64,000 bases of DNA from Parelaphostrongylus tenuis (Eukaryota; Nematoda; Chromadorea; Rhabditida; Metastrongylidae): the NCBI GenBank assembly GCA_019055375.1, contig JAHQIW010007254.1, positions 62,001 through 126,000 on the forward strand, given 5' to 3'. How positions within the stretch are numbered: position 1 is the first letter of the stretch; each line of letters opens with the position of its first letter. Positions 1 through 64,000 of this stretch are shown here, piece after piece. The notes beneath the pieces are model-generated. The model was not told where the DNA came from. It did no database searches and was given only the letters and a program-made list of their open reading frames with translations. Position numbers and translations under genes: made by a program.

Positions 1-101
1 TTCCCAACTGGCTGATCAACAAAAACATGCACGATGAATATATAGTGTCACAGAATAGTTCAATGAAGGCACAAAATTATTTTAAATAATTGAAAAATAA
101 C

Positions 102-282
102 TGACTCTTTTCACAATCCATTCGTGAAACATGACAGTCTCGCAAAGATATGAAAGATACGGTCGCACTGATTTATCTGGTTGAGTTTCAACAAGGCGTA
201 ACTTGAATTCTGAACCCCACTCACATTGACAGGAAATAGTCTTGTAGTGTCCAAATAGCGATGCATACCAAAGAAGCATAAT
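102..282 (-). CDS. dDENN-like exon of the DENN gene
   Basis: The exon starts after the acceptor GGTTTTTCAG (AG at 284-283) in phase 0, matching the phase-0 end of the previous exon at 816. The peptide begins IMLLWYASLFGHYKTI and later has SVRPYLSYLCETVMFHEWI, which fits the dDENN pattern 'FxxLLGxY...RPFLxxFxxTQMFxxFI'. The end is uncertain: donors GTGAAA (after 115) and GTTATT (after 102) are both possible. The open frame stops at 82 if it is not spliced. Confidence 0.72.
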
Positions 283-3200
283 CTGAAAAACCACACATAA
301 TTCGGAAAAAAAACGATCAAACATGGTGTAGAAAAAGGGAAAAAATAAAGTTATTCATTTGCTAAGACTGAATATCAATCTATACCAGATACCCTATGCG
401 GCCATTTGCGTCAGCGGGCTTACTCCATTTCAAAAAAATTTGGGAAAACTCCTTTGGAGAATACTCTTCATCAAATATCACAAAATGCAATCGTGGCTTA
501 TGCCACATGCTCGTGGCCACTTATAAACAACGTCTGCAAGACATCTCGGTCTGCAATGGATTAAAAAATAGCCACGAAGAAGAGTGACAAAAAGAATGTC
601 AAGTAACATTGAACGTCGCATCAATTCTGTATGTAAGCAGATTTTTGACATAAAGATCCTTTGATCTACATGGAAATTACGATTTCAATGATTTCAAAAT
701 CTTTCCTATTTAGATACATCCAACCTCTACTTGTTAACTCAATTGGATGTACAACACAGCATTCTTTCTTTCTTTCTTTTTCTTCTTCTTTGTAAACTCT
801 GACAAAAAAACCTACATTTTCTATCCGTAAATCAGCTGCTGGACCTGATCCTTCAGCTAAGGCACTTCGTAAACCCGTGATTAATGCCATACTAGCTTTT
901 TTAGGCATTCCTAATCGTTGACAAAAATTCACTGCACACTGAAAAAATTCATAAACTACATGAAACGATTTTATGAAGAAGTTCCAGTCCTGTAGGGAGA
1001 AGTTCAGACTAGATTTTCTACAAGAATTTGCTTTCGATCAACATGATGTGTCTCATTTTATTGCAAAAATATGTATCACCTGCTGTTTCCATGCTGTTAT
1101 ACCACTATTGTTTACATAGGCTTGTGGCGGCGGATTTATAAGACCATTATCAGCATCGATGAAAACAAAATCCACCTGGATTGAAATTTAAAACAGTTTA
1201 GAATTTGTACTGCATACCAGAAAGCCCTTTATTTGAATAAAGCATATTTAAAAAATCGACACCTGATCAATGACGTTTTCAGCTGACTGATCAGCTATAA
1301 TGAGATCATGAATTGGGGCGAGGTTGTTCCTGAAATGAATGTCAATCAATCAACTTGACAGTTCAATCCGGAATTTCTAGCTTCAACATTCTTTCTGCTC
1401 CCTTGATATATTTGACGATTCCATACTTTTATGTTTGCATTTACCTGAGTATTCCCATGAGGTACGGAGTAGGATTATGACAAAGGTCAAGTAAATTGTC
1501 TGGCACAGCTGGTATAAACACATGTGGCCAACTTAATGGTTGTATCAACGCCTCCATAACTTGCACCAGTTTAGAAACGGAACACACCTGATTGAATTCT
1601 GAATTATCACTAGTCCACATCTCATGAATAGGAAATATTATAAGAATTCTCATGAATAGGAAGAGATATAATAAGTAAAATTGAAAAAAAAAGTAATGGA
1701 GCCATGAAAAAGTATAATCTCATAGCATAAACGCATCAACTTCAATTGTGAAAAAGTCTACCGTGTTGTCAGCAAGCAATATTCTTTGCTCTCCTAAAAG
1801 TGCTGCAATGATACATGTAGTAATTTCAGGAGATATTCTGGAAAGCAGAACTGTATTTATTTTTATTTCACAATTTGTTAAATCATAACTGAGGCTACGA
1901 AACAATAAAAGCATCACAGACCGTTCAATAACCTGTGAACATCCAGTCCTACCCAATATTGTTCCTTCATTGAATATCTCAATTCTATTCGGCCATCCCG
2001 TCATGCATTTTTCTACCACCACCAGACTTGCACCTGATAATTCTCGTATGTTCACAATGTAAATGTGCATACAATGTAGTAAACTCAACGATACTAGTCA
2101 ATTTTAGTATTACATGTTACTGATACCTTGTGAAGTATCTGAAAGAACTTGACCATGACTCAGATCTCAATGAAAGCCCACGGTACTCTTTATTACAAGG
2201 TTTATCACTATAAAAAAAGAGGCATTAACGAAAGAAACTCAGCGCTAGACGTTAAGAAAATAGAACATACACATAGACACATATCTATGCACAAATGTAC
2301 ATATGTATACATATGTGATATGACGGGGTGCAGTGGCCGAGTGATTGAACGCTCGTCGGGGTGCACGTGGGGACAACCGCCCCCCTCCCTCCAGTACTCT
2401 TCGGTAGTTAACATCGAACATCCTATAGAACGCCAAAGCCAGGCTATCTTCGGAATTGTAAAGAGAGGTGCTCAACCAGTATTTTACGACTTTCAAGAAG
2501 AAGACAAAAAAAAACTAATTGAAAGACTGTGTTTTTTTTTCATTGTGCGGAGATCCCAATAAAACTATTGGGATCTCCACACCAAATAAGAAACACTATA
2601 AAGACGGATGAATAAAGTGTCAAAATACAAGGATTTCTATGATTTTACTGCTTTTTCGCAGTTTTATGATGTTTCAAGTATACCTATGAGAATTGAGTGG
2701 TAGGCAAAATTTAACCTTAGACGGGAGTTGAACCCGCTTTTCACTCATACGAGAGGTGTGTGCTACCACTACACCAGCGAGGCCACAGCTTACCCAGCAC
2801 TCGCTCTTCAAGACCTTTCTATCATTAATTTGTGCCTACAACTCAGTTCTATTAGGTATACTTGAAAGTTTCAAAAGAATGTTATATGAGAAAGCAAAAC
2901 GTGAGTTTTTATCAAGAATGTTCTCAAGCTCTTTACAAAGTGCTTAAAATAGTACATTATCAACTGAAGACGGAAAAAATTCATTTTCGTCCAAAAATAA
3001 GCAGAAGATCTGACCTCGATTTTGTGGATAACTGTGCTGAATAATTGACGACAGAAAATTCGTCAACTGTACATAATTTCGTCCAATATACTTGAGAATG
3101 TTGCGAGCTAAATCCAGATAGAATACCGCATTACGAATCGGTGATATCACAACCAAAACTGCCGGATAGGCACCATTCTCTGTATCGAAAAGAATATCAC

Positions 3201-4272
3201 TGATTCGATTATTCCTCCATAAAGTCAAATTTATTTTCAATATTCACTGTTATCCTCCCATGACGGCAGGAATTTATGGCAGTAAGCGTTTTTTCGTGCT
3301 CCATTGTTGTCCGTCAAGGCCAACACAAACTCTTCTCTGGCCCACGTTTTACGCTGAGCTCGTGAATAATCGGGAAAGAATAGCTCAGCTGGTATATGTT
3401 CACCGGAAAAAAAACCTCCATTTCATGATATTGTAGCAAAATAAAATAACAGAATGAAAAAGAATAAATGAATGGACAATTATTATTGAAAACAATTAGC
3501 TGGTGCTAACCATTTTTTTCTTCCGGAAATCGATATATGATTGATGGTTTCCGTAATGGTTTTTCGTCACAACCGACCACAGTTCTGCAATTTTACGCAT
3601 TTATAGTGGCCATTTACGATAACTTGAATAAAAGTAAAAACAAAATCATAAAAAAAAAGTTTTAGGCAACCATGCCATTCGCCTGACTGGTATCATTGGA
3701 GATAATGCCACCCTTCCAATTAATCACTAGAGGCATAAGTAGAGATAATTTCTACATGTGTTTAAGAATATGAACCAAGAAGGTTGACCCTTCTAGTATA
3801 ACATTGTTGAGGAATTTTTCGTCTACTGATCTGATTATTTAGTGGTTCATTTGACGTTCTGAAATCTCGACAGAATTTCGACTCACCCAGCTTTTTGCCA
3901 AAAATCTAAGTTAGAAGTTTTCCAAAAAACAGGGTTTCAACTCAAAGAAGGATTTTCACTCAGTTGTCTTGTATAACACTTAAAATTATGCCCAATGAAT
4001 TTCTACGAGGGTACAACATTCACAACTACGGTAAGAAAGATAACGAATGGTACATGCAGAAAACAAGAATTTCTACTACATAACTTACTCTAGTGACACA
4101 ATGATCACAGACTCGAACAACTGTGGCGATGTGCCGCACATGGCGGCCAGATACCTGTCGCGTTCTTCCAACGTTCGACGGCGATAGTGAGTGGCTCGGA
4201 TTTTTTGCTTTTGTAACGATCTTGACACTATCTGGACGAACGCCGAATCAATGGTGTTGAGGTGGCTAAACT
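102..4272 (-). CDS. DENN-domain protein, multi-exon gene (Rab guanine-nucleotide exchange factor family), 5' end uncertain
   Basis: Exons read on the minus strand: 4272-4089, 3584-3511, 3388-3248, 3179-3015, 2033-1762, 1587-1445, 1329-1263, 1175-1080, 938-816 and 282 to about 102-115. All joins down to 816 keep one open frame; split codons form at 4089/3584, 3511/3388, 3248/3179, 3015/2033 and 1445/1329. Introns run from 68 to 981 bases. The product shows the three parts of a DENN module in order: an upstream segment with PQLFESVIIVSLE and the uDENN motif FFPDYSRAQ...YCHKFLP, the cDENN motif SPEITTCIIAALLGEQRILL...WPHVFIPAVPDNLLDL, and a dDENN-like end with WYASLFGHYK. DENN proteins load GTP on Rab GTPases in membrane traffic. 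The layout resembles DENND2-type proteins, but I cannot assign a paralog. The first exon listed needs one preceding base of a split codon, so more 5' exons exist. The left end has either a splice donor near 115 or 102 or an in-frame stop at 82. Confidence 0.85.
816..2033 (-). CDS. cDENN exons of the DENN gene
   Basis: Five exons: 2033-1762, 1587-1445, 1329-1263, 1175-1080 and 938-816. Motifs in order: LLLFRSLS, SPEITTCIIAALLGEQRILL, SKLVQVMEALIQPLSWPHVF, IPAVPDNLLDLCHNPTPYLM and then an acidic turn (FIDADNG) with NPPP. This is the central DENN fold, where family members contact the Rab. The exon at 938-816 is helical (RLGMPKKASMALITGLRSAL) and leads to the dDENN part. Its donor GTAGGT lies at 815-810. 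The exon 2033-1762 contains an insertion (YDLTNCEIKINT) between the LFRSLS and SPEI motifs that families usually keep together; a 40-base GT-AG stretch there could be a mini-intron, but the frame does not require it. Confidence 0.82.
2316..2620 (+). mobile_element. SINE family B copy (tRNA-like head)
   Basis: The copy starts GTGCAGTGGCCGAGTG, a box A typical of Leu/Ser-type tRNAs, followed by the family body seen again at 13.6, 18.4, 29.3 and 60.6 kb: the stretch GCCAGGCTATC, then CTCAACCAGTATTTTACG and a GAAGAAGAC stretch. No clear box B is present. It lies in the 981-base intron of the DENN gene. The apparent long open frame across it is not a gene. Confidence 0.75.
2549..2578. repeat. Perfect 13-bp hairpin at the SINE-B 3' end
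   Basis: GGAGATCCCAATA and its exact reverse complement are separated by the loop AAAC. Other SINE-B copies have the GGGATC(T/C)GCACAGTG stretch here but not this perfect palindrome. Confidence 0.9.
2690..2885 (-). mobile_element. tRNA-derived repeat, family D
   Basis: On the minus strand a tRNA-like head (box A TGGTGTAGTGGTAGCA, box B GGGTTCAACTCC) lies at 2785-2715. Outside it are family-specific flanks that also occur at 63.7-63.9 kb (ATTGAGTG... and ...ACAACTCAGTTCT). The tRNA fold is imperfect, so this is a SINE head or pseudo-tRNA and not a working tRNA gene. It lies in the same intron as the SINE-B copy. Confidence 0.65.
3015..4272 (-). CDS. uDENN exons of the DENN gene
   Basis: Four exons: 4272-4089, 3584-3511, 3388-3248 and 3179-3015. 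The first ends at a perfect GTAAGT donor (4088-4083) and encodes a basic helix (RRRTLEERDRY) followed by PQLFESV, the usual lead-in of a uDENN domain. The second begins after TTGCAG and ends in phase 1. The third holds REEFVLALTDNNGAR and YCHKFLP, matching the family pattern of a 'FxLTDExGxRxYGYCxRFLP' strand. The fourth holds AYPAVLVVISPIRNAVFY, the place of the family's 'CIVSRxPFF' strand. The typical catalytic surface cannot be judged from sequence alone. Confidence 0.85.
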
Positions 4273-4999
4273 CTGTCCCAGAATATGCTATCAGACTTTG
4301 AAATATATTACCTCTCTGTCTGGTTCTGCTTGCGAGACGAGGAGACCTTTTCCTTTCGGTGCCACAAGCTTCAATCTGAACTCAGTGAACATTCAACGAA
4401 TATCTTCGATCTCTTTTTGTGAATGCGATCGTTTTATTTTGCATGAGAAATTTCTACAAGACTGACAGAACGGTTTCTGGGAAATTTCAAGCATTGGTTT
4501 CTCACTACATTGCATACTCATTTTCGCTTATCAGCAATTGTTGACATTGTCTAGTGATAATCAAAAGAATTAGTAAGCAGCGATATTTGAGAAGCAAATA
4601 AGTGCATGAATTGACCAGATGGAATCAACTATTAACTGTGCTATGAATTCACAAAACAGCGAAAGCATTAAGGTGATAAATAACAACTGGATAGGTGTGC
4701 ATATGTGTCGTTTAATTCTATTTTTAACTTTCTCTTCACCTATACGTTGGCTTTTACCCACCACAAGAAATTTAGTGTTAGCAGATGAAGACGACGAAGT
4801 TACAAATTACGCCTACAAAAGATAAAGCACTAATCCCTAAACACTTTAAAAATTATGAATAATCTCGTTATTCGTATACTTTGATCACCATCCATCGAAA
4901 CTCAGTGGCTTTCAAGTTTATAGTTTCAATATAATTTTGGATAGCACGAAGATACTGCACAGTTCAATGATTCTCATTCTAGGCCAAATATTTACTCAC

Positions 5000-5064
5000 G
5001 TCCATCAGGTGCGTCAGTGAAAAAGTTCAAGACAAACATCAAAAACGATAAACAGTTTTGAGAA
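5000..5064 (-). CDS. Candidate 5' exon of the DENN gene
   Basis: A perfect GTGAGT donor at 4999-4994 follows an open stretch read as MFVLNFFTDAPDG. It ends in phase 1, as the exon at 4272 requires. The exon may begin at the ATG at 5037 or at an AG acceptor (AAAAG, weak), which would give a one-base start that is phase-compatible with the exon ending at 13201. The N-terminal hydrophobic run is unusual for a cytosolic DENN protein, so this exon is tentative. Confidence 0.4.
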
Positions 5065-5729
5065 CTTTTGTTAAATCAGATCTTTCTATAGCTCTGAGAT
5101 GAATAAATGGGAAATAGTACATCATGTAGCATGATATTCTATCAAGAAAATCTCAAAAATTGCAGAAAAAAAAACCAGAAAGAAGTCATTGGGAGTTCTT
5201 GACACTTTGATAATATTCGTGACATCTTAAAATATCAGTTTCACTAATAAGTTCTCGCATTATAGAGTCGATAAAAATGTCTACGAAAGACAAATATGAG
5301 AGATCAGAAAATCATCGGAGTACAAATATAAGCTAATCAGAAGCCTGCTCGACGTTGTGCTTAATGTTGCTAGAGCACAGTGGTCGAAGGATGCCTGCAT
5401 ACAAAGAGAAAAAAACGCCCACTCCTCGCCTTCCAGACCGCTCGGCCTCTTTTCCCATAAAGGATTCCTACTCACTGATCGATTAGTCGCAGGAATCGAA
5501 CTCTGTTCCCTCATCCTACACCTTTTGTCGCGGTTCAACGTTACTACCTAGTAAATCTAGCAATACTGACACAGTTCTCAGTTCAAGATATTCAACAGGA
5601 GACTTTATAGAAACATTATATTATCCACTCATTCAAAAAATAAGCAACGTGAAGGACAGAAAAGACTATGAGACACTGTTTGAGCTTCATTTATAGTAAG
5701 CTTCATATAGGCCTAATGGTTGATATGGT

Positions 5730-6035
5730 GATTTTGAGAGCGCGTGCGACGTAGTGGTTTTACTCTCTGTGACAGACGTTATCGACCAATCGATGGTCGA
5801 TGGTTCAATCCTATGCTTAAGGCTCATAGTCACATTCTCTCAGGGGTCGTTGAAGTGGTACGAGACTTGTCTGGAAGGATAGCAACACTGACTTGATACA
5901 TTGGTGGGCGGCCACCGTGAGTCATTGTAAAGGCCAGATATGCATTCAACCACCGTAAACGAGGTTAACAATTGAAGACGAACACATCGCATATCCCTTA
6001 GAGATTGATCAACGCAAATAGCTTCATCCTTCGAT
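5730..6035 (+). mobile_element. SINE family A copy
   Basis: A tRNA-like head (GTGCGACGTAGTGGTTTT as box A, GATGGTTCAATCC as box B at about 5800) is followed by the family body: ACTTGTCTGGAAGGATAGC, then GGTGGGCGGCCACCG, then AAGGCCAGATATGCATTCAA and GGGATTGATCAACGC. At least ten copies lie in this window, on both strands. They have diverged from each other, so the family is not young here. Confidence 0.8.
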
Positions 6036-6239
6036 TTTTTATGGTGCTTCAATCTAAGAGTCTTGTAAAGTCCATTTTTCGAGAAACTTCCAGCCAGAAA
6101 CGCATTTTAATAGTAAACCTCTCCATGAAAGAACTATCTGGGACCACGCTATCGCCAACAATAGATGACATGGGATATAGGACTGTCTACCAAAAAGTAT
6201 GACACCCTTGTAACCCTTTCGAGTAGCGGTGCTCATTGA

Positions 6240-6640
6240 TAGCGCTGGTATGCGACAGGAATAAACGAAAATTTCATAGATGCCGATTGTATCCGATGAT
6301 TAATGAGATTCAGTCATACACGAAAATTCCACAAATACATGAAAATTCGGAGAAGGAAGCGTTAAATCAGTGAAACTGGGCATATGGATGGAAAATAGTC
6401 AAATGAAAAAGGATGTTACGACTTATCGCTAAAAATAAGTGATACTGGATTACTTTCTAGCTTCAGACAAAAGATGAAATTTCAAAAAACTCGAATTCTG
6501 GGATTGAGTGTTATAGTACGCTCAGATGTTTGGAAAGATTCTCTACATGCTTTGATTTGTCGAAACACATCATTTCAGAAGACACCATTCAGTGAAGAAT
6601 CCAGGCATGTATAAACATGATAAGTATCGGAAGCTCTGAT
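6240..6640. other. No feature seen
   Basis: AT-rich sequence without a supportable exon, repeat or structure. Confidence 0.5.
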
Positions 6641-6641
6641 C

Positions 6642-6915
6642 AAACAAACCTTTCACATGTAATCAAACTTGCTGAACTCTTGGCATGAATTGGATGGCAA
6701 ACGGTAATACAGTCAAAAACGACTTCAAATCCTCCACGATCCACTAGAATTGTATGTGAAAACGATGAGGGATAGAGAAAAAGTTGCAGGTATTCCAAAT
6801 CGATGAGATGGCCCAATAGATCTCTTGTCCTAATTGTAAAAGGCTTGAGGAGATTCCGACATTTAATGATGATTTGGTATTTGAATGCCTCAGTAGATGT
6901 GGTCGATAAAACTGT
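6642..6915 (-). CDS. Possible exon, product unknown
   Basis: A minus-strand frame of about 90 codons follows a possible acceptor (TTGACAG) and ends at a possible donor GAAAG|GTTTGT near 6650. The peptide has protein-like composition (EAFKYQIIIKCRNLLKPFTI and later HLIDLEYLQLFLYP), faintly like a PH/GRAM strand followed by a helix, as in myotubularin-type proteins. I do not recognise it securely. It could be an exon of the minus-strand gene around it, a relic or chance. Confidence 0.28.
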
Positions 6916-6969
6916 CAACTTACTAACATTGGGAGATTCCAAGAATGTAAAAACTAAGGAACTCAACAT

Positions 6970-7890
6970 TATAGAGCCTTAGTATATCGTGTGAATATTA
7001 GCCGAAAACCGAAATTAGAGCTTGGTTTTTATTATTTAGAAGAAACCCTCGTCAACCGATTAAATAAGTTGTAAATTTCAAGACTTTCAATGGTGAAGGA
7101 AATTCAGGACGTAGCTCTTTAGAACGTTAGTACAAAGTCCAACCGATTGAGAGCTAAGTGTTAGCTCATTTCCAAAAAAATCCAGTCGACTAACACAGTT
7201 ACGCTGTAAGGGTTTAGTTATCTATGCAATTATAATTGTGAAAAACAGAAAAAAAAAGAGAAAAGCCCGTTATTTACAATTTCGCACAGTGACGTAGGCT
7301 ACGACTACTCAGCTACTCCATGAGCACTTCCCGTAACCGTCGAATTTACAAGAGGTTATTGAAAAAAACGTTCTGTTGTAACATGCCTATGCAAGCTCAT
7401 CAATGCATCAGGATACCGGTGAACATGAGTATTCATACTTTTCCATTATTTCCACATCTAAAAACACTCAAGATTCACCTTTCAGTAATTTCGAAAACCG
7501 ATTTCCTCTTAGCCTCAGTACTGATCATGAACTAAATTCCTTGATAGATACACTTGAAGCTGCTACTACACTTTTTATTCACAAAAGCTGACGTTTTGAC
7601 AGATTTCCCGTTCTTCAGAGCCTGAAAAGGTGAAGTTAACTACAAGCTAGTTAACCAAATACCATCACATTACAAACAGATATACCATGAAGCCTAGAAT
7701 CCAGTTGAGATTGCATTCAACTTAGCACTTCTATGCTCTAAAGAACACTAAATTCGTCGAAACATCAACTTTTCTGATCAAATTATAGGTTGTAGGAAAG
7801 TTCTGACTTCAAATGCCAGAGAAATTCATTTGTGCACCAATTAAGCTCAAAGAAAAGACAGATTGATAATCGAAGTAGTCTCTTCTCATA
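6970..7890. other. No gene seen
   Basis: Short ORFs at 7320-7591 overlap each other in two frames and show no domain or splice signals. Probably intronic or intergenic. Confidence 0.5.
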
Positions 7891-8400
7891 TCAAGACAAA
7901 TCATCCATATATCCAGCAGCATAAAAATTCCGCGGTGATAAAACTTTCAACTGTTTCAAGTCCAGCTGATCACGACCGTAGCGCTCAAACAATCTAGCAC
8001 AAGCACTGAATCGTTTCTCCCGTTGATCCATTATCAACTCATGTGGGATCCATGTGGACTCTAAGCATTGTTTGCCGATCTCACGAAAAATGCGCTGAAT
8101 CGTCATTGAATAACAATAAAAGTCGTCAGTCAACATGCGGCAACTCATGGATGGATCTACCTCAATTCAATTGACGACTACTTAGCGATAGACTCATCGT
8201 GGACGTTACTCAATTGACTTGTGGGTCAATCGATCTCCTTCTTTACGGAATGTCTCGAACAAACGGCCATCTGTAGGAACATCGCAAATTTCGTCATCGT
8301 ACGTTTTGCAGATTTGTCGCTGTGTCTCAGAAACGTTGACATTCAATTTGTAGTGGAAGTGAAGCAACAGGGGAATTTCTTCTTTTGACAGTTCCATTCG
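7891..8400 (-). pseudogene. mariner-like transposase relic (HTH plus start of DDE domain)
   Basis: Minus-strand translation from about 8398 begins MELSKEEIPLLLHFHYKLN and continues with ICKTYDDE and FRKEGD, matching the N-terminal helix-turn-helix (HTH_48) of nematode mariner transposases. A second open piece (8148-7891) reads STWIPHELIMDQREKRFSAC, the linker that in this family precedes the first catalytic aspartate. There, the expected TGDE motif is absent. A frameshift or stop lies between the pieces. This is a dead Tc1/mariner copy. Confidence 0.72.
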
Positions 8401-8829
8401 AAAGGCTGTGAATATGAATGAAATATTGTTCAATGCGCAAGAAAACGGGCTTCTTAATGAGCTCAAACTCTCACTAAATACATGTGTAAAAATCATTTTC
8501 TCAGGCAATACGACAGTACTTTTTCTACAACCTATTAGTGTAATAACAACCACGTGTGTGCTTATCAAAAAAGCAGCAACACGAGATTCAAAATTGGATT
8601 TGAGTTTCGAAAAGGCGGCCCGTACAGATGCAGTGGAGTGCATACAAAGGCATTCGTTAACCATTTGCTTTGAGAAACGCTACTCATTAATGATTAGTAT
8701 TCACCAATGCTTTCCACTGATCAGTTGCTGCGACAAACAGTTTTTTGCCGATGAATTTTCCGGTGAATTCAATTTGACAAAAGTGCTTGATTATTCTCGG
8801 TTAGACTATGTGACATAGGAATTGTGATA

Positions 8830-9490
8830 ACAAATACAAAAATGACTATTTAGAACATGTTGATATCTGGGAGTGTTATCACAGCCTTGGAGATTGCTCG
8901 TTGGATATGTTCATTTTGTTAACATTGTGTGAGGCATCATAAAGATAGTCAAGAAGTCAGTTTCCAAGTTTCTTATTCCAGCAAAAAAAATTCATGACCT
9001 CAAGATGCCTAATTTTGAGAATCATATCGTGGAGTAGTACCATCGATACACCCAATCATTTTAGTCTCCGCATTGTATTTCCTTAACCGAAAACTCGTAT
9101 AGCCCCATATATAGACATTTCTGACGTTCTTATGATTAACAAATCAAAAAAGCCATAGAAAACTTCCAAATATTCTTTACATAGCATTCTAAGGGGTATC
9201 CTTATTATAAAACTTAAAAGCGGCGATATGTCTCAAGGTGTTGCTTTTTTCCGCCAACTAATAAGGCGCTTCATAAGGAAATAAAGGAAGTTTAACATAC
9301 AAATACATGTAAATCATCTATATGAACAATGGCAGAAGTTGTGAAATCTAGATAATCAGTGAAGAGAAAATAGTTATGTTATCCAACAACGCGTTAGAAG
9401 ATAGTAAGAAAGATAGAGGTGGTGAAAATCGAAATGAGATTTTCTTTTGGTGATATCATTGACAAAAATTAATTTCGACACTATGAAGTA
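8830..9490. other. No feature seen
   Basis: AT-rich sequence. The ORFs at its edges belong to the mariner relic shadow and the SINE copy. Confidence 0.5.
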
Positions 9491-9494
9491 ATCG

Positions 9495-9700
9495 CTAGTA
9501 GTGTGATGGTTAGAGGTGTCTTGCAATAAACACAGGTGGCTGATCCAACCACGTGTCTCGGGCTTACCACGCCTTCCACCCTCCAGTGTCCACAATATGC
9601 TATCAGACTTATACGGCAGGATAGGAGCAGTGACCTGATACACATAAAGGTTATCACGAGTTTTACAGGTCGGATAATCGTCCAATCACCTGTAGCCGAT
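9495..9700 (+). mobile_element. Diverged SINE family A copy
   Basis: Box A-like GTGATGGTTAGAGG is followed by box B-like CTGATCCAACC and the order of family landmarks (CTTACCACGCCTTCCACCCTCC, CAGACTTATACGGCAGGATA, ACCTGATACA). The copy is degraded and truncated after about 200 bases. Confidence 0.6.
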
Positions 9701-10109
9701 GATTAGTGATGTCACATGCAAAACGCATATCTCAAGGATTTATCAACGTCAGAAGTTCAATTTTAATCCTTGTATTTTGGTAACTGGCGTTGATATAGCA
9801 AAAACAGTTACCAAATTGGAGGCACTGATAAATGACGTCGAGTTTTACGTTTTCGCACACACAATATTGTCGTTATGACAGCTGATTTGATGTGTCATGT
9901 CTGTATATTGATAGAGTAGAATTACTTACACAATTTAAATATGACAAACAAACATAACTTGACAAACTCAGTTCCAGTAAACGCATAATCCTGAAAACAC
10001 TTAATACTAAGCAATCAAGCTTTTAAGCTGTATTGGTATTAAGTCGTCATTCAACACAATTGAGCTGTACTGGTGTTCAGCTTATTTATGATGATAGTAA
10101 ACAGGATCA

Positions 10110-10388
10110 TTAGGAAGTTTTTCGATCGACATCGATGATCGAAGTTCAAAAGCTCGAACAAAATCGGCAACGAACATCAATACAAAAGAATTCGTTAGTC
10201 ACCTTCAGGCCAGAGTGCAACTCAAACAAATCGACACAAGGTGTGCCGCGATCGAGAGATATGAGGAAAAATTGTTGCAGCTGTCGAAATATGAAACGAG
10301 CAAGACCATCGAATATCAAGTTCGATTATTAAAAAGAAATCTAGTGGATGTAGGCAACTGCGGGAGCAACAAAATCAGAAAAAAATAG
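10110..10388 (+). other. Open coding-like stretch, unrecognised
   Basis: One plus-strand frame is open for about 92 codons (10113-10388) without a starting ATG. It has a helical, charged peptide (QARVQLKQIDTRCAAIERYE, then EEKLLQLSKYETSKTIEYQV). The style resembles the helical linker ahead of reverse transcriptase in some nematode retroelements, but I cannot prove that. An overlapping frame also has an ATG-started ORF, which is probably a shadow. Confidence 0.3.
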
Positions 10389-11296
10389 AAAAATTTATAG
10401 AAGTGGGACCAAAACAAAGCCGCTAGTAAAATCTTCAAAGCTGCTATCTCATTACATTTCTATCGAACTGGATTTTAATGTAATATAATGTCTTCCTTTT
10501 CAACGTTAATGGTCATTTCTCTTCGTTGTATTTTATCAAAACGGCTATAACTCTGCATCAAATGGTTCCGTTTTTCTATTTGTAACAATATAACAATACA
10601 AATATATACCGATACAAAAGTTCAAGAATTTGGAAGCTAAATAACAGAAACACTATGACCAAGAAGATACCATCTATTTCAAAGATTAACAAAATGGTGA
10701 ATGAGTGGGAAAGTAATGAGTTTCACAAAAAAAGTCGCGGAAAAATGAATAACTTCCGAACACAGGAACAACATTATGTCACTCCCGCAAGATCAGCTAT
10801 GAATAACCTGTGATAGAAAAAGCCTTTGACCTATGGTCACAGCCATCACGCACAGTGAAGAAAAACGGACTCGTGAAACAGCGTGATGCTGTTACTCCCT
10901 TCCAACAAATGACAGAGAGAAACGGACAAATTGCTGGAGTTTTTCAGAGTCATTCAAAGACCAAGATCACTACAAGTGATCCAGACATTTGAGAGAATCT
11001 TCATCAAGTTTGATTCTAGGAAGCCTTCATTATTTCTCATGCTGTATGGCAGTATTATAATCAGGAATTGGTGAAGTTTTGTGCTCAATAGTTCCGTTCA
11101 GTTTGAGGTGTACATTGAAATAGATCCCATACCAATAATTATAAATTTCGTTTTTGGTAGAAAAGAAAGTAAACGAAACTATTTAAGCGATAATTGCCCA
11201 AAATCTTTACGTACCCTCACAAGTCAAAATAATAAGGTGGCTTTTCTTCAGTTGAACTTGCACGAGCTTGCTACTTCCTTTTCTTCAAAGTCTGAT

Positions 11297-11333
11297 GGCC
11301 ATCGTTTCGGCGGCACCGCCTCCGTCAGAGCCC
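11297..11333 (-). ncRNA. Degenerate hammerhead-like motif in the left PLE arm
   Basis: Minus strand: GGGGCT, CTGACGGA (one inserted base relative to CTGANGA), a stem GGCG/CGCC-type hairpin, then GAAACG. Partner arm 12385-12425 has CTGATGA, GGCG-TTGC-CGCC and GACACG. Each copy keeps what the other has lost, so the ancestor was probably a proper hammerhead. Confidence 0.5.
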
Positions 11334-12384
11334 CAACGTGCATATCATACCATATCTGATTACTCGGTTAATACTTCGTCTACATCAAGAATCCAACAAA
11401 AAAGAATTTAATAGTCTAGTCATTTCATAAACCCCACCTTATTTATAGTTATATGGATGAGGTTACTGGCCTAGGGTGACACATTATGAAAAAATGAACC
11501 GTACACAGACTAGAAGATGAATCTGAGATAAAGTGCCAAACCATATGTTATGTTCAGACATTCTCCCCTCCTATCCATTTTTGGACATTTGCGGTTCATC
11601 CTAAAGGCCTTGAGAGTTTTTCGCGCTAATGTTCTTTATTCTTGCCCCCGATTCTTAGTACCACATCAAAGTCCGCATTATTGTGCTTTTCTGTGCGCCC
11701 CTAAAGGCTTACTTGTTTAGCTGTTGTCCTTACCGTCCAAGTGTTCTTTGATGCGAATCCCAAGTGGTCTCCCGTCTTGCCAATGTGTTCCTCACTACAT
11801 GTCGTGCAAGAGATCTGGCATATTGCACTCAAACTCATGCAATCTTTTTCTCTATTTCCTTAAGACTGACAACTGCGTAGTATGCGCTGATGGTAGAGAC
11901 GAAGATTGAGTGAGTTTGGGTACAATATTTGGCGAGATACGATATACGCGACATATATTGACAAGACGGAAAACCACTTTAAATCTAAATCAAAGACCAC
12001 TTGGAAGGGAAAGCCAACAGCCAAACAAGTAAGCCTATAAGGGTCACAGAGTAAAAAAACACAACGATGCTAACTTTGATGTGCTAGTAAGATTCCTGGG
12101 GCAAGAATCAAAAGCATCAGGGCAAAAAACCTTGAAAACCTATTGGATAAATCACAAAAGTCCAGAAATGAATAGGAGGGCACCTTATCTCAGATTTATC
12201 TTCTAGTCTGAGTACGGTTAATTTTTCAAAGTGTGTCACCTAAAAACCGATGACTCTTTCCATATAACTATCAATAAGGTGGGATTCTTTAGAAAGGGCT
12301 AGCCTGTTTAACTCTTTTCTACTGGATTCTTGATGCATGTGAAATATTAACCGACTAATCAGATATGGCAATGATATGCACGCC

Positions 12385-12425
12385 TAGACTCTGATGAAGG
12401 CGTTGCCGCCGACACGTTAGACATC
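12385..12425 (+). ncRNA. Degenerate hammerhead-like motif in the right PLE arm
   Basis: CTGATGA at 12391-12397 is followed by a perfect GGCG-TTGC-CGCC stem-loop (12399-12410) and GACACG where GAAAC is needed. The A-to-C change in the GAAA box should abolish activity. Confidence 0.5.
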
Positions 12426-12559
12426 AGATTTTGAAAAAAAATAACCAACCTCGTGCAAGTTTTGACTGAAGAAAAGTACAGTTCTTAGAAGCTTTACATA
12501 TCTTTAGTCTTGTGAATGTTTAGAGATAGTTGGGCATTTGAGCTAATCAGGTAGCGACG

Positions 12560-13195
12560 AAGAACATGAAATAGGCTAAAGATGTGTGTGTTACCGTTGA
12601 ACTTCTATACGATGCCTGTGACGAATGCTGAATAAGAGCGCTGAAACAAAATGTGAGGGAAAGATTATGAATACGACAAATTTTCGTATTTTGTTAAATC
12701 TGCAGCAGGGTGACATTGAAAGCGATGAGGCAAATGCGATGGCGTTTTAAACCACTGGAATTCACAGGCAAAAAGCTGAGTAACTTTACTGTAGAGTGAC
12801 GACGTCGGTCTATAGCAAAACTGTGAAAAAATCATCATGAAGTGAAAACGTCATAGCACCTACTTAGGCATGACAATATAGCATATAGCATGTACGAATG
12901 GTCTAAATTTACGTCAGCACTTTTTCGAAGAAACTCCCAGTCATCTGTATTATTACTATGTTATATATTAACAGTTGTTTAGTATAAAAATGTTGAACGC
13001 ATCCGAAAAATCCTAAAAAAAGAAACTATCTTAACGCAAAGGTGCACTTTGTTGAAATGCAATGCTTACATCCATCGTCATCGTGATCGATTACTCATCA
13101 GATTTCCGAGCTGTTTTAATTCCTTTTCTATGAATATAACTAGTACCCATTCATAATTACACAAAAAATAGTACTTTGACAGTTTCTCCAAAATA
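12560..13195. other. No feature seen
   Basis: Probably intron downstream of the exon at 13201-13379. No repeat recognised. Confidence 0.45.
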
Positions 13196-13200
13196 CTTAC

Positions 13201-13379
13201 TTGAAACCTGGTGTTCGACTAAGGCGACATGGTGATGAAGTGGGATTGTGTGTATCGGCTTCGGAATCCGACATCGTGCTCGCAAAATCTGTTGACGATG
13301 TCAACCGTTCAATTTGTGCGGACGCATAATAAGGCACCAATCCAGATTTTGGCGTTATCTTCGAATTTGACGCATGAGC
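13201..13379 (-). CDS. Candidate exon with perfect splice sites, probably upstream in a minus-strand gene
   Basis: The exon lies between a CATTTCAG acceptor (AG at 13381-13380) and a perfect GTAAGT donor (13200-13195). Only one of three frames is open. It gives about 59 codons of serine- and threonine-rich, probably disordered sequence (ITPKSGLVPYYASAQ, STMSDSEADTHNPTSS). It ends in phase 2. It could be the disordered N-terminal part of the DENN gene 8 kb downstream or belong to a separate gene. No domain can be named. Confidence 0.55.
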
Positions 13380-13614
13380 CTGAAATGAGTGAAGTAGTTC
13401 AATAAATTACATTAAAAACAGTAACAAAATATTAACACTGATAGTCGAATTCAAGGAAAGAGTATGCAATCAACATTCTTTCACATGACCAAACTTTACA
13501 AACTCTGCAGCTTCCAGAAGTTCGTCCTTCCCATTATTGATCTTATTTCTGCCGTGGTCAAAGATCTTCAGATTTGTGTCTAAGTTAAACTACTTTTTTA
13601 ACACAACATTGTTC

Positions 13615-13862
13615 CGTCTCTACAGTGTTTCTTTTTTCACTGAGCGGATCTCAGCATTTTCAGCATTCAATTCGTTTTTTTTCCCTCTTCTTGATCTTCG
13701 TAGAACACTGGTTGAGCAAGTCTCCTTGCAATCTCGAGGACAGCCTTGCTGTGGCGTTCCATGGTTCGTTCGTTGTTGACGCCGGAGTGTGTTCGGGGTA
13801 GGGTTTGGCTCCGCGCACGCCGCAACAAGCACCACAACCACTCTGTCACTGCGCCGTCAGGT
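13615..13862 (-). mobile_element. SINE family B copy
   Basis: Read on the minus strand: a box A-like CGCAGTGACAGAGTGGTTG head, then CACTCCGGCGTCAACAACGAAC, the short stretch AAGACTTGC-like/CTCAACCAG, GTTCTACGAAGATCAAGAAG and the tail up to the CTCAGTG stretch. It matches the copies at 2.3, 18.4, 29.3 and 60.6 kb. The overlapping ORFs on both strands are shadows of it. Confidence 0.75.
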
Positions 13863-13869
13863 TAGGCTA

Positions 13870-15330
13870 CTATCTTTTCTATATAGGACTTTTGAACCAA
13901 CTTGTTCAGAGCTTCATGAGCCCCTTATAGGTCCTTATTTCACCTTGTCAACCGACGAATAGAACAACGATCTTGAAAAATTGTTTTGCAGCCCTAAAAT
14001 TAATTAGCGACTACTAAAGTCAGTAGATTACTAATACTAAATCAACATTTGAAAGGAATATCGCAGGGGTTAGGGACGCAATGCACCAGGAAGTGAGGTA
14101 ATGAGGAAGGCGCTGGTATGATCACCTCCTCCCCCCCCCCCCCCTTATATTCTCATAATCAATCAACTGCTATCGTCTTCAGCTCGGCTACCTCCAAGAT
14201 TTCAAAGAGAATCTTCTCAACCAGAATTTTCCGTTATTGATAAAGTAGATAAGATTCTCAAACAGAGCCGAGGCAGCAAGAGAGGTGTTCGAAGACCTCT
14301 GCAGAGGATGAATGCGAGCAAACGAGTCAAGTGCAAGAATTGCTAGAATCTTCACAGTGATTTGTGATACGAGTCATGTAAAAAATCAAATCACCAAATC
14401 AAAATTGATTTCATCTTCATGATTAGTTACGCTGTTATTGGTTGGTCGCAAAATGGTTAACATTGACGGCATCTCTGATCATTAACCATTCTGTGCCCAG
14501 CCAATGCAGAATAGATGTATATAAAGTATCAAGAACGCAGTATAAAGTCAGATGTGTTGTGCAGACTAAGAATTTTCCTTAGTGCCTGTTGTTTGGCATT
14601 TCATTCGTCATCTAGTGTGAAGAACGTCCTATGATACGTTATTCCCGTAGCGGTAGAGAAGCAATGAATATATCAATCAGAGACATCCAAATTTAGTAGG
14701 ATCGAAGACATCGCGCAACATTTTGAAGGAACGGAATCCAAAACCTCTAGTCAAACACGTTTATAAGCAACAAGTTGAACTAGAAGCTTCACCTTTGCAA
14801 AGCGAGTAGATAATGCACATTTATGGAAAGTGTCTATAAAGATTCCTAACCGAAAAAGACGATCTATCAATGCAAATCAGTCATACATTCAAAGCTTCCT
14901 GTAATAGAAACTTTCCTAAATATATTGTGCAGATATATGCACACGAATAAAAAGCTATTAGCTTTTCTATTAGAATGAATCTTCTGAAAATCTTCGTGCA
15001 AAGATTTGTCGTGTATAAAAAGAATACAACTCAGGATTCAAGTACGTCAAATGAGTAAAACTAAGGTCACAATGAACGTAGTGTCAATTCACCGTCAGCT
15101 ACATGGAGTTACTAACATGATGGATGCACTAGGAACAAAGGTATTACTGAAGTGCAAGGCTAGCCCCAAAACTATGTTTAGCTAACGAGAATGAACAAGC
15201 CCATGAAATGAGAAAAGATGAAAGTTCATTATTTGGATGAAAGCTGCGCTCTTTGTAATCGATATAATATAGCGATAATTCAAATGGTACAATATGCAAT
15301 TCTATAGACCATAAAAGTCATTTTGATGTT
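13870..15330. other. No gene seen
   Basis: Apart from the C14 tract, nothing recognisable. It would be the first intron if the exon at 15354-15395 is real. Confidence 0.45.
14131..14144 (+). repeat. C14 homopolymer
   Basis: Fourteen consecutive C after CCTCCT. Such tracts are prone to length errors in sequencing and slippage in vivo. Confidence 0.95.
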
Positions 15331-15337
15331 CACCGCG

Positions 15338-15464
15338 TGACGTCAAATCTCACCCAACTATTGTGATGGCAGCGTCGCGTCTCGTGGGAAAACATGCAGA
15401 CAACCACACACGTATGCACAGACGTGCAGAGCCGCTCGTCTAATTGCCGCGAAAGCGACGTCAC
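15338..15464. promoter_or_regulatory. GC-richer block with CRE-like palindromes
   Basis: TGACGTCA (a full CRE/bZIP palindrome) lies at 15338-15345. A second match with one difference (GTGACGTCGC on the minus strand) lies at 15464-15455, upstream of the ATG at 15395. The block is unusually rich in CG dinucleotides for this window. This is compatible with a promoter driving transcription leftward, but that is inference. Confidence 0.3.
15354..15395 (-). CDS. Candidate first coding exon (14 codons)
   Basis: An ATG at 15395 opens 14 codons (MFSHETRRCHHNSW) ending at donor GG|GTGAGA in phase 0. That matches the phase-0 start of the exon at 13379. The surrounding 15330-15500 is clearly more GC-rich than its neighbours and holds a palindromic TGACGTCA and a near match, which suggests a promoter or first exon. 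No transcript evidence is available. Confidence 0.32.
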
Positions 15465-15734
15465 GATACTGACTACCTATCAACGGCACTCCTCAAAGGG
15501 GTAAAGCAATCACCTCCTTGAATTATGAATTATCCGAAGTATGAAAAATAAGCGAACATAGTAACTAATGCCCTCGCTATTTTCCTTTTTTCGCCAGAAA
15601 AAAAGCCAACATAGTTTAATTTGATAGGGAACACGAAAGGGAAGAAAACATACTGGAATGCTATAAGAATAGAAGCAAAATGCAGCTCAAATCAAAAATG
15701 AAGCACTGGAATATCGGAAATCGCTCTAAATTGT

Positions 15735-15890
15735 TCAAATTCAATCCGTTCGGGACGTCGTGTACCTTATTAGTACACGATTATTTCAAATCCTTTTTCG
15801 CTGTACAGAGCTTCTCTTTCAAATTTTTAGTAATTATTCGAAAGCTTGAGTCTTGAAATGTTCGTTAGTTCGACACCGCGCCATACAAAT
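15735..15890 (+). repeat. Dispersed repeat family E, fragment with terminal hairpin
   Basis: It begins TTCGGGACGTCGTGTAC, with an inverted repeat CGTGTAC/GTACACG around CTTATTA (15755-15775). The body has TAATTATTCGAAAGCTTGAG and ends near CGACACCGCGCC. The same hairpin position occurs at 44.13 kb (GTGTACC-AGCTGA-GGTACAC). Confidence 0.55.
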
Positions 15891-16477
15891 CAATGCTTGT
15901 CACTCATCCGAGGTCGGCCCAACCGGTACATTTGTGCGAAGAAAAGCTCGTTTCGACAAACAAAGCTAATGGTTAATGTTATTTGTGGTGAAGACAAAGG
16001 GACGCTTTAGAAGAATAATTCTGGGATTTAAAAAGTATCATTTAGACTAGCATTCAGCAATATTCATCAAGAGGGGAAAGCGCTAAATTAGTACTCGAGC
16101 CATATCGTAAAGCCTTAGATCTTCATGAATGACAGGAGGAGGTAATGAATCGTATTAAGGTAGTGCTAGTATCCACAAAATATATGACGGCGAGTATAAT
16201 TTTGGGTTAGAAGTAGAAAACAGTGATTTTGTTAATGGTCTTAAAAAATTATGTACCAAAAGCCACGACTGCTCTTATAAAATACCAAATTATCCGGATT
16301 TTAAGAAAGAACAAACTTCAGAAGTGATGGGCACATCATAAGTATTCGTAGTATTCGTAAACGTTGATGTTGATGCCAATCGTTCATCTTCGGATTGATC
16401 GGTACTTCTTCTATGACCCTAGAATAAAATAGTACTAAACGCGTACAAATCACGTCATCTTTCAATGATATCGCTTA

Positions 16478-16790
16478 ATAAAGGATAAGGACAAAGCTCT
16501 CGGCGTTGATCAATCCCCGAGGGATGCACCATGCATTCGTCTTCAATTTCAAACTTGACTGACTGTTTGAGGTGACTGAATGCATATCTGGCTTTTACAA
16601 TGACACACGGTGGCCTACCGCTGTATCGAGTTAGTAGTGCTTATCGCCCAAACAAGTCTGGTATCAATTTACTGACATCGTAAGGATGGATGATTTGGTA
16701 AGCCATAGGCACGAGATTGAACCATCGACCTTGTGCGCGACGCAAAGCACCTCTAACCACTGTGCCACATTCGCTCATTGTATAGTGCGA
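16478..16790 (-). mobile_element. SINE family A copy
   Basis: Full-length copy read leftward. The tRNA-like head at 16790-16710 has box A GTGGCACAGTGGTTAGAGG and box B GGTTCAATCTC. The body has the family landmarks, and the tail AAAGCTCTCGG-type stretch ends in TTTGTCCTTATCCTTT read on the minus strand. Confidence 0.85.
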
Positions 16791-17214
16791 AAAGATATTC
16801 CGAAACTCCATGCAACTCGGTGCGCAATTCAAGGCAAAGTTCACTTTAGTTTATATAAGCCAAAGCCGATGATTGTCATGAAAATGTTCTTCTTTCATAT
16901 CAGTCTCAAAGAGTGGCTGTTTGGTACGATATCTCTCATTATTATAAAGCAAACAGCTAGTGATATGGACTAACTTGCACCTCACCCGCCTTTCATAATC
17001 CATTAGTTCTTATAATACGTAGGACTATTGTATGAGATTACTCAAAGGATCACGGTGTAACACTCACAGCAGCCGCCATGATCAAATTGACCACCATCAT
17101 GGGCGACTGTCGCGCAGCAGAGAGACGAATGGATTATGTGCTGGGGTCCGCAAATTAATGAAGACGGACTGTTCAAGTATCAAGCACATAAAAGGTATAC
17201 TATTGCTCAAGAGA

Positions 17215-17475
17215 GCATTGTGACGCAGTGATCAGAGGTGCTCTGCGTCGCACACAAGGTGGATGGTTCGACGATCTCCCGTTTATGGCTCACAAAACCT
17301 TCAATCCATCTGAGACCGGCAAATTGGTACCAGACTTGTCTGGGTGCATCGTTAGGCCACCACGACTCGTTGTAAAGGATAGATATAAATTCAATCACTT
17401 CAAACGAAGCTAAAAATTGGAGACGAATGCATGGCATCCCTCAGGGATTGATGAATACCAAGAACTTTATCGCTC
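17215..17475 (+). mobile_element. SINE family A copy
   Basis: Head TGTGACGCAGTGATCAGAGG (box A) and GATGGTTCGACGATC (box B), then CCATCTGAGACCGGCAAATT and GTACCAGACTTGTCTGGG, ending GGGATTGATGAATACCAAGA. It forms an inverted pair with the copy at 16478-16790, about 430 bases apart. Confidence 0.82.
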
Positions 17476-18392
17476 GTCTTTTATTTTTCGATGCATCATT
17501 CAATCGTATTCCCATTTAGAGTGTGACATCAGTCACAATCTATTACGAAATGAAAATCGCTCTAAGTCTCGAAGATTAGCATCCAAATGCATATCTGGAG
17601 ATGCATTTTTCGACTTGTTCTTTCACAGTGCTACATAACCGGGTCCTTTCCTTTATGTACCAATCATTTTTGTCAGTGTTCTATAGCGACAAACCTATTT
17701 AGAACGAGAAGTTTCTGAATAGTCATACGGAGATTATAACAATCATTTTGTTGAATAGTGAAATCGAGATTTGACAGGTACAAAGTGGTTAGAAAACAAA
17801 ACTTGTATTCTGCGGAGGTCGCAGTCATAGGTGTATGAAGATCATCTCCATGATATCACATTGAACCCTATGCCACCTTCTTTGAGCTGCGTCGCCTTTT
17901 CCGTTGTCGTGAGTTATAATGGTCAACTTTTTTTTTTTATTATATGACATTTATTTATCGAGCTCCTAGGATATACTATTACGAGTAGGAAAAACGACCG
18001 CCTCCGATCCATTTTTTCGTCCAAATTGTCAAGTGGCAAAATAAACCGAATAATTGCTATGTGCCTTGCCTGTGACACAGAAAAAAGTGCAAAACATGAT
18101 TAAAAACATGATTAAATTCTAAAGAATGAAGTTCGAGAGTCTGTGTAACAGAAGAAAGTAAAAATGTTTGAACACTATCAGTTTACCAGAACTGTTCTCT
18201 ACTTTTAAGACTTTATGGCTCATTTCGGTAATAATCAGTCACTTGATTTCAAGGCTTCACTGATGTAAGCTATGATTGTGGAGCAATGTGAAAACTTGGC
18301 ACAACAGTCAATAACCTCAGTGACAGCAGACTGACTGACAGTCTATGATTGGTACCGGGTTCACATGCTTTTTTAACCACTTTATTGATCCG

Positions 18393-18612
18393 CCTTCATA
18401 GCCCTTTTTTTCCTTCACTGTGAGGATCCCAGTACTTCAAGCATTCAATTCGTTTATTTGTCTTCTTCTTGAACGTCGTAAAATACTGGGTGAGCAAGTC
18501 TAATTGATACCTCGAGGATAGCCTGGCTGTGAAGTTCCATAAGGCATTGTTGTTGACTGCCGGAGAGAGTTGGGCCACAATCACTCGACCACAACGCCCC
18601 CGACATCACATA
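18393..18612 (-). mobile_element. SINE family B copy
   Basis: The minus strand reads from the family stretch TGGGGGCGTTGTGGTCGAG at 18605 to the 3' part CAGTGAAGGAAAA near 18400. The head is shorter than in the 2.3 and 29.3 kb copies. Confidence 0.7.
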
Positions 18613-18619
18613 CAAAAAT

Positions 18620-20700
18620 GAAAGATCGCTTTCCAACAACGACCCGAGATCTAACAAAGCTCATTTTGTAGGTAGGTTTCAAAACGTTTGCTTAAAAAAA
18701 TACTCATAAAATAGTTTTAACAGTAATACAAGGCTGGAAACAGCGGAAAACTTCGTAATGGCACAAAAATTTGCAGCGCATGCGGGTCAACAAGTAATGG
18801 TAAAATTCATTTTCTTTGCAGTACTTCAGTTGACTGCATATAAAAATTAAGTAAACAGTTCACAATGCTCCTTCATGCTAGAAATATCAAACTTTTCAAT
18901 GGTAACAATCCTTTAAACGGCTTTGAAATTGTGTTTAGCGAGTAAACTCAAAACAGATGCAACTATGCACTTTGAAATGCAACTGCTTTATAAGCATAAG
19001 ATTTGCCTTAACTGCGCCGGACTTACTTGTGCTTTTTCTGTTTACGCAAAGATATCCATAAATGGTTGTTAGACGTCTGTCAGCTTAACTTTATTTTGTA
19101 ACCTTGCTGGACTAAAACCATGCAATCAGTTCGTTAGGAAGACGTAAGAATGTGTTCGGATTCGTTTGCGACAGATATGGTGCACGCTCTATCCGGGAGA
19201 GCACACAAAAGTTATCATAAGTGTACAAGTTCCTGTGGAACAGTGCAGTATAAAGCTTCCCGGTAGTTTTCAACAAAAATAGTGGAAATAGAGATTTCCA
19301 TACTAAGATTATGGTGATCATTCCGCTTATCGAGAGAGCGAAGCTCACTGGGCCTAACGATGACAAACGGAAAGTTTATTGATATTCGAGCGTACTACGC
19401 TATGATTTCTGAGATTATAGTATATATGTATATATGTATATATATGCATGTATATGTATAGGCGATATTCAGAGGCCCACATACATATATTATATACATT
19501 TACATATAAATATATATTTGTATATATAGGCGATATCCAAAGGCCAACAAATATTCCCAGGTCTTTCTACCAACAAAATCCGTAAACATGAAAGTGTCAA
19601 AATTGGCGAGTTGCTGGTTCCTCTTGTGACATATGCGAATTCCCTCTAAAGATTGTGCAGTAGACTTAATATTGTGACATTCTACACACGCAGTTACTCC
19701 AATATTGTATCGAAGATCCCTGCTAACGATTTGTGTACTATGAAACTAGAGAAGCCTTAGAGGGAGGGAGATTTCCAAAGTCTCTGACGAGTCACCTACA
19801 AAACACAGAGTAGATGTGTGATTATTTCCAATGAACTCAACTGCTGCGATTTTGTAAACTCATTAAGCTAAAATCTATATATCAGACTCATATGGCAAGC
19901 AAGTGAACAAGCACGTCCTGACCAATTTTTTCCGCTTACGTCTGCTTATTTTCTCTCCGTATCGTGACTTTTACAAAAATCGATTTTGATTATTTTGATA
20001 TTTGTAGCTTTGTACTACAGTGATAAAAGCAGCGATCTTTCTGACTCATCATCATGAAAATCGTAAACAAAAATAGATAAACATTGAGCAGTCACTTTAA
20101 AAGATCATTTGGTAATTGTATTAACATTTTTAAGGCCACTTATCAATAATCAACTTTCCTTTGTGAGCATCACCTCCATTATTTCTTGATCAAAAGGTAA
20201 TTAACAATGCAGCAGAAAATTTTCAGAGAAATGGTTGGCCGGTTTTCGCATAATGTCGAAATGATTGAAAAGCTTCTTCCTAATATGCACTAGCAAGTTT
20301 TTACCACCACCATTTTCACAACTATTACTCAAATTGAGCAGTCAGCTTTCTAGAAAATGTGATAATGTCCGTCAATGAAGTGGACTGAATTTGAATCGAA
20401 AACGCTGCAAAGATTTCTGTACTACAAGTTCATGTCAACTGATATCATTATGACTAAACTGTTGTCGTCTACGCTACTTTTTTCCTATGTTGACCGACGT
20501 CCTTGAGAAAAGAAGTGAAGAACAATGAAGGTCGAGTGAAAGCAAAGAAGCTGTGAAAAATTGAAAAACGGCCGATGTGATACTTTTTAAGCTAAAACTT
20601 AACCTCTATCACATCTGGTAAAATTTATCACTACAAAATTTGATTTGTAGTCTCTTTAAGCCACAGATTAATAAGAATCTTGTGTAGTGTCGCAAGACTT
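18620..20700. other. No gene seen besides the TA-rich repeat
   Basis: A minus ORF at 19112-19366 reads as hydrophobic text but has no splice sites or family match. The rest is AT-rich. Confidence 0.45.
19418..19546. repeat. TA-rich microsatellite with a duplicated GGCGATATYCARAGGCC motif
   Basis: ATATGTATAC-type dinucleotide tracts surround two copies of an 18-bp GC-containing motif at 19461-19479 and 19529-19546. The motif copies differ at two positions. Confidence 0.8.
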
Positions 20701-20716
20701 CTTTTCCTTTCAGCTA

Positions 20717-21303
20717 TTAGGTTGTACCATAAGTTCTGGCACTAGAGCAATAAAGATCAAATTTGTCAACCAAAAGTATTCAAAATAGCATGATTTCGGC
20801 ATGGTGCAATAGCACATTGTCTTGTGAACATTTCTGCACACAATCTCTGCCTTTACTTGCTTTGAATTGGAGGTGTCATGGGAGGAAATTCGCTTGCTAC
20901 CCATGGACGAATGGCGCGCAGGGGAAAATGCTAGTAAAGCTACCGCAAGATAAATGGAGTTGGCACAATGGTATGGGTGCAGAAAAAACGGCTAGGAAGT
21001 CGTTTGCGAAGTTCAAAGTTTGGGAGAACACTCTGAGAGATTAGTCGCGCTCGGGCCGTCCACAGGAAGTTCCATCAATCCTGCGCGTTGCTTCACTAGC
21101 ATTCTGCCCTACGCACCGTTGTATGAGTAAGAAGCGAGTTTGTCTACACGACAGCCCCATCTTAAAGCAAGAATAGGTAGGTTGTACACAAACGATCGTA
21201 AAAAGTGCACAATTGAGCAATGTCAAAATCATACAATTTTAATTACTTCTGATTAATGACATTAGTGTATATTCCTTTATGGCAAAACTTATGAATGACC
21301 TAA
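20717..21303 (+). mobile_element. Internally deleted mariner element with both terminal inverted repeats
   Basis: The left end is TTAGGTTGTACCATAAGTT (20717). The right end, read on the minus strand from 21303, is TTAGGTCATTCATAAGTTTT, the inverted partner. Both are of the mariner type. Inside, the plus strand shows a frameshifted transposase fragment: ARKSFAKFKVWENTLRD, a stop, then SRSGRPQEV, the family's 'FxRFxSGDxxLEDxxRSGRP' block at the HTH end. The catalytic D,D domain is missing. The left flank ends in TA, the usual mariner target; the right flank does not (CG), so the duplication has decayed or the end is off by a few bases. Confidence 0.72.
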
Positions 21304-21948
21304 CGATTTAGTTCAATGGTGAGAAGGAAAACCGTGAAGAATAGTGAAAAGCACTAAACATAAGCGGCGTCAGCAGAAAAACACGAGTAGACACTACTGT
21401 ATCTTTGAATAAAAAGGTAAGAATGTGAACTGAGGCTATCTTTATAGAAATATAACTTGAAACAGAAGGGTGTGTGCTGCACAGTTGCTAGAAATGCTCT
21501 ACAGTGCACACGCAGTCGTGCTTCAATGACATACCTCTGGTGAGCAAATAATTATTTTTCGGAATCAGTATACTGATACTCAATTTCAACAGGAATTTAG
21601 AAATTCTCATGACCTCTACGATGGCATAATGGAGTCAGATGCACAGGTTAGACCTGAAGGGTTGATAACGCCGATGGCTTTTTTCAAAAAAGTGCAGAAA
21701 TCTCGAACAAAACGAAAAGATGCCTAGCAGTTGATTATTGTTGTTGGCGACGTGCTATCGATGAATGTGTAAAATTTTTATGAAACAAACACCTTTGCCA
21801 TTCTCTCTCCAAAAGTCCAGTAAGACTACGAAAAACCGATAAAAATCAGTCTGAACCGCAACATCACGTGATATTTCAGCTTGTCTAAAGTGATATACCT
21901 GCGACAACCGCTGCTATTTTGATTAATATGGGTGAGCCGTAAAGCACC

Positions 21949-21993
21949 TGGCTCTGATGAGGCGGGTAAGACAGCCGAAACCTACATAAGCCA
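21949..21993 (+). ncRNA. Hammerhead-like ribozyme motif (degenerate stem III)
   Basis: Stem I strands TGGCT (21949-21953) and AGCCA (21989-21993) pair exactly. The core has CTGATGA (21954-21960), stem II GGC/GCC around a 10-base loop, and GAAA (21977-21980). The short CCTACATA between GAAA and stem I does not form the usual A-U/C-G stem III. A GCCT-CAGAA-AGGC hairpin and an A-run follow within 45 bases. Probably a decayed PLE-type element end. Confidence 0.5.
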
Positions 21994-22349
21994 ATAGCGT
22001 ACAAGCCTCAGAAAGGCTTAATACATTCCATCAAAAAAAAAAACTATGGATCGTCACGCTTCCAAAGTGAAGGTATTGGACGCATAAATCCCAAACATGT
22101 GGAGATTTCGGTGATCCCAGCAAAAAAATCAGTTATTCATTCACTTCACTATATTCAATGTTTGTAGATTATTGATAGTACTGAGTCAAGACCATGAAAA
22201 TGAACTAAATCTGATTGGAAACTACATTATTTCTTTGCTATTAACACTATACCTGCCATTAAAAATGTATTATAACGTGTCGAAATGACGACTATATCCA
22301 AAGTTCTCGTTGAAATCAAACAAAGTAGAAGCAAAGCACAAGTAATGAT

Positions 22350-22520
22350 GAAGCGTTGCGTTCGGTGTTGATCAGTCACCAGCGGTGCATCACATATTCG
22401 TCTTCATCATGTACCGTAGATGGAACTGAGTGAATATTTCGCCTATACTGATGGTGGCCTGCCGATGTGTATGCAACTAATTTTATAATTCTAGACAAGT
22501 CTGATACAATTTTGAATTCA
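22350..22520 (-). mobile_element. SINE family A fragment, head missing
   Basis: The tail and body landmarks are present on the minus strand (GGTGTTGATCAGTCACC, TCGTCTTCATC, GGTGGCCTGCCG, AGACAAGTCTGATACAATTT on plus). The tRNA-like head is absent. Confidence 0.55.
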
Positions 22521-22912
22521 CTTTTTTCTGATTCAATGTGCCCGGGTTGCGGTATTGTTTAACGACCTTGTTTTTATCGTAAGACGTCTTCCTCTACGTA
22601 CCGCGCAACACACGTGCCTAAAACATGAGCTAAAGTAAGTAAACCGTATGAACCACTAAGTGCTAAATAGATAACGACCACCGATGCTCACTGTTGGAAT
22701 TATGGTATAGATATTCATGACCTGTTTACAGGACATGGACGTTAAAATTCTTCTATCTCGTTCTACCAACGATAGACGTTGACATTCAGGTTTTCATGTG
22801 CACTGCTTGATGTATCGAAGATAATCATAGTTATTGTCAACAACTCATCGAGTGTAAAACACAGTGGAGGTGAGTCGAATCAGAGATCGATTTCTCAGTG
22901 TAATAAAGTGAC

Positions 22913-22920
22913 TATAAAAG
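22913..22920 (+). promoter_or_regulatory. TATA box of the secreted peptide gene
   Basis: TATAAAAG lies 30 bases before the ATG at 22950. The spacing implies a very short 5' leader. Confidence 0.55.
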
Positions 22921-22949
22921 GCTCACACCATCACCCTAATGAAATAAAC

Positions 22950-23386
22950 ATGAAATTATTCGCTGCAGTCCTTCTTATTGCCGTCTGTGTAGCTTCCGTT
23001 GTGGGGTAAGCTTATGATTTATCACTTATGAATCATTTATCTCTATACAGGTTACAGATTCGTTAGTTGCGTTTCTTTAGTTGTTTGCAAGCTAAATGTT
23101 GAAATCACGTGATGAGGACTGAACGATTAGCGTTGAAATCGAACATGTTTTGATTCATTGTGTGGGAGTCGTTTAATTTCCACTGGTAATCTACCACTAT
23201 AGGCGTACAACACTGGTGAATTGAAGAAATATTATTTTCAGCGTCTTCTCAGTTCGAGAAAAGCGACAGTGGGGAGGAGGGCCTTACGGGCGCGGGCCAT
23301 ATGGTGGTGGTGGATTTCGTCCCCCATACGGCAGAGGAAGACCACCGACTGTGATTGAGAAAACAGTCATCTATAACAGAGGATAA
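22950..23386 (+). CDS. Secreted Gly/Tyr-rich peptide precursor (YGG-type neuropeptide-like or antimicrobial peptide)
   Basis: Two exons, 22950-23005 and 23242-23386, joined in phase 2 across a GTAAGC...TTTTCAG intron, give 66 residues. Exon 1 is a clean signal peptide (MKLFAAVLLIAVCVASVVG). Exon 2 starts VFSVREKR, then a Gly/Tyr/Pro/Arg-rich segment beginning QWGGGPYGRGPYGGGG, and ends VIEKTVIYNRG. The KR pair directly before Gln is a typical prohormone cleavage site. The C. elegans nlp-24 to nlp-34 peptides, which are epidermal defence peptides, have the same plan: signal, KR, then QWGYGG-type repeats. Here the repeat part is short and lacks a C-terminal GK amidation signal. A cuticle or mucus Gly-rich peptide is the alternative. 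A TATA box (22913) and AATAAA (23446) frame the gene. Confidence 0.78.
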
Positions 23387-23445
23387 GACAAAGCTCACAG
23401 TGGTATCGAAATAAGTGTACAGTATCTGTCCTTCTGAAAGAAAGT

Positions 23446-23451
23446 AATAAA
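23446..23451 (+). terminator. Poly(A) signal of the peptide gene
   Basis: AATAAA lies 60 bases after the stop codon at 23384-23386. Confidence 0.7.
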
Positions 23452-23459
23452 CATACTTA

Positions 23460-24740
23460 CATTCTAAACAATCTGTCGTTTACGTTAATATGCTAACTGT
23501 AGTATTTGAATGCTAGAATAGCCGATCTTCATTCGAAAAAAATGTCAATCTCGAGACGGTTCCTATCCTACTGAGAATGTGTTGATTTGGTACGACTTCC
23601 CGTTCCTTGACTTTCGCGGTAACTAGTGCTAGGAATTTCTTAGGTTATGTTATCACAGTGTCTCGCCTACTCTTATGGACTAAAGTGAGATTAGAACTTT
23701 ACGTTAACGTTGTTACCAAGATGGAAGTGTTTCCTGATACTACTTTATTATCAGGTGTGTTTCTGAATCAAATGTCAAACTCGTTTTCATTTTCCAAGAC
23801 TCGCGGAGAATTACCACTCGACTACGGTACATTAAACTTGGCAGGATGAACACAGTCACTATGAGGCAGTAAACCTATGAGTTTTTAGGTTATAAAAGTG
23901 CGATAAAGTACTTATCAAGGTAGCACCGATACAAGGTATATTTGAAAAGTTGCGACAAGTGACCTTACATTTACATCATTCTGAAAATAATATATCTCTT
24001 TTGAAACAAGGACTGATGGAATAACGCTGTGAATGAAATTTTGAACACTTTATCTAAAGTTCATCATTAGCTTTCTAAGCGTCATGGAAATAAACAAATA
24101 TACTTGTGCTAACTACATTGATCTTAACAAGAAAGTGACTAGTAGCAATGACTCAAACCCGTGAGCTTGAAAAAATCAGAACGAAAATAAAGCTCAGATA
24201 AGCTTGAGGTCATTAGCCAAATGGTCAAACATAGTGCCCTTTAACCAGTTTTGTAGATTCCGACTCACTCTGTTATCAAAAAACATATTCCCTCTCAGTG
24301 CATCACTTTGAAATTAAGAAACAATTTCGAGCAGTTTGCGAAGTTCAGTACTCATTCTCATTCTGTTATGGATTCACCTAACAAACACCGATATCTTTTA
24401 GCTTCAGAATTGAGTATCTCACAATGTTGAAATCAGAAATATTCATGTTGTTGGTCATCATATTACACATGGCACTGCCGCACCATCACAATACAATACG
24501 ATCACGATGATCATTTCACGGTCACAACTGGACAGGGAAAGAATCACATATGATAATCAAAGCCATGATGCACTCACGTGAGGACAGTCCGGTTTCCATT
24601 TGCCAACAGTGACCTTCTGCGCCATTAACTACAGCCGATCAACATGTCCATGGTCATCAGTTAGTGTTCTCACTCAATTCGCTTCACCATAGGCAAACAT
24701 TACAATCACACTATGGAACATGCATCATTGTTGGCATATT
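23460..24740. other. Intergenic, no feature seen
   Basis: The 80-codon ORF at 23607-23849 has no recognisable motif. It starts 220 bases after the peptide gene. Confidence 0.45.
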
Positions 24741-24746
24741 TCGCCA

Positions 24747-24852
24747 TTATCGAAGGACCCACTGGGCTACTCTTGCACTCGATAGGGAAAAATGGAAGTG
24801 TTGCTGGTACTCGCTCGAGTCACTCGACGATCAGTGGGACGACAGGTAACAG
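24747..24852 (+). mobile_element. 5'-truncated RTE LINE, 3' end only
   Basis: The last ~105 bases of the RTE element (THWATLALDREKWKCCWYSL on the plus strand, then CGATCAGTGGGACGACAGG) match the 3' ends of the copies at 38.5 (minus) and 53.8 kb (plus). Extreme 5' truncation is typical of RTE insertions. Confidence 0.75.
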
Positions 24853-25567
24853 AGGTTATCGCAGCTTTGACTTGTGGCTTTACATTGAAACGCCATATAG
24901 ACATACTGCTGCCCTTACACTTTAGTGTAAAAAAACAGTGAAGATAAGATTGAAGAGCACTGGTAAGAATTAGTAGTGATAAGGACCATGAGGTTAAATG
25001 GAATATCAACAATATGATGTTTCTAGCCCAACAGCAGCCGCTGCACATCAACACAATAGCTCTTAGAATATCATGAACTAAAATTTTAGCAGCACTAAAT
25101 ACGGTCTGATCACTACCGTCTACCACCTTTCCGCATCTTATGAAATGGCCATATTCTAGAGTGCTCAAATTCTTTTCATAAATCATTAAGCCATTTATGA
25201 AGTGCTAAGTTCTTTATGTTTATGAAAATATGGAACAAAGAGATTTCCTTTTTTACAGTGTAATATAGACGAAACCAAACCGCTGCTCTGTTCATTGGTA
25301 AATTTTTTTTCCAAGAAGAGGGTTATATGTATTCAATTGAGAATCTTCATGTTACCGCTTTTCCAAAAGGGGTATGATGTTATATATATACGTCCAATAA
25401 TGCCGAGTGATAAGCAAAACTTTCAACGACGAGCGGGAATCGAACGCGCATTTCTCCCTTTCAAAGGGTCTACCAATTAAACTATCCATAGTGGTGTTCT
25501 GCCACCACTCTTTCCACGATAGCATTGTATCGATCCATCTAACGTTCAAAGTTGTGCTCAAAATGGA

Positions 25568-25700
25568 TAACAGGATGAAGCTCTTGGCGTTGATCAATGC
25601 CTCATGGATGCGTCATGCAATCGCCTTAGATTTTTAGCTTCATTTCAGGCAATTGAATGCAGATCTGGCTTCTAACCATTTGCAGACGATGAGAGTCATT
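25568..25700 (-). mobile_element. SINE family A tail fragment
   Basis: AACAGGATGAAGCTCTTGGC, GTTGATCAATGCCTCATGG and GAATGCAGATCTGGCTTCTA match the 3' half of family A in minus orientation. Just to its left (25425-25515) is a decayed tRNA-like head of the family C type (GCGGGAATCGAAC on plus). Confidence 0.6.
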
Positions 25701-26120
25701 TTAACCCTCATCTTCCAGAGGTATTTCTTTGCTGGACAAAGCCATTTTATCTAAAATTTAGCAAATCAATCGGAATTCTAATCTTGAGGATTCCGGCACT
25801 TTGCTTGGTTTATAATAAGACCATTTTAATACGCTGTAGCAGCAAAAATAAAATGTTGTTTCACATTCCGTTTGCTTTATTTGCTCAGTTAAAGTATGTG
25901 GATCGCTTTTAATTGGACTGAACTAAGCTCATCCGACAGCACAAGTCTCGAAATATTCGAACATAAACTAGTTCTTGAAAAGGTTTCCATAGCGCATTGT
26001 GAGAGGGAAGATAAAATTACGTACATTCGCAGTTCTTTGCATATATCAGTTATATATGCACAAAAAGTACATAAACTTGTAGAGAAAATCATGTTCTATC
26101 AGAGTGGTACAAAGAACCTA
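25700..26120 (+). repeat. Dispersed repeat family E copy
   Basis: It shares GCTGTAGCAGCAAAAATAAA, TTTCACATTC and the AAAAGGTTTCCATAGCGC style of text with copies at 33.8, 44.9, 55.6 and 57.9 kb. The two overlapping ORFs (one per strand) are probably not genes. Confidence 0.5.
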
Positions 26121-26217
26121 AAGTATTTCTGGAAATAAAGAAAAAATCCTCGTTGAAGAACGAAAATCACGCGCCACTGACGATATATCGATTATGCTGC
26201 CGTCCGAAAAGGGTTAA

Positions 26218-26395
26218 GATGACTCACGGTAGCCCATCAATGTATCAAGTAAGATGCTCTCCTACCAAACAAATATGGTACCAATTTACTGACACCGGAG
26301 GGATGGGAGGCTGGAAGTCTTTGGCGCGGATTGAACCATTTGTCTACGTGTGTGATGAAGAGCATCTCTAACCACTGCGCCACATACGCTCGAGT
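26218..26395 (-). mobile_element. SINE family A copy (5' half)
   Basis: Head at 26390-26320 (box A GTGGCGCAGTGGTTAGAG on the minus strand, box B GGTTCAATCCG), then the family body to about 26218. Confidence 0.72.
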
Positions 26396-26529
26396 TCCAC
26401 GCACTACTCAACGATATCGAATATAAAATAGGGTTATTATTCCAAAAAATATTCAAATCTTTTTTCTCAACACCACTATCAAAAAACAGTGGAAAAAATT
26501 TCTTTTGAAACAATGGAAAGGCGACTGAC

Positions 26530-27521
26530 CTCAATATGACTATCCTTAAATGTGTGCATGAAGGTGCGTCTAGGTTTTTGTGGAGGATGTGGTTCTCTTA
26601 ATGACATCGCATTAAATGAGTAATGAATTCAACTCCACCGTAATTTAATTAAAATTTTCACTGCGCATGATAACAACAAAAAATAATAGGAAACATAATT
26701 CTCCTCTAGAAATTGCCAAAAATATTGAAAAATTGCAAAGTTGTTTGGTCATTATGAGACAAATCTGTATTTTTAAATAAGTATTAATAGTTAAAAAAAA
26801 CATTGGTCAAAATAAGATTAGATGAGCAGAATCAAGCAACAATAATAAGAAAGACTCAGTGATCTGAACCAAAAGTGAAAACAAGAAAAAAGCCCTACTG
26901 AAAACTATGAGATCTTCACTCACTGAGGAAATGACGTCGTCGATGTCGGTCGAACTCTTCGATGAGTAGACGATTTAAGCTAAACTATCATATAGTAAAG
27001 ACTAAATAAGCTCAGCAAAACGACTTTTGCTAAAGTTATCTCTCAAAAGCTCATTCAAGTAAGAGAAAACAGTAGTTACGGATAAAATCCCAGACTGTGG
27101 TGGCCGCTACCCTTCTCGGATTAGCATATTTTAATAAACCAGTTGTTACATCACATGACAATGTGAGTCAGAATGTGGATTGTTTAGCACAATTTTTCCA
27201 TCACTTTCAGCATAAATAAATAAAATGATGACCACACAAGATCACAAAAGTCTCCCTCTCACTTCATCACTCCTCCTCCCACATATTACAACCAATCTAT
27301 TGAGAAATTCATTCACAATCACTACAGGAACGAATGCGTCCGAACAAATGAAGTATCTACACCGAAATTCACACTATCACCACGACATTAGTGCACAATT
27401 TAAGTTGTTAACTATAATTTCGATCATTACGTGAAATAAGACAAACCTCTTCTTTGCATAAGTGTTCAAAAAACGACATCCTTTCCCTGACAATCTGATG
27501 AGTATCTGTTGGATACATAAT
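26530..27521 (-). CDS. Small multi-exon gene fragment, product unknown
   Basis: Three minus-strand exons join in phase: 27521-27447 (75 bases, acceptor TTTTTAG, donor GAG|GTTTGT), 26979-26924 (56 bases, donor GTGAGT) and 26596-26530 (67 bases, donor GTCAGT). The product runs IMYPTDTHQIVRERMSFFEH..., then a Ser/Thr/Arg-rich stretch (STHRRVRPTSTTSFP) and a Pro/basic stretch (EPHPPQKPRRTFMHTFKDSH). It begins and ends at splice sites, so both ends of the gene are missing. I do not recognise the family. An alternative frame also reads through the first two exons (ending IEEFDRHRRRHFL), but it does not continue into the third in phase with the same acceptor. Confidence 0.5.
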
Positions 27522-27819
27522 CTAAAAATGAAAACGTCATAAAACGACGGATCCAGTGCGGAAAACGAGGCTATTGATGGAAAATAAAAAAACGGAAGTA
27601 ACAAGATGATGGAAAGGCTTGATATGACACGTCATATGATATGCGAGTTTTTGGCATTAACAGGGAACATCAGTAAGGATACGATGCATTTCAAATATAT
27701 AAAGACCTTCCTACACGAAGCAAACTGACATATATATTTACTGAAATAATGTCGTATATGAGAAATAACGAAAGCGTGTAGCGAAGCAGCTTGAGATGCT
27801 CTCCAGTAAACACAGGATC

Positions 27820-28030
27820 CGTCATAGGTTCATACGCAGCCCCAGTCACCCCCTTTCTGGTGTCGTGGTGTCGCCAAAAACACTGATTAATAAATTGGTA
27901 GGTCTCCGTAAGGTAGGTATATGGGTCAGATGTGCATTCGATCACTTTTACAATGCTGTGAAGAGAAAAGAGGAGTATGCATTATGTATTACTCCTGAGT
28001 TGGTTAACACCAAATCCTTCATTTATTCCG
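27820..28030 (+). mobile_element. Strongly decayed SINE family A copy
   Basis: AAATTGGTAGGTCTCCGTAAG, GGTCAGATGTGCATTCGATC and CACTTTTACAATG follow the order of the family A 3' half. The 102-codon ORF over it is probably accidental. Confidence 0.4.
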
Positions 28031-28149
28031 TATTAGAAGACCGAACATCACTGCAACTAGAAAAAGCAGAATATCGTTTAATGGATTATAGTAATTACAT
28101 ATGAAAGTTACATATGAAAGAGGAGATCAATATGCTTATTTATTATAGT

Positions 28150-28441
28150 ATAAAGGACAAAGAACAAGGACTAAAGCTCTCGGCGTTGATCAATCTCGCA
28201 GGAATGCGCCATTTATTGACCTGCAATTCTTAGCTTCGTTTGTGGTGACTAAATGCTTATCTGCCCTTTCCAATGACTCAAGGTGGCTTACGGCTGTGTC
28301 GAGTCAGTGCTGCTTATCATCCCAGACAAGTCTAGTACCGATTTGCCAACTCCAGAGGGACGGAAGGCTTTGTGGTAATTGAGCGCGCAATCGAACCATC
28401 AACCACGTGTTCGACGTAACCACTGCGCCACACACGCTCTT
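28150..28441 (-). mobile_element. SINE family A copy
   Basis: Nearly full length on the minus strand. The tRNA-like head is at 28441-28370 (GTGGCGCAGTGGTTACG, GGTTCGATTGCG) and the tail near 28150-28185 is an (A)GGAC-rich run (AAAGGACAAAGAACAAGGAC on plus). Confidence 0.82.
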
Positions 28442-29039
28442 ATTAGGGCATAAGGATTTATTAGGACTACTACTCATTTCTTTTGTTCAAATTACAACGA
28501 AAGCAGATGTGAATGGTGTTTATAGTATAGTGGTGATGACTTAATCATGGGGTCCAACAACATCATTAATTTACATAGGTCCTTTCATTTTATCTCATAT
28601 TTATTCATTTACTCTGAATTATTATTGACTTTAGGACACAGTAATCGTGAAAAGACAAACAACAGCAAAACTGTAAGGTTTATATGAAGAAAGGTTAATA
28701 AAACGTTTAGACAAAAAGGTGAACGAAACTTTGAACCTGACAAAAATCAGTCGCTAGAAAATCTTTAACTTACCTATAAAGTTTTTTAATTCCTATTCAC
28801 GTAAACAAACAGTACAGATGACAGACTTTGATCAATTGAATTAAAATGCACAGAACATTATTCCGCGCCAACGAAACAAATGCATCGTAGCAAAATGGAA
28901 TTGACGAATCCCATGTGACATTCACTTGACATTTTCAGATTATCGTTTCGAAAACATTGGGAAAGGGACGATAGAGGTGGTAGTGATGCACCTCATCAGC
29001 AAGCAAAGTGATGGTCCAGATCCTCATTACCAGCACTCT

Positions 29040-29160
29040 CTCACAATCCACGTAGGAACTCTTTAGCCCAGCATTCTTCAAAATTGGAAGGGTAAGCAAC
29101 TTTGCTGGTATTCTACGACATTCCTGAAGAAGACAAAATTCTCAAGAAGAAGTCGAAGTC
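29040..29160 (+). mobile_element. SINE family B fragment
   Basis: CTTCAAAATTGGAAGGGTAA, CTGGTATTCTACGACATTCC and GAAGAAGACAAAATTCTCAA follow family B order in plus orientation, just before an inverted full copy at 29288. Confidence 0.45.
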
Positions 29161-29287
29161 ACACGTAAATGTTTGAGAACCGTTGTAATGGAAGAGTACA
29201 GAGAGATAACTGGAACCCAGGGAATGTTGGGATACGAATAATAAATGTGATAATATGTAATGTAAATCTGATATATTATTGGTCCGT

Positions 29288-29535
29288 CTTCACAGTGTTT
29301 TTTCACTGTGCGGATCTCAGTACATCTATCATTCAATTCGTTTGTTTGTCTTCATCTTGAACGCCGTAATATACTGGTAATCGACCATTCTTGCAAGTTT
29401 GAGGATAGCCTGGCCAAAGCGTCCCATAGAGCGTTGTTGTAGACTGCCGAAGAGAGTTGGGAGGGGGGGTGGAGCCCGGTTTCACGCGCGCCGCGGCGGG
29501 CATCACAACCACTCAGCCGCGGCGATCCGTCATTT
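29288..29535 (-). mobile_element. SINE family B copy
   Basis: The minus strand starts with CGCCGCGGCTGAGTGGTTGTG (box A-like) at about 29530 and ends with a CACAGTG-AAAAAA-CACTGTG hairpin (29290-29310). GC-rich tracts in the head explain the local composition change. Confidence 0.78.
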
Positions 29536-30095
29536 TAAAAAACAACATAATAAAAAAAGTAACAAAATAAAGGTCGAATAATTTATAGAGAAAATTATCT
29601 TAGTGGGCAAGACGATTAACGGACATTGTAAATGTAAACGTACAACTGCAATACGGTGTTCCACGAGACAAAAAACTGCGCAGTAGATCAAAATAATTCT
29701 TTCTAATATGGCCATCCAAAATAGATATGAGTGCATAGAATGGATAAAGACTGACGCAATTTTAAACAAGTTGGTTAAATTATAGAGCACAGTTATGTAT
29801 TATTAAGTCTCACAGCGAAATCTCTCACAAAGTAATATAGCGGAATGAATATTGTATTTACGTTAACAATAACCTTTTCCGAATCTGCTTTCATTTCTGT
29901 ATTTGTATCTTTATTAAAATGTGAAGCATTTTGATGAGCTCGTTGATCAATAAGTATTTATTTTCATAATTATACATCAGCAACGAATAGAAGCGATCGG
30001 TTTTTTTTTTCTGAGAATTATATAAAAGAAAAACAAGAAACTATAGCGTTCAGGTTATGAAAAGCTGCAAGTCATTCGTATTTTCATTTTACAGG

Positions 30096-30237
30096 AGAAA
30101 ATCAAGAGATTTGCGTCAATTATTACATGCTAGAGCTTTATATCGCTCTAAGGAAAACGAACGGAGAGTTTCGAGAAACTTTGTTTTTAGCGACGTCGTT
30201 TTCACACAGATACTATTGGAACCATAAGTCGGACTAA
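30096..30237 (+). CDS. Possible terminal exon, product unknown
   Basis: A strong acceptor (TTCATTTTACAG) precedes 46 open codons ending in TAA at 30235. The peptide is basic and helical (RKSRDLRQLLHARALYRSKE, then NERRVSRNFVFSD). A second frame is also open to 30243, so the reading is ambiguous. No upstream exon was identified. Confidence 0.25.
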
Positions 30238-30897
30238 AATCAATTTATCATTGTAATATTGGTTCTTCTGATAGATTGTCAAGATGGCATGAATCGAATT
30301 CGCTTATCCGAATGTTATCGAATAAGTTCTATAGTACGAATAAATTAAAATTAAGAATGACCGATAGTAAAAGCCATATTTGATTAATATAATAATTTCT
30401 CAACGCTGTATAGTTAGAAGGAAATTGACAGTCACTCAGTATATGCGAACGAGCCATAGCAATGAATTGCAATTATCCCATATGGGTAATTAGTGGGAGA
30501 ACCAGTAATGCAACAACCATCATTTTTTTTCCGAAAACAAGCAATAAGCAAAGGAAAAAACACTAAAGAAAGAGTGCAGTACGAAAATAGTGGTAATGTG
30601 TGGTAGAAATCTGATTTTGTACTCAGCGGCAAGTAGCTTCTTTGCTTCAGGAATCAAGTAAACAAAAAAGAGTAAAGTGCTCATCTTCTAAAGATTAACA
30701 TAAATCTTTTTCGTCAAAAAAAAATTCTCTCGAATAACATCTTACATTTCCCTTTAATGAAATAAGTGAAACAGTTTAGAAACAAAATAGGGTGACATTC
30801 GAGTCTTTCTACCCACTTGGGAGCAGTAACAGTATGCAAATAGCAGAGACGCTACATTATAATCTTCCACTTTAAACACTTAAAAAAACTCATCGAA

Positions 30898-31110
30898 GAA
30901 CATTGAGTGGTGTGCAAAAACTTGACCTCGGGCAGGAGTTCAACCCGCGCTTCACCCCTGCCAAGGCGCATGCTACCAGTACACTACCAAGACCACCGTT
31001 TTACGACCACACTCATCGATTTTGGCTATCGAAGCTGCCAGTAATCAGTCATTAATAGGTTCGGTTTGGTAAGCACATTTCGGCAGTAAACTCAGTTCAG
31101 CTGACAGCTT
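30898..31110 (-). mobile_element. tRNA-derived repeat, family D
   Basis: CATTGAGTGGTGTGCAAAAA flank, then on the minus strand a tRNA-like head with box A GTAGTGTACTGGTAGCA and box B CGGGTTGAACTCC. It matches the 2.7 and 63.7 kb copies. Confidence 0.62.
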
Positions 31111-31164
31111 TTCCTATAAGTATAACCTATAGTTGTATCATTTATTGCTTTCCAGCAGAGGTTT

Positions 31165-31300
31165 GAAATCTTTATTCAAAAAGATTGAGTGATACGCACA
31201 AATTCGACCTCAGGGGTCCTCGGTAAGGGTGAAACGCAAGTTCATCTCCCGCCTGAGATCGAATTTTTGAGTATCACTCGGACATTTTAGGTGAACATTT
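31165..31300. repeat. Foldback made of two family D ends
   Basis: TTGAGTGATACGCACAAATT...CCTCAGG is followed about 70 bases later by the inverted CCTGAGATCGAATTTTTGAG...ATCACTC. The two family D ends face each other. Confidence 0.6.
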
Positions 31301-31849
31301 CAACATCATACCACTGCTAGAAAACAGTAAATTGAAGGACTAGAGGTTTGTTGATAGTCTGAAGGATTTTCAAAAACATCAAAAGACTAGGCATTCAAAC
31401 ATTTCAGTACCAATTATGTAAGGCAATCATTATCTACCATACAGTGACTGCAGCGCACAACCATTGCTTAGATTGTTATCAACTACATCAGTAATGTGAA
31501 AATATCCGAGCCTCAACTTTCAAGAGCACATTTCGACGTTTTTCGATGAGAAAAGGAAGGAACGATTCAGGATTGACTATGGAGATCAAGCGACACTGAG
31601 GAAACTGGGTGTCAGATTCCCGCGAGTTCCTGTTGTACATACGCATTCACACGGTTCATTCTCAAAAACTCGTCACCCATTCAGTGGTGACCTCATTTTC
31701 GTGAATAAACGTCTTCAAACTTCTCATTTTTGGATAAGTCGTTGAATTGCAAACTCAACGCTTCAAAAATCATTATTAGCCCTTATATAATCTCTAAAGT
31801 AGTTCAAACTATTTAAAATTGATTATTTATTAGCCGTTTAGACTACTAC

Positions 31850-32145
31850 AAGGCGCGTGTGGTACGGTGGTTAGAGGTACTCTGCGACACACATGATCGA
31901 TCAATCGTTGGTCGATGGTCCAGTCCCTGGCTTAAGGCTCACCAAGCCTTCCATTCTTGCGGGGTCGGCAAATTTGTACGAGACTTGACTGGAAGATAGG
32001 AGAACTGACTTGATGCTTCGGTAGGCTACAGCGAGTTATTGTAAAGGCTAGATATGTATTCATTCATCTGAAACGTAGCTGAAATTTGAAGATGAATGCA
32101 TGGCCCAGTTCTCAGGTATTGGTGAGCGTCGAGAGCTTTTTTTAC
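31850..32145 (+). mobile_element. SINE family A copy
   Basis: GCGCGTGTGGTACGGTGGTT (box A) and GGTCGATGGTCCAGTCCC (box B, one change) head a full body (GGGGTCGGCAAATTTGTACG, GGTAGGCTACAGCGAGTTAT, TGTATTCATTCATCTGAAAC) that ends near TTTTTTACC. It carries the same CGATCAATCG...GGTCGATGG insertion in the head as the copy at 5730. Confidence 0.82.
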
Positions 32146-32149
32146 CATT

Positions 32150-33740
32150 TATACTGCTACGAACAGAAAACACTCAGTTTTGCTGAACAAACTAGATGTT
32201 ATAGGTGCTAGATAGAAGAAATTGCAGTGGCAAAAACAGCGTCTACGCAGAACACTGCTTGATAGTACTGAGGAAGTATGGCGAATATTTCAGGAAAGAT
32301 TACATTAAATGCCATGCAAGTGTGATTTTGCACATCATCAAAAGTGAGAGTTTTTTGAAATGAAAAAACGACTTCTTTTGCTCAACAAGAATTTTACATA
32401 AGAGTTATAGTAACCATTCGAAAGCCTAAATTTCTGGCTACTGCCCTACGCGTTCCTTTTATGAAAAACTCATCAACTCACATGTGAAGTGCGATTTTTG
32501 TTATTCAACTAGGAATTTTTTTCTCCGGTGCCAAAAAAAAAACTCCAGATAAAACGTATGACTCTGATACTACAAAATTCCCCCTAAACGGCCATATTCT
32601 TTTCGTTTTTCCAACGAAATAGTAGTGAAAATAGGCGACCGGTGAAAGCATAATTTTATGTTGAATGCTACCGCGTTACAAAAGGGTTCTCTTCAAAAAA
32701 AAAAAATAGCACGTGCGGCAGCAACCAAAGACTTGAGCTTTTGTATTTCATATTGTACTTTCATATAAAGCTCTTGTCCAGTGAAAGAGGTCGTTTCTTC
32801 ATTTGTTACCCTATAACAGAAAAGAACCAAAATAAGAATTTAGATCACTAAATTAGTCAAACGGGTATCAGTGAGATTTCCACTAATCTTACCATAAGCT
32901 AAGCTTGTCGACTGGAGTGTGATAACTCAAAAGTCAGCAAGTTCATCTCAATTTTCATACGAGGGCCGTTATTTTAACAGCTTATGACCAATGGATATGT
33001 ACAGTTAGACAGTGTTTGGTTTACAACTAACTAATTGCCGAAAGTAACGTCATATGACCTTCATAGTCATGTTCGACTGCATATACACTGAATGTACAAA
33101 TAAATGCGCTGTGGCATAGGCAAGTAGCTTTGAAGTTCAAGGAGGATTCTAGAGATATGTAGAAATTGAGGAAGTCTCAAGACAAGTATTATGTCATGCG
33201 TGGTTGATGTTAGATCTGTTTCTAAAGCCCGTTAGGTAGCCTAGTGAATAACCGGCACAAGCTACATTTTATACAGCATTTCCACGGAAAGTGAAGTGAG
33301 CAATAAAAATGTTCTAATTAAACGACATTAAGTGTGCCAGATTTACATCGAAGACAACAGGACATCAGTTAAAGGCATGCACAAGGTGGCAACGAACTAC
33401 TCTAAATTACCTCTACTATCAAAAGAGCTGCATATGTAACAAAATTGAATAGAATAATATGGCTAAAGAAAAGCATAATAATGAAATTCTAAACCGTTGG
33501 AGTAGCGTCACTAATACGCTTTTTTTAACATCGTAGTTCAGAACATGAACGTAAATAAAATGTGGTATCTAACAGGAGATCAGAATATTTAATCGGACGA
33601 AAAAGCTACAATATTTGTTGATGCGGCTGTCTTAAGCCCTGAAATAAATGGAATCATTGCAGCATACACGGAAGAGAACAGAGAATGGCGATAAAAAATA
33701 TTTTGTTACATTTCCGTATTTCGTAATCATTTTGAGCTCT
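32150..33740. other. No gene seen
   Basis: AT-rich, with scattered family E-like phrases (AGTAACCATTCGAAAGCCTA near 32410). No exon could be supported. Confidence 0.45.
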
Positions 33741-33749
33741 TTGGGGAAA

Positions 33750-34800
33750 ACGTATTCTTTTCTTTTCTTAGAATTTAGAAGTCACTCGATAACTCACTTG
33801 ACAGTAACTGGGGTTTACTTCATTCCTAAACTGGCCTTTCAAGTGTGCTGAAGCAGCAAAAATAGAATTGAATTTCACATTCGACGCGTTTTTCTTTAAA
33901 CAGAGCTTTCTGTATAGATTTTTGGTATCGACCGAAAGTTTAAACCTCGTAATTCTAATAGTGCACTTTTTAACACAAAATGCTTTCTTACTGCACTGCA
34001 GAAGCCGAAATAAGATTACCTTTCACATTTGGCGCGAGTTATCGCGCGTCTCTCGAATCTCACTGTGCGCAACGATCTCAAAGCCGCCTCGAAAAGACGC
34101 GATTTTCGCTATTCACTTTAATATGAATATATATGTTAGCCGGAATATGTTAGCCGTTTCACAGGAATTTTTTGTTTTTCCGTATTTCACTTTAGGAAGA
34201 AACTTTGTCCAAACGTTCCTTCTACGGGCATGAGCTTTTCATTTCCTTTTTTATATTGTCAAATAAACCCACTACTAAGCTTAAGCCTAAGCAGCGTAGG
34301 CTTAAAAGCGCGAAACGTGAACATTTTTTTGGCTCCTCCAACGCTTTATGAAGACGTCAAAAATCCTACACAGATTTAGAATCATGTAAATTGATGCTAC
34401 CAAATAACTACTAAGAGTCTGTTAGAGGACTATTCACAAGTACTAGTTGCTTCGCTGCCGTTAGTTACAAATGTTGCGAAATCCCATCCATACGGCTACT
34501 TATATACCGTAGCGGAGCTGTATTTGCGAGCCTACTGTGTAAGAAATTACGAGCCAAATGTGAAACTAAGTTTCATTTTCACTGCTACAGCGCACTAAAA
34601 GAGGCCTCTAAAAAACCAAGTATAGTATCAAAGTCATCGAGATTCAAGAGTTCGAAGGGTACCAAAAGTGCGAAGGAAAAGCTCTGTCCAGCAAAAGACG
34701 CGCCGACTGTGAAACTCAATTTCATTTTAGCTGTTACAGCGCATTAAAACTAGAGATTTAAGATATCGAATGGCTACTAAAACTCTAGTAGAAAAAAACG
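33750..34800 (+). repeat. Dispersed repeat family E, several units
   Basis: About 150-bp units share GAAACTCAATTTCATTTTAG, CTGTTACAGCGCATTAAAA and ATTCAAGAGTTCGAA (34560-34800, two units). Related text occurs in 33850-34250. The open frame 33868-34233 lies wholly in this repeat and is not called as a gene. Confidence 0.55.
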
Positions 34801-34809
34801 GAAAAGTGT

Positions 34810-36320
34810 TGTCGCCAAAAGCGAAATTTTTCGACGCCAGTAGCATTAGGAATGCTAAGAGGATATGTGAAAATGTAGGGAGGCGAAAGGAGATAGGATC
34901 GAAGACATGAGGCGATATGGAACGATATTAGTCCCTGTACGAGGTCACACAGAACATGGTGAGATATCCACACAGACACACATTACAGGCATCCACATAA
35001 CCAAACAGACAAACGAGTCGTAAAGTAGAACAAGCGATCATATCAACGGGATAACAGAGCAAGTTTTTGACAACATCGAAAACTTCAAGCTACTATTTTC
35101 AAGATCGCAACTCATGTCTAAAAACACATAGATGATTAATTAATCATTTATTACCACTTAGAAACGAGCACATTCAAAAAAGACGAGAAAATCAAATTAT
35201 TATGAGGACAAATAAGTGAGAAATAAATACACACACAGTTATCGGTCGGCAGGCATCGAGTAGCTGTTGAGTGTACAGCACGAATTCACTAACACTTCAT
35301 CCAGGTGTTCACATCATACTGATAGGAAAACGTGTATTTTCTATTTCATGATACTGCTATCCTTCAAAGTTGAAATAATAGTTAATAGTGAAAGAAACGC
35401 CGAAAAGCACTATAGATTTCAGTGTAAAACGAAAAATACCTCGATGTCAATCGATTGATATCGATTGATGGTTCCATTGATTGCTACAGAAGACGTGATA
35501 GAAATCAGTCAGCAGAGCGTCATAAAAAAAACAATGTTACATTCTCACCACAATGTCCCAAATCAAGCATCCGTATTGTAGAGTTATGCTGTTGTTTGGA
35601 CTGATGCCATCGTTAATTCATTTCCTTTATATTAAATGAGACGAATAATTTCAAATTGATCAAGCGCAACCTAAAACATATAACATAGTATCGCCATTAT
35701 TACCAGTAAAAAGTGAAAAAATTCTGTTTTCTGAGAGGAAGATCCCTTAAGTTTCATCTTTCTTTTAGATTTTTACTTTGATAAATTGAAACTTTGATAT
35801 TGATCTAATAGAGTTCTCTTGAAATTAGTCTTCTTTTGCATGATAGTTATATATAGAAAAAATGAGTGATCAGTTGAAAATTTGTCATGTACTTGAAGGG
35901 TGAACCTGAAGGCCATTGCAATTAGGCGATGTCAGGTGAATGACCTCGCTACGAGCACGATGTTCAATGACTGGAATAACATCAACTATGAATGTCAAGT
36001 GTTCGAAGTCAGTCACTCATAATAGAGAAAAAAACTATCTTATCAGTGTCACATGGAAGTATATCAAAGAGCGATAAACTTTTCATATAGAAAAATTCAC
36101 TAATATTGTGCCATTCGGACATTGCGATTTAAGGTGGTTAATTGAAGAGCTATAATACTCCAGTTATTTCTTTACCAGTCATAAAAGAGTGCAAGAATGC
36201 ACATAAATAAACCACATCTTTTCTAAATTTTAAAGAATTTTTATGTCGGAATGCACTGAATTTCATAGCGAACACCGATACAAAACAGGCTGTTCACCAA
36301 AAAATTTTAGCTTCCTAAAA
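34810..36320. other. No gene seen
   Basis: Nothing recognisable on either strand. Confidence 0.45.
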
Positions 36321-36329
36321 TAAAAAAAA

Positions 36330-36560
36330 AAATTGCCAGAATGTTACGAAGTTATCCTGGAGTTGAACTCTACATGGAACCGTCACCCACAGATTAATTC
36401 TGTTTTTTTTATCGAAAAGATCTAACGCAAAATAAGAGTAAACATTGATGGACATGGTTGTTGAAGGAGGCCAATCTGGTTGAGTGCGAGCGTTGATTTG
36501 CATACAGTCGCACGTTTGATCCGTTCCGCTCGATAACTCTCACCCGACGACTCTCTTGGA
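36330..36560 (-). other. Coding-like stretch, unrecognised
   Basis: A GC-richer pocket within AT-rich DNA reads open on the minus strand in two frames (one gives SSGTDQTCDCMQINARTQPD, the other VIERNGSNVRLYANQ). It could be an exon, but splice sites are not convincing. Confidence 0.2.
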
Positions 36561-36859
36561 ATCTTGCTAGTTATGTGGAATATGCATCAAAACTTGGGGA
36601 TGCTGAGTGATAACCTTCAAAAATATCACGCAAGGATGTTTTCTAATGATATTTAACTAGATACTTGGATAACATCGACGGACAGTTCTTGTAGTCTTAA
36701 ATGCAATTTTCATCAAACGTGAATTTCACTGCTTGGGCAAATATTTCTTCCCTGGAAATCAGATATAGTAGCCCTGCCAAAATGTTCCAAGGTCGTCGCC
36801 ACAAACAGGTGGCCCACCTTTGTTTTCCAATGAAAGTTTCTTTTAGAGCCCATTCAATT

Positions 36860-37160
36860 TCCGCACTAACTTATCATTGATAGGTCTTTCGGTTGTTGTG
36901 GGAAATGTGAGCTTGCGAAATTTTGCACTACTTGCCATATATGCACCGCTTGCACTTTTGGATGAATGTTTTGAATGACCTAGATGTAGAAGGTTCATGC
37001 CTCTTGCCTAAAATGTCACTGTCTGTGACTGACTTTCACTCAGATATTGTTCTGAGCGAATCAGATTCAGTCAGGCTGTGTCGCTTTCTTAGACCACTTA
37101 GAGCGTCTATGATGATGTTGTATAGTGGCCTGTTTCTACTTGTGATTCTACCTAGTATAT
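36860..37160 (-). other. Coding-like stretch with stops, possible pseudo-exon
   Basis: Minus-strand reading gives RKRHSLTESDSLRTISE, a stop, then SVTDSDILGKRHEPSTSRSF and KTFIQKCKRCIYGK in the same frame. Such a Ser-rich phospho-site-like text broken by one stop suggests a decayed exon. The plus-strand ORF of 79 codons here is likely its shadow. Confidence 0.22.
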
Positions 37161-38469
37161 AATGAAAAATCATGTTTTCTAGCGTGAGCAAATTTGCCTA
37201 TGTCTTAGCTGAATCAATGAATTTGTTTCAGTTGCAGGTGAAAGTAGGGCACGTGTGTAGCTTATGCTAAATTAGACCGCCTACATTCGTTGCTTGAACG
37301 ATCCGAAAAATCCTTTCTTTCTCTTTATATCTCATACGACAAACAGCGCACACAATATCACATTTTTTGCATAGGGTCAACCGAATGGGTTCGTACCTGT
37401 TTTTTTTTCTGGACGACATCATCGGAATTTCTGATAAAAGTTTTTGATACTTTTGTAAATCCGTCGCAATATCACTACACTCGTTATAGATCTGTGCTGT
37501 CTAAGATGGCCTAAATATCTAGCGACTTCTCTGACTCATCTTGCACTTTTGAGAAGTTGAGTTGAAATGAGACTCTCCACATTCGCAGCCCTTCTGCAGG
37601 AAGAAACATTCATAAGTGACTTTTAGGACCCCATTACAAATGCTGATTACGTTTTAAGTAGCTTTTCACGCATACATATACACATACTTAGCCTTTCAGG
37701 TAAACCTCGAATTACTGGGTCATGTGAATAGGTATATGAAAAAAATCGACGCGTCGAATCTAATTCAGATAATTGCAAACACATTCATGTTTTCATGCAT
37801 AAGTTTGCATAAGTACATAAGAAAGGTCCGTGTCCTCTCAGAGCAACCAAAAAAAAAGGGAAATCTTTGAAAAGATTAACTGTTCGTCAACGCTTGTCCA
37901 TTTTTGCTTCTATAAACCATCTCTTTCAGCTGGAGACGGTCGTCACAGCGAATTAACAAGCCTTATGGAATTTCTCACGTAGGATCGACTTGCATTGAAT
38001 AGTAAATCAAATGGTTTGCCTTGTTTTGTATCGTGAACATGTGCAAATGCATTTGGTAGTTTCAAGATTGAAACAAGTATTATCGATAAAGTATCTCTGT
38101 TCAGAACTCCTACAAAATCGAAATTTCAATTTCAATTGCTCGCTTCCGAATTCTTGGTGAAAAAATCACAAGTGGTCTTTAGATAATAGATGAAAGATGC
38201 AAGCTACCACAACGAAATTCGAATAGTTCTTGTGTAATCATTCGAAAATTTTTGCGAGGTAAATCACACTTAACGTATAACAATTTCTATCAAAGGGCTC
38301 TTCATACTTTATGATAATTAAAGTCCGCAAAACAATCAATCGCCACTTCGCCTTAAGAACCAAAAAGTCATGGAATCCTCAGTATACCTAGCTCTTCTAC
38401 TTCAATGCTTAGTAGCTTTCATTGGGACACTTAGTGGTATGCAATGAAAGCAAGTTTTTTCAATCACCT

Positions 38470-41400
38470 GTATCACCTGTCATCCCCTTGATTGTCGAGT
38501 GACTCGAGCGGGTACCAGCAGCACTTCCATTTTTCCCTATCGAGTGCAAGAGTAGCCAGTGGGTTCTCCTCGCTCTAGGGATTAACTGAGGATCACATCT
38601 TTCTTCTATGTCTTTCGTGAAGAAATCGGATCAACGAGTCGGTGGTCTTCCCGTGGTGTGCTTGATGTCCCGAGGACTCCAGTCGGTAACGGCTTCGTCC
38701 ATCGGTTGTCGTTGAAGGGCATCACGTGTCCGGCCCGCTTATTTTCGATATCCTGGAGTGTAGAACGGCGCCCTTGATCTTCGATCTTTGGCACAATGTA
38801 AGGCGTAACCTCGAATCCTTTCTCTCATTTGCGAGATACGGGATACTCCTAGCATCGACCTTTCAACTGCGCGTTCATTAACGCCAAGCAACCTTCCATC
38901 CTGTTTACGTAGCGCCACGTTTCTGCTGCATAAGTTAGGGGGGGGGGGGAGATGATCGTCGAGTCGAAAAGGTGGACACGGAGTCGGATGTTCTTTGTCC
39001 TCTTCACTCCATCTTCGATGCTCTTGAACGTATCCCAAGCCGCTCTTTTCCTCCTGTTCAACTCTGGAGCTAGGTCGTTCATCATGTTAATTTCAGGACC
39101 TAGATAGACGTGACTGGAGCATTCGGAGATTGCCGTTCCATTGAGCTTGAATGAGGCATTCAAAACCCATCCGTTCCTCATGAACATCGTTTTCGTTAGA
39201 TTTAGTTGAAGACCAATCTTGCTACAGGTGTTATCGAAATCGGTCAACATTCGTTCCGCCTGGCTGATGTTTGGTGTTATGAGAACGATATCGTCAGCAA
39301 AGCGAAGATGGTTCAATTGTCGACCATAATTTTCACTCCCATATCGTCTCATTCTAATGTTCGCATTACGTTTTGGAGGGTGGCAGTAAATGATTTGGGT
39401 AAACTTGTATGACCTTATGGAACCCCTCTTCTTACGTCGATGGTGATATTGTTGTATAACCGAGATAGTGTGGTCGTGTAATCTTTATATACCTCACGAA
39501 TGATCATTATGTACCGAGTAGGGACGCTCTCGTTATCTAGAGCCTCTATAACCGCTTCTGTCTCCACTGAATCAAAGGCTTTCTTCAAATTGATGAAAAT
39601 GAGACATAGCGGTATTTTGTACTCTAGCGAAACTTCGATGAATCATGCGGATGTAGCCTATCGTACTATATCCTGTTCGGAATCCTGCTTGTTCGCATGG
39701 CTGCCCTACGTACACTGTTCGCAGGCAGATTGGGCGATAATTGCCTATGTCGTGAAGATCTCCCTTTTTGAACAACAACATGGTCCTGTTTCCTTCCACT
39801 GAATGGGAACCTTACATTCTGACAGGTAACAGTGAAGAGACGAGCCAGGACGTTGATGAGAAGTGGCGGTAGGTTCTTCAGGTGTACTGGTCTAATCCTA
39901 GCTGGACCGGGTGTTGTTCTGTTCTTCACCTACTATATACCATGTCGGATTTCGGAGGTGAGGACCGGTGGAACGACATATTCATCCTCTTTCAATTTAT
40001 ATGGCAGTAAGAGGACATGGCTAATGAAGGGATCCGAGTAGTACTGGTGGATGATTTTCTCCATTGCCCTTTTGGATACTGTGAGTGTCTCGTGATGGAA
40101 TCGGAGTGCAATCATATTGGTTTTATAATTGGCGAAGCCTCGCTGGGCGTTGCGAATCTTTCCAGCTTCTGCAGCTTTTGCATAACTGCTGCTCGTCTCT
40201 CTTCAAGGTCTTCTTATATCGCCTCTCTGCAACGTTTCGCAAGTTCAGGCGTGACGTTTCGAATGCCAGTAGCTGGTATGAATCCACGTTGACGTATCAG
40301 CTCGAGTGTTCGTGGAGACAGGCGTCTCTTCGTGACTTTAGGACTCTCTGCTTTCACAGCGCTGACGTAGAGATCTTGAATGAGCTTGTCGTATTCTTCG
40401 TCGATGTTGCCAACAGCGGTATCTTCCCAGGAGCCGATTGATGGCCTGAATACATCTCAGTTTATGGTAGTTTTGGAACTTCGTTGTTTGAATCTAATGG
40501 CTTTCTCTCCTTTCCGCGAAAAATGGAACGTTACACGGAGGAAGCGATGGTCTGATCCCGTGTAGAACTTAGGAACAACGATGAAATTGGTCAGGCAGAA
40601 CCTTCGATTTACTATGATGTGGTCTATTTCGTTATGGTCTCTCCATTGGGCGACTACCACGTCCAACGTTGGGAGTGAGGCTTTTGGAACTGTGAGTCAC
40701 CATGGATGGTTTGGTCGTCGTGATAAACTCAGATAGCCTCTCACCCTGTACATTTCATTTTAGTCCGTGGGTTCCAATGTGAGGCTCTTCAGACGTTCTC
40801 CTAGGTCCATTTTTCTCATTAAAATCTCCAACAATGACCTTGAAGAAAGCACTGTCTTCTCTGAAGAATTCATCGAGGTCCATCTAAACGCTCCGGCTTC
40901 GTTTTCGTCATAGCTTGATGTTGGTGCGTAAGTAACGAAGATGGTCAAAGCCGGCATTGAACCACATCGTCTCAACCGTAATCGTCCGATACGGGTTGTT
41001 AGTTGTTCAAATGAAGTAATGTTTACGGTCAAATTCGATTTGGCGAGGGCGCCAGCGCCGCCGACACCTTTCCTATTGCATGTTCCAAAAATAGTTCTTC
41101 TTCTCCGCTGTCATAAGCAGCGTGAAAACGATGACGTCTTCTCGTTTCCGCCAAGCCAATGACCTCGTACCTTATCCTTCTTGCTTGAATCAGTATATCT
41201 GCTGTAGCTCATTCGTGAGCAAAGGTTCTTCCATTGTAGTTACAGATCGTCATTTTAGACCGTTTCAATCTTGGCAGCCGAGTTTGGTCCTGAAATTTTG
41301 GCAACCTTCCATACTCGTCGTACCTGGTGCTGCCGTACCATGGGCTCTTTGGGGTTAGAGGAAAGAGGCCCATATTTGTTACTGTTTTTTAGCATTTTTA

Positions 41401-41700
41401 TACCCAGCGTATAGTTTGCTAGGCTATGAATGTGAGGACTGGGTACTCACGAGTAGCTTGTTAGTCTCTCTCGGAGGAACTGGAGGAGCTTATTTATTAG
41501 GGGCGACTCCTAACCCCCTCCCTTGTACTTCACAGCCACTTGATTGCAGGCTTTTGGTCGACTAGACCAGTAGAATAAGAATTTTGTCAAGTCGGCGCTG
41601 CAAAAGCAGGCAGCTCATCCCCAGGATCCACTGTTCGCGTTCACTTCTCCTATTCTCCACCTGGGGACGCGCCACGTGCCCTCGCGACTAACCGGGAGTG
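38470..41700 (-). mobile_element. RTE-clade LINE, near full length, inactive
   Basis: Read leftward. The 5' leader (41700-41250) holds GCACGTGGCGCGTCCCCA, as in the 50.6 kb copy. An endonuclease (about 41240-40450) follows, with GLAETRRRH, TYAPTSSYDENE, NEIDHI and GSDHRFLR. Then comes a linker and a reverse transcriptase with TPGPARIRP, KKGDLHDIGNYRPICL, CEQAGFRTGYST and the intact catalytic box HLRFADDIVLITPN (39301-39263). The 3' end (about 38560-38480) is identical in type to the 24.75 and 53.84 kb ends. RTE elements copy themselves by target-primed reverse transcription. Several frameshifts and stops break the single long ORF, so this copy cannot move by itself. The ORFs on the plus strand are shadows. 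Confidence 0.9.
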
Positions 41701-41719
41701 ATCCCTCAAAGGGGAATAT

Positions 41720-42360
41720 CCGTGGTTTTTCTATTTGAAGTCAATGAAGGATGAAGAGAGATTTTTCTAAATGCTAGCAATTTTTCAAGTGAGAAAGTTG
41801 GTGCTTCTGACGAAAAGGATACTTAGAACTAACTATAAAACAAACGTTAGGAAACAAAAAATGTTAAATGCACAATGAAAAGATAAGCGAGCAGTACCAC
41901 ACCTGCTGGCAAGTACGTTAAAGTAAAAGAAAATGAAAAAGGATGCCTTTTGTGGCCCTCGAGTAAGAAGAATCATTGCGCAACATGGTAACTCCGGCGC
42001 GAGATAGGAACATGTGGAGACTCTTACGCCTGCTTGAATTATTTGAGGACTTGATAGGAAAACAAATCCTATAAATGAAGCGTATTATAAAACTACAAAA
42101 TTCGAAAGGATTTTTCTAAGAATTTGCGAAAATGAGTCACTGGAAGCTCTCTCTGCTGTTAGTGCAGAGCGATGTTGATGATAGAGAACCGCATAACAAA
42201 TTGTATACGAAATACATAACTCGCGGAACAATGGGGCCCTATGATGAATCTATTACCGGTTGGCAAACACGAATCGCAATTCAACTCAGCACCAACGGTC
42301 GGGCTATTTATAGCAAACCTGTCTATGACCAAATATGCACAAGAAATTGATATATTCCGT
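41720..42360. other. No feature seen
   Basis: The sequence between the RTE 5' end and the decayed SINE has no supportable gene. Confidence 0.45.
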
Positions 42361-42363
42361 CGG

Positions 42364-42645
42364 GGCCGCTTCTAACGCAGTGGTTAAAGGGTATCTTACA
42401 TTGTTGACAGTAGTCTTCGGCTCAATCCAATGCTTAAGACAGACCAAGCCCTTCTCGCTGGGATACGCAAAGTAATAGTCCTTGTCTTGGAGGATCGCAT
42501 GACGGATATCGTATAAATATGGCTTCTGAAAAGCTTTGTATAAATAATATAGCAATGAAGCTCCCTCTGTCGATTTGTCCCTGAGGACACGTGGTGTAAT
42601 CGTCTTCATTAAGCAAGGCAGAGTGTTTGAACTCATAGCTGACCT
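42364..42645 (+). mobile_element. Decayed SINE family A copy
   Basis: Box A-like TAACGCAGTGGTTAAAGGG, box B-like CGGCTCAATCC, CTCGCTGGGATACGCAAAGT and the tail CCTGAGGACACG... GTAATCGTCTTCATT follow the family order with many changes. The three minus ORFs here are shadows. Confidence 0.5.
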
Positions 42646-42649
42646 TAAA

Positions 42650-44100
42650 TGAATGGCGGTGGCCTAACGATTACCAAATCAGTCATGCTGGAGGCAAATC
42701 ATTTTATCCTGGAGGCAAGCTAGCGACTTGGCCAATGTTCTAGGGTTTAGAAAATGTCATCTTTTTGTTTGAGATGACCACTGTTATCTCGTTATGTTCA
42801 AATTTTTTGCAATTTTTAGCATTGATAGAAAAGGTGTTGTTACGTCAGCCTACAATTGTCATTGAACATCACTATAATCAAAGGAAAAATACCAGATAAT
42901 GAAGTGCAACATCGATGAATGAGTTAGCATAGAATTTAACTGCTCATTCTTGCTGATCTTATTACTGTAAAACAAGGAAAGTTCTCAGAATCGATAAGAA
43001 CGAAGACATTTGCCGTAAGATCGAGTAGAGCCAAAATCAACTACTGAACACGGATTGCACATAATGGAATGAAGTGTATCTAATTAATATTATAAAAGCG
43101 AAATGGCGTTCTCATCTGAACACAAGACGAAATCGATGTTCGCAGAGCACTAAATTTTTGAAAAGTATTTTTCAATAGGCGATCCGATTGTTGCCATCAG
43201 AATGTACATAACATCCGAATTCTTTTGAACAACTAGAAGAATGACAAGACTAGCAACTGATTAAAATTTTTTCATCAGTGCATTCAATGAAAGTTCAAAA
43301 CTGTTCGCCTTAGGCTGCTATTGTTAACGCAGCAATTTCAACCAAAAATAATGTCACATATGGAGAAAACAGAGTTAAATATGAAAGAGAAAACGAGAAA
43401 TGATCAGGAATAACAGAGCGAAGGAGAGATTCTTCAGTTAGGTGTAAAGGTAAACATCAGTCACTCAGTATCTGAAAATCACATTATGTGGGTTTCATCA
43501 AAATTAGGCTACGTTGTCATGTATTTTTGATTACGATTCCTAGTAGTAAATCATTGGGAACTTGTATTAATCTTATGCTGCTTTTTAGACTTCAATGAGC
43601 CTCTGTTTTTCCAGAAACTATCATTCTCTTCTCGATTACGGTCGGTAACTTATGTCATTGGTATCAAGAAATTATTCATTAGTAAAAATTTGACGAACGA
43701 GCTGGAATTGATTTATAAAATGGGATTATGAGTTTTGAACCCTTATAGCTTTGTATAAATATAAGTTAACACATATACACATCAGCGTCCACCAAACTTT
43801 ATGCCGTAATAGACCCAAGTTAATTTTACAGATGTATGCCTCTGAGATACAAGTCTACTTTTTCCTGTAGAGTTGAATTCTTGGCTTTTAATGGAGTACT
43901 GCTCAAGCTAAAGCAAAATTATAGTGAGATGAGTGCCAAAAGAGGTATTACAGAGGTATATTTTTTGAAGATTGCACATGCAGTGACTTTATAAACATTA
44001 CTAGAATACGCAAACTCAAACTTGCCTAAGTGTCACCTTAAACGAGTTCATAAGTGGAGTTAGCTTAAGATAAAGTATGCAACGGTACCAAAATCGCTCG
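42650..44100. other. No feature seen
   Basis: AT-rich, with no exon or known repeat. Confidence 0.45.
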
Positions 44101-44330
44101 GAGACTCACGTTTACTTTAGCCCCCCTGGAACGGCGTGTACCAGCTGAGGTACACAACTGCTTGAAGGCCTTTCTCGCTGCATGAAAATTTTCTCTCAGA
44201 TGTTTGGTAATATTTCCATAGCATAAATCTCTGCGATTTCAATGATCGGTTAGTTTTGAAAATTGACTTTTTCAAATGCTGCAGCAGCGACAATAAATTC
44301 ATGTTCTTCGCTCAATTTTCTTAAATTGCT
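44100..44330 (+). repeat. Dispersed repeat family E with terminal hairpin
   Basis: It begins GGAACGGCGTGTACC-AGCTGA-GGTACACAAC, a 7-bp hairpin at 44134-44153, as at 15.75 kb. The body has CTGCTTGAAGGCCTTTCTCG and ends near GCTGCAGCAGCGACAATAAA. Confidence 0.6.
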
Positions 44331-44779
44331 TGATTGTGGTTTCGCCATCGCTCTTCACTAATATTAGCTATAAGATAGCCCAAATCTTGATAATTTCCAT
44401 AATGTAATTGGTTCATGAAAAGGTCACCACAGAACGCTACAGGAGCTTGAAGAAGATGGCATTTCACGCCTAAAATGTTGCCCAGCCACTTGGACGTCAT
44501 AGGTGGTTCATTGGTAATTATAGGTGAAGTTTATATATCACAAATGAACCTTATACTAAGACATCTTGATATAAAGAGTAATTTCTCTTGCATTATTCAG
44601 CGGCAATACCCGTCTTTTTAGAAAAATTAAAGAACTTTCAAACCCTATTGTGCAATTGTATCGCTGTTTTGCGAGAATGAACTTTAAAGCACATCTTCTA
44701 CAATTAAACACCTCTGACAGAGGTTTATGTGGAGGTAATTCTAATATGTAGCTTGAGTAAATGTAGGAAAAGCGCGTTT

Positions 44780-45740
44780 ATCATTGCGTAATATACGATA
44801 CTTCTCCTTTCAGCACCCGTATTCAAAAGACGTATTCTTCGCTCTTTCTGGACATTTTAGTAGTTATTCGACAGCTTAAATCTCGAAAATTTGAGAGGCA
44901 TTTTATTTTTTCGAAGGTCTCTATATTACGCTGAAACAGTGAAAAGAAAATTTTATTTAACACCCAAGCACCTTCAATTGAGCAAAGCTTTTCCTCAAAA
45001 AAGTCAGCAACTCTTCGATATTACAAATCTCAGTGTTTTTTGGTTTCACAGGAACTCTTTATAACGCTGCAACACAGAAATTAAGATTGCAATTTACATG
45101 CGCTGCGTATGCCTTCCACCGGTGTACGGATAACTACTGCAACATTGACATCAAGCCGTCGTCCAATAACCAATCGATAGCCCAAATATCAAACATTTCT
45201 GTGCTGGGCTTGCCTTTCGAAACAAAGTCTATTTCCGAGATGTCGCAACAAGAATAAAATGTGTTGCACATCAGAGTATTTTTTGCTAGACACGGCTCTT
45301 TCCTCAGACTTTCACACCCATTTATAGCGCGAATCTTAACAGTTTCAAGGATATGCTTGGTTTTTGAGAGACACTTCTTAGTGCGTCGTTGCAGCTAGAA
45401 CAATATTGCGTTTTGCATTCGGCTTGCATTCGGCGCGGCACCGCACACCACGTGTAGTTTGCGCTGCGCGATCGACACGGTGCCGAGTGTGAAACTCAGT
45501 AATCTTTTAGTTGTAACAACACATCAAAAAGTCCTCAAATACCAAGCATGTCATTGAGATCGCTAAGATTTGTGCTCTCGAATGGTTACTGAAAGTCTGA
45601 ATGAAAACCTCTGTCCAACCAAAGATGCTTTAGTGTGAGAGAAAACTTTATTTCACCTTTACAATTTGATTACAGTTGAAAACCATTTGGAAAATTGAAC
45701 ACACCCTTCAAATTCTCGATATGCAGGCTGTTGAGTGATT
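44780..45740 (+). repeat. Dispersed repeat family E, array of units
   Basis: At least three units carry TAGTTATTCGACAGCTTAAA, ACGCTGAAACAGTGAAAAG and CACCCAAGCACCTTCAATTG. The last unit holds the GC-rich cassette at 45431-45486. The ORF at 45033-45257 is within the repeat. Confidence 0.6.
45431..45486 (-). repeat. GC-rich cassette, orientation 1
   Basis: CGGCGCGGCACCGCACACC... to ...ATCGACACGGTGCCGA. Its reverse complement matches 55813-55870 at roughly 88% by eye, while the sequences outside match in the same orientation. Confidence 0.75.
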
Positions 45741-45749
45741 ACTTGGACC

Positions 45750-47110
45750 TCAAAAAGGAATTAAAAATACCTTTTCTGAATATGGATGCGGATAGGGGAA
45801 AAGTAGCGATTCTTTTCTGAAGACACATATTTCTGACTAGTAATTTACATAATGCCGATGTTCTAAGCTTTTTATTCAAACACGGTTTTCCCTTTCTGCG
45901 CAGAATTCTTCCACTCTCCATAGGTACTTAACCTAATTAACCAAAAGATTGATATAAACTTAGTTACGGTGAGAGTTTTTGGCGAAGAGATATCGAATAC
46001 AGCATGCATAATTATTTTTGGTAAATTACAAGCAGTTCTTCAGTTTTTATTCATTATGATAACTCATGGGTTTTGTATGAAACTAGGGAAGAGCACAGCA
46101 GAAGGTTTTCTTTGTGATTCCCTTTGTATATTACAAAACAGTCAACTGAAAAGCATATGATCGACACATGTTCTATCAAAGTAGTGCAAGAATTCCGAAT
46201 ATTTTTGCCAAACGAAGAAAAAATCTTAAACAAACAAAGAAAATCGCGCAATTTGCTCTGCGCGCATCAATTTCTATAGACGTTCGTTAGGGTTACCGAC
46301 TCGTTTGCAGTGTGTACACTATTTTATTACTTAATAATTAGGTAATGTGAAGGCAGATATTTTGTGGATCCTAACACTTTTTAGAAAATAAATTTCTTTT
46401 CTTCTATTCATCATCCATAGGAGTCAATAAAGTAACGCATTCTGCTGCTACTTGTGAGTTCGCTTATATACATGAACACCTGGAATAGTGATCGAGTAGA
46501 TTTCCTCTAGATCCAGAGATTGAAATGCTAGAGCGTTCTTCACTAGAAGTAGTTGTCAGCTTTGATGAATCGAGAGAACTCCTCAGCCAAATACGCAACC
46601 ATTTCGCTGACCCGGGAAAGATGTGAAGCTTCGTTGGACACTAGAGGTCGAACTAGAAACTAATTGTGTACTACTGGCTGGCGGATCCTGTCATCGCCTT
46701 TCTCTCTTTTAGTTATATTCTTTTATATGATATAAATATTACAGCAGTGAATGAGTTTAGTGAAAAAAGGAATTGGGTTTGTGCTGAAGTGAGTATGGCT
46801 AAGAAGCACAAAGTCCATTTTAGCGTTATAAATGAGGTCCTCAGTGCTTCAACCAGTTATTGAAATTTTGATTACGTTCAAAGCACTAGTCATTATGTTG
46901 ATGAATTGGAATGTTTTGTTTCTTTTGCAATTTTGTTTCGATCATCTTTTTCTTTAAACGAATTATTCCTAAAAGGAAGTGGTATGTCGAAGAGTGTTCT
47001 GGTAACCTGTGCAGATACTTGAATACCGCCGTAACGCCATCGCACACCATAGAAATATAATAGTCTACCGTAAAGTGATGTCTCATTAGACAACCATAAA
47101 TTGAATAGCC
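45750..47110. other. No gene seen
   Basis: Short ORFs (45969-46160, 46666-46863) have no domains. Some family E-like text persists to about 46250. Confidence 0.4.
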
Positions 47111-47119
47111 ATCGTGCCT

Positions 47120-47385
47120 TTTATAGTCGACTCACCACATTTTGGAGAAGCTGGACTGTTTCACGGTACCACATCCACCGCATAGCCCTGATATTACTCC
47201 ATTAGATTATCTTCTCATCCGCGCTCTAAAGCAGCATCTCCCGGAAAAAATAATTCAGAGACTACAACAATATCACAGCCGGCTTCTTTGATTGCCAGCC
47301 TCATTCTTCTGGGAGAAAGGCTCTCAATCTTTCCCCAGCAAATTCTTGCATATCATTGACCATGACGGTGATTAAATTGTAGATT
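47120..47385 (+). pseudogene. mariner transposase C-terminal relic
   Basis: Plus-strand translation reads LEKLDCFTVPHPPHSPDITP followed by LDYLLIRALKQHLPEK, which matches the mariner block 'VLPHPPYSPDLAPSDYHLF' with the third catalytic Asp (D34D). After a frameshift, FFWEKGSQSFPSKFLHIIDH matches the family C-terminus ('GIxxLPxRWQKVIDxxGxY'). No N-terminal half or left inverted repeat was found nearby. Confidence 0.72.
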
Positions 47386-47699
47386 TATTGGTCTCGTCAA
47401 ATAAATATCAATTGCATTACGAAGATATCGAAATGCGAAGGAAATAATATTTCGACCCAATATTCAGTAGGTTGCATAAAAAGTTCGTGCCGTTTTAATT
47501 TTTCAGTATGAACCTTACAATAAAGCTGCATGGGTTTCTTGCCAAAAAAGCGTGATATGCCATAAACTTTACTATGCCAACTTCTATTCAACCTCACTGT
47601 AAATAACCGCTCTGGAGAAGGTGTCAAAAGGCAATCAACTAAAAAATGCATAACAACGTCGTGTAAGCCGAACATTCTAAAGTCAGACACGTCCGGCAC

Positions 47700-47920
47700 T
47701 CCGAACTCGCCAAGCCTTCAGTTGCTTCAGAGTCAGCAAACTAGTATCAAATTTGTCTAGAAGGATAGAAAAACTGACTTAATACATCATTTTGCGCAGT
47801 CGAGGCATTGTGTGTACAAGATTTTCACACTAGTTCACCTCTAGGGTGCTTGATAAAGTCGAAGGTTTAGCGTACCCTTTGAGAACTGATAAACGCCGTC
47901 TGCTTGTCCTCATCTCTTTG
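47700..47920 (+). mobile_element. SINE family A copy, head lost
   Basis: CAAGCCTTCAG, TATCAAATTTGTCTAGAAGG, ACTGACTTAATACATCAT and the tail GATAAACGCCG are family A landmarks in order. The tRNA-like head is missing or merged with the preceding sequence. Confidence 0.6.
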
Positions 47921-47929
47921 TTTTATCGA

Positions 47930-49380
47930 TTTTAGTGAAAGCATTATCTACTTCTTATATCTCTCTTCTTTGATCAACTGCATATTATGATTCATTTTCG
48001 ATATCTGCCCTGTTCTTTTGACACAATCGCTTTTCTCTTCCATTCCAACATGTTCAGAATTAGGCTAAATTGGTAGAATCGAAGAATCAAAAGTTGGATT
48101 CTCTAGTGCAGAATCTGACTTGGACACAAGATCAGTGATATCAAGTCCATTGTACGAGGGTATTCTGATCAATTAAATGTAAATAAAGTTGCAGAGAAAA
48201 ACCTAAGGAAGCTAAAAAGTCAGGAAAGAAGTTCAATAATCAGGTAGTGCAAAGACGAAAAAAAGTTATCACTCTAAAACTGTCCTATGTCACCTTTTTT
48301 TTAGCCAAATATTCCAGCTTGTAATCTGATTATGTTGTGCATGACTAACAACGGAATCCACTTGACAGCAGACGGAACTTCAGGTGATAACTTCGTGGAA
48401 TGCGAAACAACGAAGGAAGTAGATGTGCACAGTCAGGAAGTTGCATATTTTTTTCATATTTCCAAAACAAATTAGATCGCTGTTCTTCCTATCTTGGCAA
48501 AATCAAATTAATAGCTGCGACATTTACATTCGATGCTGATCAGTCACAAGAAGTCGATGGAATGAGTGAGAACAATCTTTATATTACTGCACTATTGCTA
48601 TATGCTACAGAGCGGACATTGGAAAAGTGAAGAAGAACGAAATGTGAAATTCTTCGCTTTCTAATCATGAACATCGGACATCTCGCTACTCGTTCACTGC
48701 CTGCTTCAGGGTATCTGACGTCACTTGTCAACTCGAAAAAGTCTTCAACAACATGTTTCAAACAGAAAGTGATGCAGAAAAATCTCAATTTGAATTAGAT
48801 TGAATCTTTTTGGATAAATATGTCGAACTTTTCTGCTCGCAAATACGCTTAGACTTATTGGTTCCTAGCTTAATCGGTGAAATTCACTAAAAATGGAATG
48901 CATGTTCTCGAAAATGAATGCTAAGAATTGGAAATCGCTTTCAAAAACTAGAAGCTGGGGGATTTTAAGAAAATAGGATCAATAAACATGTGAACTGTCC
49001 AAATTCACCAACGATATTGCAAACGGTTGTTCACCAATGTTGAACAGAACGAAGTCGTAGATATAAAGCACTGCTACAAACCGTGTCATTCACTCGATTT
49101 GCCAATACAATAGCATTTCGTAGAAATATTTTTTCAGCTGCATTATGTCCGGCCCCTATTGTCGGGTTGATTCTCTAAATCACTTCGATAATAAAAAAAA
49201 ATGATGAAATGTTTCATCGCATGGTGGAACATGCTTTCTAGGGAAGGAAAAAATCTTCTGGAAGGAAGTTCGTGAATCACGTCTGCACTTTGCTCTATCA
49301 TTTTATCTGATCCGTACCAGAGTTTTTTTTTATAATGTGTAGGTCTCAGAACTTGTATCATCGGATTTGTCTCCTTGCTT
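47930..49380. other. No gene seen
   Basis: ORFs at 48400-48788 lie on both strands and show no motif. Confidence 0.4.
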
Positions 49381-49389
49381 ACTTGAAAG

Positions 49390-49520
49390 ATCGTCGTAGG
49401 GCTCAGGTCGAGCCATTTCCTTGTAATTATGAGGATGATCAGGCTGTGGCGTTTCGTATGGCTTTCGGTTAATGAATGCCGTAGAGTGTTGGAGAAGGGT
49501 GAGGGAGCAACCAATTATCA
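49390..49520 (-). mobile_element. SINE family B fragment
   Basis: GATCAGGCTGTGGCGTTTCG and TTGGAGAAGGGTGAGGGAGC on the plus strand match the middle and head-side of family B read in minus orientation. The ORFs around 49143-49758 overlap this repeat. Confidence 0.45.
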
Positions 49521-50043
49521 AGCCACGCTAAACATGACTGATAGCTCGACTACAGGTTCACATTTAGAGCACTTAATATTAGATATTATTAATCTTAATA
49601 ATATAACGTTGTGTATTATAGCACAAAGATTTAGTAGAAAAAATATTTATTGTGAGAATAAAGAGAAAACGAATAATGCAAACAAACAAGCGAAACAACG
49701 ACAGGTCCCAGACCAAACATTGTTTCGGGAATTCGTCATAGTTTATATATTTGTATGAGACAGAAATGGTCTCCATACATAATGCGCATAGGCTTTGCAA
49801 AAAGGCAACTACAGCTCTTTGAGAAATCTTTTTACACTTTAAACAACTTTCAAATTTCGTTTGAATATTCAAAGAGGAAAGGGTGAAAGCAGACGGCAGT
49901 GAAGGATTTTGTTACATCGACGATAAGGTGGTTTACGTTCACGAGTCGTGTGGGCCGTGGCACAATCTCCATTATCTCTGCCAATTCGCGATAGTCATCC
50001 AAGTAGCTACTTCGCTTGGTGACTTCACGACGAAATATGTGCC

Positions 50044-50045
50044 AT

Positions 50046-50081
<36 letters not shown>

Positions 50082-50100
50082 CGTATTATACATATATATG
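50044..50100. repeat. (AT)n microsatellite
   Basis: A run of AT dinucleotides with CATATA interruptions directly left of the hammerhead repeat pair. Confidence 0.9.
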
Positions 50101-50154
50101 TAACTTGATAACATATTTTAAGCCTTTTAGGAAACTTGTTATAGCACTTATACA

Positions 50155-50197
50155 GTGCTAGACATACGTTTCGACCTTTCGATCTCATTAGTAGCAC
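50155..50197 (-). ncRNA. Hammerhead ribozyme motif with one core change
   Basis: Minus strand: stem I GTGCTA (50197-50192) and TAGCAC (50160-50155) pair perfectly. The core is CTAATGA (50191-50185), stem II GATC-GAAA-GGTC, GAA (50172-50170), stem III AC-GTAT-GT (50169-50162) and cleavage-site C at 50161. Everything fits a type I hammerhead except the third core base, A instead of G (G5), which should strongly reduce cleavage. Confidence 0.75.
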
Positions 50198-50361
50198 GGT
50201 GCCTTTCGGTTTAGTCAGTTCGTTGTAAGGGGATATACCTCCTACATACATAAGAATAGACGCCGAATTGCTTACACAGTTGGTAAAGTGATGAGATCAT
50301 TTGATTTTTTATATGCAGGGAGTATATTCCGCTGCAAGAAACTGACTCAAAAGAAGGCCAT

Positions 50362-50402
50362 CGCGCTGCTGATGAGGATGAGAGGCCGAAGTGAAAGTCC
50401 AC
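50362..50402 (+). ncRNA. Degenerate hammerhead copy (right arm)
   Basis: It has an intact CTGATGA, but GAAG in place of GAAA and weak stems. Together with the left copy it lets the ancestral core be inferred. Confidence 0.45.
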
Positions 50403-50494
50403 CACTATATAAGTGCCATGAGAGGTTTATAATACGTTATCAGATTAAATACTGCTTTATGCGAGACTTGAAAAAACAGTCGATAAACAAGAAA

Positions 50495-50566
50495 GGATAT
50501 ATATATACATATATGTATATATATATGCATGTATATATATATTTATATATATATATATATATATCA
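50495..50566. repeat. (AT)n microsatellite at the 5' side of the RTE copy
   Basis: TATATATACATATATGTATA-type runs end 15 bases before the RTE 5' region. Confidence 0.9.
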
Positions 50567-50577
50567 CGAATCACCCT

Positions 50578-53500
50578 TTTCGAGTGATCCCGCCCTATTA
50601 TTCGCGAGGGCACGTGGCGCGTCCCCACGTGGTGGATAGGGGAATAAACGCGAACCAAAAGCAACCGTGTGCTTCCCAAAGGCACAGGTGGATTGAGGAG
50701 ACGAGCTCCCTGCTTCTGCAGCACCGATTTGACATAACTCAATTTTTACGAGTCAAATCGGCCAAAATCCTGCTATCAAGCGGCTGGAAAGTATATAGGA
50801 GGCGGGTGAGAGTCGCTTCTAACATATAAGCTCCTTCCGCTCCTCCAAGAGGGACTGGCAAGCTACTCTTGAGTATCCAGTCCTCCCCTTCCCCCAGTTT
50901 AGAGCCTAGCAAGCTTTATGTTGGCTATCAAACCGCCAGAAATAACGATAAAAATGGGCCTCAGACCCGTGACCTCGAAAGAGCCGCGGTACGGCAGCGT
51001 CGGGTAGGACGAGTACGGAAAGACAGCCAGAAACTCAGAGCTAAACTAGGCAGTCTAATTGGGAACGGGCTAAAATGACGATCTGTATCTATAACGCGCG
51101 AACACGTACACACGAATTCGCCGTAAAGATTTGTTGATGCAAGCAAAAAGAATAAGGTACGACTTCATAGGCCTGACTGAAATGGGAAGATGCCATCCTT
51201 TTCGCGATGTTTATAACACACAGAAGAACTGTTTCTTAGAACATGCGAATAAAGAAATGTCGGCGGTGTTGGAGTTCTCGTCATATCGTTTCGGACTATG
51301 ATTATCAATTTATTTGAACATTTGAGAGCCGGTGTAGGACGTTTACGTTTGAAACGATATATATCAAACTTTGATCACCTCCGTTGCTTACGTACCAACA
51401 GCAAGCAATCACCAAGATGAAGTCGCAGCGTTCTATATGTATCTCAAAAAATTCTTCTGAGAACACCATAAATTCTTTGAGGTCACTATTGAAGTTTTTG
51501 GAGAGAAAACTGGATCTAGAAGAACGCATGAAGAACATCACATTGGGAGCCACGGACTGGAATTGAACGAACAGGCTAGGAGGCTATCTGAGTTCATCAC
51601 GACGACCAAACCATCCATGGTGACTCACAATTTGAAAAATCTGACTTTCTACGGTGTACATTGAAAGTCTCGCAATGGAGGGTGCCATAACGAACTAGAC
51701 CACACCTCAGTGAATCGAAGGTTGTCTGACCGATGATATTTTTGTCCTTAAGTTCTACACGGGATCAGACCATCGTCTCCTCCACACAACGTTCCATTTT
51801 CTGCGTAAATAAGAGAAAGCTACTAAATTTAAACAACAAAGTCTCAAAAGCATCATATACAGGGATGTATTCAAGCCATTAATCGGCTTCTAAGAAGATA
51901 CCGTTGTTGGCAACATCGACGAAGAATACAACCAGCTCATACAAGATCTCCACGTTAGCGGTGTGAAAGCCGAGAGTCTTAAAGAGCAGACACTCGAACT
52001 GAATCGTCAAAGTGGAATCGCACGAGCTACAGACAACCGAAACCTTACGTCCGATCTTGCGAAGCGATGCAGAGAAGCGATAGGAGAAAACCTCAAAGAG
52101 AGAGGAGCAGCAGTGATGGCAGAATCTGCTAAAGCTGGGAAGAGCATTCGCAAAGCTGAGCGAGGCATCGCGAATTATAAGATGATTGCAGTTCGATGCC
52201 CTGACGGTACACTTACAGCTTCGAGAAGGGCTATGGAGAAAATCATCCACCAATACTACTCGTATCTCTTCGCTAGCCATGTCCTCTTATCTTTAAATAA
52301 ATTGATAGAGGATGAATCTTTCGTTCCGCCGCTCCTCACTTCCAAAATCCGGCATGATGCATCATCGATGAAGAATAGAACAACACCTGGTCCTGAAAGG
52401 ATAAGACCGGAACACCTGAAAAACCTACCTCCAGTGTCATCAACACTCTGATTCGGCTCTTCACTCGTTACCTGTCAGAATGCAAGCTTCCCAGGCGAAA
52501 GCAAACCAGCAATGTCGTGTCTTGTTCAGAAAGAGAGACCTTCACGACATTGGTATTTACAGTCATATCTGCTTCATGTACGTCGCCTATGAACTTTTCA
52601 CTCGAATAAGCATGAACAGGATTGACAAAACACTAGACGAAGAGCAGTCATGAGAGCAAGTAGGGCTTCGAAAATGATTTGGTACAATAGACCACATCCA
52701 CAAGATCACAAGTCTTACTGAATTTACGAGAGTACAAAAGACCGCTCTGTCTCACGCTCATCGAATTGCAGAAAACCCTTGATTCATTAGGAACAGAGAC
52801 GGTCGTAAGGGTTCTGGACACAGAGCGTTCCTACTCGCTACATACCGATCGTTCGTAAGTTACGTAAGGATTTTTCAACCATGATATCGCCATTCTATTA
52901 TGATATTAATATCGACATAAGAAGAAAGGTTCAACAAAGCAATACAATCTCGCCAAAAATATTCATTGCCATCCTCCAGAATCTCATGCGAACATTAGAA
53001 TGGGGCGATATAGGAGTAGAAATCGACCGTCGACAATTAATCCATCTGCGCTTTGCTGAAGATATCGTTCTTATAACACCAAACATCAGTCCAGGCGTAA
53101 CGAATACTGACCAGTTTCCATAACGCTTGTGGATACCTTGCTCTCTGATTGAATATGGCAGAAACGATGCTATGGGGAACGGACGAGTTTTGTATACCAT
53201 CTTCACGCTCAACAAGGCGATCATCTCCAAATGTTCCAATTACATCTGTCTAGACCTGAAGTCAATGTGATGAACGACCTAGCTTCTAAGCTGAGCACGA
53301 GAAAACGAGCGGCTTAGGGAGCGTTTGAGAGCATTGAGGACGTAGTGAACAGACCTTTTCAACTCGACGGTCATTCCTTCCCTAACGTATGTAGCAGAAA
53401 CCTGGTCACTATGTAAACAGGATCGACGATTACTGGGAGCTCTTAAGTGCATAGTCGAGAGATCGATGCTAGGAGTATCCCGTATCTCGCAAATGAGGGA

Positions 53501-53841
53501 ACGGATCCGAAGTTCCAACCTACGTCGTCATCGAAAGTCAAGGATGCCGTTCTACACTCCGGGCTATCGAAGATGAGGTGAGCCGCACTATAATGTGCCT
53601 CAACGGTAATCGATGTACGAGAGCCGTTACCGACTGGATTCCTCGGGACATCAAGCGCTCCACAGCAAGACCATCGACCCCACAGCCTGATTTCTTCACA
53701 AAAATCTAGGAGAAAGTTAGATACTCAGCGAATACCTAGAGCGAGGTGGACCCTCTGGGCTACTCTTGCATTTGACAGGGAAAAATGAAAAATGTTGCTG
53801 GTGCCCGCTCCAGTCACTCGATAATCAGCGGGGCGACAGGA
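50578..53841 (+). mobile_element. RTE-clade LINE, near full length, inactive
   Basis: It has the same layout as the copy at 38.5-41.7 kb, in opposite orientation. The leader 50590-51060 has GCACGTGGCGCGTCCCCA. Endonuclease remnants (51075-51800) include YAPTASN-like and GSDHRL-type text across frameshifts. A helical linker at 51963-52330 includes RRAMEKIIHQYYSYL. RT motifs are TPGPERIRPEHLKNLPP (52380-52440) and, at 53046-53084, LRFAEDIVLITPN, where the first catalytic Asp of FADD is Glu. The 3' end GGCTACTCTTGCATTTGAC...GGCGACAGG reaches 53841 and is followed by a short ATATATA run. Frameshifts, stops and the catalytic change make it dead. Confidence 0.9.
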
Positions 53842-53875
53842 TATATATATACAGCCTACACATATATGTATATTG
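53841..53875. repeat. AT-rich 3' tail of the RTE copy
   Basis: ATATATATACAG and CATATATGTATATTG directly follow the RTE 3' end. RTE elements often end in short tandem repeats. Confidence 0.7.
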
Positions 53876-54155
53876 CCAAAGGATGAAGCTTTTGGTTTTG
53901 ATCAAATCAGTCTCTAAGGGATGTGCCATGCATTCGTCATCAATTTTCTAACTTCGCTTGAGGCGATTGAATGCATGGCAGACCATTACGGTACTTGCGG
54001 TGGCCTACTGCTGTATCAGTGTTATTTATCTTCCAAGAGAATTGAATTCCGTAGGGATGAATGATTTTGTGAGCCATGAGCGTTAGAACCAGCCATTGAC
54101 CTTGTGTGAGACGTAGAGCTCCTCTCACCACTGCTCCACATGCTTGTACAGGAGA
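53876..54155 (-). mobile_element. SINE family A copy directly abutting the RTE 3' end
   Basis: Head at 54150-54075 (box A GTGGAGCAGTGGTGAGAGG on minus, box B-like GGTTCTAACG), the body with family landmarks, and tail CAAAGGATGAAGCTTTTGG (plus) touching the RTE tail. Confidence 0.78.
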
Positions 54156-54881
54156 TGTGAAACAAGGAGTTTTATGCATTTTCGTTTATTTTAAGCACAC
54201 CAAAAATGAGAAGTTCCTGTATACATTTTGGAATAGTACAAATAATTTCCAATGACTTAATCTGCACAATGTAAACGCTTTCTGCTTGATAAATTGTAAT
54301 TTGATAACACAACCTTCAAGCCCTAAAGACGGCTATAGAAATCGATGCGCGCAGAGTGAATTGTGTGATTTTCGTTGTTTGATCAAGGTTTTTTTCCTCC
54401 GTTTGCTAAGATATTTGAATTTATTGAATAACTTTGGGAGAACAAGATTTTCTTTACTCGCTCCTATGCTTTTGGTCTAGATATATATGTCTTGTGTAGA
54501 AAAAAACCTTACCTTACTGCGCAATCATTTGGAACTTGGCAATCAGTCAACTGTATTAAACTCCACAAAGGCTACCACAATAAATATCTGCAGTTACGAT
54601 CTTTCCCAGTTTTATACATGATCCAACAGTCCACAGTTTTGAGAAAATGAAAAAAAAACTCGTAATTTATCAAAAAAGATGATGTAGCCTGTATTCGATA
54701 CCTGTTCATCGGTAACTCTCAATATAACTAAGTTTATATCAATCATTTCTTTATTTCCAAATATGTCATTACTTTCTTTTCGAGTGCTTTCTTAAGACCA
54801 CAGCTCAAAATTCAATATGCCTTCCAATCATTTTTGAGCCACGCATGTCAGTGGTCTGTTAAAGGAGAGGTGACTTATAGA

Positions 54882-54924
54882 GCCCGATACACGTGTTTCG
54901 ATCATGCGATCTCGTCAGTCGGGC
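54882..54924 (-). ncRNA. Hammerhead ribozyme (type I), complete core
   Basis: Minus strand in order: GCCCGA (stem I, 54924-54919), CTGACGA core, stem II GATC-GCAT-GATC, GAA, stem III ACACGTGT (A-U and C-G closing pairs), cleavage-site A at 54888 and TCGGGC (stem I, 54887-54882). Both stems and all conserved core positions are intact. Small type I hammerheads with a very short stem III are known in PLEs. Activity is predicted, not shown. Confidence 0.85.
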
Positions 54925-55229
54925 AGTTACCCTTTCTCGTCTTTTGCCAGTCTCTGTGGTTAAGGCATATTGAATTTTGAGGCATGTTGAATAATTTGAA
55001 TAAAAATGATTGCAAGGCATATTGAATTTTGAGCTGTGGTCTTAAGAAAACACTCGAAATGAAAGTTATGATATATTAAATATACTAGCCATGAGAAACC
55101 GAGTGTACAACACACTGTGTTCATTTAGTTCTTCACAGGACATAGAGTGTAAAGCGTTCGTTGTCGCTAACTCTTATTGTGGGGACTGGAGCACCCACAG
55201 AGATTGGCAAAAGACGAGAAAGGGTAATT

Positions 55230-55272
55230 GCCCGACTGACGAGATCGCAAGATTGAAACACGTGTATCGGGC
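55230..55272 (+). ncRNA. Hammerhead ribozyme (type I), complete core
   Basis: GCCCGA (55230-55235), CTGACGA (55236-55242), stem II GATC-GCAA-GATT (one G-U pair), GAA, stem III ACACGTGT (55258-55265), cleavage-site A at 55266 and TCGGGC (55267-55272). It is the inverted twin of 54882-54924, with two differences in stem-loop II. Confidence 0.85.
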
Positions 55273-55519
55273 TCTATAAGTCAGCCCTCCTTTAACAGAC
55301 CACTGACATGTGTGGCTCAAAAATGATTGCAAGGCATATTTCCAAATACTCAGATTTGATGTATGTGGGAGGAAGTTGAGAATTCATGGATGGGGAAAAA
55401 ATTTTGAGCTGGAAGGGAACAATCGTGCCTGAGTAAAACGCTTGGAATTGCGGCATCATGCAAATTACTGGTCGGAAATAAGTGTGTCCGAAGAAGTATT
55501 CTCTGTGCATTTCCCTATT

Positions 55520-56450
55520 CGCTGTCGTATTGAAAATAGTATTTTTAACTCCTTTTTGAGTTTACTGATTAGTCAACGGCTTGAATATCGAGAATGAAAG
55601 GTGCATTTTATTTTTAAATGATTTTTACATTATGTAAAGGTGGAGTAAAATCTTCTTTCACACTCAAGCACCTTTCGCTGGACAGAAGTTTTCATTTAGA
55701 CTTTCAACAACTATACGATAGCAAAAATCTGAACGATCTCGACGATAGGCTTGATTTTTGAGAAGAACGTGTTAGTGAGTTGTTACAGCTAAGAGATTAC
55801 CGGGCTTCATGTTCGGCGCCCGTGTCGATCGCGCAGCGCAAATTAGCACGTGGCGTGCAGTGCCGCGCCGTGTGTGGAACCCAATATTGTTTTAGCCATA
55901 ACGGCAAACTAAGAGGTCTCTTTCAAAAACGAAGCATATCCCTGAAACTGTTAAGATTTGAGCTATCAAATGGGTGTGAACGTCTGAGGAAAAAGCCGTG
56001 TCCAACGAAGATTATTCACATGTGCAACACAGTTTTATTCGTCTTACTGCAACTTGCTAAAAGGATTTTTCAAAAGGCAAGCACACTATTGAAATCCTCG
56101 AAATTTGACCTATCGACTGCTTATTGTAAGATGATGGCCTGCTCTCACTGTTGCAAAATCCAACCACATACTGTGCAAGGTATGCTCAATGCATATGAAG
56201 CAGAATTTCAATCTCAGTGTTACAGCGCAACAAAAAGTTTCGTTTTTTCTAATTAGGAAGAAACAAATGAAAAACCGATCTTAATCGCTGCAGAAGAAAT
56301 TTTCACAGAATTGTTAGTAACCATTCGTAAGCTAGGCTACAGCTCCACTTCCAAGATTTTTCAGAACACCGCTTTATAGCGCCGTAAAAATCAAAATAAA
56401 ATCTGTTTTATAAATCCACGTGTTTCTTCTCTTATCTTGCTTATAATTCG
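55520..56450 (+). repeat. Dispersed repeat family E, array of units
   Basis: Units carry CACTCAAGCACCTTTCGCTG, AACTATACGATAGC, GTTACAGCTAAGAG and TGTTACAGCGCAACAAAAAG. The GC-rich cassette lies at 55813-55870. The 158-codon ORF at 55780-56256 is made of these repeats and is not called as a gene. Confidence 0.62.
55813..55870 (+). repeat. GC-rich cassette, orientation 2
   Basis: TCGGCGCCCGTGTCGATCGC... to ...GCAGTGCCGCGCCG. Its ends are partly inverted copies of each other (CGGCGC/GCGCCG). It is the reverse complement of 45431-45486. Confidence 0.75.
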
Positions 56451-56629
56451 CTGGCAAAGCTCCTTTTTCCGATTTTAGGTCTAAAACTATAGCACAAGCT
56501 TCAGCGAACTCAAAAATGGATTTGCTATGAAAAAAGCTCTTTTGATCTTTTGATCTTTTCTGGTCGTTTGGTTTGAGCCTTGAATTTCGCTTAACAGATC
56601 TCTTTCTTTGAACTATTAGTGATCATATG

Positions 56630-57090
56630 ATAGCTTGATGTCTCTTGATCTTGGAGATGTGCTTATTTTCCAGGAATACGATTTGGGAGGAAAAGTCAAA
56701 TCGTGTTTTACATTTTTGGCAACGATGTTTACCAGCCATTCGACAAGGCGAGGCCGTGGCAGAGGGCGTGGCAGAGGCGGAGCGAGGTGGGACGATCGAT
56801 AAATTGTGATTGTTCTCAGCTCGAGTTGTATCAGTATGTGGTTCTTTCATTCGCAGTAGTTTTTACAAAGTCATGAATTTGCTTCTTGTTCAAGCTGCCG
56901 ACGAAAGCTCGGGAGCACGTTCCATCCCTATTTTAATACGTTGTTCTGACTTTCCCGAAAAAGTTGCTATTCTGATCTTCTTTTTTGTCGACACAACATC
57001 ACATGTTCTGGATCCCGAAACTTTCGCAATCAATTCGATTTCATGGCTGCCTTTTCCACGAAATGTCTCCTATTTTTCATGAGCGTTTGG
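56630..57090 (-). pseudogene. Possible decayed C2H2-like zinc-finger gene or exons
   Basis: Minus-strand frames give HEIELIAKVSGSRTCDVVST and later GKHRCQKCKTRFDFSSQ followed by KHISKIKRHQ. That is a Cys-x2-Cys then His...His pattern with wider spacing than the usual C-x2-C-x12-H-x3-5-H. Two in-frame stops lie between the parts. A low-complexity SASATPSATASP stretch precedes the finger. It may be a pseudogene or a gene with unseen introns. The RG-repeat text on the plus strand is a shadow. Confidence 0.3.
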
Positions 57091-57172
57091 TTCCCTTTCG
57101 ACGATTTTGAAATTTTTCACGGATATCGTCGTTGTTGATATAACTACTAAATTCCAAAATCACAAAAATTGA

Positions 57173-57480
57173 ATTCGCATGTGGCGCAGTGAATAGAGGT
57201 GCTCTGCGTTGCAAACGAGGTCAATGGTTTGATCTTGCTCTCATGGTTCACCAAGACAACCATCCCTCTGGGATGTGTAAACTGGTACCAGACAGGTTTC
57301 AGACTTGTCTGGGAGGATAAGCAGCACTGACTAGGTTCAGCGGGAGTCCACCCCGAGTCATTGTGAAGGCCAGATATGCATTTAATCACCTTAAACGAAG
57401 TTAAAAATTAAAGTCAAACCATGGCACATCTCTCAGGGATTGATTAACTCCGAGAGCTTTATCCTTTTTATCCTTTATCG
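57173..57480 (+). mobile_element. SINE family A copy
   Basis: GTGGCGCAGTGAATAGAGG (box A) and CAATGGTTTGATC (weak box B) head a full body that ends GATTGATTAACTCCGAGAGC and TTTATCCTTTTTATCC, showing the family's TTATCC-type 3' tail. Confidence 0.85.
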
Positions 57481-57689
57481 TCGGTTGTTGATATAGCTAC
57501 TAAATTCCAAAGTCGCGGGCCAACCATGCTTTGACACCCCCCGATCTTAGCACACACGCGTTATCTTTCTAATATTGGAGGAGCTCGTTGACCCAAAACA
57601 AGTTTGGTTTCAATTTAACGGAACCGTGTAGGAAATTGTGTGGTCATCACGATGCGAATCGGGCCAGAACCTTGATTATATTGAACGGC

Positions 57690-58113
57690 ATTTAGTAATC
57701 TCGAATCTTTGGTGACCTTCCAAGTATATCAATATAATAACTCTTTCGGGACGGAATGTATCCATCTGAATGCACAAATTACTGAAAGCCTTTCCCGCTT
57801 CAAATACTTTTTTCTTGAACTTTCAATATTCATCCAAAATCTTAATTCTCGTTGATCTCAACGGTATGTTTGCCTCATGAAAATTTGTTTAATGCTTGTT
57901 GTAGAATTAAAAAATGTCATGTTCCACACTCAGTTTGTTTTGTTTGCTTAAATGGGATGTGTGCATCACTTTTTGTTCGAATTATAGGTGCTTGATTCAT
58001 GGTTTAAATACCGACCATTTTGATCCTTCAATTGCTTTTTGTAAAGTTCACCTAGAGCACTGTTAAAACCAAATTAGGATCACGTTTTGCACTCGAAGTA
58101 GTTGCTAGTTGTC
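57690..58113 (+). repeat. Dispersed repeat family E copy upstream of the MSP gene
   Basis: TTTCGGGACGGAATGTATCC (start as at 15.74 and 44.12 kb), GAAAGCCTTTCCCGCTTC, and the end unit AATTGCTTTTTGTAAAGTTC...GCACTCGAAGTAGTTGC. The end reaches within 40 bases of the MSP start codon. Confidence 0.6.
58019..58113 (+). repeat. Direct repeat left of the MSP gene
   Basis: About 90 bases, from GATCC TTCAATTGC to GTAGTTGC, match 59547-59637 closely in the same orientation. The repeat brackets the whole MSP gene. Confidence 0.75.
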
Positions 58114-58150
58114 GTTGTTAGTTTGATCGGTATTCAGAACAAGGAGTAAA

Positions 58151-58993
58151 ATGTCCTCAATTCCTTCCGGCGACATCAACATTCAGCCAATCACGGAGAT
58201 TATCTTCAATGCACCGTACAACGACAACCACACCTACGACGTCAAGATCTTCAATCCGCCGTACGACGACAAGCACACCCACCACATCAAGATCATCAAC
58301 GCCACTGGACGACGCATCGAATGGACGGTCAAGACGGCGAACATGAAACGTCCTGATGCTTGTGGAGCGCTCAACCCAAAGGAGGAAGCACTCGTGGCTG
58401 TATCATGCGATTCCTTCTATAATGGACGTGAGGTGTGTTTTATTTCCTGATTTACTGACTTTATGCAATATAATGTCAGGTGGTGTGCAGAACTTTGAAC
58501 GTCGATGGCAATTTCACGCTTTCCGGAGGCGCGTGCTAACCTTTGAACTACTGGAACTCGTTCTGCCACCACTCTTTTTTGCAACGCTATTGTGATGTTG
58601 GCAGGAAAGCAAGATGGCAGAAGAGACCTGGTGATGCAGTGATCAGTACGCGTCCCAGAAAATCGAGTGCGAGTTTGAATTCCATCCGACGTTCAAAGGT
58701 TTGCTTAACACTTAACACTCACACGCACTAACACTCAACCTTACTGGGTATGTACTTGTAACTCATACGACCGCTAAAAACGGTTGAATAAAAGGAATTG
58801 CATTTAGAAACTAATTATGATTACTGATTCACTTATGTTGTGATAACTTCCGCCATAGGACACCAGCAATGATCGTTTCACCGTGGTATGGTGCAGCACT
58901 CCCGAAGGAGCCGCAGAGCAGTCCAGGCGCGAATGGAACCAGGGAGATGGTATGGTCCGTAGAAAGAATCTTCCAATCGAGTACAACCCATGA
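58151..58993 (+). CDS. msp: Major sperm protein (MSP) with an internal duplication
   Basis: Exon 1 is 58151-58432 (94 codons) and exon 2 is 58859-58993, joined in phase 0 (donor GAG|GTGTGT, acceptor CCATAG|GAC). The product has 138 residues; the family has 127. It starts [13 protein letters not shown] and ends [16 protein letters not shown], the MSP signature. MSP is the nematode sperm motility protein: it polymerises into filaments in the pseudopod and, when secreted, signals oocyte maturation. It has an immunoglobulin-like fold and no signal peptide. Residues 18-32 and 33-47 are a tandem duplication of the strand reading FNAPYDDKHTYHIKI in the family. The WTVKT..MKR loop is three residues shorter than usual. 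The intron of 426 bases is notable since C. elegans msp genes are generally intronless. AATAAA at 59006 gives a very short 3' UTR. Confidence 0.92.
58202..58291 (+). repeat. 45-nt in-frame tandem duplication inside the MSP gene
   Basis: Unit 1 is 58202-58246 and unit 2 is 58247-58291. Both begin ATCTTCAAT and end GTCAAG/ATCAAG. They differ at about a dozen positions. Confidence 0.9.
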
Positions 58994-59005
58994 TTGGTCG
59001 ACTAC

Positions 59006-59011
59006 AATAAA
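59006..59011 (+). terminator. Poly(A) signal of the MSP gene
   Basis: AATAAA 13 bases after the stop codon. Confidence 0.7.
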
Positions 59012-59546
59012 AGTGCTTAAGTGAAAATTTTGTCAGTGAACATGTGTACAGCTCAATTTACTTGAGAAAAGAGAGCAAAGAAAAGCATGATTATGAAACG
59101 TTCAATTCCAAAATTGAAGTCATAGTCAAAGTCAAATCGAAGTCTTATATGGAATACCAACACAATGGACGGATCCATTGATAGTGAAAGAGTGTTGTGT
59201 TATTCATCCAACAAGCGTGAATTTTGAAATTGGAAAAGTGTCAACTTTTTTTGCTGATTGGATGAAGGCACAAGATTTCTTTGGAATGAGGTATTTTTGG
59301 CTAACATTACAAAGGATTTCTCCTTCCTGGAAGCCGAGTAATACCAGCCGATGCTCTACAGTCGTTCGTCCTCGTTGTGATGTTTGTGTTCGTTCATTCG
59401 AGTTGGATCTTCTTCGAACGAACACTGCTGAAACAAGGCTTACCCAGCAGTGCTCCTTCTATGCAAAAAAAAAATGCCGATGATAATGAATACGCGCTGC
59501 TTTACTTTGTCTTTTAGCATGTATTCCATTCTGCAGCAGTCCTTAT

Positions 59547-59637
59547 GATCTTTAATTGCTTTTTGTAAAGTTCACATAGAGCACTGTCAAAGCCAAATCA
59601 GGATCACGTTTTGTATTCGAAGTAGTTGCTCTTTGTT
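59547..59637 (+). repeat. Direct repeat right of the MSP gene
   Basis: It matches 58019-58113 (AATTGCTTTTTGTAAAGTTC, AGGATCACGTTTTG, CGAAGTAGTTGC). No second MSP copy follows it. Confidence 0.75.
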
Positions 59638-59734
59638 TGAACTTCGCAGCCGGTTTATTAGGCAATGTGAAAATTTTTTTCGGTGCCTATGAAAAATAGA
59701 ACAAAGCCTCATTTACAATTCCTACACATCCGGT

Positions 59735-60440
59735 GATATAGAGCGATGTTCAAAATATCTGCATCATTTGGGATTCGAATTTACATTTTACCCTAGCAGG
59801 GGGTGCGTGCTCAAACTGTTGCACTACCATACCGGTTTTGGAACCACTCTTTCTACACTACAAGGCATCTATCTGTCAACAGCCAACCGTCAACGATCTG
59901 ATTTAGCATAGAAAGAGTGGTGTCAAAACGGGCGTCGGTGATGCAGCAGTTCAAGCATGAGCTCGGGGATAGGGTGAGGTGTGGGTTCGAGTCTTAACTG
60001 ACGCAAAAGTATTGCACATCACTCTATACCACTGGGCATATTATATCACCATACCACCGTTGAAGGCGATCAAATAAAAGAATTCTATAATCAATCGGAA
60101 TTCATTTATTTGACTGCCTCTTGCGGTGGTATGATCTTATAATATGCCCAATAATGTTTTCGCACAGCACTCTACATTACTGGGTATATTAAAGAATTCT
60201 ACTCGAGGCGCGAGCTCAATCGTTGCACTGCCGACACCCGTTTTGACACCACTCTTTTCCACGCTGCAACGCGTCGTCCATCTGTCAGCGGCCAACCGTC
60301 AACGGTCTGGAGTGAAGGGCCGCTAACGACAGTGAACCCACTGATGCTGACAGATATTGGGTTTCGATGATCAATTAGAATTCTTTTTTTGACAGCCTTT
60401 AGCGGTGGTAAGATGTTCTAATATACCCAGTGATGAGTGA
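59735..60440 (-). mobile_element. tRNA-derived repeat family C, array
   Basis: Several tRNA-like heads lie in both orientations: minus at 59830-59760 and about 60245-60205, plus at 59955-60005 (GTGGGTTCGAGTC as box B). The shared tail is ACTGGGTATATTA...ACCACCG. The phrase CATCTGTCAACAGCCAACCGTCAACG recurs. The anticodon-arm region is not canonical, so these are not functional tRNAs. Confidence 0.6.
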
Positions 60441-60574
60441 TGTGTGAAAAAAAATTGGTATCATGTGGGATGCAAACCCACATTTCACCCTATAGGGCCT
60501 TTACAAAGTCGTGTATCTAAATGGATACATCCCGTCTCGAGACAGTTATAAAAACGAATATGTAAGACACTTTA

Positions 60575-60838
60575 CCATCCGTCTTCACAATGCTTATTTT
60601 TTAAATGTGTGGATTCCAGTAACTCTAGCATTCAATCGTTCTTTCCTCTTCTTCGTGAACGCCGTAGAATTTTGGATGAGCGTGTCTCCTTTGAATTCTC
60701 GAGGATAGTCTGGCTGTGGCGCTTCATAGGGCACTCGTTGTTGCCTTTCGGATAGTGCTATGTGAGAGTAGGGAGGAGAATGAGATTTGGTGTTAGGGCG
60801 CGCCGTGACGAGCATCACGACCTTCGGCCTCAGCATAA
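60575..60838 (-). mobile_element. SINE family B copy
   Basis: Minus strand from the GAGGCCGAAGGTCGTGATGC head to the tail near 60585. The body has ACTATCCTCGAGAATTCAAA and TTCACGAAGAAGAG. Confidence 0.72.
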
Positions 60839-61049
60839 AACATTAAATGATTTGAAATGTATATGATAATATTTATTGAACCAGAGTGCGTTAAATCGGA
60901 CTAGGAGCCCATAGTTGCAGTGAACTTGAAACTTAAGCGTGAATTCTTGATATTATCATTTAAACTGAATTTAGCTTGTGTATAAAATATCTCGAACACT
61001 TGCTGTTACTTCATTGGAGAGCCATTGTTGTCATCAATACTTTTCAAAT

Positions 61050-62050
61050 TTGGTCCCTCTTCTTAGCTCGCGCTAGCATACATTGCCCACTATCCAGCAA
61101 CTTTTCCAATTCGCGCGAGAGTTCGCTTACTGCTTAACAGTTCCGCTTTACTTAATGAATGCCGTTAAGTATTGGCTGGAACGCCTCTAGTTGTCCAAAT
61201 TCGATCGTGATGGCGTGAGCGACAAAGCCAAGGCCTGTGACACTGTGTAACGAAAACTTCACTTTATGAATGAAGAGAGTTCCGTCCTCTAATCATTTTA
61301 TGCCAGTTTTCCATTATTCCGTTTCTTGTAAGGATCTACATGGAATTTGATGTGACCAGCAGCCTTGAGACGTGCATGTAGGTCGAAAGTGCTCTTGTGA
61401 TATAGGTGCAAAGCAGGAAACAGTTTCCAGCATGCCGCAGACGTGATCGGTTTTGTTCTCTTCCAGCCACCTTTCGTTGAATCCGAGATTTGATCGCCTC
61501 TTAGCGGGCGCCTCATCGCTCGGCGTCTTAAACGGAAGCACCCAGTATGAGGTTTACTCAGACAGGAATTTTCCTCCTATTCAGCTGCTTCTGTTTCTTG
61601 GAGTGCCAAGGTCAGCTTAGATAGAGTCATCCTCATGTCGTCACCACATTAGGCAGTTGCCTGGTTCTTATGGATCAGAAGGAGATTGTCACCTAGTGAC
61701 TAGTAGTTGCCATGACAGCGACGAATTCTAGCACTCTGAGCTCTTGGATGGAACTCCTCAACTTGGTGGACCGTGCTGGGGGTAGCACTTCCGATGTACT
61801 TGCAGCCCGAAAATAAGAATATCTTTCAGCCACGATGAGGAGTTAACCATTTGGGAAGGAACGCTATAAAAAATCTACTATCAGATGTCAATCCTCTCTG
61901 TTGTACACATGGACAGTTTCTTAAAAATCGTGCCGCAAAGGCAAAGTAGTCAGATACTGACGCGGAAGAATCCGTCCACATATCTATGTCACTGCTTCGC
62001 ACAAAATTTTGTGATAAAACAACATCTCCTGTTTTCATTAGTGGGTTGAA
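61050..62050 (-). other. GC-richer, coding-like but unrecognised stretch
   Basis: Minus-strand ORFs at 62038-61826 (SDIDMWTDSSASVSDYFAFA) and 61541-61298 have normal-looking composition but no family I can name. Stops separate them. A decayed retroelement is a guess only. Confidence 0.2.
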
Positions 62051-62214
62051 AAGAAAGTGGAAAAGTTGTGGAGCTCCTCTTAATGATAGACTTTTTTTCT
62101 CTTCATTTACTGTAACCTGAATGATTACGAATGGGTAACTTTATAGCCCTTTATGGACATTTGACATAAGTTTTCATTCTCTTTAAGCGCGGGGTGTGAC
62201 GTAGCAGATATAAC

Positions 62215-62885
62215 CAATGATGTTGATTGATGTGCAAAACTATGACGCCAAATGGAACTCGAACCCGCCCTTCAACTTCTTCGGAGAAGCGTGCTTAATC
62301 AGTTGCACTATAGTCGCCTGTTTTGCTGTCACTCTTTCTACTCTACATACACATAAATCGCGACATATTATCTGATATCAAACAAAATTCTTTTGCCTGA
62401 CCGCCTCTAGCGGTGGTATGGTATCATAATATACCCAGCAATGCAGAGTGATGTGCAAGACTTTTTTGTCAGGCGGGGCTTCGAACCCGCGTCTTACCTC
62501 ATGCGGAGACTCGCGCTTAAACGGTTACATTACCGTCGTCTGTTTCGACATCACTCTGCGCTACAGCACATCTATCTGTCAGCAACAAACCGTCAAAAAT
62601 CTGGCGTGGATAATCGCTATGGGCACCGAGCTTCCTTTTCATATCAAGACATAATGGGCATTGTTGATCCAACAGAATTCTTTTATGTGACCACCTTTAG
62701 CGCTGATATGATGTTACAATATATCCGGTTATATGAGGCGATGTGCGAGATTTTTGTGTCAGGCGGTACTCGAACCAGCGTCCAAAACGAGCGTAGGTAG
62801 TGCAACTTTCTCCGGATGGGATAAAATGCGGGTTTGAATCCAATTTAACGCAAAAGTTCTGCACATCACTATGTATTACTGGATA
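62215..62885 (-). mobile_element. tRNA-derived repeat family C, array
   Basis: Heads at 62330-62255, 62535-62465 and 62800-62740 read on the minus strand, each with a box B of the form CGGGTTCGA(A/G). Between them is the common ACCACCGCTAGAGGCGGTC-type block and a TATACCC element. The ORFs at 62441-63051 are shadows of the array. Confidence 0.62.
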
Positions 62886-63494
62886 TAACCTACATCACTT
62901 GATCTCTGCTTGCTCTCGAGTGAGACGAAAGATCAATGTTCATTGTTATTTGGCATGCCATAAAGTGAACGCTGTTCTCAATGATTATCACCACTGTTCA
63001 AGAATGAGCTGCATACTCAACAATCATCAGCATGTAATCTCTGCCACATAACGATATAGGAAAATGTGATAATAGGGTTAACCACAGAGGAAACTAACCA
63101 GTTACGTTGTGAACAAAAAGAAGTACTCGATTCAAAGACAAGACCATCTCAAAAGTGAAGTGACGGAGGTGATTACAGACGTGTGGTCCCAAGTGGAAAT
63201 CCCTTCCACGGTCATTATGTTGTATTGATGCCAGTTTGGAATTTACGCATCCACATCTGTACTAGTTTGAGTCAGCTATTCCAAATAACTATTCTGATAT
63301 GTCAATCACGAAAGATTTCCATGCATCGAGACATGAAGATGTGACTAATCGCGCGACTTTTCGTGAAGAAAAAATCGCTCTGCTGGTCATAGACGTAAGT
63401 TTCTCTGTTTTACTCATTTTTACTCCCTGAATTACTTGTGGAGATCCAAGGCATCGACTGTTTTTGAAGACTCGCAATAAACATTCAATATAGC

Positions 63495-63705
63495 TTTCGA
63501 GAATGTTTAAAGCCTTACCCGAGGTTGGTATGCCAGAGCCATAAACGCGTGTTTTGGAAGAACCGCCCTCTTCGTCAGGGGCCTACTCCCCTCATTAAGC
63601 CCTGCACTGTAACAAGAGAGAGGAGAATGTGGTGACGGCACAATGTACGAAATACGAGTGTATGGCTCTGGCATATAACCTCGGGTAGTGTTTAAACATT
63701 TTTGA
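63495..63705. mobile_element. Small inverted-repeat element with hammerhead-like core
   Basis: Left arm 63504-63545 (GTTTAAAGCCTTACCCGAGG, TGCCAGAGCCATA) is the inverted copy of right arm 63659-63702. Inside the left arm, minus-strand CTGACGA (63578-63572) is followed by a GAAGA/TCTTC stem and AAAACACGCGT. The GAAA box is changed, so the ribozyme looks dead. It has the geometry of the 50.1 and 54.8 kb pairs. Confidence 0.55.
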
Positions 63706-63709
63706 GAAT

Positions 63710-63890
63710 TGAGTGATGATCAAAAGCGCAGCCTCAGGCGCGAATCGAACCCGCGTTTCATCCTATACGGGGACGCGTGCTCTACCACTACACCACCGAG
63801 ACACATTTGCCCGATCACTCATTCTTCAGCCACCATATATGTTGTTGCTCACAACTCAGTTCTCTTAGGTGTATATGAAACATAATAACA
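63710..63890 (-). mobile_element. tRNA-derived repeat, family D
   Basis: Minus-strand head 63805-63729: TCTCGGTGGTGTAGTGGTAG (box A) and GCGGGTTCGATTCGCG (box B). A cloverleaf with anticodon loop CCGTATA can be drawn, but U33 is C and the T-stem has a mismatch. Flanks match the 2.7 kb copy. A pseudo-tRNA or SINE, not a working tRNA. Confidence 0.65.
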
Positions 63891-64000
63891 CTGCGAAAAA
63901 TGCAGTATAAGTACTAGAAATTTCGAGCATTAGTTATTAGGATGGCTGTCACCTCAACTGGGTTTATAAAGCGAAGTCCTATACCCAACCAAACCTGTTA

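What the first reader, a model, noticed from the sequence alone, without database searches (positions are those of the whole stretch)
54882..55272. Two complete hammerhead ribozymes facing away from each other
Both motifs have perfect 6-bp stem I, an intact CTGANGA and GAA(A) core, a 4-bp stem II with tetraloop and an AC/GU-closed short stem III. The stems and core are read directly from the sequence. They lie 300 bases apart as inverted twins, so either strand of transcript would carry one cleaving ribozyme and one antisense copy, and a read-through RNA could fold the whole arm pair together. Short-stem III type I hammerheads are known from Penelope-like elements. The inverted-pair arrangement without coding sequence could be a non-autonomous element.
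Basis: partly seen in the sequence, partly recalled or inferred. Interest (0 to 1): 0.78.

Follow-up and report, generated by a model that had tools for sequence, protein, structure and literature searches.

The report
Back-to-back hammerhead ribozyme retroelement insertion
In a roundworm genome, a small non-coding mobile element carrying a self-cutting RNA motif appears to have been copied into the DNA twice at once, in opposite directions, and an older element nearby shows the same arrangement, which hints at how such elements insert themselves.

Summary
In detail: two type I hammerhead motifs, one per strand, predicted to cut after 55266 (+) and 54888 (-). Rfam gives no hit at its gathering score, only full-length sub-threshold matches. 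The hammerhead lies in a 317-nt non-coding unit; the minus arm aligns without gaps across the unit's end-to-start junction, so the template was circular or tandem. The 573-bp insert (54764-55336) has a 12-bp target-site duplication and 4-nt microhomology at both ends. A covariance model of this pair led to an older, decayed pair 4.3 kb away (50146-50414), also inverted, 3' flanks outward, with compensatory stem changes. Arms resemble each other more within a locus than between loci, so the inversion probably arises at insertion. Best reading: retrozyme-like non-autonomous insertions in a strongylid nematode, made by Penelope-type reverse transcription primed from both strands of a staggered cut. 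Inverted copies, duplications and tails are known for Penelope; metazoan retrozymes are described as tandem repeats. Each strand has one ribozyme and the transcript should fold as a long hairpin, so this copy probably makes no RNA circles. Copy number and the mobilising enzyme are untested: the genome search did not complete (22 tries).

The parts
54764..55336 (.). Pair 1: whole insert, 573 bp, 41.5% GC, no coding sequence seen
   Evidence: bounded by 12-bp direct repeats; length and GC; no Pfam match in six frames; longest ATG ORF in a trimer of the unit is 62 aa
54752..54763 (+). Target-site duplication, left copy, TATTTCCAAATA
   Evidence: exactly two occurrences on the plus strand of the window, none on the minus strand
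55337..55348 (+). Target-site duplication, right copy, TATTTCCAAATA
54764..54959 (-). Pair 1, minus arm: part of the 317-nt unit, crossing its end-to-start junction
   Evidence: 54959-54760 aligns without gaps to positions 194-393 of the unit dimer, 200 nt, 94% (the last 4 nt are shared with the target)
54882..54924 (-). Hammerhead 2 (minus); predicted cut after 54888
   Evidence: RF00163 27.4 bits, below gathering
54960..55001 (+). Filler at the inversion junction; holds a 20-nt plus-strand copy of unit positions 13-32
   Evidence: origin unexplained
55002..55318 (+). Pair 1, plus arm: one complete 317-nt unit (42% GC)
   Evidence: 22-nt direct repeat 55002-55023 / 55319-55340 at spacing 317
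55319..55336 (+). Start of a second direct unit (positions 1-18), ending at the right boundary
55230..55272 (+). Hammerhead 1 (plus); predicted cut after 55266
   Evidence: RF00163 23.0 bits, below gathering
55258..55265 (+). Self-complementary ACACGTGT, the helix III that would be shared in a double hammerhead
50146..50206 (-). Hammerhead 3 (pair 2, minus), stem I 6 of 6 pairs with three compensatory changes; core reads CTAATGA, probably inactive
   Evidence: R1, built without it: 50208-50137, 37.4 bits, E=1e-6; RF00163 28.1 bits, below gathering; pairs counted
50354..50414 (+). Hammerhead 4 (pair 2, plus), core CTGATGA, decayed stem I (4 of 6 pairs), GAAG instead of GAAA
   Evidence: R3, built without it: 31.7 bits, E=2.6e-6; no Rfam hammerhead match; not found by R1 at E<=10
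50097..50451 (.). Pair 2: decayed inverted repeat lying between TA-rich tracts (50046-50099 and 50497-50564)
   Evidence: self-BLAST 50132-50428 inverted, 65.8%, E=1.2e-14; the outermost 29 nt on each side are a weak match, E=0.46; arm scores against shuffles; tracts

Best explanation
The feature is an insertion of a retrozyme-like, non-autonomous, hammerhead-bearing retroelement in a strongylid nematode. Shown by sequence: a 317-nt non-coding unit with one type I hammerhead; two copies head to head (RNA 5' sides inward, 3' sides outward); a 12-bp target-site duplication; arms that cross both the unit junction and the hammerhead cut site; a second, older inverted pair of the same kind nearby. 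Inferred: element RNA (a circle, or an uncleaved or religated multimer) is taken up by a Penelope-type protein, which cuts both strands of an AT-rich target with a stagger. Each 3' end anneals by about four bases (AATA to UAUU) and primes reverse transcription at one of two sites, 70 and 124 nt downstream of the ribozyme cut. The two cDNAs meet in the middle and are joined. At this locus each strand has only one sense hammerhead facing its antisense copy, so read-through RNA should form a long hairpin with the ribozymes buried, and no unit-length RNA or circle should come from it in cis. Elsewhere the ribozyme probably acts as a dimer in tandem transcripts.
For: Two hammerheads; full-length sub-threshold RF00163 matches for three of the four motifs. 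Four hammerheads in two inverted pairs: 45 of 48 cells paired and 5 of 12 pairs with changes on both sides, against 22.9-37.5% of cells paired when partners are slid. Unit of 317 nt by direct repeat; gapless 200-nt match of the minus arm across the unit junction. TSD, and both insert ends stopping just before a TATT of the unit that the target shares. Unequal 3' flanks, 70 and 124 nt in pair 1 and about 60 and 97 in pair 2, like the Penelope 'tail'. Arm identity within a locus 94% (pair 1) and 72% (pair 2) against 66-70% or no signal between loci. Published: Penelope inserts with an inverted pLTR, 8-10-bp TSDs in the cases that have one, a 31-bp tail and mostly head-to-head arrangement (PMC3846280, passages and Discussion); a purified Penelope protein that cleaves and extends both strands, prefers ATT, and starts internally at two sites that match the tail, with hammerhead cleavage not needed for insertion (PMC11167929, main text). 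The minimum-energy cofold of two hammerheads is exactly the double hammerhead in 3 of 3 combinations of the pair 1 motifs. Arms pair in the transcript, -320.8 kcal/mol, z -23.7 on 20 shuffles.
Against: No Rfam hammerhead reaches gathering score; hammerhead 4 has no Rfam hammerhead match. No Penelope protein (RT with GIY-YIG) was found in the parts of the window scanned; the RT remnant at 38.8-40 kb has its closest listed relatives in strongylid nematodes and was not shown to be Penelope. PMC11167929 saw initiation at sites not homologous to the cut DNA, whereas here there is 4-nt homology. The 42-nt filler is unexplained. The pair 1 arms differ at 12 of 200 positions, so they are either old or come from two RNAs. 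The paralogous copy of the flanks lacks the insert but also lacks the target site, so it is not a clean empty site. The isolated core prefers another fold (-12.7 against -8.4 and -13.7 against -10.1 kcal/mol); folds with 80-86 nt are no stabler than shuffles (z -0.40 and -1.33); stems I and II have pairing probabilities of about 0.06-0.11 in the 317-nt circle; 10 of 200 shuffles cofold as well as the double hammerhead. For pair 2 the within-locus percentage (72) is only a little above the between-locus ones (66-70). Only two loci were seen; the genome could not be searched.
Confidence: 0.6

Rival explanations
1. The element is retrozyme- or Penelope-like, but the inversion comes from self-priming on an antisense template or from template jumping, not from priming on both target strands.
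For: PMC3846280 prefers self-priming for head-to-head Penelope inserts with palindromes at the inverted junction; the 42-nt filler with repeated unit pieces suggests template jumps.
Against: Both outer ends show 4-nt target microhomology, which both-strand priming predicts; no inverted pair of 14 nt or more centred on the inner junction of pair 1 is listed.
Confidence: 0.22
2. The arms are the pLTRs of an autonomous Penelope-like element whose coding part was lost; the unit is not an independent retrozyme.
For: Inverted pLTR, partial direct repeat, TSD and tail all match Penelope; the short stem III fits Penelope hammerheads as described in PMC7761336 (passages).
Against: The minus arm matches the plus-arm unit across its end-to-start junction with no gap, so a unit of this size was itself the template.
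Confidence: 0.2
3. A direct tandem insertion that was inverted later, or two nested insertions.
For: Inversions and nested insertions are common in general (recalled, not tested here).
Against: The 12-nt repeat lies at the outer ends only; both ends are unit 3' positions with microhomology; the same layout occurs at a second locus.
Confidence: 0.1
4. A DNA transposon or MITE with terminal inverted repeats.
For: Long inverted arms.
Against: The outer ends are not inverted repeats of each other: they stop at unit positions 72 and 18; the minus arm runs across the unit junction.
Confidence: 0.03
5. A DNA copy of a viroid-like circular RNA with hammerheads in both polarities.
For: Hammerheads lie on both DNA strands; viroid-like RNAs can carry them in both polarities (abstracts listed).
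Against: The 317-nt unit has the CTGANGA core in one polarity only, and both arms are copies of that same unit.
Confidence: 0.03

Closest known systems
Metazoan non-LTR retrozymes with type I hammerheads (PMC7229834; abstract, passages and sections 14 and 17 seen)
   Same: Non-coding unit of 317 nt (published RNAs about 170-400 nt), GC 42%, one type I hammerhead per unit, TSD longer than 4 bp, template crossing the unit junction
   Different: Described there as tandem repeats, dimers to multimers, and the word 'inverted' does not occur; here the copies are inverted with one hammerhead per strand. Nematodes are not named in the list of phyla in section 14, which ends 'among others'
Penelope-like elements of Adineta vaga and Anolis carolinensis (PMC3846280, passages and Discussion; PMC11167929, main text)
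   Same: Head-to-head inverted copies, partial direct repeat, short TSD, tail on one side, AT-rich target; a hammerhead in the Anolis element
   Different: No RT or endonuclease reading frame; the repeated unit is only 317 nt
Dimeric hammerheads of amphibian retrozymes and of Penelope elements (PMC7229834 abstract; PMC7761336 passages)
   Same: Stem III too short alone but self-complementary, so that two motifs can share it
   Different: Stem III here is a 2-bp helix with a 4-nt loop alone and 8 bp in the dimer; activity untested

Membership tests
Type I hammerhead ribozyme | CUGANGA and GAA core, three helices, NUH cut site | tested here: met
   for the two pair 1 motifs; the two pair 2 motifs are each damaged
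Type I hammerhead ribozyme | Helices kept by compensatory change | tested here: met
   3 of 12 pairs, three sequences; 16 of 500 shuffles reach this; 5 of 12 pairs, four sequences; 7 of 500 shuffles; 'further pair types' is not above shuffles, 344 of 500
Type I hammerhead ribozyme | Score above the Rfam gathering cut-off (a curator's cut-off, not a structural feature) | tested here: not met
   sub-threshold full-length matches; none for hammerhead 4
Type I hammerhead ribozyme | Self-cleavage | not testable with these tools
   needs in vitro transcription
Metazoan non-LTR retrozyme | Non-coding unit of about 150-450 bp, GC below 50%, one hammerhead | tested here: met
Metazoan non-LTR retrozyme | Direct tandem copies with two or more hammerheads on one strand | tested here: not met
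   one hammerhead per strand at each locus; the plus arm is one unit plus 18 nt. Hence 'retrozyme-like', not filed as a member
Metazoan non-LTR retrozyme | TSD, when present, longer than 4 bp | tested here: met
   12 bp
Metazoan non-LTR retrozyme | Many genomic copies; circular RNA | not tested
   The genome search gave no answer in 22 tries; no RNA data held. Two loci in this window
Penelope-like element | ORF with reverse transcriptase and GIY-YIG endonuclease | tested here: not met
   no Pfam match over the insert in six frames; longest ATG ORF in the unit trimer 62 aa
Penelope-like element | Inverted plus direct repeats, short TSD, optional tail | tested here: met
   searches compared with PMC3846280
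TIR DNA transposon or MITE | Ends are inverted repeats of each other | tested here: not met
Dual-polarity viroid-like RNA | Hammerhead in both polarities of one unit | tested here: not met

The most novel reading that the evidence does not exclude
Retrozymes can be inserted by Penelope-type machinery that primes on both strands of one staggered cut, from circular or tandem RNA, which recurrently leaves inverted ribozyme pairs. Such copies cannot make new circles and would instead be hairpin, possibly small-RNA, loci directed against their own family.
Probability: 0.4. Interest if true: 0.7.

Novelty: new variant of a known kind. Interest (0 to 1): 0.5.

Why it matters
Which autonomous element moves animal retrozymes is an open question; Penelope is called a strong candidate (PMC7229834, Discussion). 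Inserts that combine a retrozyme-size unit with the Penelope layout (inverted copies, TSD, tail) would be structural evidence for that link and make it testable in one genome. In the open library, 'retrozyme' with 'nematode' gave one paper, whose single mention of nematodes concerns HDV-like ribozymes. 'Hammerhead ribozyme' with 'Penelope' and 'nematode' gave four, of which I looked into two, and a 2011 survey of hammerheads does not use the word in its main text. So a nematode host may be unreported, but subscription papers and supplements were not searched.

Tried and rejected
Rejected: MITE/TIR transposon (ends do not match); dual-polarity viroid-like RNA (one polarity per unit); chance for the structured motif (the bare core alone is at chance). 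The 24-nt match at 9541-9564 lacks the GAA core. A further candidate at 21949-21993 has no Rfam or R2 support and is left open.

Led nowhere: exact motif scans of viral contigs and genome contigs, 0 matches each; a protein search with the MSP-like gene, which returned one protein, the window's own; Pfam scans for a Penelope element in parts of the window. Not scanned in six frames: 1-19500, 24003-38000, the plus strand from 60402 to 64000, and the minus strand 55803-55899.

Weak points of my own tests: the TSD background (11 of 20,000 random position pairs share a 12-nt word) may include repeats and the locus itself; the arm alignment runs into the TA tracts, while one search leaves most of them out (score 107, null maximum 33 of 100 shuffles); hammerheads 3 and 4 helped train R2, so one search is not independent for them (searches are). 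My fold started the unit one base late; one search has it right.

Full report
Observation. The two motifs are present at the stated places. A structured scan finds only these two in 64 kb on both strands and none in 300 random single-strand windows; the predicted cut sites are after 55266 (+) and 54888 (-). The bare core pattern without stems is at chance. Rfam has no hammerhead at gathering score in the window nor at E<=10 in 1201 bases, but on short stretches RF00163 matches full length at 23.0 and 27.4 bits, below its cut-off of 34.

Host. The window is from a nematode: an MSP-like reading frame at about 58151-58420 whose solved relatives are nematode major sperm proteins by name. The species was not determined.

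Unit. A 22-nt direct repeat at spacing 317 defines a unit, 55002-55318, 42% GC. The minus arm, 54959-54760, aligns over 200 nt without gaps to positions 194-393 of a dimer of that unit, 94% identical. It therefore crosses the unit's end-to-start junction, and both arms cross the hammerhead cut site. The template was a circle or a multimer that was uncleaved or religated there. The unit carries the CTGANGA core in one polarity only, and its longest ATG reading frame is 62 aa in a trimer.

Insertion. TATTTCCAAATA occurs exactly twice in the window, at 54752-54763 and 55337-55348, bounding a 573-bp insert. At each end the unit sequence would continue with TATT, which the target shares: four bases of microhomology at both ends. 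The right end stops at unit position 18 and the left at 72, which is 70 and 124 nt downstream of the ribozyme cut. The duplicated target is itself symmetric at its ends (TATTT/AAATA), a feature of 0.2% of 12-mers in the window. The flanks have an inverted paralogue at 46292-45431 without the insert, but the target site is also missing there, so it is not a clean empty site.

Second pair. A covariance model of the first two motifs (R1) found a third on the minus strand, 50208-50137, at 37.4 bits, E=1e-6, with stem I fully paired through three compensatory changes. Self-BLAST showed that this motif lies in an inverted repeat, 50132-50428, 65.8%, E=1.2e-14. The arm alignment scores 140 against a null maximum of 47 in 200 shuffles, TA tracts included, and 107 against 33 in 100 shuffles with most of them left out. 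A model of three motifs (R3) then found the fourth, 50354-50414 (+), at 31.7 bits, E=2.6e-6, with the next background match at 11.5 bits. Over four motifs 45 of 48 cells pair and 5 of 12 pairs have changes on both sides; slid controls pair 22.9-37.5%. Pair 2 is decayed: hammerhead 3 has CTAATGA, hammerhead 4 has 4 of 6 stem I pairs and GAAG, and Rfam sees hammerhead 3 (28.1 bits, below gathering) but not hammerhead 4. TATAAGT just 3' of stem I is identical in 4 of 4. Pair 2 sits between TA-rich tracts, and its 3' flanks to those tracts are about 60 and 97 nt (boundaries approximate).

Why the inversion looks like an insertion product. Both pairs have 3' flanks outward. Arms match within a locus (94%; 72%, score 107) better than between loci (66 and 70%, score 47 each, for hammerhead 3's arm; no signal above null for hammerhead 4's arm). 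The margin in percent for pair 2 is small, and there are only two loci. Penelope elements are known for head-to-head inverted pLTRs, 8-10-bp TSDs in the cases that have one, a 31-bp tail and AT-rich targets (PMC3846280; passages and Discussion read). A purified Penelope protein cleaves and extends both strands with the same start sites, prefers ATT, starts internally, and does not need hammerhead cleavage for insertion (PMC11167929; main text read). There the ribozyme cut lies 26 nt and the start region 111-118 nt into the ORF, so 85-92 nt apart (my arithmetic), on the scale seen here. It differs in that no homology to the cut DNA was seen at those starts. PMC3846280 favours self-priming for the inversion, which remains a rival.

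Ribozyme action. Stem III alone is 2 bp, but ACACGTGT is self-complementary. The minimum-energy cofold of two cores is exactly the double hammerhead in 3 of 3 combinations of the pair 1 motifs (-31.9, -35.3, -33.6 kcal/mol), though 10 of 200 shuffles fold as well. A single core prefers another fold, and in the 317-nt circle stems I and II have pairing probabilities of about 0.06-0.11 (the circle as a whole folds better than all but 3 of 200 shuffles). So dimer action in tandem transcripts is likelier than monomer action, as reported for amphibian retrozymes (PMC7229834, abstract). At this locus each strand has one sense motif, and the transcript folds as a long hairpin, -320.8 kcal/mol, z -23.7 with 20 shuffles.

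Limits. Whole-genome search did not answer in 22 tries, so copy number, direct tandem copies and a Penelope partner are untested. Cleavage, circles and small RNAs are untested. Literature was searched in an open-licence library only.

Noticed in passing
21949-21993 (+): A minimal hammerhead-like motif with 5-bp stem I and 1-bp stem III, shortly before an A-tract; about 0.007 such motifs (stem I >=4) expected per strand-window and 0 of 300 random windows with stem I >=5, but no Rfam hammerhead or R2 match.
   Followed up: partly
58151-58420 (+): MSP-like reading frame with an internal 45-bp tandem duplication at 58202-58299.
   Followed up: partly
38849-39352 (-) and about 50600-53850 (+): Reverse transcriptase remnant at the first place; the second looks to me by eye like a degraded RTE-type LINE, without Pfam support.
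   Followed up: partly
54321-55870 against 46292-45431: Inverted paralogous repeat of the flanks, 69-79% identical in three pieces; what it is was not determined.
   Followed up: partly
54960-55001: 42-nt filler at the inversion junction with a 20-nt plus-strand copy of unit positions 13-32 and, by eye, a similar degenerate stretch; suggests template jumping or slippage.
   Followed up: partly
8206-8664 (-): Mos1-type HTH_48 match just under its cut-off (23.9 against 24.1 bits), a possible mariner remnant.
   Followed up: no
2713-2783 (-) and 63730-63802 (-): Two tRNA matches in Rfam.
   Followed up: no
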